Part shown: positions 1 to 35,377 of the stretch, piece by piece | Layout of the letters: every line of letters starts with the position of its first letter | Numbering within the stretch: the first letter of the stretch is position 1 | From: Ruminococcus sp. | Lineage (GTDB): Bacteria > Bacillota > Clostridia > Oscillospirales > Ruminococcaceae | Assembly: GCF_017464355.1 (NCBI RefSeq) | Contig: NZ_JAFUAG010000008.1 | Span: forward strand, 1 to 35,377 | Direction of reading: 5' to 3' | Length of the DNA: 35,377 nucleotides | Notes under the pieces: generated by a model | Told to the model about the DNA's origin: nothing | The model's input: only the letters and a program-made list of their open reading frames with translations | Database searches by the model: none | Translations under genes and position numbers: made by a program

Positions 1-30
1 AAACCGTGCTTCTTGTGCTATACTATTCAT
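1..30 (-). CDS. Possible 5' end of a transposase-like gene, running off the left edge
   Basis: On the minus strand an ATG at 30-28 opens a frame that reads MNSIAQEARF to the window edge, preceded by a purine-rich GAGAG stretch about 8 nt upstream that could serve as ribosome binding site. From memory, N-termini of this kind occur in helix-turn-helix transposases of Firmicute insertion sequences, which would fit the AT-rich flank at 31-160. Only ten codons are visible, so both the gene and its family are tentative. Confidence 0.35.
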   Translation of the reverse strand, partial: MNSIAQEARF

Positions 31-32
31 GG

Positions 33-100
33 AACAACTCTCTTTTCATGATATTTTTGTTTTTGTTAGCACTTAACATTATATCATATTGAGAGTTGTT
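33..100. repeat. Interrupted inverted repeat at the left edge
   Basis: AACAACTCTC (33-42) is complementary to GAGAGTTGTT (91-100), and ATGATAT (48-54) to ATATCAT (81-87), giving a long imperfect stem with a 26-nt loop, followed on the plus strand by a T-rich run. It could be a terminator for a gene outside the window, or part of the end of an insertion sequence whose transposase would start at 30. The sequence alone does not decide. Confidence 0.45.
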
Positions 101-166
101 TTTCTATTTTTGGTGTCTATGATCTATTGTAACATAACATTTTTGCGGTTTTTCAGGGCAGAAAAA

Positions 167-187
167 TGCCCCCGCAGCACGGGGGCA
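167..187 (-). terminator. Rho-independent terminator of the membrane protein gene
   Basis: TGCCCCCG (167-174) pairs perfectly with CGGGGGCA (180-187) around a 5-nt loop. On the minus strand the hairpin is followed by TTTTTC (complement of 166-161). It begins 8 nt beyond the stop codon at 195, the expected place for the terminator of this minus-strand gene. Confidence 0.9.
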
Positions 188-194
188 CTTTATA

Positions 195-1172
195 TCAGTT
201 CTGGTCGTTGTTATTGTTGTTCAGCGGCTGACCTGTCATAGGGTCGAAGTTGTTCTGCCGGGGCTGGGGGTTCAGCGGCTGACCTGTCATGGGGTCGAAG
301 TTGTTCTGCTGGGGCTGGGGGTTCAGGGGCTGACCTGTCATAGGGTCAAAGTTGTTCTGCTGAGGCTGAACAGGCTGCTGTCGGAAATTCTGCTGCATGG
401 GCTGGGCATACTGCGAAGGTGCAGGTGCGCCTGTGAACACGCTGAAGTCCAGTGCAAAAGCCTGACCCTCGCCGGGAACTATCCTGTCGTATACCAGCAG
501 GGGCATAGCCAGGCAGAGAATGAGCTTCACATAGTAGAAGAAGCTGGGCAGGAAAACCCCGAAGAGGCTGAGCAGGTCGTACAGCACCTGGTAAACTGCC
601 AGGTAAGCCACACCTATCATGCCTGCGTAAACGAAGTTAGCCTCGTTGCCCTGGGCTCTTGTTTCCTGATAGCCATAGAGCGCCAGCACTGCCAGCACAG
701 CAAAGGTATCAAAGGATACTGAGCCTATGCTGAAAATGGTGAACAAAGATGCCACACCGGTTATAGCATACATGGCCATAAGGAAGAACTTTCTGCCTGC
801 GGGCCTTACTATGCCCAGGTAGTAAGCTGCAAAAGCCACGCTGAGCACCAGGGTGAACAGGCTTGAAAGGATCACCTTGAACCCGGGGTTATAGCCTATG
901 ATAGTCCTGATGAGGCTGACAAGCTTTGCAATTATCAGCGTGCCTGCCAGGGCGAACTTGAATATCTTATCCTGATGTTTTTTCAGCAGGAAGATAAGTC
1001 CCGCAATGACAACAAAGGACTGATATATGAATACCCATATAGAAAAGCCGATATCATACCTTATCATATTGATGAACATTTTCAGTATGGATGTTCCCGC
1101 ATCAAGGAACAGCACACCTGCCATGACCTTTGATATCAGGTCATAATTTCTGTATTTTTCCAGAAAACCCAT
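195..1172 (-). CDS. Polytopic membrane protein with C-terminal NNFDPMTGQPLN repeats
   Basis: A 325-residue integral membrane protein of unknown function. Residues 12 to about 228 hold some six or seven hydrophobic segments. The C-terminus (about 245-325) is Q/N/P-rich, probably cytoplasmic or surface-exposed, and contains three copies of the motif NNFDPMTGQPLN spaced by 17 residues (about 273-317), ending in an asparagine run. I chose the ATG at 1172 because GGAGG lies 9 nt upstream; a longer in-frame opening to 1292 would run through the hairpin at 1203-1226 and has no such site. It lies downstream of the zinc-ribbon gene on the same strand and ends at a strong terminator. I do not recognise the family; similar short C-terminal repeats with a central DPMTG occur in clostridial membrane proteins, but the role is unknown. 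Confidence 0.8.
   Translation of the reverse strand: MGFLEKYRNYDLISKVMAGVLFLDAGTSILKMFINMIRYDIGFSIWVFIYQSFVVIAGLIFLLKKHQDKIFKFALAGTLIIAKLVSLIRTIIGYNPGFKVILSSLFTLVLSVAFAAYYLGIVRPAGRKFFLMAMYAITGVASLFTIFSIGSVSFDTFAVLAVLALYGYQETRAQGNEANFVYAGMIGVAYLAVYQVLYDLLSLFGVFLPSFFYYVKLILCLAMPLLVYDRIVPGEGQAFALDFSVFTGAPAPSQYAQPMQQNFRQQPVQPQQNNFDPMTGQPLNPQPQQNNFDPMTGQPLNPQPRQNNFDPMTGQPLNNNNNDQN
220..372. repeat. Three tandem 51-bp units inside the membrane protein gene
   Basis: Units at 220-270, 271-321 and 322-372 are near-identical 51-mers, each encoding one 17-residue copy of the NNFDPMTGQPLN-type motif. Differences between units are mostly silent or single changes, which indicates recent duplication or gene conversion and likely copy-number variation between strains. 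Confidence 0.9.
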
Positions 1173-1202
1173 AATAATAAACCTCCGTTGATACCATGAA
1201 AA

Positions 1203-1226
1203 GCGCCGTTGCATATGCAGCGGCGC
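1203..1226 (-). terminator. Hairpin between the zinc-ribbon and membrane protein genes
   Basis: GCGCCGTTGCAT pairs with ATGCAGCGGCGC as a 12-bp palindrome with one G-T wobble and almost no loop. On the minus strand it is followed by TTTTC. It sits 23 nt past the zinc-ribbon stop codon, so it may be a terminator or partial attenuator before the membrane protein gene. Confidence 0.6.
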
Positions 1227-1249
1227 ATCATTTTCAGTAATATAAGTAA

Positions 1250-1531
1250 TTAGTACTGCTCTTCCTTCATCTTTGCGAAGCACTCGCTGCAATATACAGG
1301 TCTGTCCTCACGGGGCTTGAAGGGGATCTGTGCCTCGCCGCCGCAAGCTGCGCAAACTGCGGTGTAGGTCTGTCTCTCAGCCCTGCCTGCTGCCTTTCTT
1401 GCATCTCTGCAGGACTTGCATCTCTGGGGCTCGTTGGTGAAGCCTTTCTCTGCATAGAACTCCTGCTCGCCTGCGGTAAAGATGAACTCGTTCCCGCATT
1501 CCTTACATACTAATGTCTTGTCCTCGTACAT
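1250..1531 (-). CDS. Small zinc-ribbon protein with four CxxC knuckles
   Basis: 93 residues with four CxxC pairs at C9/C12, C38/C41, C60/C63 and C81/C84, so two zinc sites are expected. The middle part, with basic CKSCRDARK and the closing IPFKPREDRPVYCSEC, matches the widespread small zinc-ribbon proteins of Firmicutes and candidate-phyla bacteria, whose function is unknown; binding to nucleic acid or ribosomes is often suspected. The ATG at 1531 has a GAGGT ribosome binding site about 8 nt upstream. It lies about 100 nt downstream of the sigma factor gene on the same strand and could be cotranscribed with it. No catalytic motif is visible. Confidence 0.85.
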   Translation of the reverse strand: MYEDKTLVCKECGNEFIFTAGEQEFYAEKGFTNEPQRCKSCRDARKAAGRAERQTYTAVCAACGGEAQIPFKPREDRPVYCSECFAKMKEEQY

Positions 1532-1629
1532 TTTCTCTTACCTCGATCTTAAAATAGAATAATGTTGTTTTCCGCCGCCGACGGTCTTGCTCCGTCTGCA
1601 TCATGCGTTCTCTCACGAACTCTGCGGCG

Positions 1630-2214
1630 CTACTTTATCATCGCACGCAGCTTGCGCCTTACCCTTTGCATGGTGTTGTTCACAGATTTCTCCCCCGTGC
1701 CCAGCCTTTCGGCTATCTGCTTATGGGTAGAGCCTGCCAGGAACAGCTGCAGCACCTTCCACTCCCTCTCAGAAAGCTCATCTGCGATCTTCCTGAAAAG
1801 CTCGTCATACTCCTCCCCCGCTATCACAGCGTTCTCGGGGTTGTCGCCCTCGTTCCCGTCAAGGTATTTGTCAAGATCTTCCGCAGGCACCGTTTCTCCG
1901 CCGTATCTGCCGTCCCTCATTATATAGGAAAGCATACTGTGCCTGATACACACACCTGCATAGGTGGCAAAACCTGCACCTCTGTCAGGGCGGTAGCTGT
2001 TCACTGCCCTCAGCAGCGACATCATGCCCTCCTGCACCAGATCCTTTATCATCTGCTCACGTCCCGCCCTGGGGGCAAGCCCTGCAGCGATATGCTCAGC
2101 CGTGCTCATATACCTGTAGATAAGCGCACTCAGTGCAGCCCTGTCACTGCCCGAAAGTTTTGCCAGCTCTTCATCACTGAACTGCTCATAATCACTAACA
2201 TGACCGCTATACAC
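1630..2214 (-). CDS. Sigma-70 family RNA polymerase sigma factor, SigH-like
   Basis: 194 residues in the layout of a short alternative sigma factor. Region 2 (about 56-100) holds DLVQEGMMSLLRAVNSY followed by FATYAGVCIRHSMLSYI, the core-binding and -10 recognition helices. An acidic linker follows (110-135), then region 4 (about 145-192) with the helix-turn-helix STHKQIAERLGTGEKSVNN. The spacing and the DLVQEGM motif resemble the SigH/Spo0H group more than ECF sigma factors, but I cannot assign a regulon. The start is a GTG at 2214, supported by AAGGCGGT 8 nt upstream and by a consensus promoter about 40 nt further up. It is divergent from the diguanylate cyclase gene. No anti-sigma factor gene is adjacent. 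Confidence 0.85.
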   Translation of the reverse strand: MYSGHVSDYEQFSDEELAKLSGSDRAALSALIYRYMSTAEHIAAGLAPRAGREQMIKDLVQEGMMSLLRAVNSYRPDRGAGFATYAGVCIRHSMLSYIMRDGRYGGETVPAEDLDKYLDGNEGDNPENAVIAGEEYDELFRKIADELSEREWKVLQLFLAGSTHKQIAERLGTGEKSVNNTMQRVRRKLRAMIK

Positions 2215-2256
2215 CTGCGCACCGCCTTATTCCATGGTACATTACAACGTAAACAT

Positions 2257-2285
2257 ATCATAACATTTTCTAAACAATAAGTCAA
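2257..2285 (-). promoter_or_regulatory. SigA-type promoter for the sigma factor gene
   Basis: On the minus strand TTGACT (2285-2280), a 17-nt spacer and TATGAT (2262-2257) form a near-consensus promoter directed at the GTG start at 2214. The implied leader is roughly 35 nt. Confidence 0.85.
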
Positions 2286-2479
2286 GGAATAAATTAAATT
2301 ATTTTTTCGTTTTTGAATTTTTTGTAACAACGTACATATTTTGCACAAATTTCTTGTAAATAAAGACCACACCCTTTCCTCCGCCCCGAAACCGCACACC
2401 TACCCGTCCTTTGAGGTGCGTGCATTCGGGTGTCACGACAATGCACAAAAAGTCGGGCGGATTTTTTGTAACTGTTACA

Positions 2480-2508
2480 TTGACTTAAAAAGCACTATAT
2501 GCTATAAT
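2480..2508 (+). promoter_or_regulatory. Consensus SigA-type promoter for the diguanylate cyclase gene
   Basis: TTGACT (2480-2485), a 17-nt spacer and perfect TATAAT (2503-2508). The start codon at 2606 follows a leader of about 90 nt. Confidence 0.9.
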
Positions 2509-2605
2509 ATACCAAACAGGATATGTATTTTCCCTTATTTTAGTTGAATATTTCTATATAATTTAATTTCATGGCACTACAGATATATGTATGGGGTGAT
2601 CATAG

Positions 2606-4540
2606 ATGGAAAGAAGGAAAACTATAGCACTGCTTAGCCTGATGCCCGAGACTACTCACGGCAACCGTGTAATGGAGGGTGTTTTCAGGCAGTGTGAGAA
2701 ATACGGGTACAACACAGCGGTCTTTGCGTCCATGGTGCCCCTGCAGTTTTACTATCAGGATTATTCTGACGGTGAAACGCAGATATATGACCTGCCTGAC
2801 CTTTCGTTCTTTGACGGCATCATAATCGACAGCCTTTCCCTTACGGACAAGAATGACCTGCGGGTATCAGAGCATCTGAAAGAAAAGCTGCGCACCTGCA
2901 AACACGGCCCCGTGGTATGTCTGGACGAACCCTGGGACGACCACAAGACATTGAGCTGCGACAACAGCGAGCAGCTGCGGGAGATGTGCAGGCACGTCGT
3001 TCTTACCCACGGCAAGCGCGATATACTTGTCATCACAGGCTTCAAGGGCGACATTCAGGCGGAAACGAGGCTGAGCATTTTCCTTGACGAGCTGAAAAAG
3101 CTGGGGGCTGAGCCCTCGGAGGAAAATATAGTTTACGGCGATTTCTGGTACAGCTGCGGCGAACAGCTGGCTGATGAGATACTTTCGGGAAAACGCAGGC
3201 TGCCCGAAGCTGTCATAGGTGCCAGCGATCATATGGTCATAGGCCTGGTGGAAAAGCTTACAAGGCACGGCATAAGAGTTCCCGAGGATATGATAGCTGT
3301 GGGATTTGAGGCCACCCCCGAGGCAAGCCTGAGCGACACATCACTGTCTTCCTATGAGTCAAGCTTTACAAAAAATGCGGCGGACGCAGTTGACTATATC
3401 CGTTCGCTGATAGAACCCGATGTCCCTCTATACCCCTATGAAATGGATATGACGAGCTGCTTCCACCCGGGCATGAGTTGCGGGTGTGAGCCTGACCTGC
3501 TCAGGTCGGCCAGGGCTTTCAAGAATTATCTCTACACCTCCACCCGCAACTATAACCCCGAGGTGGTGGCGAACAATGTGGACATCGGCCTGCTCATGGA
3601 GAACTATGTTTCCGAGATATTCACAGCCTCCGAGACCCCCGAGAAGTGTATCGAGAACATATACATGAACACCTATCTGCTGTTCCCGCTGACGAACTTC
3701 GCCCTGTGCCTTAAGGAGGACTGGCTGACCGCCGAAAAGGAGCCTTTCAAGGGCTATCCCAAGCGCATGAAGACGGTCATCACCAACTCCAAGGACGGCC
3801 ACAAGGTCTTCTATGACCCGGAAAATGCTTTCAGCTTTGATACGAAGCTCATGTACCCGATCCTGCAGGAATACACCGAAAAGCCCAGTGTTTTCTACTT
3901 TTCAGCACTGCACTTCGGTGATGATATGCTGGGATACACGGTGCTGCAGCGGCCCCTTTCGGAAAGCCAGAAGATAAATCTCGTTACCAGAAACTGGCTG
4001 AGAATGGTAAACAATGCCCTTGAAATGGTGCGCACCAAGAACAAGTATATAATGCTGTCTATCCGCGATAACATGACAGGGCTGTACAACCGTCGGGGTA
4101 TGTACGAGCTTTTCGAGAAGCTGTCCACCGAGGTGAAGCCCGAGGACAGGCTGTTCTGCAGCGTTATAGATATGGACGGGCTGAAATATGTCAACGATAC
4201 CTTCGGCCATGATGAGGGCGACTACGGCATACTGGCTGTCAGCCGTGCCGCACAGAACGTCACACACCCGGGTGAGCTTTGCGTAAGGGCAGGCGGCGAT
4301 GAATTCTACATCATAGGTATTGGCAGATACACCGATGACGAATGCGAAAAGCGCCGTGACGAATACCTTGAAGTGATAGCAAAGCTTTCGCAGCAAAGCG
4401 GCAAGCCCTATCCCATCAGCGCCAGCATAGGCTGCGCCCTGGGCAAAGCGGGCGACCGTGACCTGGAAGAGCTGCTGCGCATAGCCGATGAGGAGATGTA
4501 CCGCTTCAAGATAATGCGCAAAAAACACCGCACACAGTAG
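2606..4540 (+). CDS. Diguanylate cyclase with an N-terminal LacI-like ligand-binding domain
   Basis: 644 residues. Residues 1 to about 290 resemble the periplasmic-binding-protein fold of LacI/GalR regulators (IALLSL at the start, later VIGASDHMVIGLVEKL and VPEDMIAVGFE), but there is no DNA-binding helix-turn-helix in front and no signal peptide, so it is probably a cytoplasmic sensor. A middle region (about 300-480) of unclear fold links to a GGDEF domain (about 485-640) with DNMTGLYNRRG, the metal-binding DMDGLKYVNDTFGH and an intact AGGDEF signature (G563-F567). It should make cyclic di-GMP from two GTP. The usual RxxD inhibitory site before the signature is absent (HPGE there), so product inhibition by that route is not expected. 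GGGGTGAT upstream supports the ATG. It stands alone after its own promoter and converges on the ECF S-component gene 13 nt away. Confidence 0.9.
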   Translation: MERRKTIALLSLMPETTHGNRVMEGVFRQCEKYGYNTAVFASMVPLQFYYQDYSDGETQIYDLPDLSFFDGIIIDSLSLTDKNDLRVSEHLKEKLRTCKHGPVVCLDEPWDDHKTLSCDNSEQLREMCRHVVLTHGKRDILVITGFKGDIQAETRLSIFLDELKKLGAEPSEENIVYGDFWYSCGEQLADEILSGKRRLPEAVIGASDHMVIGLVEKLTRHGIRVPEDMIAVGFEATPEASLSDTSLSSYESSFTKNAADAVDYIRSLIEPDVPLYPYEMDMTSCFHPGMSCGCEPDLLRSARAFKNYLYTSTRNYNPEVVANNVDIGLLMENYVSEIFTASETPEKCIENIYMNTYLLFPLTNFALCLKEDWLTAEKEPFKGYPKRMKTVITNSKDGHKVFYDPENAFSFDTKLMYPILQEYTEKPSVFYFSALHFGDDMLGYTVLQRPLSESQKINLVTRNWLRMVNNALEMVRTKNKYIMLSIRDNMTGLYNRRGMYELFEKLSTEVKPEDRLFCSVIDMDGLKYVNDTFGHDEGDYGILAVSRAAQNVTHPGELCVRAGGDEFYIIGIGRYTDDECEKRRDEYLEVIAKLSQQSGKPYPISASIGCALGKAGDRDLEELLRIADEEMYRFKIMRKKHRTQ

Positions 4541-4553
4541 GGCGGAGGTGAAT

Positions 4554-5231
4554 TTATCTGCCCGGGCCGTACTTGTCCCGCAGGCGGCCGAAGACCCTTG
4601 CGGAGGGTCTGACGAAGAGCAGCAGGAAGATGACGTTTGACACCATGTAGCTCACGGTGAACCAGAGCGAGGCTGCGGTCAGGCCGAGAAATCTTTCTGC
4701 GGAGAAACCGCCCCCCAGCCAGAGCATACTGCATACATCAAGGCTGACAGAATATACCAGTCCTGCCGCCCCGCCGAAAAAGGCCAGGGCAGCGGGGCTT
4801 TTTTTCAGCTTGTCCCCCAGAAGCCCCGCTGCAAGGCCTGTCAGCCCCCACACGGTCATCTGGAAAGGTGTCCATATGCCCTGAGAAAAGTAGAAATTCG
4901 AGATGAGTGCGGTGAGGGCGCCTATGGCGAAGCCTTTCTCAGCACCCAGATAAATGCCTGCCAGTATTATCACAGCGGCGCAGGGCTTGAAGGCCGGCAC
5001 AGGGGCGAAGATGAGCCTTCCTGCCACCGCAAGGGCTGTCATCACGGCGGTGAGGGCTATGTCACCCGAGGGGGTGTCACGCTTTTCAAACCTGTCGAAG
5101 AAGTACCCGCAGATAAGCACCGCCGCCGAGCATATGCCCCAGACCGCAGCTGTTTCCCCGAAAATGGCACAGCCTGCGCATATCCCTCCCAGGCAGACCA
5201 CCAGCGCCAGCACGGCGCGGCGGCTAGGCAT
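4554..5231 (-). CDS. ECF transporter S component (substrate-binding membrane subunit)
   Basis: 225 residues, very hydrophobic, with about six membrane segments, typical in size for the substrate-capturing S subunit of energy-coupling factor importers. Small-residue-rich helices such as LTAVMTALAVAGRLIF and ALTALISNFYF are characteristic; helix 1 of S components usually carries the alanine motif for EcfT contact. The ATG at 5231 overlaps the stop of the ATPase gene by 8 nt and has GGAGGG 7 nt upstream, so it is translationally coupled; an opening at 5276 would overlap more and lacks such a site. It is the last gene of the ECF set, with fused EcfA and EcfT just upstream, implying a dedicated (group I) transporter. 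The ligand cannot be read from sequence; the neighbours suggest a corrinoid or similar vitamin. No clear terminator follows. Confidence 0.85.
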   Translation of the reverse strand: MPSRRAVLALVVCLGGICAGCAIFGETAAVWGICSAAVLICGYFFDRFEKRDTPSGDIALTAVMTALAVAGRLIFAPVPAFKPCAAVIILAGIYLGAEKGFAIGALTALISNFYFSQGIWTPFQMTVWGLTGLAAGLLGDKLKKSPAALAFFGGAAGLVYSVSLDVCSMLWLGGGFSAERFLGLTAASLWFTVSYMVSNVIFLLLFVRPSARVFGRLRDKYGPGR

Positions 5232-6813
5232 GACTTCCCTCCGGCGCCTGCCGCAGCTTTTCAACAGTATAGGCATTTTTTACCATGCCCCTGGCTATGC
5301 GGCCCGAGGCAGTGCTGTAAAATCCTGCCTTTGAGAAAAACTTGGGGGCGGGCAGCAGGCTCTCTATCCTGCCGCCGCAGAATATCCCGCAGGTGCAGGC
5401 ATTTTCGGCGGCAAATTCAAGACTGTGGGTCACGGTCAGCACAGCCTTGCCCTCAGCACAGAGCTTTTTCAGCACCGTCCCCAGCCTGCGGGCAGAAAGG
5501 GGGTCAAGCCCCTTTGAGGGCTCGTCCAGCAGCAGTATGTCAGGCTGACAGAGCAGTACCCGCCCCAGGGCGCACAGCTGCAGCTCGCCGCCGCTGAGGT
5601 CGTAGGGGTGCATATCAGCCAGCTTTTCACAGCCAAGATATCCCAGCATGGCCGAGGCTTCCTCCTCGGGTCTGCCCAGGGCTTTCAGGGCATAGCGGTA
5701 GTCCTCGGCCACCGTGGGCTGCAAAAACAGGTCGGCTGCCTCCTGGGGCAGCATGGCTGCGGTCAGGGGTGCCTTTTTCAGTGGCCTGCCCCCTATGCGG
5801 ACTTTCCCTGCGTAAGGCCGCAGCTGGCCTGCCAGCGTTTTCAGCAGAGTTGTCTTGCCGCTGCCGTTGGCGCCTGTCAACGCCAGAAATTCGCCCTTGT
5901 GCAGCACCAGGTCAGCCCCCGCCAGAATGTCCTCGCTGTCCCGCCTGAAAGAAAAGCGCAGACCCTCGGCTTCAAGCACGGGCTCGGAATATCCCTGCGT
6001 TTCATCAAGGGGCAGCTCGGTCTTGTGAGGAAGCTTTTCCAGCAGCGCCCTGCCCTCCTTCACCGTCATGGGAACGGGCTCCTGTTCTGCAAAAGCCCTT
6101 GCCGCCGCAGGCATGATGTGGATAAGCTGTGCATTCTTCGCCGCCTGACGTGGGGGCAGGTCGGCGGTGAGCCTGCCGTTTTCAAGGTATATCAGCCGTT
6201 CGGCCTGAGCCAGCATAAGCTCCCCCGAATGCTCTGCGATGATGACCGTGGTGCCGAACTCTCGGTTCACCCGCAGGATAAGGTCGGCAAAATTCTCGGC
6301 GGTGACGGGGTCAAGGCGGCTGAAAGGCTCGTCCAGCAGAAGCAGGTCTGGCTGCATTACCATGACCGCACAAAGGCTGACCAGCTGCTTTTCGCCCCCC
6401 GAAAGGCTGGCAAGCGGCCGTTCCAGCAGCTTGCCCAGCCCGAAGCGTGAAACGGTCTCAGCCGTGAGCCTGCGGACTTCCTCGGGGGGCAGGCCTGCGT
6501 TCTCGGGGGCGAACATTATCTCACCCCGCACCCTGTCGCTGACGAAGCTTTCCTCGGGGTGCTGGGGCACATAGCCCACACGGGGGGCGGTGCCGCCCCG
6601 CTTTTCGCCCAATAGGCTTATCTCCCCCGAAAGCTCCCCAAAGGGGGCTATCTCGGGCTTTAACAGCTTAAGCAGAGTCGTTTTGCCGCTGCCCGAAGGA
6701 CCCATGAGCATGACAAGCTCACCCGTTCTCACCGTAAGGGAGATATCGGTGAGAGCAGGCTGCTTTGCGGTGTTGTGTCGGAAAGTCACCGCTTTGAGGT
6801 GTACAGCTTCCAT
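5224..6813 (-). CDS. Fused EcfA1-EcfA2 ATPase of an ECF transporter
   Basis: 529 residues with two complete ABC ATPase domains in one chain. Domain 1 has Walker A GPSGSGKT (38-45), signature LSGGE (137-141), Walker B LLLLDEP (157-163) and the switch histidine in IIAEHSG. Domain 2 has Walker A GANGSGKT (314-321), signature LSGGE (406-410), ILLLDEP (426-432) and VTHS. Both sites look catalytically complete, so the protein should supply the whole ATPase dimer that powers uptake through EcfT and the S component. I chose the ATG at 6813, which has AAGGAGG about 8 nt upstream, over an opening 14 codons further up. The start lies 28 nt inside the EcfT gene. Fused EcfA pairs are common in dedicated vitamin transporters of Clostridia. 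Confidence 0.93.
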   Translation of the reverse strand: MEAVHLKAVTFRHNTAKQPALTDISLTVRTGELVMLMGPSGSGKTTLLKLLKPEIAPFGELSGEISLLGEKRGGTAPRVGYVPQHPEESFVSDRVRGEIMFAPENAGLPPEEVRRLTAETVSRFGLGKLLERPLASLSGGEKQLVSLCAVMVMQPDLLLLDEPFSRLDPVTAENFADLILRVNREFGTTVIIAEHSGELMLAQAERLIYLENGRLTADLPPRQAAKNAQLIHIMPAAARAFAEQEPVPMTVKEGRALLEKLPHKTELPLDETQGYSEPVLEAEGLRFSFRRDSEDILAGADLVLHKGEFLALTGANGSGKTTLLKTLAGQLRPYAGKVRIGGRPLKKAPLTAAMLPQEAADLFLQPTVAEDYRYALKALGRPEEEASAMLGYLGCEKLADMHPYDLSGGELQLCALGRVLLCQPDILLLDEPSKGLDPLSARRLGTVLKKLCAEGKAVLTVTHSLEFAAENACTCGIFCGGRIESLLPAPKFFSKAGFYSTASGRIARGMVKNAYTVEKLRQAPEGSHA

Positions 6814-7646
6814 TGGATGTCCTCCTTTGCCAGGAAAATTATGGCAGGCAGGCACAGGGCTGTGACCGCCGCCGTAAGCAGGGGCTCGTACCTGCCGAAA
6901 ACTATGGTGGGGTAGAAGTCGGTGTTCCCCCCCAGAGCCATGAAGATGACAGCTGCGGCAGTAAAGCCCGTCTGTACTGTCAGGAAGACAAGGTCAGCCC
7001 TGCGCAGCCTGCGGCTGTCGGAATAGGTGACAGAGTGGGTGCCGTAGCCCCGTGAATCCATGGAGCGTGCCGCCCCCGCAGCAGCCTCTGCCGACCAGGC
7101 CACGCAGGCCATGAACACCGCCGCCGAGCTTTGCAGCCTGTCGGTGGGGGAGCTGCCTGCGAAAAGCCCCGCCCACTGCTGGGCTGAACGGATACGCTTC
7201 TGCTTTTCGATAAGGCGTGGTATGAAGCCCAGGGTCATGCTGACGGTCATGGCAAGCTTTGGGGATATCCTGCCGAAAATGCAAAGTATCTCCCTGTCGG
7301 TCAGAAGCCTGCGGCAAAGGGTCAGCCAGAGGGTCGCCCCGCTGAGGGAAAGCCCCAGCATAAGTCCGTAGAGCATGGACTCGGCTGTATAGGGGCGGTC
7401 GTTTACGAAAAGCAGCACCGTCATGCCGCGGTGAGAGAACAGGGGGTCGATGACCGATACCGCCGCCGAGAATGCCAGACTTCCGAAAAGTGCCTTGAAC
7501 AGGCTTTTGGCGCCGCACAGAAGTCCCAGGCAGACAAGCCCCCCCAGCAGCCCCGCCCCGACGGCTGTTATGGAACGGGAGAACATCAGGCAGATCAGCA
7601 CTGTCATCACGGCGGTAAGGCGGCATACGGGGTGCAGCGGCTTCAT
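6786..7646 (-). CDS. EcfT transmembrane coupling protein of an ECF transporter
   Basis: 286 residues with about five or six membrane segments. The cytoplasmic coupling region (about 140-205) includes MTLGFIPRLIEKQKRI and ends in ARSMDSRGYG (193-202), the ARS/ARG-type motif by which EcfT touches the ATPases. In the family it links the ATPase pair to the S component in the membrane. The ATG at 7646 overlaps the stop of the upstream DUF4430 gene by 4 nt, with GGGGGCGGG ahead as ribosome binding site. Order here is EcfT, EcfAA, EcfS, each overlapping, so the three subunits are made together. Confidence 0.9.
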   Translation of the reverse strand: MKPLHPVCRLTAVMTVLICLMFSRSITAVGAGLLGGLVCLGLLCGAKSLFKALFGSLAFSAAVSVIDPLFSHRGMTVLLFVNDRPYTAESMLYGLMLGLSLSGATLWLTLCRRLLTDREILCIFGRISPKLAMTVSMTLGFIPRLIEKQKRIRSAQQWAGLFAGSSPTDRLQSSAAVFMACVAWSAEAAAGAARSMDSRGYGTHSVTYSDSRRLRRADLVFLTVQTGFTAAAVIFMALGGNTDFYPTIVFGRYEPLLTAAVTALCLPAIIFLAKEDIQWKLYTSKR

Positions 7647-8128
7647 CTGCCCGCCCCCTTGTAGTAGCTGTCAACGTAGATGAACTCTATCTCGTCCCCC
7701 GAAAGGGGCTTGTATTCGCCGCAGTTGATATCGGGGGCGGTGCCGTTGACGGTGTATATCCAGCCCGACTCTGCGCCGTAGTCCAGCTCGTAAAGGCCGC
7801 CTATGCCGTCGATGTACACAGCCTTTCCTCCGCTGACATCAAAGGGGATATTTTCGTAGTGCAGCACCCTTGCGGTGATGTCGTAAACGCTTTCCCCCGA
7901 AGCCAGGGCATAGCTGCCTGTCAGCATGGTGCCGTCATCGGGGAGGGCCTTGTCTTTCTTCGCCACCGAGGAGCAGTCTATGGTCAGCTTTACATAGGCC
8001 CCGTCTTCGGAGATCTCAGCGGGGTGGAGGGCATAGTATTCCCCGGGGGTCTTTATGTCGGCGGTGAAAATGAACAGCGCTGCTACCGCCCCGCATACCC
8101 CGAAAAATATCAGGTCTTTTTTCTTCAT
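7643..8128 (-). CDS. Membrane-anchored DUF4430 (transcobalamin-like beta-domain) protein
   Basis: 161 residues: MKKKD then a hydrophobic stretch (7-22) that acts as signal anchor or uncleaved signal peptide, then an extracellular domain. Its second half shows the DUF4430 pattern: VYDITARVLHYENIPFDVS, IDGIGGLYELDYGAESGW, GWIYTVNG (122-129) and LSGDEIEFIYVD. This family is named transcobalamin-like because it resembles the C-terminal beta-domain of transcobalamin and intrinsic factor, which closes over bound cobalamin. No lipobox cysteine is present. It is directly upstream of EcfT (4-nt overlap) and 18 nt after the TgpA-like gene, with GGGGAGGTGA as ribosome binding site. That position suggests it hands ligand to, or helps dock ligand on, the S component. 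Ligand binding is inferred, not shown. Confidence 0.85.
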   Translation of the reverse strand: MKKKDLIFFGVCGAVAALFIFTADIKTPGEYYALHPAEISEDGAYVKLTIDCSSVAKKDKALPDDGTMLTGSYALASGESVYDITARVLHYENIPFDVSGGKAVYIDGIGGLYELDYGAESGWIYTVNGTAPDINCGEYKPLSGDEIEFIYVDSYYKGAGR

Positions 8129-8146
8129 GCCCTCACCTCCCCTGTG

Positions 8147-9970
8147 TCAGTATAGCCCTTTCAGGCGGCGGACAAGGCTTTTGCCCCTGCCCTGTTTTTT
8201 TGAAGCCCTGAGCGCTTCCGCATAGAATTTTTTTGCAGTATCGGCAGACTTTTCATCTGCCCCCCGCCCCGAGAACCGCAGGCTGTCGTAAGCCCGCTGT
8301 GACTCGGCAAAACGCTTTCTCAGCAGACCCTCCGTCTGCCCCGCCAGTTCCTCGGGGGGGAGGTCTTTGTCTGCCCCTGTTACCAGCAGCAGAAGCTCCC
8401 TGCCCTGTCGGTGGGCGGCTGTCAGCGCCTTTTCGGGGGTCTTGCTTTTTCTGTCCAGAGCTCTTGCGGCTGCACGGAAACGTCCTGCCAGCAGTATGCA
8501 GAGCAGTGCCGCAGGCAGTAACAGCAGCCATTTTGCAGAGATATCAGCTTTTTCCTCAGGGCTGCGTATCTCGGCGGCCGTGCGGGGCGGCGCCGCTGCG
8601 TAAATGTAGCTTTCAGCCCCCTCAGCGGAACTTTCGCCGCCCTTGTCGGAAACACCCTCGGGCAGCAGGGGAGAAGCGCTGACGTATTCAGGCCGTGTTT
8701 CAAAAACCACCCAGCCTGCGCCGTCGATGTATACCTCTGCCCAGCTGCGGCGCTGACCCACTTTCAGGTCGGTGACACCGCCTGCGGGCACCGCCTTGAA
8801 GTATACCCCCTTTACTTCTCTTGCCGCAATGCCGCAGCTGCGGGCCAGGGTGACAGTAAGGGAGGTGCGCTCCTCCTCACTGCCCAGCTTTGCGTTTACC
8901 CCCGACCTGACCGCCGCCAGCTTGCGGTCGAGAGGCTGACTGCCGTCAATGGCAAAGCGCTCCTCCATGGAGCTTTGTTCCTCCGCCGTAAGGGTGCCGT
9001 AGGCCGAGAATACATACTCTCGGTACAGGGCTTCGCAGTCAAGGTAATCTCCCGCTGTCAGCCTGCCCATAAGTGCGAAGACGTTCTCGTCCAGCTGCGG
9101 GCAGACGGTGTAGCTTTCCCCTGCAAAGCCGTCGGTGTTTTTGCGGGAGGTCTCCCCCGAGCAGACATTCTGCGGGGTAAAGCCACGGGGGGCGGTGACA
9201 GCCGTCCTTTCAAGGTCACTGCCTGCGGCTTCAAGAAAAAGCTCCGTTTGCAGGCGGGGGTCAAAGCCGTGTTCGTAAAGGGCGGCGAAGATACCGCTTG
9301 CCCTCTCATACCCCGACTTCGTCAGGGCAGGGTCTTCATATTCCTCCGCCAGATAAAGGGGCAGACCTGCCGCCGCCTTTACCTCGCCCTTTGCCGCCGC
9401 TGCGGGAGGCTTCAGCCACACCGCAGGCAGTGCCAGCAGCACCGTCAGCACGGAAAGGGGCAAGCCCCGCCATTTGTCCTCACCGAAACAGCACACCGCC
9501 GCCCCCGCAGCTACAAGGGGGCAGAGCAGCATAGGTCTGCCCAAAAGGAAAAAGTCCCCCGCAGCCCCCAGCACCGCCGCCAGCACACAGCAGGCCTTAG
9601 CCCCTGCCGCCGCATATATCCCGCAGGCTATGCCGCAGACGCACAGCAGCACCAGCCATGCCGACTCAGCGCCGCCCGTTACAGGCTCGTAGAGGGCATG
9701 GGCTTTCACCGCCGCCAGGTAGGCAGCCTCATCGGCACAGCGGGCGCATTCGGCCATGAAACGGCCATGGAAGACCACTGCCCCCAGCAGCCCCGCCAGC
9801 CCCGGCACAAAGCCTGCGGCCTTGCCGAAATTATCTGTCAGCAGCCCGAAAAGGGTACAGAAGAACAGGGCTGCCGCTGCTGCGGGCAGTCCTGTGAACA
9901 TATAGACCGCAAGCCCTGTGGCCGCCCCGAAATACAGCGGCGCAGGACGGAGAATATGCTTCTGTTCCAT
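8147..9970 (-). CDS. TgpA-like membrane protein with a degenerate transglutaminase domain
   Basis: 607 residues with the TgpA/DUF3488 plan: about six N-terminal membrane segments (15-185), an extracytoplasmic transglutaminase-like domain (about 330-430), a further membrane helix (WLLLLPAALLCILLAG, about 485-502) and a cytoplasmic DUF4129-like tail. The fold motifs are clear (TLARSCGIAAREVKG, SWAEVYIDGAGW), but aligned to GxCxxFA, AHAW and FDPT the catalytic Cys is Glu365, the His is Arg408 and the Asp is Glu424. All three triad positions are therefore changed and the protein is probably not an active transglutaminase or protease. The ATG at 9970 has AGGAGGAG 5-6 nt upstream. It follows DUF58 and MoxR genes, the usual partners of TgpA, so a scaffolding or assembly role at the membrane is likely. 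Confidence 0.85.
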   Translation of the reverse strand: MEQKHILRPAPLYFGAATGLAVYMFTGLPAAAAALFFCTLFGLLTDNFGKAAGFVPGLAGLLGAVVFHGRFMAECARCADEAAYLAAVKAHALYEPVTGGAESAWLVLLCVCGIACGIYAAAGAKACCVLAAVLGAAGDFFLLGRPMLLCPLVAAGAAVCCFGEDKWRGLPLSVLTVLLALPAVWLKPPAAAAKGEVKAAAGLPLYLAEEYEDPALTKSGYERASGIFAALYEHGFDPRLQTELFLEAAGSDLERTAVTAPRGFTPQNVCSGETSRKNTDGFAGESYTVCPQLDENVFALMGRLTAGDYLDCEALYREYVFSAYGTLTAEEQSSMEERFAIDGSQPLDRKLAAVRSGVNAKLGSEEERTSLTVTLARSCGIAAREVKGVYFKAVPAGGVTDLKVGQRRSWAEVYIDGAGWVVFETRPEYVSASPLLPEGVSDKGGESSAEGAESYIYAAAPPRTAAEIRSPEEKADISAKWLLLLPAALLCILLAGRFRAAARALDRKSKTPEKALTAAHRQGRELLLLVTGADKDLPPEELAGQTEGLLRKRFAESQRAYDSLRFSGRGADEKSADTAKKFYAEALRASKKQGRGKSLVRRLKGLY

Positions 9971-9978
9971 TGCTCCTC

Positions 9979-10893
9979 CTAAAAGTCGATATATGTCACC
10001 CTGTCATCGGAAAGGGTACGGTTTTTCGTGGCTGCAAATATCTGCACATCGTCGCCTGCCTGCCGCAGAAGCTCTGCCAGCAGGCTCTCGCCCTTGTACA
10101 TCTCGGTGTGCAGTATCTGTATGACCGCGTCTTCGGGGGAGATATTTTTCGTAAGCTTCACCCTGTCCCCGCCCTCGGGCAGCGCCAGCCCGAAGGCTAT
10201 GCCCGCAGCGGAAAGCCCCTCTGCCAGCGAGCAAAGAAATTCTGCGGCCGCAGCGGTATCTTCCCCCAGGCCGTAGTCCCCGAAAAGCACCACAGCCCCG
10301 CTTTTTTCGGGAGCATAGGTGTTCAGGTACAGCCTGCCGAAGCGGTGGGTCAGCTTGAAGTTTATGTGCCGCAGCTGCTCGCCCTCAGTGTACTCACGGG
10401 CGCCCTCAAGCTCTTCTTCTCCCGCCGCCCTGTCAAGCACCGCCGTGACCTCTGCCTTGTCGGGCATGACGGTGATGACATCTTCTGCATAACACACAGC
10501 TGTCCGCCTTGTCAGCCCCAAGATATCATAGCGTGAGAACTGCACGAAGCGTATCAGCAGCCTGCCGCAGTCCTTCTGGGCGGGCAGTGCAAGGGTGCGG
10601 TCTTTTTTTATTTCCGTGTCGATGGCACAGCGCTCGCCTGTCAGCAGGTTCTCGCAAAGCACCCGCCCCCGCAGGGTCTTGCTCCCCCCGAAGGTCAGCA
10701 CAGGTGCATGGCCTTTTTTCGGGAAAAGCTCATCATAGCTCACCCTGACCTCAGGCTTGTCCGCCAGGTTCTCCGCCGCCGATACCATGGCAGCCGCCAG
10801 CAGTGCCGCTGACAGATAAAGCCCCGCAGGGGTCACAAAGAACCACAGCCCCAGCCCCGCTGCCGTGAGCAGGGCGAATATCAGCCGCCTCAC
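9979..10893 (-). CDS. DUF58 family membrane-associated protein
   Basis: 304 residues. Two hydrophobic helices at the N-terminus (about 4-20 and 22-40) are followed by a beta-rich part and the DUF58 signature around 165-190, REYTEGEQLRHINFKLTH then FGRLYLNTY, which corresponds to the family pattern with conserved arginine, basic residues and a hydrophobic pair. The C-terminal half resembles a von Willebrand A fold, as in other members. Members are almost always encoded with a MoxR ATPase and often a transglutaminase, thought to act together in assembly or maturation of surface complexes. The GTG start overlaps the MoxR stop as GTGA, so translation is coupled. The next gene starts 8 nt after its stop. 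Confidence 0.88.
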   Translation of the reverse strand: MRRLIFALLTAAGLGLWFFVTPAGLYLSAALLAAAMVSAAENLADKPEVRVSYDELFPKKGHAPVLTFGGSKTLRGRVLCENLLTGERCAIDTEIKKDRTLALPAQKDCGRLLIRFVQFSRYDILGLTRRTAVCYAEDVITVMPDKAEVTAVLDRAAGEEELEGAREYTEGEQLRHINFKLTHRFGRLYLNTYAPEKSGAVVLFGDYGLGEDTAAAAEFLCSLAEGLSAAGIAFGLALPEGGDRVKLTKNISPEDAVIQILHTEMYKGESLLAELLRQAGDDVQIFAATKNRTLSDDRVTYIDF

Positions 10894-11828
10894 AGCCCCT
10901 TGTTGTCAGGGCAGGGGATAGCTTTCAGCAATGCCGAAAGCACCTGCTCTGCGGTCTTGCCTGCGGCTTTAGCCTCACGGGTCAGTACGAGCCTGTGGGC
11001 GCACACAGGCAGAAAGCAGGCGCGTATATCCGAGGGCACCACATAGTCACGGCCGTCAAGGTAAGCCCCCGCCCTTGCTATGCGGCACAGGGCCAGGGCA
11101 CCTCTGGGCGATATGCCCGTTTCGGTGTGGGGGCTGTCGGCTATGGCCTGCCATATGTCGCATACATAGTCGGTCATCTCATCGCTCATGGATACTTTGC
11201 GTATCTCCGCCCTTATCTCTTCAAGCTCCTCCCCGGTGCAGACCTGTTCTGCGCCGTCCAGGGGGTCGGCCTCGGCACGGTCGGCAAGTATGCGTTTAAG
11301 GGACTCCTTGTCGGGCGCACCCAGGTGCAGCTGCACCATAAATCTGTCCAGCTGTGAAAGGGGTATGGCGGAGGTGCCTGCTGCCCCCACGGGGTTCTGG
11401 GTGGCTATCACGGTGAAGCAGCGGGGCAGGTCGTAGGTGATGCCGTCAACGGTAAGCCTGCCCTCCTCCATGGCTTCCAGCAGTGCCGACTGGGTCTTAC
11501 CCGAGGTTCGGTTCAGCTCGTCCGCCAGCAGCAGGTCGGTCATGGCAGCCCCGGGGTGGTATACGAAGCTTTCCTTTGCCTGGTCGTAGGCGGAGTAGCC
11601 GGTTATGTCGGAAGCCACAGTGTCAGGGGTCAGCTGCAGCCTCCTGAACCTGAGCCCCAGGCTTCTCGAAAGAGCCAGCGCCAGGGTGGTCTTGCCTGTG
11701 CCGGGGGCATCCTCCAGCAGGATATGTCCCCCTGCCAGCACAGCAGCTATAAGCATCTCAACAGTATCGTCCTTGCCCACTATGACCCTTGTCAGGTTCT
11801 CACGGAGCTTTGCGGGGATCTCGTTCAT
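10890..11828 (-). CDS. MoxR-type AAA+ ATPase
   Basis: 312 residues with the full MoxR layout: Walker A APGTGKTT (41-48), MoxR-specific LTPDTVASDITGY, Walker B LLLADELNR (99-107), sensor 1 ATQNP (142-146) and the C-terminal lid with GISPRGALALCRIARA. It should be a cytoplasmic ATP-driven chaperone, which in known systems works on partners carrying von Willebrand A domains, here the DUF58 protein encoded next. Its ATG overlaps the stop of the toroid protein gene as ATGA. Position between the secreted capture proteins and the ECF genes suggests it helps assemble this surface complex. All nucleotide-binding motifs are intact. Confidence 0.93.
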   Translation of the reverse strand: MNEIPAKLRENLTRVIVGKDDTVEMLIAAVLAGGHILLEDAPGTGKTTLALALSRSLGLRFRRLQLTPDTVASDITGYSAYDQAKESFVYHPGAAMTDLLLADELNRTSGKTQSALLEAMEEGRLTVDGITYDLPRCFTVIATQNPVGAAGTSAIPLSQLDRFMVQLHLGAPDKESLKRILADRAEADPLDGAEQVCTGEELEEIRAEIRKVSMSDEMTDYVCDIWQAIADSPHTETGISPRGALALCRIARAGAYLDGRDYVVPSDIRACFLPVCAHRLVLTREAKAAGKTAEQVLSALLKAIPCPDNKGL

Positions 11829-12994
11829 TCTTTATTTTCCTTTCTTCTGCGTAGGATAATGCCTGCGGCCACCGCCCCCACGCTGCATACCAGTATGGAT
11901 ACCACCAGTGCGGTCTTGGTGGCCTTGCTCTCATGCTTTATGGGCGAGGGCATGACATTCTCACGGGGCATGGTCAGGTTGACCTCCTTGGCGGCCGCCG
12001 CTTCTTCAAGGGTGCAGGCGGTCGGTGCGGCGGGGGGGCCGCTGTTCATATCGAAGACCCCTCGCTCGCCGTTCCTAAGCCTTTCGAGGCTGCACAGTGC
12101 TATGAGCGCCTGGGCAGAAGCCATCTCGCTGCTGCCGCTGTCTTTCTCGTGGGAAAAGCCGCCGTCATCGTTTGCGTAGGCTATGAGGTCATCTGTGAGC
12201 CCCTCAAAGCGGCTGTCCTCGTCGGGGTCTTTGCCCAGACAGCACAGGGCGCAGACTATCTGCGAGAGCGTTTCGCAGGTATTGCCCCTGTTTCCCGCCA
12301 GATAATCCAAAGCCCTTTCTGCCGCCGCGGAAACTTCCTCGCTGCCCCGATAGGGCGCCAGTGCCTGCAGCACCATGGCAGTCAGGTCGGGGTCGCTCCT
12401 GCCTGCGCTCTCCTCTATGGAAAATCCCCCGTCCCCGTTCTGGGACTCCAGTATATGCCGCACAATGTCCGTTCGGCTGAGCTCTGCGCTCTCAGGGACC
12501 TTCCAGTCGCAGCTGTCAATGGCAATGAGCGCCCACACCCACCCGTTGAGCCCCTGCCTGCCCAGGTCTTCGCCGCGGCTGTATACCCCGTCTGTCAGCA
12601 GGTCTATCCCCGAAAGGTCGGTGGGGTCAGCCCCAAGACATACAGCTGTCAGGGCGGCACGGTGCCATTCGGTGGCCTTTGTGCGGTCAAGTCCGCCCTC
12701 GTAGGTGTATTTTTCATCTATGCATTTTTTCCAGTGGTTGTAATATTCCGCCGTGCTGTCCTCAAACCCGAAGCGCACAGCGCCTATCACCAGCCAGTCC
12801 GAGCTGTCCTCGGCGGCATTGTCGGCTATCTTCCCCGAGAACAGGCTGTCGCCCTCTTTTATGCCGTTTGCCGCCTTTTCATAGGTGATTATGCCCCGCG
12901 CATAGCCCTCGGCCTGTTCGCTGCTCAGCGCCTGCGCCCCCATAGGCATACCCAGCATGACCGCCGCTGTCACCAGTGCTGTCAGCTTTTTCAT
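11825..12994 (-). CDS. Secreted alpha/alpha-toroid (prenyltransferase-repeat type) protein with C-terminal membrane anchor
   Basis: 389 residues. An N-terminal signal peptide (about 1-22, ending GAQA) is followed by repeated helical hairpins carrying the signature of prenyltransferase/squalene-cyclase repeats: GWVWALIAIDS, ESQNGDGGFSI, DPDLTAMVLQALAPY, NDDGGFSHE and ASAQALIALCSL. After a linker there is a C-terminal membrane helix (about 357-379) and a basic tail RRRKENKE, so it is a surface protein anchored at its C-terminus. No cyclase catalytic DxDD-type motif is seen. This barrel fold also forms the N-terminal domain of transcobalamin and intrinsic factor, and DUF4430 proteins lie on either side in the operon. 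Ligand binding, not terpene chemistry, is therefore the better guess. It overlaps both neighbours by 4 nt. Confidence 0.82.
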   Translation of the reverse strand: MKKLTALVTAAVMLGMPMGAQALSSEQAEGYARGIITYEKAANGIKEGDSLFSGKIADNAAEDSSDWLVIGAVRFGFEDSTAEYYNHWKKCIDEKYTYEGGLDRTKATEWHRAALTAVCLGADPTDLSGIDLLTDGVYSRGEDLGRQGLNGWVWALIAIDSCDWKVPESAELSRTDIVRHILESQNGDGGFSIEESAGRSDPDLTAMVLQALAPYRGSEEVSAAAERALDYLAGNRGNTCETLSQIVCALCCLGKDPDEDSRFEGLTDDLIAYANDDGGFSHEKDSGSSEMASAQALIALCSLERLRNGERGVFDMNSGPPAAPTACTLEEAAAAKEVNLTMPRENVMPSPIKHESKATKTALVVSILVCSVGAVAAGIILRRRKENKE

Positions 12995-14925
12995 TCAATA
13001 TCACTCCCCACATCATTTCCGAAATCCAGCGAAAATCTCAGCTCTATATCTTCACCGTCTGCAAACACCGCCGCAGACATGGCGTAGGAGGGCTTTTTTC
13101 CCCCGCGGCAGTAAAGCCAGCCCGACCCGGGTGTGTAGTCAAATTCTCCCAGCGAATCGGTATCGCTTATGCCGTCAGGTGATATGCCTGCCCTTTCCAG
13201 ATAGGCCAGGGCTTCTTCCGTCAGCCCGCCACCCGCAAAGCAGCCTGCCTTGCTTATCCTTGCAAGATATCTGCTGCTGTCGCTGCCGCGGCTGCTGACC
13301 TCAAAGCCATGCTCCTCCAGGAACCTCACCACCGTGTCAAAGCCCGTTTCGCCCTCCAGCACGGGGAAATCGCTGTCTTCACACAGTACCCCCAGCCCGA
13401 TGACATCTGCCCTGACCAGTATGCTTATCCGCCCGACCTCTTCACCCACATCGGCGCTCTCGCAGAAGATGTTGTAGAAATACTCGCTCTGCCTGCCGAT
13501 GTCGTCTGTCAGCCTGATGTACACGCTGTTGTCCCCGGGGTGCAGCTTAAGCAGATAGCCTGTGCCTGTGCCGTCCTCCCAGCGGTGCCCGCATTCAGCG
13601 CCGCCGCAGGCCACCTGTATGTGTCCCGAATATATCCTGTTGCCGTCACGGTCGGCAGCTTTCAGCGTAAGTGAATAAACGCTGCCTTTCACGGTCATAT
13701 TATCCGTGATGTCTATTTCCTCCAGGCGGGGCAGGCTGTCCTCGTCCATGTCGGGCAGGGCGGTCACGGTGAAGCTCTTTTCTGCCTTGTCAGCGCCGTC
13801 CTTTGCCAGCAGCCTTATGGTGTTGGTGCCCTCTTCCAGCTGTGCGGTGTATTCTCCGCTGCCCCGCAGGGCTTTGCCGTTAAGCTGAACTGTCAGCTTG
13901 GGCGAATTGCCCCCTGCCGCCTGTGCCGTGAAGGTCAGTGTGTCACCGTAAACGGTGCAGTCATCAAGGTCGGTGATGATATCCAGCTCACGCAGGGGTA
14001 TGTAAGTCACCGAGAAATCCAGCTCCCGCCTGCCCGAGGTCAGCCTTATCATGTTCTCGCCCTCGCTGAGGGTCACGGTGTAGCTGCCGCTGCCCGAAAC
14101 GGGGCTGCCGTTCAGATACACCTCCAGCCCGTCATCGCACTCAGCCTTAAAGGTCAAGCTTTCCTCGTAAACATCACGGTCGGTAAGGTCGGTGACTATG
14201 GCGCTCTCTTTGCTCTCAAGATAAACGGTGTAGTCACGGAAAGCCCTGTAGACCTTGTTCTTGCCGTCCTTGTAGGTGCAGCTTACCCTTATGGCGTTTG
14301 CACCCTCTTTCAGCCTGCATTTGCCTGCATAGCCTGTCAGCACCGAGCCGTTGAGCTCCACATCGCAGCGGACGGTCTCAAGGTCCTCCGCCAGCTGTGT
14401 AATGGTGAAAAAGTAGGTGCTTTCGCTGACCGTTTCGCCATCCTTTATGGAGGTGGTGAAGTATTCCCGTTCAGCCTCTCTGCCGTCCCCTATAACAGGG
14501 GAGGGTGTGCCAGCATCGGGTCTTGCCTGTGTTACCGTGGGGGCAGCCTGAGTTTCTTCCTGCTGCACTGCTTCATCGGGGGCAGTGACAGATATGTTCT
14601 GCGGCAAACTGTCAGTTGAGCTTTCTGCCCTTGTATCGGCAGGCTTTTGCGCCGCCGAGGAGCTTTCCGCCCTGCTGCTGTCATCGGTGCGGGAGCTTTC
14701 CTCGTTCTCCTTTTCCGAGCTTTCATCATCGGGCGCAGAGCTTTCCTCCGCCCCTGCAAGACCTGCGGTCAGCTCGGGCAGCTGCGGCTCACGGCTTACT
14801 ATCTCCGCAGCGGCAAGCTCACGGGGAGCATTCCTGTAAAAAGCCGCAGCAAAGCAGGCCCCGCCCGCCGTCATCACGGCAGCGGCAGCCCAGGCTATCA
14901 GTTTCCTGCGGGTGCTTTCTGACAT
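12991..14925 (-). CDS. Membrane-anchored Ig-like repeat protein with C-terminal DUF4430-like domain
   Basis: 644 residues. A signal anchor (about 7-28) is followed by a low-complexity S/E/A-rich spacer (about 50-130) of the kind that crosses cell walls. Then come about four beta-sandwich repeats (about 150-480), seen as recurring patterns such as VYLNGSPVSGSGSYTVTL and SEGENMIRL, and VQLNGKALRGSGEYTAQL and EEGTNTIRLLA. The end (about 500-640) resembles DUF4430, with TVVRFLEEHGFEV, FDYTPGSGWLYCRGGKKP (glycine-tryptophan at about 602-603) and a final GEDIELRFSLD strand. The Ig-like stalk would hold the transcobalamin-like domain away from the membrane. It overlaps the toroid gene by 4 nt. The upstream gene ends 83 nt away with a hairpin between. 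Ribosome binding site is weak (GGGGCGCAGAGCC). Confidence 0.8.
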   Translation of the reverse strand: MSESTRRKLIAWAAAAVMTAGGACFAAAFYRNAPRELAAAEIVSREPQLPELTAGLAGAEESSAPDDESSEKENEESSRTDDSSRAESSSAAQKPADTRAESSTDSLPQNISVTAPDEAVQQEETQAAPTVTQARPDAGTPSPVIGDGREAEREYFTTSIKDGETVSESTYFFTITQLAEDLETVRCDVELNGSVLTGYAGKCRLKEGANAIRVSCTYKDGKNKVYRAFRDYTVYLESKESAIVTDLTDRDVYEESLTFKAECDDGLEVYLNGSPVSGSGSYTVTLSEGENMIRLTSGRRELDFSVTYIPLRELDIITDLDDCTVYGDTLTFTAQAAGGNSPKLTVQLNGKALRGSGEYTAQLEEGTNTIRLLAKDGADKAEKSFTVTALPDMDEDSLPRLEEIDITDNMTVKGSVYSLTLKAADRDGNRIYSGHIQVACGGAECGHRWEDGTGTGYLLKLHPGDNSVYIRLTDDIGRQSEYFYNIFCESADVGEEVGRISILVRADVIGLGVLCEDSDFPVLEGETGFDTVVRFLEEHGFEVSSRGSDSSRYLARISKAGCFAGGGLTEEALAYLERAGISPDGISDTDSLGEFDYTPGSGWLYCRGGKKPSYAMSAAVFADGEDIELRFSLDFGNDVGSDIE

Positions 14926-14952
14926 GGCTCTGCGCCCCTTTATATAGACCTA

Positions 14953-14982
14953 AAGGCAGAACAGGCTGTCCTGTTCTGCCTT
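14953..14982 (-). terminator. Perfect 13-bp hairpin between the dockerin gene and the rest of the operon
   Basis: AAGGCAGAACAGG (14953-14965) pairs perfectly with CCTGTTCTGCCTT (14970-14982) around a 4-nt loop. On the minus strand it is followed by only TTTA, so it is probably a leaky terminator or a 3'-end stabiliser. The next ATG is 27 nt downstream and I see no good promoter between, which suggests read-through expression of the following genes. Confidence 0.7.
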
Positions 14983-15008
14983 GGGTGGTATAGTCGATAC
15001 TTTGTCTG

Positions 15009-16913
15009 TTACTTAGTTTCAGGCAGAGCCTTAATGCTCTTTACATGGGCTGCAATGCTCATCAGGTCGGTGACGTTGACCTCGCCGTTGACATCGGTGT
15101 CAGCTGCATTTATGCTGTACTTGTCGATGGCCTTAATGCTCTTTACATGGGCGGCTGCCAGCATCACGTCGGTAACGTTTATCTCGCCGTCGCCGTTGAT
15201 ATCGCCGCGCATAGCTGTAGCACGGGCATACTCGTCATCATTGCTGCAAACCAGAACATCGTAGTCCCTGCTCACCTCAGCCTTGCTGCCGTCGCCCTTG
15301 AAGAGGCCGTATCTGCTGCTAACGGTCAGTACCTCATCATCGGTGGTGAACTCATCTACGCTGAATTCAGCGGGAACGTCCGTATCGGGCACCAGCAGGC
15401 CTTCAAGCTCAACACCGAAGCCCTCAGCCTTAGGGGACTCGCCTGCCCTGAACACGATAACGGGGTCGTTCTCATCGTGGCCGAAGGGGTGTATGTATCT
15501 TGTGCTGTCATCAGCCGCAAAGGTCAGGCCTGTGGCTGCAGCGGATATGCACATGAGGTTGAAGGAGTCGTTCCTTACATAGATGCAGTTTCTCTCTGCG
15601 TCGTAGTAGGGGTCTACCGAGCAGTACTGTGCGAATTCAGCAGTGGGCTTGAAAGCTATGGGGGCGCACTTGTGTACGTTGCCCTCATCATCGGTCTCCT
15701 CGCTGACAGCAAGGGGTTCGGTCATGCCGTCCTTATCCCTGAGTATACGGATATTTCCGTTCTCGCCGTTCTCAACGTAATAGATGACATTGTAGCCTTC
15801 GCTGTCAACACCCACGAAAGCACCCTCTGCCTGGCAGGCAGCAGCGGTCTCAAGGGTGTAGGCTATCCTGAAATCGAAGGAGCCGTCAGAGTAATAGTAC
15901 TTGTAGAGAACCACGATCAGCGAGCCGTTATAATTGTTCCAGCCGGGAGCATTCAGGGTAATGTATACCCTGTCGCCTGCGACTATGGGCGTGGAGGTAC
16001 AGGTGTAGCCCTCAAGACCGAGGACCTTGGCTACATCATAGGCATTGCCTTCCTCTGTGTTCGTGGATATGATATGGCCTGCTTTGTCAGTGTAGTACAC
16101 CCTGTCGCCGTTTAGCACCAGCTTGCTGCGTATGTCATCCGAGCCCAGACCAAAGCGGGTGATGTACTCGCCTGTATGCCTGTTTACGAAATATATCTCA
16201 TTGCGCTCGGGAGATCCCAGCTGGCCTGTGATACCGTTCTCGCAGCCGATAGCCAGGGTGTCATCGTCAAGGGCAGCCACAGTTGTCCAGTAGTAGCCGC
16301 CGCAGTTCGTCAGCTCCCAGTCAGCGGAGGTCTCTTCATCTGTAACAGCTTCGTCAAGGTCGGTGGGGTCCAGGCAGACATAGTCGGCATCGACCTCTTC
16401 ACCGTTCCAGAAGCCTGTGAACACCTTGCCGTCAAGGCATACTATATCGCAGGTGGGGCTGCCGCCGTTCTTGTTGTGGTATATCCACAGGGACTCCAGC
16501 GTTTCGCTGTCAAAGGCCTGTACAGTGCCGTTATCCAGTGCCATGAACACCTTGCCGTCACTGTAAGCGGGCCCCTTGGTTGCATAGGTGGCCTGACCCG
16601 CCATTTTTGCAGTTGTCAGCACCTCGCCTGTGGCCTTGGATACCTTGCATATCTTGTTTGCAGTGCAGATGTAGATGTAATCGGGGTGCGCGGCATTGAA
16701 GCCTGTGGGCGCATCGCTCCAGGTCAGCTTGTCTTCGCCTATCTGTGTCGCCCAGATCAGCGCACTCTTTTCAGAGGAGTCAAAAACGAGGACAGGTGAA
16801 GCTCCCTCGGGGGACTTTATCCCTGTATTCTCGGCAGAAACTGCCATAACACCGTTGAGCGCCAGCGCAGCAGCACTCATCACACTCAGGAACCTTGCAG
16901 GTCTTTTTTTCAT
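15009..16913 (-). CDS. Secreted PQQ-type beta-propeller protein with a type I dockerin
   Basis: 634 residues. A signal peptide (about 1-27, ending VSA) precedes a long beta-rich part (about 40-560) with propeller-blade motifs such as GKVFMALDNGTVQAFDSET, DYIYICTANKICKVSKATGE and GDRVYYTDKAGHI. The C-terminus (about 570-634) is a dockerin with two calcium loops, GDINGDGEINVTDV and DTDVNGEVNVTDL, each followed by the same helix AAHVKSIKA. The dockerin should attach it to a cohesin on a scaffoldin or cell-wall protein. No glycosidase domain is recognisable, so it is not an obvious cellulosomal enzyme; a binding propeller is more likely. It has its own promoter and a GGAGAG site before the ATG. 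It leads the minus-strand gene set, followed after a hairpin by the DUF4430/toroid/ECF genes. Confidence 0.9.
   Translation of the reverse strand: MKKRPARFLSVMSAAALALNGVMAVSAENTGIKSPEGASPVLVFDSSEKSALIWATQIGEDKLTWSDAPTGFNAAHPDYIYICTANKICKVSKATGEVLTTAKMAGQATYATKGPAYSDGKVFMALDNGTVQAFDSETLESLWIYHNKNGGSPTCDIVCLDGKVFTGFWNGEEVDADYVCLDPTDLDEAVTDEETSADWELTNCGGYYWTTVAALDDDTLAIGCENGITGQLGSPERNEIYFVNRHTGEYITRFGLGSDDIRSKLVLNGDRVYYTDKAGHIISTNTEEGNAYDVAKVLGLEGYTCTSTPIVAGDRVYITLNAPGWNNYNGSLIVVLYKYYYSDGSFDFRIAYTLETAAACQAEGAFVGVDSEGYNVIYYVENGENGNIRILRDKDGMTEPLAVSEETDDEGNVHKCAPIAFKPTAEFAQYCSVDPYYDAERNCIYVRNDSFNLMCISAAATGLTFAADDSTRYIHPFGHDENDPVIVFRAGESPKAEGFGVELEGLLVPDTDVPAEFSVDEFTTDDEVLTVSSRYGLFKGDGSKAEVSRDYDVLVCSNDDEYARATAMRGDINGDGEINVTDVMLAAAHVKSIKAIDKYSINAADTDVNGEVNVTDLMSIAAHVKSIKALPETK
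15028..15152. repeat. 23-bp direct repeat encoding the duplicated dockerin helix
   Basis: The same 23 bp, beginning GCCTTAATGCTC, occurs at 15028-15050 and 15130-15152. The identity at DNA level shows recent homogenisation of the two dockerin segments. Confidence 0.85.
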
Positions 16914-16973
16914 ATCATTTCTCTCCGTTCTCAGTAAATTTGCGGTCTTTCCCTGAAGACCTCATACACCCTA

Positions 16974-17002
16974 AGTATATCATAATGCTATGATTTTTTC
17001 AA
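16974..17002 (-). promoter_or_regulatory. SigA-type promoter for the dockerin gene and downstream operon
   Basis: On the minus strand TTGAAA (17002-16997), a 17-nt spacer and TATACT (16979-16974). The leader to the ATG at 16913 is only about 55 nt and contains a small hairpin (GGTCTT/AAGACC, 16944-16961). That is too short for a cobalamin riboswitch. Confidence 0.85.
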
Positions 17003-17121
17003 GTGCGGAGACAACAATTAACAGCAGGCTCATCATATGAAATCGTGATAGCGAGCCATAGCTTTAAACTATATCTGCCCCCCCCTTTTGCGCCTCGCAG
17101 CCTGTAATCGAAAAAAAGGTA

Positions 17122-17150
17122 TTGAAAAATGGGGAAATGTGTGTTATAAT
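17122..17150 (+). promoter_or_regulatory. Consensus SigA-type promoter for the SLOG/LCP/PII-like genes
   Basis: TTGAAA (17122-17127), a 17-nt spacer and TATAAT (17145-17150). Transcription would begin near 17157, which rules against the GTG at 17159 as start unless the mRNA is leaderless and supports the TTG at 17186. The back-to-back promoter at 16974-17002 makes this a divergent regulatory region; between them lies an 8-C run at 17078-17085. Confidence 0.9.
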
Positions 17151-17185
17151 GACTGTAAGTGCAATCGGAAGGCGGTGACCCTGCT

Positions 17186-17755
17186 TTGAATACAATACCT
17201 AAGGATGAGCTCATCACCGATAAGGCAGTGACCTGCTGCTTTACGGGACACCGCAGCCGCGACCTGCCCTTCGGGGGAGATGTCAGCAGGCAGGGTGTCA
17301 AAAATCTGATAAGCACGATACAGCTGGTGTGTTCCCGCGCCTATGAGGCGGGCTACCGCACTTTCATGACAGGCATGGCGGACGGCGCGGATATCATCTG
17401 CGGGTCGGTCATAATGGATATGATGAACGATGTGCGCTACAAAGGCATGAAGCTCATATGCGTGCTGCCCTACAGGGAGCAGCGGAGGGAGCTTTCGTCG
17501 GCGGGGGACAGGTATATACACAGCCTGCTGCTTGAAAGAGCCGAATACGTCGTGGTAACGGGCGAGGCTCATGACCGCGGGCGGTATCGGGAGAGGAACC
17601 AGTATATGGTAGACCATTCCTCAGCGCTCATAGCGGTGTACAAGGAAAAACAGCGGGGCTCGGGTACGCTGCAGACCATAAATATGGCGAAGCGTGCAGG
17701 GCTGACCACCCACATCATCGAGCTGGACAAGAACCCCCAGTTCTATATCGACTGA
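17186..17755 (+). CDS. SLOG-family protein (YpsA/DUF1273-like)
   Basis: 189 residues. The opening CCFTGHRSRDLPFGGD and the later MTGMADGADIICG match the YpsA group of the SLOG superfamily, Rossmann-like proteins thought to bind nucleotide-derived ligands. The C-terminal half has IAVYKEKQRGSGTLQTINMA, also typical. I place the start at the TTG at 17186, because AAGGCGGTGA (17169-17178) is a near-perfect ribosome binding site 7 nt upstream and the promoter lies at 17122-17150. In Bacillus subtilis YpsA influences cell division, but this function cannot be assumed here. The next gene begins 34 nt downstream on the same strand. Confidence 0.85.
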   Translation: MNTIPKDELITDKAVTCCFTGHRSRDLPFGGDVSRQGVKNLISTIQLVCSRAYEAGYRTFMTGMADGADIICGSVIMDMMNDVRYKGMKLICVLPYREQRRELSSAGDRYIHSLLLERAEYVVVTGEAHDRGRYRERNQYMVDHSSALIAVYKEKQRGSGTLQTINMAKRAGLTTHIIELDKNPQFYID

Positions 17756-17789
17756 ATAAATATCACATAAACAGTAAGGAGAAAACTTT

Positions 17790-18875
17790 ATGTCATCTGC
17801 CGTAAAAAGAAAGAAAAAGAAGAGATCGCAGGCGCCTGTGGCGCTGGTGTACGTTGTCACCGTGCTGGTGTTCATGGCACTGCTGTTCATGCTTGCGCTG
17901 TATCTTCTGAAGACCTATCATATAATCGGCAACGAAGTGGAGGAAGAGCCCGTAGTAAAGGTGCAGACCTTCAACGACCTGTTTGCCAGGGTCAACAGCA
18001 AGGGCGACCTTGCGGACATGACCCTCGTCAGGATAGACCCCACCACCAACGGCATACTTGTGGTGCCTATGTCGGGGGCTACCGTGAACAGCGCTGATAA
18101 CCAGACCATGATGAATGTCTACAAGACAGCAGGCATGGCAGGCGTGAAGGAGGCCGTGGAAAATACCCTGGGCATGAAGGTGGATAACTACGCCACCCTT
18201 TCAAACGATGCTTTTGAACGTGTGTACGATATCTACGGCGGCATAACATACACGGCTCCCGAGGAGCTGTATTATCTCTCGAAGACCAATGACTACAATG
18301 ATATCTCCATACTGAAAGGCGAACTTGCCACCCTCAGCGGAAGGCAGGTAAGGCTGCTGACCCAGTACCCCGTATACTCAAACGGCAGGCAGGGCAATAA
18401 TGAGTTCCTGGGAGAAGCAGTGGAATCGCTGGTCAACAGTATGTTCCAGCAGGATTATATCACTGAGGATAACCTGGATAACATCTACGGTATAATCACC
18501 GCAAACAGCGATACGGATATGAACGCAGATGACTTCAAGCTGCAGAAGACCTATATCAAGGAGATGCTGGCAGGCGGCATTACCCCCGCACAGAAAATGA
18601 TACCCGAGGGCGTGTGGAGCCAGGATGAGGCGACCTTCACCATAAACGGCGACTTCATCACAAAGCTGAAGGAAAAGGCTGCGGAGACTTCTCCCGAACT
18701 GGGCGGCGGAAATGCCATAGATAACAGCGCGACAGGCGCCCTTACCGAGGGTGCGGCTGAGGGCACCACCGATACAGCTGCACAGACAGAGGCACCTGTT
18801 CAGGAAGAGGCTGCACAGCCCGAGGCGGACGCAGCAGAGGAACAGACAGAGGATAACGCACAGGCGGCGGAATAA
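17790..18875 (+). CDS. Divergent LytR-CpsA-Psr (LCP)-like membrane protein
   Basis: 361 residues. A very basic N-terminus (KRKKKKR) and one membrane helix (about 17-41) give a type II protein with an extracytoplasmic domain. Residues about 75-230 follow the LCP pattern: DMTLVRIDPTTNGILVVPM, then VKEAVENTLGMKVDNYATLS and FERVYDIYGGITY. LCP enzymes attach teichoic acids or other glycopolymers to peptidoglycan and need a SIPRDT-type arginine motif. Here that position reads VPMSGATV (92-99), and the later arginine-rich segment is also lost, so catalysis is doubtful. The C-terminus (about 305-361) is a low-complexity A/E/T/Q tail. The gene is the second in a plus-strand group of three. Ribosome binding site AAGGAG is present. 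Confidence 0.75.
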   Translation: MSSAVKRKKKKRSQAPVALVYVVTVLVFMALLFMLALYLLKTYHIIGNEVEEEPVVKVQTFNDLFARVNSKGDLADMTLVRIDPTTNGILVVPMSGATVNSADNQTMMNVYKTAGMAGVKEAVENTLGMKVDNYATLSNDAFERVYDIYGGITYTAPEELYYLSKTNDYNDISILKGELATLSGRQVRLLTQYPVYSNGRQGNNEFLGEAVESLVNSMFQQDYITEDNLDNIYGIITANSDTDMNADDFKLQKTYIKEMLAGGITPAQKMIPEGVWSQDEATFTINGDFITKLKEKAAETSPELGGGNAIDNSATGALTEGAAEGTTDTAAQTEAPVQEEAAQPEADAAEEQTEDNAQAAE

Positions 18876-18900
18876 AAGCTTTTAAGGAAAGTGATGACTA

Positions 18901-19311
18901 ATGAAACTCATGGTGCTGATACTCAATAAGACCGACGCGCTGGAGTACCTGCTGGAGGGTCTCTCGGCGGCGGGCATAGGCGGCGCTACCATAATACCCT
19001 CATCGGGCATGGCGATGACCCTGTCGAAGATGAATTCGAGCTTCCTCAGTTCTTCCATACGCAGTATGTTCAGCGGGGATGAGGACGATAATAAAACGGT
19101 GATCTCGGTCATCGACAATGACCAGCTGGAACTGGCAAGGCGGGTAGTATATAACACGGTGGGAGATCTCTCCCAGCCGAACACAGGCATACTTTTTACC
19201 ATACCTCTGGATTTTGTGGAGGGCAGGCGCAAAAGCAAGCGCACGGAGCTTCCCGCAAAGGACACAGCAGAGCAGAGCAAGGACGAAAAAGGGAAAAAAG
19301 AAACGAGTTAA
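18901..19311 (+). CDS. PII-like signalling domain protein
   Basis: 136 residues. MKLMVLILNKTDALEYLLEG and the following AGIGGATIIPSSGM resemble the first strand-helix unit of PII/CutA-type trimers. A second unit (about 62-105) runs from KTVISVIDNDQLELARRVV to ILFTIPLDFVEG, reminiscent of cyclic di-AMP-binding PII-like proteins (DarA/PstA). The tail (about 108-136) is charged and disordered. The usual uridylylated T-loop tyrosine of true GlnB is not recognisable, so a nitrogen role is not supported. It follows the LCP-like gene by 25 nt with AAGGAAAGTGA as ribosome binding site and probably shares its transcript. The ligand is unknown. Confidence 0.65.
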   Translation: MKLMVLILNKTDALEYLLEGLSAAGIGGATIIPSSGMAMTLSKMNSSFLSSSIRSMFSGDEDDNKTVISVIDNDQLELARRVVYNTVGDLSQPNTGILFTIPLDFVEGRRKSKRTELPAKDTAEQSKDEKGKKETS

Positions 19312-19374
19312 CAGGTCGTTTACAGGCTCTACAGCGTTTGTTTGTAAATTTCCTGTAAAAATTCCCGTCAGCCC

Positions 19375-19403
19375 TTGCAAAATACTATAATATGTGGTAT
19401 AAT
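19375..19403 (+). promoter_or_regulatory. SigA-type promoter of the rimP-nusA-infB operon
   Basis: TTGCAA (19375-19380), a 17-nt spacer and TATAAT (19398-19403). It lies about 95 nt upstream of the rimP start, leaving room for the leader hairpin at 19423-19451. Confidence 0.88.
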
Positions 19404-19422
19404 AACGGCAATAGGCTTGACG

Positions 19423-19451
19423 AAAGACTGGAACTTAAACTTCCGGTCTTT
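19423..19451 (+). terminator. Terminator-like hairpin in the rimP leader (possible attenuator)
   Basis: AAAGACTGGAA (19423-19433) pairs with TTCCGGTCTTT (19441-19451) through 11 positions with one wobble and a 7-nt loop, and a T-rich run follows. It lies about 15 nt after the predicted transcription start and 44 nt before the rimP ATG, so it would act on the operon's own transcript. Since the operon encodes NusA, autogenous attenuation is possible. Confidence 0.6.
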
Positions 19452-19495
19452 TGTGTTTGTATAGAAAAAGTTATCATGTAAACGGAGGGCAGAGA

Positions 19496-20047
19496 ATGGC
19501 TAAAGGCAAGGGCGGTAATGACCGTTCAAAGAAAAGTACGGTGGACAGGATCACCGAACTGGCACAGCCGCTGGCAGATGAACTGGGGCTTTTCCTCTGG
19601 GACGTAAGGTTCGAGAAGGAGGGCGCCACCTGGTACCTGCGGGTGCTTATCGACAAAGACGGCGGAGTCACTATGGAGGACTGCGAGAATTTCACAAGGC
19701 TCTTTAACAAGATACTCGATGACGAAGACCCGATCTCTCAGAGCTATGTGTTTGAATGCGGCAGCCCGGGACTGGGGAGAGAGCTGAGAAAGCCCATACA
19801 CTTTGAGGTCTGCATAGGCGACGCGGTGAGGGTAAGGCTCATAAGACCCGATGAGAACGGGCAGAGAGAGTTCATCGTGGGGCTGGTAGGATATGATGAG
19901 GAAGAAAAGCTCATCGCGTGCCAGACCCTGGACGAGAACGGCGACGGTGTTGAAAATGTGCAGTTTAAGCTGAGTGACTGCGCTTTTGTAAAGCTATTTG
20001 ACGACGGCGACCTGGAAGAGGAGCTGGCGGGAGCAAAATTTGACTGA
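19496..20047 (+). CDS. rimP: Ribosome maturation factor RimP
   Basis: 183 residues. After a short basic extension (MAKGKGGNDRSKKS) the RimP N-domain appears with ADELGLFLWDVRFEKEGATW, LRVLIDKDGGVTMEDCENF and SYVFECGSPGLGRELRKPIHF, the last being the family signature (normally SPGLDRPL, here with a Gly-Arg change). The Sm-like C-domain follows with VGLVGYDEEEKLI. RimP helps mature the 30S ribosomal subunit. The ATG at 19496 has GGAGGGC about 8 nt upstream; an opening 15 codons earlier lies in the leader hairpin and is rejected. It is first in the operon with nusA 44 nt downstream, the classical Firmicute order. The N-terminal lysine-rich extension is longer than in Bacillus. Confidence 0.93.
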   Translation: MAKGKGGNDRSKKSTVDRITELAQPLADELGLFLWDVRFEKEGATWYLRVLIDKDGGVTMEDCENFTRLFNKILDDEDPISQSYVFECGSPGLGRELRKPIHFEVCIGDAVRVRLIRPDENGQREFIVGLVGYDEEEKLIACQTLDENGDGVENVQFKLSDCAFVKLFDDGDLEEELAGAKFD

Positions 20048-20091
20048 ATTTTAAGGATACGACGGTTTAGAGAAAGGAATGGTCATAAAAG

Positions 20092-21210
20092 ATGAACGAG
20101 CAGTTTTTTAATGCACTGGCCGATCTGGTCAGCGAGAATGAGATCGAGAGAGATGTGCTGATCGAGAAGATAAGAGAGGGCATAATCAAGGCGATCAAGA
20201 AAGAGAACCCCGAGAGCGAGCATATCAGAGTTGACATCGAGCCCGACACAGGCAAGCTGGAGATGTGCATACTCAAAGAGGTAATGAAGGTCATGTTCGT
20301 TGATGACCCCGCCAATGAGATATACATCGGTGAGGCACAGACCTATGACCCCACCGTCAAGGAGGGCGACTGGGTAGAGATACCCGTTAACCCCGCCAAG
20401 ATAGGCAGAGTTGCGGCACAGTTCGCAAAGCAGTCCATAAAGCACGATATCAAGGATTTCGAGAGAAACAAGCTGATAGAGCAGTATAAGGACAAGGAGC
20501 ATGAGATAGTTACTGCTACCGTACAGAAGGTAGAGCCCGCTACAGGCAATGCAGTTATCACCATTGACAAGAACGAGCATTATTTCTACCGCAGCGAGCA
20601 GATACCCGGTGAGGTGCTCAAAGAGGGCGACAAGATAAAGGTATATATCGTAAGCCTGGGCGGCGGCGAGAAGAGACAGCCTGTGGTAAAGCTTTCCAGA
20701 ACACACAAGGATCTGGTGAAGAGGCTGTTTGAGCTGGAAGTTCCCGAGATAGCAGACGGCACCGTGGAGATAAAGTCCATATCCCGTACCGAGGGCGTGA
20801 GAAGCAAGATAGCTGTGTGGTCCAAGGACCCCAACGTTGACGCTGTAGGCGCCTGCATAGGCCCCAAGAAGTCCAGGATATCCGCTGTGGTACAGGAGCT
20901 CAAGGGCGAGAAGATAGACGTTATCAACTGGGTCGAGGACGAGGCTGAGTTCATAGCCAAGGCTCTTGCACCCGCTGAGGTACTTAAGGTCGAGCTGCTG
21001 GAGCCCGAGGTAAGGATAGAGCATAAGGGCGAGGAAAAGGAATTCGAGAGAGTCATCAAGAAGTGCCGCGTGGTAGTGCCCAACAACCAGTTCTCACTGG
21101 CTATAGGCAACAAGGGCCAGAATGCAAAGCTTGCAGCAGGCCTGACAGGCTATAAGATCGACATAGTTCCCGAGAACGCCCCCGAGGAAGCAGAGGGCGA
21201 GGCTGAATAA
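20092..21210 (+). CDS. nusA: Transcription termination/antitermination factor NusA
   Basis: 372 residues, the usual length for Firmicute NusA, which lacks the acidic C-terminal repeats of enterobacteria. The N-terminal domain (1 to about 125) includes NEQFFNALADLVSENEIERD. An S1 domain follows (about 130-200, IVTATVQKVEPATGNAVITI), then two KH domains with GACIGPKKSRISAVVQEL and FSLAIGNKGQNAKLAAGLTG. It binds RNA polymerase and nascent RNA and controls pausing and termination. The tail is short and acidic (PEEAEGEAE). AAAGGAATGG lies 10-15 nt before the ATG, a rather long spacing. ylxR starts 1 nt after its stop codon. Confidence 0.97.
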   Translation: MNEQFFNALADLVSENEIERDVLIEKIREGIIKAIKKENPESEHIRVDIEPDTGKLEMCILKEVMKVMFVDDPANEIYIGEAQTYDPTVKEGDWVEIPVNPAKIGRVAAQFAKQSIKHDIKDFERNKLIEQYKDKEHEIVTATVQKVEPATGNAVITIDKNEHYFYRSEQIPGEVLKEGDKIKVYIVSLGGGEKRQPVVKLSRTHKDLVKRLFELEVPEIADGTVEIKSISRTEGVRSKIAVWSKDPNVDAVGACIGPKKSRISAVVQELKGEKIDVINWVEDEAEFIAKALAPAEVLKVELLEPEVRIEHKGEEKEFERVIKKCRVVVPNNQFSLAIGNKGQNAKLAAGLTGYKIDIVPENAPEEAEGEAE

Positions 21211-21211
21211 T

Positions 21212-21493
21212 ATGCCCATGAAGCCGAAGAAGATACCCATGAGGATGTGCCTTGGCTGTTCTGAGATGAAGCCGAAGAAGGAGCTCGTCAGGGTAGTAAA
21301 GTCAAAAGAGGGCGGGATAAGCCTGGATCTGACGGGAAAGAAAGCAGGCAGAGGTGCATATATATGTGCAGATACCGAGTGCCTGAAAAAAGCACGCAAG
21401 GCAAGGCGGCTGGAAAAAAGCTTCTCGTGCAGGATAGATGACGAGATATATGACGCTATGGAAAAGGAGCTGACGAGCCATGAGCAGCAGTAA
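21212..21493 (+). CDS. ylxR: YlxR-family protein (RNase P modulator RnpM)
   Basis: 93 residues with the family features: RMCLGCSEMKPKKELVRVV near the start, then LTGKKAGRGAYIC with the conserved GRGAY motif, and a basic helix CLKKARKARRLEKSF. Members bind RNA, and the Bacillus homologue RnpM modulates RNase P. Two in-frame ATGs (21212 and 21218) are possible starts; the ribosome binding site GGGCGAGG lies in the end of nusA. It sits between nusA and ylxQ as in most Firmicutes and overlaps ylxQ by 14 nt. Confidence 0.92.
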   Translation: MPMKPKKIPMRMCLGCSEMKPKKELVRVVKSKEGGISLDLTGKKAGRGAYICADTECLKKARKARRLEKSFSCRIDDEIYDAMEKELTSHEQQ

Positions 21494-21815
21494 TAAAACA
21501 GGTATAATATCCATGTGCCGCAAGGCGGGCAAGCTGGTAATGGGCATGGATATGGTAAAGGACGCCTGCGCTCTCGGCAATGCGAAGGCTGTGTTCGCGG
21601 CGGCGGACCTTTCGGATAAGTCGCTGAAAGAGGTGCGCTACAGCTGTGCAAGGTACGGTGTGAAGCTGTATGCACTGGGTCTTACCATGGACGAGGTGGC
21701 TGAGGGCATCGGCAAGCGCACAGGTGTCATAGCCATGGTGGACAGCGGCTTTGCAAAGTCCTGCGCCAAGGGACTGGAAGAGATCGTCATAGATAAGGAC
21801 GAATTTGATTTTTGA
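21480..21815 (+). CDS. ylxQ: L7Ae/L30e-family protein YlxQ
   Basis: 111 residues. The pattern GIISMCRKAGKLVMGMDMVKD, AKAVFAAADLSDKSLKEV and YALGLTMDEVAEGIGKRTGV is that of the small ribosomal L7Ae-like proteins encoded between ylxR and infB. Such proteins bind kink-turn RNA; the precise target of YlxQ is not settled. The start ATG is inside the end of ylxR (14-nt overlap) with GGAGC just upstream. A possible extended -10 promoter for infB lies immediately downstream. Confidence 0.92.
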   Translation: MSSSNKTGIISMCRKAGKLVMGMDMVKDACALGNAKAVFAAADLSDKSLKEVRYSCARYGVKLYALGLTMDEVAEGIGKRTGVIAMVDSGFAKSCAKGLEEIVIDKDEFDF

Positions 21816-21821
21816 TAGTAA

Positions 21822-21830
21822 TGCTATAAT
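21822..21830 (+). promoter_or_regulatory. Possible extended -10 promoter upstream of infB
   Basis: TGCTATAAT (21822-21830) is an extended -10 element with perfect TATAAT, in the 56-nt gap between ylxQ and infB. No good -35 box is seen at standard spacing. It could add a secondary promoter for infB inside the operon. Confidence 0.4.
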
Positions 21831-21871
21831 GAAGAAAAAATATGAGATCGTAAACAGAAGGAGGATCTTTA

Positions 21872-24397
21872 TTGCCTATGAGTACGAAGACTACCGCAAA
21901 GAAAATAAAACTGGGCGATCTGGCGAAGAACCTGTCGCTGACTAACAATGATATCATAGAATGCCTGATGAAGCTGGACGGAGTATCCAGAAAGACCCAG
22001 GCTTCCCTCAGCACCGATGAAGTGAATTATGTGTTTGAGTATTTTACACAGAAAAATCAGGTAGAGAATTTTGACGCATATTTTGCGAATAACGTAAAGC
22101 CTGTTTCCGAGGATAAGCCCAAGGAGAGCAAGAAGGCTGAGAAGAAGCCTGAGCCCAAGGCCGAGGAGAAGAAGCCCGAACCCAAGGCAGAGGAGAAGAA
22201 GCCTGAGCCCAAGGCAGAGGAGAAGAAGCCCGAGTCCAAGGCCGAGGAAAAGAAAACTGAGCCCAAGGCCGAGGAAAAGAAGCCCGAAAAGAAGAAGGAA
22301 AAGAAAGAAGCCAAGAAGCAGGATCACGGTGTCAAGATGCAGCTGGGCGGCGGCAGTTCCTTCGGCGGCGAGAACAGCAAGGGCTACACAGTTTCCGAAA
22401 GCACCGACGACCGTTCGGGCTCCAGAAGAACTGTCGATACCCGCGGCAGCTATATCGAGCTTGACAAGTACAACGAGAAGTACGATAACATGGCTACCAG
22501 CAAGCAGGGCAACAAGAACGACAACTTCCGCAAGAAGCAGAAGATAACCCAGAAGTCCCAGCAGTACAAGAAGCAGCAGCACTCCCACAAGAAGGAGACC
22601 GAGCAGGATAAGCTGAACAGACTGGCTCTTGAAAAGGCAAGAAAGCAGCAGCTCAAGGTAATGATACCCGATGAGATCGTGGTGTCCGAGCTGGCAAGCA
22701 GACTTAAGGTAACAGCTACCGAGGTCATCAAGAAGCTCATGGGTCTCGGCGTGTTCGCATCTATCAATGAGGTGGTGGACTTTGATACCGCTTCACTGGT
22801 GGCAGAGGAACTGGGCGCTAAGGTGGAAAAGGAAGTTCACATCACTATCGAGGAAAGACTTATCGAGGACGAAGCAGATGCTCCCGAGAGCCTGGAAGAG
22901 CGCTGCCCCGTTGTAGTTGTAATGGGTCACGTCGATCACGGCAAGACCTCTATCCTTGACAGGATAAGAAACGCAAACGTAGCTGAGGGCGAGGCAGGCG
23001 GTATCACCCAGCACATCGGTGCATACCAGGTGACACGAAACGGCCAGAAGATAACCTTCCTGGATACCCCCGGCCACGAGGCTTTCACCTCCATGAGAGC
23101 AAGAGGTGCGAACATAACAGATATAGCTATACTTGTCGTTGCGGCTGATGACGGTATCATGCCCCAGACAGTAGAGTCCATCAACCATGCAAAGGCAGCG
23201 GGCGTTTCCGTTATCGTTGCAATAAATAAAATGGATAAAGAGGGCGCTGACCCCGACAGAGTAAAGCAGCAGCTGACCGAGCATGAGCTGGTAGTTGAAG
23301 AGTGGGGCGGCGACGTTATAGCTGTGCCCGTATCTGCAAAGACAGGCATGGGTATAGATGAACTGCTGGAGAACGTGCTGCTGGTGGCTGAGGTCAAGGA
23401 GCTGAAGGCTAATCCTCACAGGCTGGCCAAGGGTGCTGTCATCGAGGCAAGACTTGACAAGGGCAAGGGTCCTGTGGCTACACTGCTGGTACAGAACGGT
23501 ACCCTCCATGCAGGCGATGTCATCATCGCAGGTACCTCCGTGGGCAGGATAAGGACTATGACCGACTACCGCGGCAGACCTATCACCGAGGCAGGCCCCT
23601 CTACACCTGTAGAGATAACAGGTCTTGGCGAGGTGCCTACCGCAGGCGAGACCTTCAATGCGGTAGAGGACGAGAAGCTGGCAAGAGAACTGGTCGAGCA
23701 GCGTAAGCACGAGGCTAAGGAAGACGAGTTCAAGAAGTTCCAGAAGGTTACACTGGATAACCTGTTCTCTCAGATATCCGAGGGCGAGATGAAGGAACTG
23801 CCTATCATAGTAAAGGCAGACGTTCAGGGCTCTGTGGAAGCAGTGCGTCAGTCGCTGGAAAAGATATCCAACGAGGAAGTAAGAGTAAGAGTTATACACG
23901 GTGCAGTAGGTGCGGTAAACGAGAGCGACGTTATGCTGGCTAACGCATCGAATGCCATAATTGTAGGCTTCAATGTAAGACCCGACCCTGTGGCTAAGGC
24001 AAATGCCGAGCAGGACGGCGTTGAGATCAGGCTGTATCGTATAATCTACGATGCTATCGAGGAGATCACCGACGCTATGAAGGGTATGCTGGCGCCTAAG
24101 TTCCGTGAGGTAGAAACTGCAAGAGTCGAGGTAAGACAGGTCTACAAGATAAGCTCTGTAGGTACCGTTGCAGGCTGCTACGTGCTGGACGGCAAGATCG
24201 GCAGGAACGACCTCATCAGAGTTGTCCGTGACGGTATCATCGTGGCTGACGACAAGATGAGCTCCCTGAAGAGATTCAAGGACGATGCCAAGGAAGTTGC
24301 TGAGGGCTACGAGTGCGGTATCACCCTTGAAAAGTTCTCCGACATCAAGGAGGGCGACATCTTCGAGGGCTATATCATGGAAGAATACCGTGAATGA
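21872..24397 (+). CDS. infB: Translation initiation factor IF-2
   Basis: 841 residues. The N-terminal helical domain ([20 protein letters not shown]) is followed by a lysine/glutamate/proline repeat (about 90-145), a linker, a second IF2 N-domain ([19 protein letters not shown]) and the GTPase with G1 GHVDHGKT (352-359), G3 DTPGHE, G4 NKMD and G5 SAK. The beta-barrel and initiator-tRNA-binding C-domains complete it. IF-2 places fMet-tRNA on the 30S subunit. The start is probably the TTG at 21872, since AAGGAGG (21858-21864) is 7 nt away; the ATG two codons later is less well spaced. It shows normal length and no damage. rbfA follows after an unusual 217-nt gap. Confidence 0.97.
22139..22291. 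repeat. 27-bp tandem repeat in infB encoding EEKKPEPKA
   Basis: About six consecutive units (first shortened, last incomplete) encode the nonapeptide EEKKPEPKA, forming a highly charged flexible linker between the N-terminal domains of IF-2. Units differ mainly at wobble positions. Copy number probably varies between strains. Confidence 0.9.
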
Positions 24398-24614
24398 TAA
24401 TTCATAATTGTTGACATGGGCGTATGGGGCTCTCCCTCATTAGTATAGAATGGCAAACAGCCGAAGCTTTTGAGCCCTTGACCGCAGCGAGTTGAGCGAG
24501 GAACGAGCGAAATGAGCGAAGTGTCAAGCTGCAACGGCGAAAAAGTTCGGCGTGGGGGCAAACGTCAGCAAAGCTGCCGAGAGGCCTTGCCCCCATTTAA
24601 GATAGGAGTGAAAA
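24398..24614. repeat. Structured intergenic element between infB and rbfA
   Basis: This gap breaks an otherwise tight operon. It contains nested inverted repeats: GCCGAA (24460-24465) with TTCGGC (24546-24551), CTTGAC (24477-24482) with GTCAAG (24523-24528), and TGGGGGCAA (24553-24561) with TTGCCCCCA (24587-24595). GAGCGA occurs three times (24494, 24505, 24514). No start-supported gene is seen. It looks like an inserted palindromic interspersed repeat; the last stem, followed by TTTAAG, could also act as a weak terminator. Confidence 0.6.
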
Positions 24615-25031
24615 ATGGCTTCACATAAGGCAGGACGTATGTCCGAAGATATAAGAAGGATAATTTCGGGGAAAATGGCAGACCTGAAAGACCCCAGGAT
24701 AAACGGCGGCGAGTTCCTGACAGTGGTGCGCTGCGACGTGGCCAGGGACGGGTCTTTCTGCAGGGTGTATATCTCCAGCTTCAAAGGTCTGGAGGAGGCC
24801 GGGCGGGCTGTCAAAGGCTTTGAGTCCGCCACAGGGTATCTCAAAAGGGAGATATCCAATGTGCTGGGTCTTAAAAAGTGCCCCGAACTGAAATTCGTGG
24901 CAGATGATTCTATAGAGCATTCTGCCGCTATAACAAAGAAACTCCGTGAACTGGTAAAGGACGAACGTCCCGAAGATGAAGAGGAAGCGGAGGACAAGAA
25001 CACCGAGGACGCAGAGGACAGCGAGGACTGA
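24615..25031 (+). CDS. rbfA: Ribosome-binding factor A
   Basis: 138 residues. RbfA is a KH-fold protein needed for late 30S maturation and cold adaptation. Seen here are the opening KAGRMSEDIRRIISGKMADL, DPRINGGEFLTVVRCDVARD and the later LKKCPELKFVADDSIEHS, all family patterns. An acidic tail of about 20 residues (EDEEEAEDKNTEDAEDSED) is an extension beyond the core. The ATG has ATAGGAGTG about 7 nt upstream. Unlike the usual close spacing, it is separated from infB by a repeat-rich gap. nrnA follows 19 nt downstream. Confidence 0.94.
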   Translation: MASHKAGRMSEDIRRIISGKMADLKDPRINGGEFLTVVRCDVARDGSFCRVYISSFKGLEEAGRAVKGFESATGYLKREISNVLGLKKCPELKFVADDSIEHSAAITKKLRELVKDERPEDEEEAEDKNTEDAEDSED

Positions 25032-25050
25032 CCCGTAGAAAGGATCACTC

Positions 25051-26001
25051 ATGGAATACAGTGAGATCATAGATATTTTTGAGAAGCATGACAAGTTCCT
25101 GATACTGACCCATAAAAGCCCCGACGGGGATACACTGGGCAGCGGCTTCGGGCTTTGCTATTTCCTGAGGGATATGGGCAAGCTGGCAAACGTGGTCAAC
25201 TCTGACGGTTTTCCCGACAGATATGATTTCATGTACGTTGATTACGCACCTCAGGATTTCGAGCCTGAGTACGTTATAGCAGTTGATATAGCAGACCCAA
25301 GCCTTATAGGCAGCGGCCTTGCAAAGTATCAGGAGGCTGGTACTGTTGATCTTTGTATCGACCACCATTTTTCCAATAAGAATTTCGCTGTGCTATCTCA
25401 CGTCGAGGGAGATACAGCTGCGGCTGCACAGATACTTTATGCTATCTTCAAGCAGTCGGGCAGAAAGATCAGCGATATCATCGCAAAATGTCTGTATACG
25501 GGCATAGCTACCGACACAGGCTGCTTCAAGTATGAGAACACCACTCCCGAGACCCACCTTGCTGCGGCAGAACTTATGGCTTACGACATAGACTTTGCCA
25601 ACGTCAACAGGAAGATGTTCGATGTAAAGAGCAAGGGCAGGATAAAGATCGAGCAGATCGTCACGGGGCGCATGGAATATCATATACAGGATAAGTGCGC
25701 GATGATCACTATTACCACCGAGCTTATGGAAAGCTGCGGGGTAGATCAGGCAGAATTTGAAGGACTGGCTTCCATACCGCTTTCGGCGGAGGGAGTAGTC
25801 CTGGGTATAACTGTAAAGCAGAGGCATGAGAATGTTTTCAAGATATCGGTGCGCACCACCGATGAGATGGACGCTTCGGCCTTCTGCAATTATTTTGGCG
25901 GCGGCGGACATATCCGTGCAGCGGGCTGCGAGCTAAAGGGCACGCTGGAGGAGGTCAGGGCTAAGCTGCTGGAAAGGGCTGAAAAGGTGCTTCTGGCATG
26001 A
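25051..26001 (+). CDS. nrnA: DHH-family phosphoesterase, NrnA-like (nanoRNase / pAp phosphatase)
   Basis: 316 residues. The DHH domain shows LTHKSPDGDTLGSG (manganese ligands), AVDIADPS, the DHH motif in LCIDHHFSNKNFA and a later GIATDTGCFKYENTTPET. The DHHA1 domain closes with FGGGGHIRAAGCELKG. Members degrade very short RNAs and 3'-phosphoadenosine 5'-phosphate; related enzymes hydrolyse cyclic dinucleotides, so substrate preference is not certain, which matters because this window also encodes a cyclic di-GMP synthase. Position between rbfA and truB is the usual one for NrnA in Firmicutes. Ribosome binding site AGAAAGGATC is present. Overlaps truB by 4 nt. Confidence 0.9.
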   Translation: MEYSEIIDIFEKHDKFLILTHKSPDGDTLGSGFGLCYFLRDMGKLANVVNSDGFPDRYDFMYVDYAPQDFEPEYVIAVDIADPSLIGSGLAKYQEAGTVDLCIDHHFSNKNFAVLSHVEGDTAAAAQILYAIFKQSGRKISDIIAKCLYTGIATDTGCFKYENTTPETHLAAAELMAYDIDFANVNRKMFDVKSKGRIKIEQIVTGRMEYHIQDKCAMITITTELMESCGVDQAEFEGLASIPLSAEGVVLGITVKQRHENVFKISVRTTDEMDASAFCNYFGGGGHIRAAGCELKGTLEEVRAKLLERAEKVLLA

Positions 26002-26906
26002 TGGATAATGAGGAGATCAGCGGAGTTATAGCTGTGTACAAGCCTAAGGGCTGGACTTCTTTTGATGTGGTGGCAAAGCTGCGGGGGATACTTCGCGTCC
26101 GCAGGATAGGCCACGGAGGGACCCTTGACCCCATGGCGGAGGGCGTGCTGCCCGTGTTCGTGGGCAAGGCTACCAAAGCCTGCGATATACTGCCCGATGT
26201 GCGCAAGGGCTACTACGCAGGATTTAGACTGGGTCTGGAAACAGACACCCAGGATATAACAGGCGAGGTGCTGAGAGAAAGCAGCGCAGATGTTACCAAA
26301 GACCAGCTGAGGGAGGCTGTGAGCCACTATGTTGGCGAGATAATGCAGGTGCCCCCCATGTATTCAGCTGTAAAGGTGGACGGCAAAAAGCTTTATGAAC
26401 TGGCGCGGGAAGGCAAGACCATTGAACGTCAGGCAAGAACCGTCAGGGTGCAGAAGATAACTATCTTCGATTACGATGAGCCTTCAAGAACTGGACACCT
26501 GAAAATACTCTGCGAAAAGGGCACCTATGTGCGCACTATCATACATGATATGGGCAGAGAACTGGGCTGCGGCGGGGTCATGACCTCGCTGGTGCGCAAT
26601 TATTCTGCGGGCATAGGTGTTTCGGAATGTATGCGTATAGAGGAGATACAGGGCAGGTTCTTCAGCGAAGGCTATGAGGGCGTGCTTATGGATCTGGACA
26701 GGTGCTTCGAGGTGTACAAGCCCCTGAAATTCGATGAGAATGTAACAGGGCTATATAAAAACGGGGTGAAGCTGAGACCCGAACAGGTGTCGGTGGAGCC
26801 TGACAGCGAGGAGACTTACCGTGTTTACGGTTATGACGGTGAGTTCCTGGGCATAGGCAAAATGATCGGCGGAGAGTTCCGCAGTGTAAAGAATTTTTTC
26901 ACATGA
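25998..26906 (+). CDS. truB: tRNA pseudouridine-55 synthase
   Basis: 302 residues. The enzyme converts U55 in the T-loop of tRNAs to pseudouridine. Visible are GVIAVYKPKGWTSFDVVAKL, the catalytic segment GHGGTLDPMAEGVLP with its aspartate, VPPMYSAVKVDGKKLYELAREG, and the RNA-contacting CEKGTYVRTIIHDMG. A C-terminal PUA-like part follows. The first of two adjacent ATGs (25998, 26001) overlaps the nrnA stop as ATGA, so translation is coupled. ribF follows after 18 nt. Confidence 0.96.
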   Translation: MMDNEEISGVIAVYKPKGWTSFDVVAKLRGILRVRRIGHGGTLDPMAEGVLPVFVGKATKACDILPDVRKGYYAGFRLGLETDTQDITGEVLRESSADVTKDQLREAVSHYVGEIMQVPPMYSAVKVDGKKLYELAREGKTIERQARTVRVQKITIFDYDEPSRTGHLKILCEKGTYVRTIIHDMGRELGCGGVMTSLVRNYSAGIGVSECMRIEEIQGRFFSEGYEGVLMDLDRCFEVYKPLKFDENVTGLYKNGVKLRPEQVSVEPDSEETYRVYGYDGEFLGIGKMIGGEFRSVKNFFT

Positions 26907-26924
26907 TCAGAGGAATGACTTGAA

Positions 26925-27851
26925 TTGATCGAGATAACAAAGGGCTATGAGCCCGATAAGGGTACGGTCTGTGCGCTGGGACTTTTTGATGGGGTCCACC
27001 GCGGGCACAGGCTGGTCATAAGCACGGCAGTGTCTCTGGCGCAGGAGCTTGGGGCGAGGTCGGCGGTGTTCACCTTCAGGACGGATACCGTGACCTCCAA
27101 GGGCCATGACGGCAGGATAGAAATGATACTGACCGATGAGGAAAAGCGCAGACACTTCGAGGATATGGGTGTTGAACTGCTGTACTCACCGAATTTCAGG
27201 GAGCTTAAGGATATGACCGCAGAACAGTTTGTGCGGGATATACTGGTGGGTCTGCTGAAATGCAGGGCAGTGGTCTGCGGGAGCGATTTCCGCTTCGGCA
27301 AGGGCGCTGAGGGCGACTGCGACACGCTGTCGCTGTACGGCAGGATATACGGAGTAGATGTGCATATCTGCGACAAGCTGAGCTATAAGGGGGAGGAGGT
27401 AAGCTCCACCGCCATACGCGAAAGCATAAGAACAGGCAGGATAGAAAAGGCCAATGAGCTTCTTGGGTATATCTTCGGGCTGAGGCTCAGGGTAGAGCAT
27501 GGACGGGAACTGGGGCGCACCTGGAATTTCCCGACTATAAACCAGACTATCCCCCCGGGACAGATAATGCCTAAATTCGGGGTGTATGCCACCAGGGTGC
27601 AGATAGGCAGCGAGGAAAAGTTCGGGGTGACGAACATAGGCGTAAAGCCCACACTGAAAGCCCACGATGCACCGCTGGCAGAGACCTACATACTTGATTT
27701 CGACGGAGACCTGTACGGGCAGGAGATAGAGATAATGCTGGATAAGTTCATAAGGCCTGAAAAAGGCTTTGACAGCATTGATGACCTGCGGGCGCAGATC
27801 GCTAAGGATACCGCCAAGGTGCGGAGATTTTACGGAGTTGACGAGGAATGA
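26925..27851 (+). CDS. ribF: Bifunctional riboflavin kinase / FAD synthetase
   Basis: 308 residues. The N-terminal nucleotidyltransferase domain has ALGLFDGVHRGHRLVI, CGSDFRFGKGAEGD and VSSTAIRESIRTGRIEKAN. The C-terminal kinase domain (about 185-305) has GRTWNFPTINQ, KFGVYATRV and GVTNIGVKPT. It makes FMN and FAD from riboflavin. The start is a TTG at 26925 with AGAGGAAT about 10 nt upstream; no ATG fits the conserved start of the domain. It follows truB as in most Firmicutes and overlaps the lipoprotein gene by 4 nt. Confidence 0.95.
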   Translation: MIEITKGYEPDKGTVCALGLFDGVHRGHRLVISTAVSLAQELGARSAVFTFRTDTVTSKGHDGRIEMILTDEEKRRHFEDMGVELLYSPNFRELKDMTAEQFVRDILVGLLKCRAVVCGSDFRFGKGAEGDCDTLSLYGRIYGVDVHICDKLSYKGEEVSSTAIRESIRTGRIEKANELLGYIFGLRLRVEHGRELGRTWNFPTINQTIPPGQIMPKFGVYATRVQIGSEEKFGVTNIGVKPTLKAHDAPLAETYILDFDGDLYGQEIEIMLDKFIRPEKGFDSIDDLRAQIAKDTAKVRRFYGVDEE

Positions 27852-28666
27852 AAAAGGCTATTTGCGCAGTGCTGGCTGCAGCGCTGATGCTTTGCAGCTG
27901 CGGCAGCAGTGCCCCCGACCCCCTGAAAGACCATAAGGACTTCTGGGATTATACCTTTGACGGTGAGTACACCATAAAAGAGGTCCCCGAGGAGAGCAGC
28001 GATATCGAAAAGGTATGGAATGTGGGATTTACAGACCTTAAGGGCGAAAAGCAGACTGAACAGCTGAAAATGACCGTTGTAAAGGGCGATGATGAACTGG
28101 CCGCACGGGAATGCAGCTGGGCGGTGCTGAAATTCATAGTTGACAGGCAGAACGATGCGGTCAACGATGAACTCTACGAAAAGCTGCTGAGCAAGCATTT
28201 TGAATGCACAAGGTCTGAGGATGATCCCCGCGTATACACAGGCGAAGGCCTGAGGATAGAAGTTGCACAGGATATGTGCGACCTCTACGGCGCTGAGGAC
28301 AGCATAGTGCAGGCAGACCTTGACCCTGATGAGAACGGCATATACTACAACGGCACCAGCCTGAAAAACTGGGCGGCCAGAAAGGTCAACGGCCTGACGG
28401 TAAACATCTATATAGATGACAGCACACAGGCCGATGACTATATGAACAGGCTGACAGAGTTCGGGGGCGAGTATACAGAATATACCGTGAACCCCCAGAA
28501 CTACTGCTTCGCACTGTTTGCCCCCGATGTCAGCGGGAATGTCATGCCCGTGGCGGCAGGGTGCAGGGTGCTTGGTGAAGATACCGATGCCATGCAGTAC
28601 AGCGCCCGCTACATCATGGAGAAGCTGGGCAGGAACGTTGATGACGTTTATGATGTGCAGAAGTAG
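27848..28666 (+). CDS. Predicted lipoprotein of unknown function
   Basis: 272 residues. A lipoprotein signal peptide (MKKAICAVLAAALMLCSCG) ends in a lipobox LCSC, so the mature protein should be anchored outside the membrane by a diacylglycerol cysteine. The rest is soluble, acidic and mixed alpha/beta, with no motif I recognise. The start overlaps the ribF stop as ATGA, so it is cotranscribed with ribF at least in part, yet no functional link is evident. It ends the operon; a new promoter region follows before the ABC cluster. Confidence 0.8.
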   Translation: MKKAICAVLAAALMLCSCGSSAPDPLKDHKDFWDYTFDGEYTIKEVPEESSDIEKVWNVGFTDLKGEKQTEQLKMTVVKGDDELAARECSWAVLKFIVDRQNDAVNDELYEKLLSKHFECTRSEDDPRVYTGEGLRIEVAQDMCDLYGAEDSIVQADLDPDENGIYYNGTSLKNWAARKVNGLTVNIYIDDSTQADDYMNRLTEFGGEYTEYTVNPQNYCFALFAPDVSGNVMPVAAGCRVLGEDTDAMQYSARYIMEKLGRNVDDVYDVQK

Positions 28667-28701
28667 GGCACTTGATAAAAGACCCGCTTTTTCCCGCAAT
28701 C

Positions 28702-28731
28702 TTCACAGCAATTACACAGTGACGGTGTAAT
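28702..28731 (+). promoter_or_regulatory. Candidate promoter with overlapping operator before the ABC cluster
   Basis: TTCACA (28702-28707), an 18-nt spacer and TGTAAT (28726-28731) form a moderate promoter. ATTACAC (28711-28717) and GTGTAAT (28725-28731) are perfect inverted repeats 7 nt apart and overlap the spacer and -10 box, a good location for repressor binding. No regulator gene is adjacent. Confidence 0.45.
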
Positions 28732-28801
28732 ATATTCCCCGGTATGGTTATTTAACTCAGACGGGTGAATAATTCTGATTTTCCATTGGGAGGAAAATAA
28801 A

Positions 28802-29776
28802 TTGATAGAGGTAGTTAATTTATCAAAACATTACGGCGACAAAAAAGCCGTGAACAACATCTCCTTCAAGGCAGAGGACGGCGAGGTGCTGGGGTTCCTG
28901 GGGCCTAACGGCGCAGGCAAATCCACCACCATGAATATCCTTACGGGGTATATATCATGTACCTCGGGCAAGGCGCTGATAGACGGCGTCGATATACTGG
29001 AGGAGCCTGTCAAGGCAAAGAAGAACATCGGCTATCTCCCCGAGATACCGCCCCTTTACCTTGATATGACTGTAAAGGAGTATCTGTATTTCATCTATGA
29101 CCTGAAAAAGTGCAAGCTGCCCAAGATATCCCATTTGCAGGACGTTTGCAGCCTGGTCAAGATAGACCACGTTTACAACAGGCTCATAAAGAACCTTTCA
29201 AAGGGCTACAAACAGCGTGTGGGTCTGGCGCAGGCACTGGTGGGCAACCCCAAGGTGCTTATACTGGACGAGCCTACCGTAGGCCTTGACCCCAAGCAGA
29301 TAATCGAGATAAGAACGCTTATCAGGAAGCTGGGCAAGAACCACACTGTCATACTTTCATCTCATATCCTGTCAGAGGTGCAGGCTGTCTGCGACCGCAT
29401 AGTTGTCATCAACGAGGGCAGGGTAGTGGCCAACGACACCGAGGAGAACCTGTCCCATAAGCTGACAGGGGATAACAAGTTCATATGCAGGATAGACGGC
29501 AAGAAGGATAACGTTATGCGCTATCTGCAAAAGATAGAGGGTGTTGACAAGGTCTACTGCGATGCAGAGCATAAGGACAACATCTGCGATTACCGCATTG
29601 AGGCCAGAGAGGGCTGCGAGATACGCTACGACCTCTTCAAACTCATGGCGGAGAACGGCTTCACTATCCTTGAGCTTAAGAGTGCTGAGATGAATCTTGA
29701 GGATATATTCCTCAGACTTACCATGGGCGAGCAGGTACCCGTCCTTGACAATGAAGATGAGGAGGCGGATAACTGA
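28802..29776 (+). CDS. ABC transporter ATPase of the GldA type
   Basis: 324 residues. Walker A GPNGAGKS (34-41), Q-loop region IGYLPEIPPLY, signature LSKGYKQR (132-139, the variant seen in GldA/Nos-type exporters), Walker B VLILDEPT (152-159) and switch ILSSHILSE. A C-terminal extension (about 225-324) of unknown role ends in an acidic tail. With the permease and GldG-like genes that follow it forms an ABC-2 exporter; in Bacteroidetes the relatives are needed for gliding, but in Clostridia the substrate is unknown. The start is a TTG with GGGAGGAAAA upstream. It overlaps the permease ATG by 1 nt. Confidence 0.92.
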   Translation: MIEVVNLSKHYGDKKAVNNISFKAEDGEVLGFLGPNGAGKSTTMNILTGYISCTSGKALIDGVDILEEPVKAKKNIGYLPEIPPLYLDMTVKEYLYFIYDLKKCKLPKISHLQDVCSLVKIDHVYNRLIKNLSKGYKQRVGLAQALVGNPKVLILDEPTVGLDPKQIIEIRTLIRKLGKNHTVILSSHILSEVQAVCDRIVVINEGRVVANDTEENLSHKLTGDNKFICRIDGKKDNVMRYLQKIEGVDKVYCDAEHKDNICDYRIEAREGCEIRYDLFKLMAENGFTILELKSAEMNLEDIFLRLTMGEQVPVLDNEDEEADN

Positions 29777-30513
29777 TGGGCGCTGTTTTCAGACGTGAGG
29801 TGAGGAGCTATTTTACCTCGCCTATCGGATATATATTTATTGCGGCGTTCTTCGCCTATGCAGGCATAATGTTCTCAGCGGACAGCCTGAGCAGCGGCTA
29901 TACCAAGCTTGACAGCCTGTTCTATTCGCTGCTGACCATAATCATAGTTCTTATACCCATACTTACCATGCGTACCATTGCAGATGAAAAGCGCACCCGT
30001 ACCGACCAGTGCCTGCTGACAGCACCTGTCAGCCTGGGGGGCATAGTTGCGGGCAAGTTCTTTGCAGCTTTCCTGGTGTACGCTGTGGGCGTTTCCATAA
30101 CAGCTGTAATGGCTATAGTAGTATCTGTCTACGGCGACCCTGACTGGAACGTGGTGGTGGGCAACATAGTGGCTCTGCTGCTGCTGGGCGGTGCTTTCAT
30201 CGCCATTGGCATATTCTGTTCCTCCTTCACCGAAAACCAGGTGGTGGCAGCGGTCATCAGCTTTATCGTGCTGATAGCTGTATCCTTCCTTTCGGTCATA
30301 GGAAGTCTTCTTCCCGCACTGGAGGAGGGCCACTGGTACACCAAGGCTGTTGAGGGCGTAAGATCGGCCCTTGAACAGTTATCCTTCGCAGAGAGATATT
30401 TTGATTTCACCTACGGTATATTCAATTTCTCGAACGTAGTATTTTTCATCAGCGCTATCGTGGCTTTCCTGTTCCTGACAGTGAGAGTGCTTGAAAAGCG
30501 CCGCTGGAGCTAG
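29776..30513 (+). CDS. ABC-2 type permease, GldF-like
   Basis: 245 residues with about six membrane segments. The opening FRREVRSYFTSPIGYIFIA is typical of GldF-type permeases (a Y-F-x-S-P-I-G-Y element before helix 1). The segment MRTIADEKRTRTDQCLLTAPV is the coupling region conserved in ABC-2 exporters of this group. It should form the transmembrane pore for the ATPase encoded just upstream. The next gene begins 12 nt downstream with its ribosome binding site overlapping the stop region. Confidence 0.9.
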   Translation: MGAVFRREVRSYFTSPIGYIFIAAFFAYAGIMFSADSLSSGYTKLDSLFYSLLTIIIVLIPILTMRTIADEKRTRTDQCLLTAPVSLGGIVAGKFFAAFLVYAVGVSITAVMAIVVSVYGDPDWNVVVGNIVALLLLGGAFIAIGIFCSSFTENQVVAAVISFIVLIAVSFLSVIGSLLPALEEGHWYTKAVEGVRSALEQLSFAERYFDFTYGIFNFSNVVFFISAIVAFLFLTVRVLEKRRWS

Positions 30514-30525
30514 GAGGTGTCACAG

Positions 30526-32244
30526 ATGGAAAATAACGAAGAGAAAGTTTCCACAGGCAGCGAGGAGCTGCTGAAAAAGATAGTTGACGATGAGAAGAAG
30601 GAAAAGTCCGATAAGGGCAGCGATAAAAAGGGCAAGGCTGAAAAGTCCAAAAAGGACCATGACAGCGGTGCTGCCAAAAAGCTGAAGCACGGCACCATGG
30701 CAACGGTGTTCACCTGCGTTTTCCTGGCGCTGCTGGTGTTGGTGAATGTGGTGGCTACTGTGCTTTTCGAGCGCTACCCCATAACCATCGACCTGACCAA
30801 GGACAAGATATATTCCATGACCGAGGAGTCGGAGGAGTATGTCAAGAACGTGGACAGAGATGTGCTTGTCACCATTTTTGCTGACGAGGAGACCTACATC
30901 AATTATTCCGCATACAACCAGCAGGCTATAGAGCTGCTGAAAAACTACTGCAAGATGAACCACCATATTTCCTACAGATTTATGGACATCGACTCAAACC
31001 CCGATGTTATCAAGAGCTACAGCGATAATATTTCCGAGTTCGATATCATCTTTGAAACTGACAGCGAGGTTGACGGCGAGACCGTAAAGCGCACCAGAAA
31101 GCTGGGCATGATCGACCTGCTGACCTTCAACGATGAGTTCATCACCCAGCTGTCCCAGTCGGGCATGAGCATCGACATCATCAGGGAGCAGGCAGGCAGC
31201 GACCTTAAGGTGCTGAGCTACTACGGCCAGGCGGTGGAGTCCTCAAATGCTGAGCAGGCATTCACCTCAGCACTGATGACCGTTACCGACCCCGACCCCG
31301 TTTATGTAACTTTCTTAAACGGCAGAAACGAAGCTGCCGACCTGGTAACAGGCGGTTCGCCCCTTTCATATTTCAAGACACTGCTGGTGGCCAACGGCTA
31401 CAACGTAAACGAAATAGACATCACCACCGAGGAGATACCCTCCGAGACAGATATAGCTGTCATAGCCGCACCTACTGTTGACTACCTCCCCGAGGAAGTC
31501 CAGAAGGTCAGCGATTTCCTGAACAACGGCGGCCAACTGGGCAGACAGCTCATCTATGTGGCTTCCTACAGCCAGGACAAAACTCCCAACCTGGACGAGT
31601 TCCTAGCGGAATACGGCCTGGAGATAGGCGACGGCGTCATCTGTGAGAGCTACGGCGAGAACTATATCAACTACCCCTATATAACCAAGGCTACCGATGT
31701 TTCGGATAATTTCAGCCAGGACGTTATCTCAAAGGACCTGCTGATAAGCGCCATGTATACCAGACCTGTAAATACCCTCTTTGATGAGCAGAACATGGTA
31801 TCTACCGAGAAGTATGTGCAGAGTACGGATAACGCTTATACAGCCGAGCTTGAATATAATTCCAGCTACGAGCAGGTGCCCTCTGATATCCTTACCAGAG
31901 GCAAGCAGTGCTACTTCGCTGTGGGCTCAAAGGCCAAGTTTGCCGATGACGGCAGCGGCGATACCGCTTACAGCAACGTACTGTGCTTCGGTTCGGAGTA
32001 TCTGCTGCAGTCGAATATACTTTCTGCACAGCAGTATGATAACAGCGAGTATTTCTTCAGCGTGCTGGCAGGTGTTACCCATAAGTCTGACGGCATATTC
32101 ATCAAGCCCAAGACCATAAAGGGCACTGCCTTTGATATCGACCAGAGCAAGAAGACCGTGCTGATGTGGACATTCATAGTTATACTGCCCGTGGCAGTGC
32201 TGGCTGTGGGACTTGTGGTTTGGTTAAGGAGAAAGAATAAGTAA
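30526..32244 (+). CDS. GldG-like accessory protein of the ABC exporter
   Basis: 572 residues. A long lysine-rich cytoplasmic N-terminus (1 to about 50) leads to a membrane helix (about 53-75) and a large extracytoplasmic domain of the GldG / intraflagellar-transport-like ABC family: YPITIDLTKDKIYSMTEESE, LVTIFADEETYINY, LLKNYCKMNHHISYRFMDID and a DUF-type central part ending EVQKVSDFLNNGGQLG. A second membrane helix (about 545-565) ends the protein with RRKNK. I start at ATG 30526, 8 nt after AGGAGG, since the GTG at 30517 lies inside that site. It overlaps the DUF4340 gene by 1 nt, and the three proteins probably form one complex. Confidence 0.88.
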   Translation: MENNEEKVSTGSEELLKKIVDDEKKEKSDKGSDKKGKAEKSKKDHDSGAAKKLKHGTMATVFTCVFLALLVLVNVVATVLFERYPITIDLTKDKIYSMTEESEEYVKNVDRDVLVTIFADEETYINYSAYNQQAIELLKNYCKMNHHISYRFMDIDSNPDVIKSYSDNISEFDIIFETDSEVDGETVKRTRKLGMIDLLTFNDEFITQLSQSGMSIDIIREQAGSDLKVLSYYGQAVESSNAEQAFTSALMTVTDPDPVYVTFLNGRNEAADLVTGGSPLSYFKTLLVANGYNVNEIDITTEEIPSETDIAVIAAPTVDYLPEEVQKVSDFLNNGGQLGRQLIYVASYSQDKTPNLDEFLAEYGLEIGDGVICESYGENYINYPYITKATDVSDNFSQDVISKDLLISAMYTRPVNTLFDEQNMVSTEKYVQSTDNAYTAELEYNSSYEQVPSDILTRGKQCYFAVGSKAKFADDGSGDTAYSNVLCFGSEYLLQSNILSAQQYDNSEYFFSVLAGVTHKSDGIFIKPKTIKGTAFDIDQSKKTVLMWTFIVILPVAVLAVGLVVWLRRKNK

Positions 32245-33755
32245 TGAACGGTAAGGTACAAGGCATCGTCATCTGCGGTGTTATAGCAGCAAGTCTGGCA
32301 GGTGTGCTGGTCTTCCTGAACACCACAGGGGACGGAAGTAAAAAGGACAGCAGTTCATCATCATCGGCTGACACAGCATCTTCCGCAGGGGAGATGGAGC
32401 ATTATGTGGTGCTTGACAAGGACGCCGCTGAGATAAGCGCTGTCACAGCAGTGAACGAGGCAGGGGGCTTTACGCTGGACAGACCTGCATCGGGCAAAAG
32501 TTCCTGGACTATAGAGGAGATAACCTCTATAAACCAGAACAAAGTCATGATAGAGGACGTAATAGACAAGTGCGGCCTGCTGGAAGCTTCCAAGATAGCA
32601 GAGGAGGGTGCTTCAGACCTGGGCAAATACGGTCTGGATGAGCCTGCTGCTAGCTTCACGGTAAGCTACCTTGACGGCAGCAGCAAGACAGTGCTTGTGG
32701 GCGATACCGCCCCTGACAGCAAGTACACCTACATCAAGCTTGAAGACGACGACACGGTGTATATGATGCTGGGTTCAAGGATAAAATATTTCCTTGAAAG
32801 CGCACTGGATTTTGCAAACCTTTCCCTCATAGCCCAGCCTGTCAACGACAGCGACTGGCCTGAGTACGGCAAGGAAACTATCACCCGCAGCGACTGGGAC
32901 TACAATGTGGTCTTCGAGAACGACCCCAAGGATATAGAGGGTATGCTTTCAAGCCAGGTAATAAGTGAGCCTATATTCGCATATCTTAACATTACGGGCT
33001 CCAGCGCCGTTACCCACGGTATGTGGGGGCTGACAGCCCACAGCTGTGCAGCTGCTGCACCCGATGAGGCTCAGCTGGCAGAGTTCGGCCTTGATGAACC
33101 GAGATGTGTGGTAAGCCTTAAGGGCGATGAGTACGACTACAAGCTTTCCGTGGGCGGCGAGGCCTATGACCCCGATGTGGCTGAAACAGATACTCCCGTG
33201 CTGCTGGGCTACTACTGCACGCTGGAAGGCGTTACAGGCTGCAACGCAGTTTATGTCATTCCCGAGCAGAACCTGCCCTGGGTGACTTTCAAGATAGAAG
33301 ATGTCATCTCCAACCTGATGACTACCAACTATCTGGTGGACCTGGCAGAGATGTCCATAGACATGGGCGGCACCAAGACAGTATACGATATCGAGACCAA
33401 CGGCGGCAGCAGCGATACCGATGAGAACGGCAAGGCAGCCGATGTTCAGGCTGTTACCGCAGGGGGCAAGGATATCGACGTTTACGAGTTCAAGAGCCTT
33501 TATCAGTTCATCATGTCCTGTCCCACCAACGAGATCTGCTTTGAGGATCCCTCAGGTGAGCCCGAGGTGACTATCACCGAGACCCGCAAGGACGGCGGCG
33601 AAGATGTCATCGAGCTTTACAAGGACACCGCAAGGCGCTATGTAGTCAAGCTCAACGGCAAGACCTCTTTCAGGATACAGAGTACCTGGGTGGACAGCCT
33701 GGGCACCAATATCGAAAGCGTGAACAACGGCGGAAAGGTCAACGATAACTATTAA
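32244..33755 (+). CDS. DUF4340 domain membrane-anchored protein
   Basis: 503 residues. A signal-anchor helix (about 5-23) is followed by a serine-rich linker and a large extracytoplasmic domain with the DUF4340 pattern: AGGFTLDRPASGKSSWTIEE, DLGKYGLDEPAASFTVSY with VLVGDTAPDSKYTYIKL, and a later repeat AEFGLDEPRCVVSL. The GLDEP motif, present twice, is a hallmark. Such proteins are regularly encoded after GldF/GldG genes; their role is unknown but they likely act with that exporter at the outer face. The ATG overlaps the GldG-like stop by 1 nt. Confidence 0.87.
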   Translation: MNGKVQGIVICGVIAASLAGVLVFLNTTGDGSKKDSSSSSSADTASSAGEMEHYVVLDKDAAEISAVTAVNEAGGFTLDRPASGKSSWTIEEITSINQNKVMIEDVIDKCGLLEASKIAEEGASDLGKYGLDEPAASFTVSYLDGSSKTVLVGDTAPDSKYTYIKLEDDDTVYMMLGSRIKYFLESALDFANLSLIAQPVNDSDWPEYGKETITRSDWDYNVVFENDPKDIEGMLSSQVISEPIFAYLNITGSSAVTHGMWGLTAHSCAAAAPDEAQLAEFGLDEPRCVVSLKGDEYDYKLSVGGEAYDPDVAETDTPVLLGYYCTLEGVTGCNAVYVIPEQNLPWVTFKIEDVISNLMTTNYLVDLAEMSIDMGGTKTVYDIETNGGSSDTDENGKAADVQAVTAGGKDIDVYEFKSLYQFIMSCPTNEICFEDPSGEPEVTITETRKDGGEDVIELYKDTARRYVVKLNGKTSFRIQSTWVDSLGTNIESVNNGGKVNDNY

Positions 33756-33792
33756 ACAGACATTAACTTTACAAGAAAGGCGGAGAGAAACA

Positions 33793-34068
33793 ATGAGTGA
33801 TACCAAGAAGAATTTTTTCACATATAAGGGCCTGCCCCTGGTAAGAAAGGGCAACCAGCTCTACTACGGCAATATGTACGACGATTTCGTGGTCTGGATG
33901 GAGATAAAGAGTACCAAAAAGGTGGGCGACCTGGAAGTTGCTGACAAGGTCAAGATAAGAAAGATGTCCACCGACCTGACCAAGCCCAGCATCGACAAGC
34001 AGACAGATACCGACAGCCTCTATGATGCGCTGGATATCGCCTGCGCCTGGCTGAAAGTCAAAGCCTGA
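33793..34068 (+). CDS. Small conserved protein of unknown function
   Basis: 91 residues, soluble, with no membrane segment or cysteine. Notable segments are KNFFTYKGLPLVRKGNQLYY, then DFVVWMEIKSTKKVGDLEVA and a C-terminal helix SLYDALDIACAWLKVKA. I do not recognise the family, though it looks like a compact beta-rich domain. AAAGGCGGAGAG gives a good ribosome binding site, and only 37 nt separate it from the DUF4340 gene, so it is the last gene of that transcript before a strong terminator. Confidence 0.8.
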   Translation: MSDTKKNFFTYKGLPLVRKGNQLYYGNMYDDFVVWMEIKSTKKVGDLEVADKVKIRKMSTDLTKPSIDKQTDTDSLYDALDIACAWLKVKA

Positions 34069-34094
34069 TAACATCAAGCTATAGTAAAAATCAG

Positions 34095-34122
34095 CGGAGA
34101 CCATGAACTGGTCTCCGTTTTT
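34095..34122 (+). terminator. Strong Rho-independent terminator before dusB
   Basis: CGGAGACCA (34095-34103) pairs perfectly with TGGTCTCCG (34109-34117) around a 5-nt loop, followed by TTTTT (34118-34122). It ends the ABC cluster transcript. The dusB-like ATG is only 11 nt further on, so that gene needs read-through or a promoter inside or before the hairpin; TATAGT at 34080-34085 is a weak -10 candidate. Confidence 0.92.
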
Positions 34123-34133
34123 GGGAGTGGAAT

Positions 34134-35108
34134 ATGGAAAAGATAGATATCGGCGGAGTGAAGATAGAAAGAACAGCTGCCCTGGCGCCTATGGCTTCGG
34201 TGGCGGATAAGTCCTACAGGCTGCTTTGCAGAGAGTTCGGTGCGGCCTATATGGTCAGCGAGATGATATCTTCAAAGGGACTTTGCTTCGGCGACCGCAA
34301 AACAGGCGAGCTGTGCGAGATAGAAAAGGAAGAGCGCCCCTACGCTTTGCAGATATTCGGCGAGGAGCCCTATTATATGGGCAAGGCCGCCTATCTGCTG
34401 GGGAAGTATGAGCCTGATATCATCGATATCAACATGGGCTGCCCCGTGCCGAAAATAGTGGGCAACGGCTCCGGCTCGGCACTGATGAAGGATATCCCCC
34501 GTGCAGCCGAGATAGCCCGCGAAACCGTGAAAAACGCTGCCTGCCCCGTTACGGTAAAGTTCCGTGCAGGCTGGGACGACAGCAGCATAAACGCAGTTGA
34601 ATTCGCTAAAGCCCTCGAACAGACAGGTGTCGCCGCAGTGGCCGTCCATGGCAGAACAAGGCAGCAGTTCTATTCGGGTGAGGCTGACTGGAGCATCATC
34701 AGGCAGGTAAAGCAGGCGGTGAGCATTCCCGTCTTCGGCAACGGCGATGTTAAGGACGGCGAAAGCTGCAAAAGAATGTACGAGGAAACAGGCTGTGACC
34801 TCGTCATGCTGGCCAGAGGCAGCTACGGCAAGCCCTGGGTCTTCCGTGAGATAGCCCATTACCTCGAAACAGGCGAGACCCTCCCCGAACCCGATATCGA
34901 AGAGCGCATGAGCATAATGCTCCGCCACTGCGCATACCTGTGCAAATATAAAGGCGAAGACCGCGGCATGAAAGAAGCCCGCAAAAACGTAGCCTGGTAC
35001 GTTAAAGGCCTGCCAAACTCCGCTAAATTACGCGCCGAGTGCGGCGAACTCTCGACCTATGCCCAGGCAGAACAAATGGCACAGCAGGTGATATCGTCAA
35101 ATAAATGA
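34134..35108 (+). CDS. dusB: tRNA-dihydrouridine synthase, DusB-like
   Basis: 324 residues. The FMN-dependent TIM barrel reduces uridines in tRNA to dihydrouridine with NADPH. Seen are LAPMASVADKSYRLLCREFG, the catalytic cysteine region DINMGCPVPKIVGNGSGSAL (Cys103), VTVKFRAGWDD, AVAVHGRTRQQFYSGEADW and FGNGDVKDGES followed by MLARGSYGKPW, all characteristic. A helical C-terminal domain binds tRNA. The subfamily is inferred from the GSALMKD element and could be a general Dus protein. GGGAGTGG 6 nt upstream supports the ATG. The palindromic repeat begins 60 nt after the stop codon. Confidence 0.9.
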   Translation: MEKIDIGGVKIERTAALAPMASVADKSYRLLCREFGAAYMVSEMISSKGLCFGDRKTGELCEIEKEERPYALQIFGEEPYYMGKAAYLLGKYEPDIIDINMGCPVPKIVGNGSGSALMKDIPRAAEIARETVKNAACPVTVKFRAGWDDSSINAVEFAKALEQTGVAAVAVHGRTRQQFYSGEADWSIIRQVKQAVSIPVFGNGDVKDGESCKRMYEETGCDLVMLARGSYGKPWVFREIAHYLETGETLPEPDIEERMSIMLRHCAYLCKYKGEDRGMKEARKNVAWYVKGLPNSAKLRAECGELSTYAQAEQMAQQVISSNK

Positions 35109-35167
35109 CCGCAAAAAAAGACCGCCTCCTAAGGGTAGTTCTCATAAAGAAGCTTATATGTTCTACT

Positions 35168-35377
35168 GGGGGAAACCCTTTTGAAAAAGGGTTATCCCCC
35201 AGACCCCCTCCCTAAAACTTCTATTTTGGGTGGGCGAAAGGTCACTGTTCTATGATAGAACAGCGAATGTCCGATACTTGCTATACTCTGTAAGTGCAGT
35301 GACCTTTCGCCCACCCAATATAAAAAGTCTTTGGAAAGGGGTTCGGGGGATAACCTTTCTTCAGAAAGGTTTCCCCC
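35168..35377. repeat. Large palindromic interspersed repeat at the right edge
   Basis: Two inverted arms flank a 49-nt centre (35248-35296). The inner 22 bp are perfectly inverted (35226-35247 and 35297-35318). The outer parts, about 58 bp each, are about 80% identical and each contains its own small hairpin beginning GGGGGAAACC. The right arm ends exactly at the window edge. No coding sequence lies inside. The layout resembles a non-autonomous MITE-like or REP-like element and could also terminate dusB transcription. Confidence 0.85.

Follow-up and report, generated by a model that had tools for sequence, protein, structure and literature searches.

The stretch of DNA analyzed here (the window, 35,377 nucleotides [nt] from Ruminococcus sp.) contains ten co-directional open reading frames (ORFs) at positions 4554 to 16913 of its minus strand. 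Neighboring ORFs overlap by 4 to 70 nt or are otherwise separated by gaps of 8 to 83 nt, and therefore the ten genes fit one operon. Two promoter-like sites were found upstream of it (0.7 expected), while terminator-like sites within it (14 on both strands; 10.4 expected) were not clearly above chance. The ORF coordinates confirm the block of ten same-strand, mostly overlapping genes given in the preliminary description of this DNA. The parts named there (propeller, Ig-DUF4430 protein, toroid, MoxR-DUF58-TgpA proteins, small DUF4430 protein, and ECF importer) were recovered by Pfam, hhalign, and, for members scoring below cut-off, homologues (Table 1).

Table 1. Features of the operon and its upstream region, in window coordinates
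Feature	Position	Strand	Basis
PQQ-type beta-propeller, secreted, C-terminal type I dockerin; first operon gene	15009..16913	-	Pfam
Ig-stalk protein, N-terminal anchor, divergent C-terminal DUF4430/SLBB domain	12991..14925	-	Pfam Ig; hhalign
Alpha/alpha-toroid, secreted, C-terminal membrane helix; proposed alpha-half of binder	11825..12994	-	
MoxR-family AAA+ ATPase	10890..11828	-	PF07726 (AAA_3), 163.4 bits
DUF58-like protein	9979..10893	-	PF01882 below cut-off; gene order MoxR-DUF58-transglutaminase
TgpA-like protein, transglutaminase core	8147..9970	-	PF01841, 39 bits
Small DUF4430 (SLBB) protein, N-terminal hydrophobic anchor; proposed beta-half of binder	7643..8128	-	PF14478
EcfT-like transmembrane component	6786..7646	-	CbiQ PF02361 below cut-off; homologues
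Fused EcfA-EcfA' double ATPase	5224..6855	-	PF00005, two stretches
ECF S component, CbrT-like, predicted corrinoid-specific	4554..5276	-	PF07155; kinship to 6fnp_A
Promoter-like TTGAAA-17-TATACT	16974..17002	-	Upstream of operon; hexamers largely kept in relatives' leader alignment
MET-box-like palindrome	17057..17073	.	Upstream of operon promoter; 2 mismatches to TATAGTTTNAAACTATA

The propeller matches Pfam PQQ_2 (39.4 bits) and Dockerin_1 (32.2 bits). Full-length relatives with 46 to 53% identity are present in seven genomes (G393 to G399); the relative in an eighth, G400, aligns at 37% identity across residues 1 to 560, and its dockerin part is unaligned. The propeller gene lies directly upstream of the Ig gene on the same contig in six of these eight genomes and on another contig in two. 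In Bacteroides, BtuG reportedly serves as a surface beta-propeller in B12 uptake. The signal region of the window propeller, as read from the sequence, lacks the cysteine of a surface lipoprotein such as BtuG, and a dockerin is present instead; the likeness may be one of analogy.

The Ig protein shows cadherin-like and Ig domain matches above the Pfam cut-off. Pfam detected no DUF4430 in it, and profile-profile comparison identified its C terminus as a DUF4430 domain containing an insert (hhalign 97%, E 1.1e-10). Its structure model was poor overall (pLDDT 57), with the DUF4430 tail unmodelled; the confident part matches Ig-like folds, and thus the fold matches say only "Ig-like." The small protein passes the DUF4430 cut-off (PF14478, 50.3 bits) and had no worthwhile sequence match in the PDB (best E 0.21). 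This small SLBB protein is thus accompanied in the window by a second SLBB paralogue and by toroid, Ig, and propeller domains. A toroid fold was obtained by computation for the remaining surface protein, which scores 20.0 bits with Pfam Prenyltrans, below the cut-off of 26.5; its counterpart in locus L009 passes. SLH anchors were found on four of ten scanned toroids.

MoxR (AAA_3) and the transglutaminase core score above the Pfam cut-off. DUF58 (PF01882) reaches 15.7 bits in the window, below the cut-off of 23.4; the same applies to both scanned Ruminococcus orthologues, and the L105 protein scores above it. Elsewhere, the genome encodes two more homologues of MoxR (44% and 41% identity). The PFNA operon of bifidobacteria likewise combines a surface Fn3 protein with MoxR, DUF58, and transglutaminase genes, and a role in adhesion and host communication was proposed for it (PMC6803598). 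Unlike the window, it contains a kinase gene, and an importer is absent from the five core genes described there (PMC6803598).

The ECF importer is complete, as the preliminary description stated, with EcfT assigned by homologues: its CbiQ match (PF02361, 18.4 bits) is below the cut-off of 25, which three of five scanned related EcfT proteins pass, the other two being without a match. The double ATPase passes TIGR01166 (cbiO; 227.4 bits, cut-off 211.8), the sole curated NCBIfam cut-off passed in the window; ECF ATPase models are its best matches but stay below cut-off. The S component scores above the cut-off for the riboflavin-type S family of Pfam (PF07155, 36.4 bits, cut-off 26.7) and gives a weak match (16.1 of 60 bits) to a folate-family model. 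Its kinship is to CbrT (6fnp_A; phmmer E 1.2e-6), and the profile of the S family, which has 23 invariant positions over 21 aligned members, placed CbrT far ahead of the other PDB relatives (6fnp, E 3e-17; next 4hzu, E 8.7e-7).

CbrT is a demonstrated cobalamin/cobinamide importer (PMC5997447). In ECF-CbrT of Lactobacillus delbrueckii (PDB 6fnp; PMC5997447), the homologous S component works with a T component and ATPases, and we propose the same class of ligand for the window. The ECF-CbrT module also serves FolT2, whereas T and ATPase are encoded beside S in the window (PMC5997447). In the available description of ECF-CbrT, unlike in the window, extracellular capture proteins are not mentioned; the same source calls cobalamin uptake by prokaryotic auxotrophs scarcely known (PMC5997447).

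The whole block is kept in close relatives and its core in many Clostridia, where S-family matches, weak ones included, were found in 161 of 393 genomes searched. We chose 40 loci across Clostridia and considered 39 further related loci; the two sets may overlap in species. A T homologue is present in 38 of the 40. DUF4430, toroid, or propeller genes lie on the strand of S in 34, which bears out the co-occurrence that had been put forward for survey; DUF4430 genes accompany S in 33 loci and toroid genes in 26. The surface module is absent from the S strand in six (five T-A-S, one S alone). Among the 39 related loci, MreB precedes T-A-S in 19, with no toroid or small DUF4430 detected alongside, and a gene for ATP:corrinoid adenosyltransferase adjoins EcfT in seven (Pfam-confirmed in L014, L023, and L028).

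Cobalamin riboswitches accompany these cassettes. A same-strand RF00174 element lies within 700 nt upstream of a cassette gene in at least 19 of the 40 loci (about 0.09 to 0.1 expected) and within 10 kb in at least 23; among the matches listed, the other 21 loci have none within 700 nt. Of the 19 nearest riboswitches among the matches listed, 16 precede a surface-protein gene and 3 precede EcfT. At least two of the six loci without surface module have a riboswitch before T. Among the 39 related loci, some of which are truncated short of the operon start, L031 (RF00174) and L038 (AdoCbl-II) have a riboswitch before the cassette, and none was detected at gathering score in the other 37. The G400/L009 cassette, from another Ruminococcus and with the gene order of the window, is preceded by an RF00174 element in the leader (37.0 bits; gathering score, 31.5). 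No riboswitch was found in the window; when its leader was searched with Rfam under a relaxed threshold, nothing beyond chance snoRNA matches appeared. The genome of the window likewise yielded no RF00174 match (150 of 182 first-pass candidates scored). The ligand in the clade of the window therefore rests on homology and on the MET box described below.

Animal transcobalamin, intrinsic factor, and haptocorrin share with the cassette a toroid fold and an SLBB/DUF4430-type beta-domain, but carry them on one chain. The window encodes toroid and DUF4430 in separate ORFs, in agreement with the preliminary description; both lie within one ORF in 11 cases among the 79 loci. In L031 and L040, a pair of hydrophobic segments links the small DUF4430 protein to the toroid. 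The structural match of the toroid to transcobalamin, a check proposed earlier, was not specific. The top Foldseek match was drimenyl diphosphate synthase (E 2.5e-4), with transcobalamin 2v3n at E 9.6e-3. In the PDB, the toroid profile matched terpene cyclases and, at E 1, complement C3dg, transcobalamin being absent among the matches listed. The toroid thus resembles transcobalamin no more than other toroids, in fold or sequence.

This lack of specificity would suit an importer of corrinoids whose toroid, DUF4430, Ig, and propeller proteins bind cell wall, polysaccharide, or another protein and only localize or protect it. Ig and dockerin domains typically serve in adhesion and scaffolding, and the loci without surface module, of which at least two have a riboswitch ahead of T, as well as those led by MreB, point the same way. 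We nevertheless consider such a division of roles unlikely, given how regularly DUF4430 and toroid genes occur with S, the joined toroid-DUF4430 ORFs, and the position of most nearest riboswitches before surface-protein genes. In addition, the animal proteins that unite both domains are B12 carriers (PMC1796856).

The MET-box-like palindrome has an expectation of 0.01 in the window and was matched in 1 of 100 shuffles. An aligned palindrome with 0 to 1 mismatches to an extended 19-base pattern lies upstream of the propeller gene in seven relatives, and the palindrome also precedes metF in six and metE in four of these seven genomes. In the genome of the window, no MET box (up to 2 mismatches) precedes metE or metF, and the one other match (on C31) is not before a recognized methionine gene. 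In G396, the palindrome was no commoner than the reversed control (2 versus 3). The 79 other cassette loci gave 2 matches in 1.36 Mb, versus 3 for the reversed control; Ruminococcus loci L002 to L009 in this set begin inside or after the Ig gene, and their leaders were therefore examined separately. In L009, a LysR gene follows S, but the leader in that genome is without the palindrome.

Taken by itself, a MET box would also be consistent with uptake of methionine or folate. A shift of the ligand to methionine, folate, homocysteine, or another vitamin in the Ruminococcus albus clade, with corrinoids no longer carried, would be in line with the box that relatives also carry before metE and metF, the missing riboswitch, and the Pfam family and weak folate-model match of S. 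It is nonetheless improbable in view of the invariant positions in the S family, the clear preference for CbrT in the PDB, and the cobalamin riboswitch before the identically ordered G400/L009 cassette. Moreover, the genome encodes MetH, with a separate Met_synt_B12 piece approximately 1 kb away, and neither a FecCD/BtuC-type permease nor CobS was detected in it, absences that are not certain at an assembly completeness of 91%. In Staphylococcus lugdunensis, an ECF-type haem transporter has reportedly been described, which would favor another tetrapyrrole such as haem as the ligand. This is highly improbable, since cobalamin riboswitches and corrinoid adenosyltransferase genes accompany the S family and hemin does not compete with uptake by ECF-CbrT (PMC5997447).

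With a probability of roughly 80%, we read the ten genes as one operon through which corrinoids (vitamin B12 and related compounds) are captured and imported. The predicted ligand, corrinoid, already the leading guess in the preliminary description, is well supported by CbrT kinship and by the riboswitches and adenosyltransferase genes of relatives. We infer the following course. The secreted propeller, docked via its dockerin, and the Ig-stalk DUF4430 protein would retain or collect corrinoid on the cell surface. The toroid, tethered to the membrane, would pair with a DUF4430 domain, the likeliest being the one in the small anchored protein, and the two would close around the corrinoid in the manner of transcobalamin, except that two chains would be involved. 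From there the ligand would pass to the CbrT-like S component, and EcfT and the double ATPase would bring it into the cell, with MoxR-DUF58-TgpA probably assembling, activating, or anchoring the surface proteins. In the window and its close relatives, transcription appears to be tied to methionine status via the MET box, which would supply corrinoid to MetH.

The basic idea was published in 2007, when Burroughs et al. predicted a function in B12 scavenging for SLBB/DUF4430-toroid operons (PMC1796856). As described there, the SLBB proteins of these operons are secreted and occur with an alpha/alpha toroid, Ig folds, or a propeller; the operons often encode another SLBB paralogue as well, along with a CbiO-like ATPase and a CbiQ-like permease, and their hosts usually lack key B12 synthesis genes (PMC1796856). 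The window is alike in its SLBB proteins, its toroid, Ig, and propeller domains, the second SLBB paralogue, and the CbiO-like ATPase (PMC1796856). Compared with that account, it differs in placing the toroid and both DUF4430 domains on separate chains, in the dockerin on the propeller and the inserted MoxR-DUF58-TgpA genes, in an S component named as CbrT-like, and in a MET box where other cassettes have a riboswitch (PMC1796856). The CbrT link and the putative methionine control are added here; in open-licence full text (preprints excluded), we found no report of a CbrT-toroid link or of MET-box control of B12 uptake.

Tentatively, and at somewhat less than even odds, the cassette may be a Gram-positive "split transcobalamin," in which separate membrane-tethered toroid and DUF4430 chains would close on a corrinoid and hand it to an ECF S component, while a dockerin-docked propeller would serve as the outer collector, together with a regulatory shift in which the ancestral cobalamin riboswitch, kept in G400, would have been replaced by a MET box in the R. 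albus clade. If true, the split transcobalamin would be a dedicated extracellular capture stage for ECF transporters, and the exchange of a riboswitch for a MET box inside a single genus would clearly exemplify regulatory replacement. The CbrT-like S component would make the 2007 prediction directly testable. The cassette would also suggest a role for many "DUF4430" and "prenyltransferase-repeat" surface proteins and would be relevant to the proposal that animal B12 carriers originated in bacteria.

The preliminary description had read ten same-strand, mostly overlapping genes here, and the analysis agrees. All ten ORFs lie on the minus strand with overlaps of 4-70 nt or gaps of 8-83 nt, in the transcription order propeller-dockerin, Ig-stalk, toroid, MoxR, DUF58, TgpA-like, small DUF4430, EcfT, EcfA-A' and the S component. 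Pfam misses the DUF4430 (SLBB) domain reported for the Ig-stalk protein, but profile comparison supports it (97%, E 1.1e-10). The window's EcfT, DUF58 and toroid score under the Pfam cut-off. It is exceeded by three of five scanned EcfT homologues and by the toroid of the Ruminococcus locus L009; DUF58 stays under it in both Ruminococcus orthologues scanned. The predicted toroid structure is confident (pLDDT 85.3, pTM 0.82). As read from the sequence, signal peptides are present on the propeller and toroid proteins, the latter with a further hydrophobic helix at the C terminus; the Ig-stalk and small DUF4430 proteins each have a hydrophobic anchor at the N terminus. Features beside the cassette and in related loci are listed below.

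Coordinates of the cassette, its neighbors and variant genes in related loci
Feature	Location	Strand	Remark
Ten-gene cassette	window 4554-16913	-	
LacI-like sensor domain fused with GGDEF domain	window 2606-4540	+	convergent to cassette
YpsA (SLOG) and LytR-CpsA-Psr family proteins	window 17159-18875	+	divergent from cassette; similar YpsA-like ORF divergent from propeller in relatives' genomes G393, G394, G399
Cohesin match above cut-off	G000:C26:110135-110449 (window's own genome)		possible partner of the propeller's dockerin
Second S-like gene (313-318 aa) within cassette	L074:9954-10904; L076:9809-10765; L084:6609-7550		possibly for another corrinoid form
Second EcfT-like gene	L090:13687-14583		immediately 3' of S
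Sortase-domain protein gene	L012:2401-4362		two genes upstream of toroid gene; perhaps in place of MoxR-DUF58-TgpA

GTDB contigs were scanned for relatives of S, yielding 39 loci, the nearest in Ruminococcus. Homologues of EcfT and EcfA-A' precede S in 36 of them; the other three (L025, L029, L033) begin at a contig end, inside or past these genes. Of the eight Ruminococcus loci, seven (L002, L003, L005-L009) share with the window the order from Ig through toroid, MoxR, DUF58, TgpA, DUF4430, EcfT and EcfA-A' to S, and L004 begins at the small DUF4430 gene. The neighborhood is kept in close relatives. All eight Ruminococcus genomes have propeller relatives, adjoining the Ig gene upstream on the same contig in six (G394, G396-G400) and on another contig in two. 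The S profile matched 161 of 393 sampled Clostridia genomes (155 of 382 better assemblies), a count including weak matches that may be other S families. For surface-gene and riboswitch counts, 40 loci spread over families were fetched. On the S strand, DUF4430 was found in 33/40 loci, a toroid in 26/40, a propeller in 5/40 and any of these in 34/40.

Related loci also vary. DUF4430 and toroid are joined in giant ORFs (1576-2771 aa) in L075, L077, L088, L090 and L102, and toroid proteins of L079, L091, L108 and L110 carry S-layer homology domains, an alternative surface anchoring. An MreB/Mbl gene lies upstream of EcfT-EcfA-A'-S in 19 of the 39 loci (e.g., L013, L016, L023), with a RecD2 helicase gene also upstream in all three checked; in six of the 19, and also in L028, a gene for a corrinoid adenosyltransferase is placed between MreB and EcfT. 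L023, titled Bacteroides sp., has a Clostridia-type cassette and is possibly mislabelled or a mixed bin.

Two further MoxR homologues occur in the window's genome, so the cassette copy may be dedicated. In the PFNA operon of bifidobacteria, the MoxR-DUF58-TgpA trio stands beside a surface Fn3 protein (excerpts of PMC6803598). In L105, from another family, the trio also lies 3' of S, with a riboswitch and a DUF4430-propeller fusion alongside. Our guess is that the trio serves to fit the surface proteins of the cassette.

Regarding the ligand, S matched CbrT, the S component of the ECF vitamin B12 transporter (PDB 6fnp), with E 1.2e-6 as a single sequence and 3e-17 with the family profile, which had one other PDB match only (8.7e-7). 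Counting against a corrinoid, the best Pfam family of S, above cut-off, is PF07155, which bears a riboflavin-type label. Among the matches listed for the genomes of the 40 sampled loci, a same-strand cobalamin riboswitch (RF00174) lay within 700 nt upstream of a cassette gene in at least 19 (two overlapping the ORF's first possible start) and within 10 kb in at least 23, against a rough chance expectation of 0.09. Of the 39 relatives searched, L031 and L038 showed a cobalamin riboswitch before the cassette and 37 showed none. A corrinoid adenosyltransferase gene adjoins EcfT in 7/39 relatives (Pfam support for L014, L023 and L028) and lies 3' of S in one of the 40 sampled loci, L091.

MetH is encoded in the window's genome and combines S-methyltransferase, pterin-binding and B12-binding domains; roughly 1 kb from it, a Met_synt_B12 piece stands on its own. 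Neither a FecCD permease nor CobS was found in this assembly (91% complete).

No cobalamin riboswitch was found in the window's leader or the rest of its genome. Leader alignment revealed a palindrome common to the window and seven relatives, identical to the streptococcal MET box TATAGTTTnAAACTATA as given in excerpts of PMC2627894 and PMC5359408. With up to two mismatches allowed, 22 copies were counted in the eight genomes: upstream of propeller (8, one per genome), metF (6) and metE (4) genes, and 4 others. Strand matches numbered 37 versus 6 for the reversed control (2 versus 3 in G396). Eight of the ten metE/metF genes are named by NCBIfam, including two metE truncated by the locus end that score below cut-off; the remaining two metE were identified by their N-termini. 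The window's copy has two mismatches (0.01 expected), and in its own genome neither metE nor metF was found to be preceded by a MET box. A perfect match in L158 (G395:C140) lies upstream of two ORFs that, on ORF reading, resemble an ABC transporter. In a ninth leader, that of G400 (source genome of L009), the palindrome is absent, and RF00174 (37.0 bits, above gathering) lies 440 nt upstream of the propeller, with a short ORF in between. Thus, in one same-order Ruminococcus a B12 riboswitch occupies the place that the MET box has in its relatives, and we infer that the riboswitch is ancestral in these leaders.

In the excerpts of Burroughs et al. 2007 (PMC1796856), B12 scavenging is proposed for SLBB proteins of low-GC Gram-positive bacteria with toroids, Ig folds or propellers, whose operons include CbiO and CbiQ homologues, and animal transcobalamin is proposed to have been acquired from such bacteria. 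In the open-licence literature searched, we found no earlier report of the CbrT kinship, the association counts, the dockerin and MoxR-DUF58-TgpA variant or the MET box. The cassette is of the kind predicted in those excerpts, and to that prediction are added the CbrT kinship of S, the riboswitch and adenosyltransferase association counts, the dockerin, the MoxR-DUF58-TgpA variant and the MET box.
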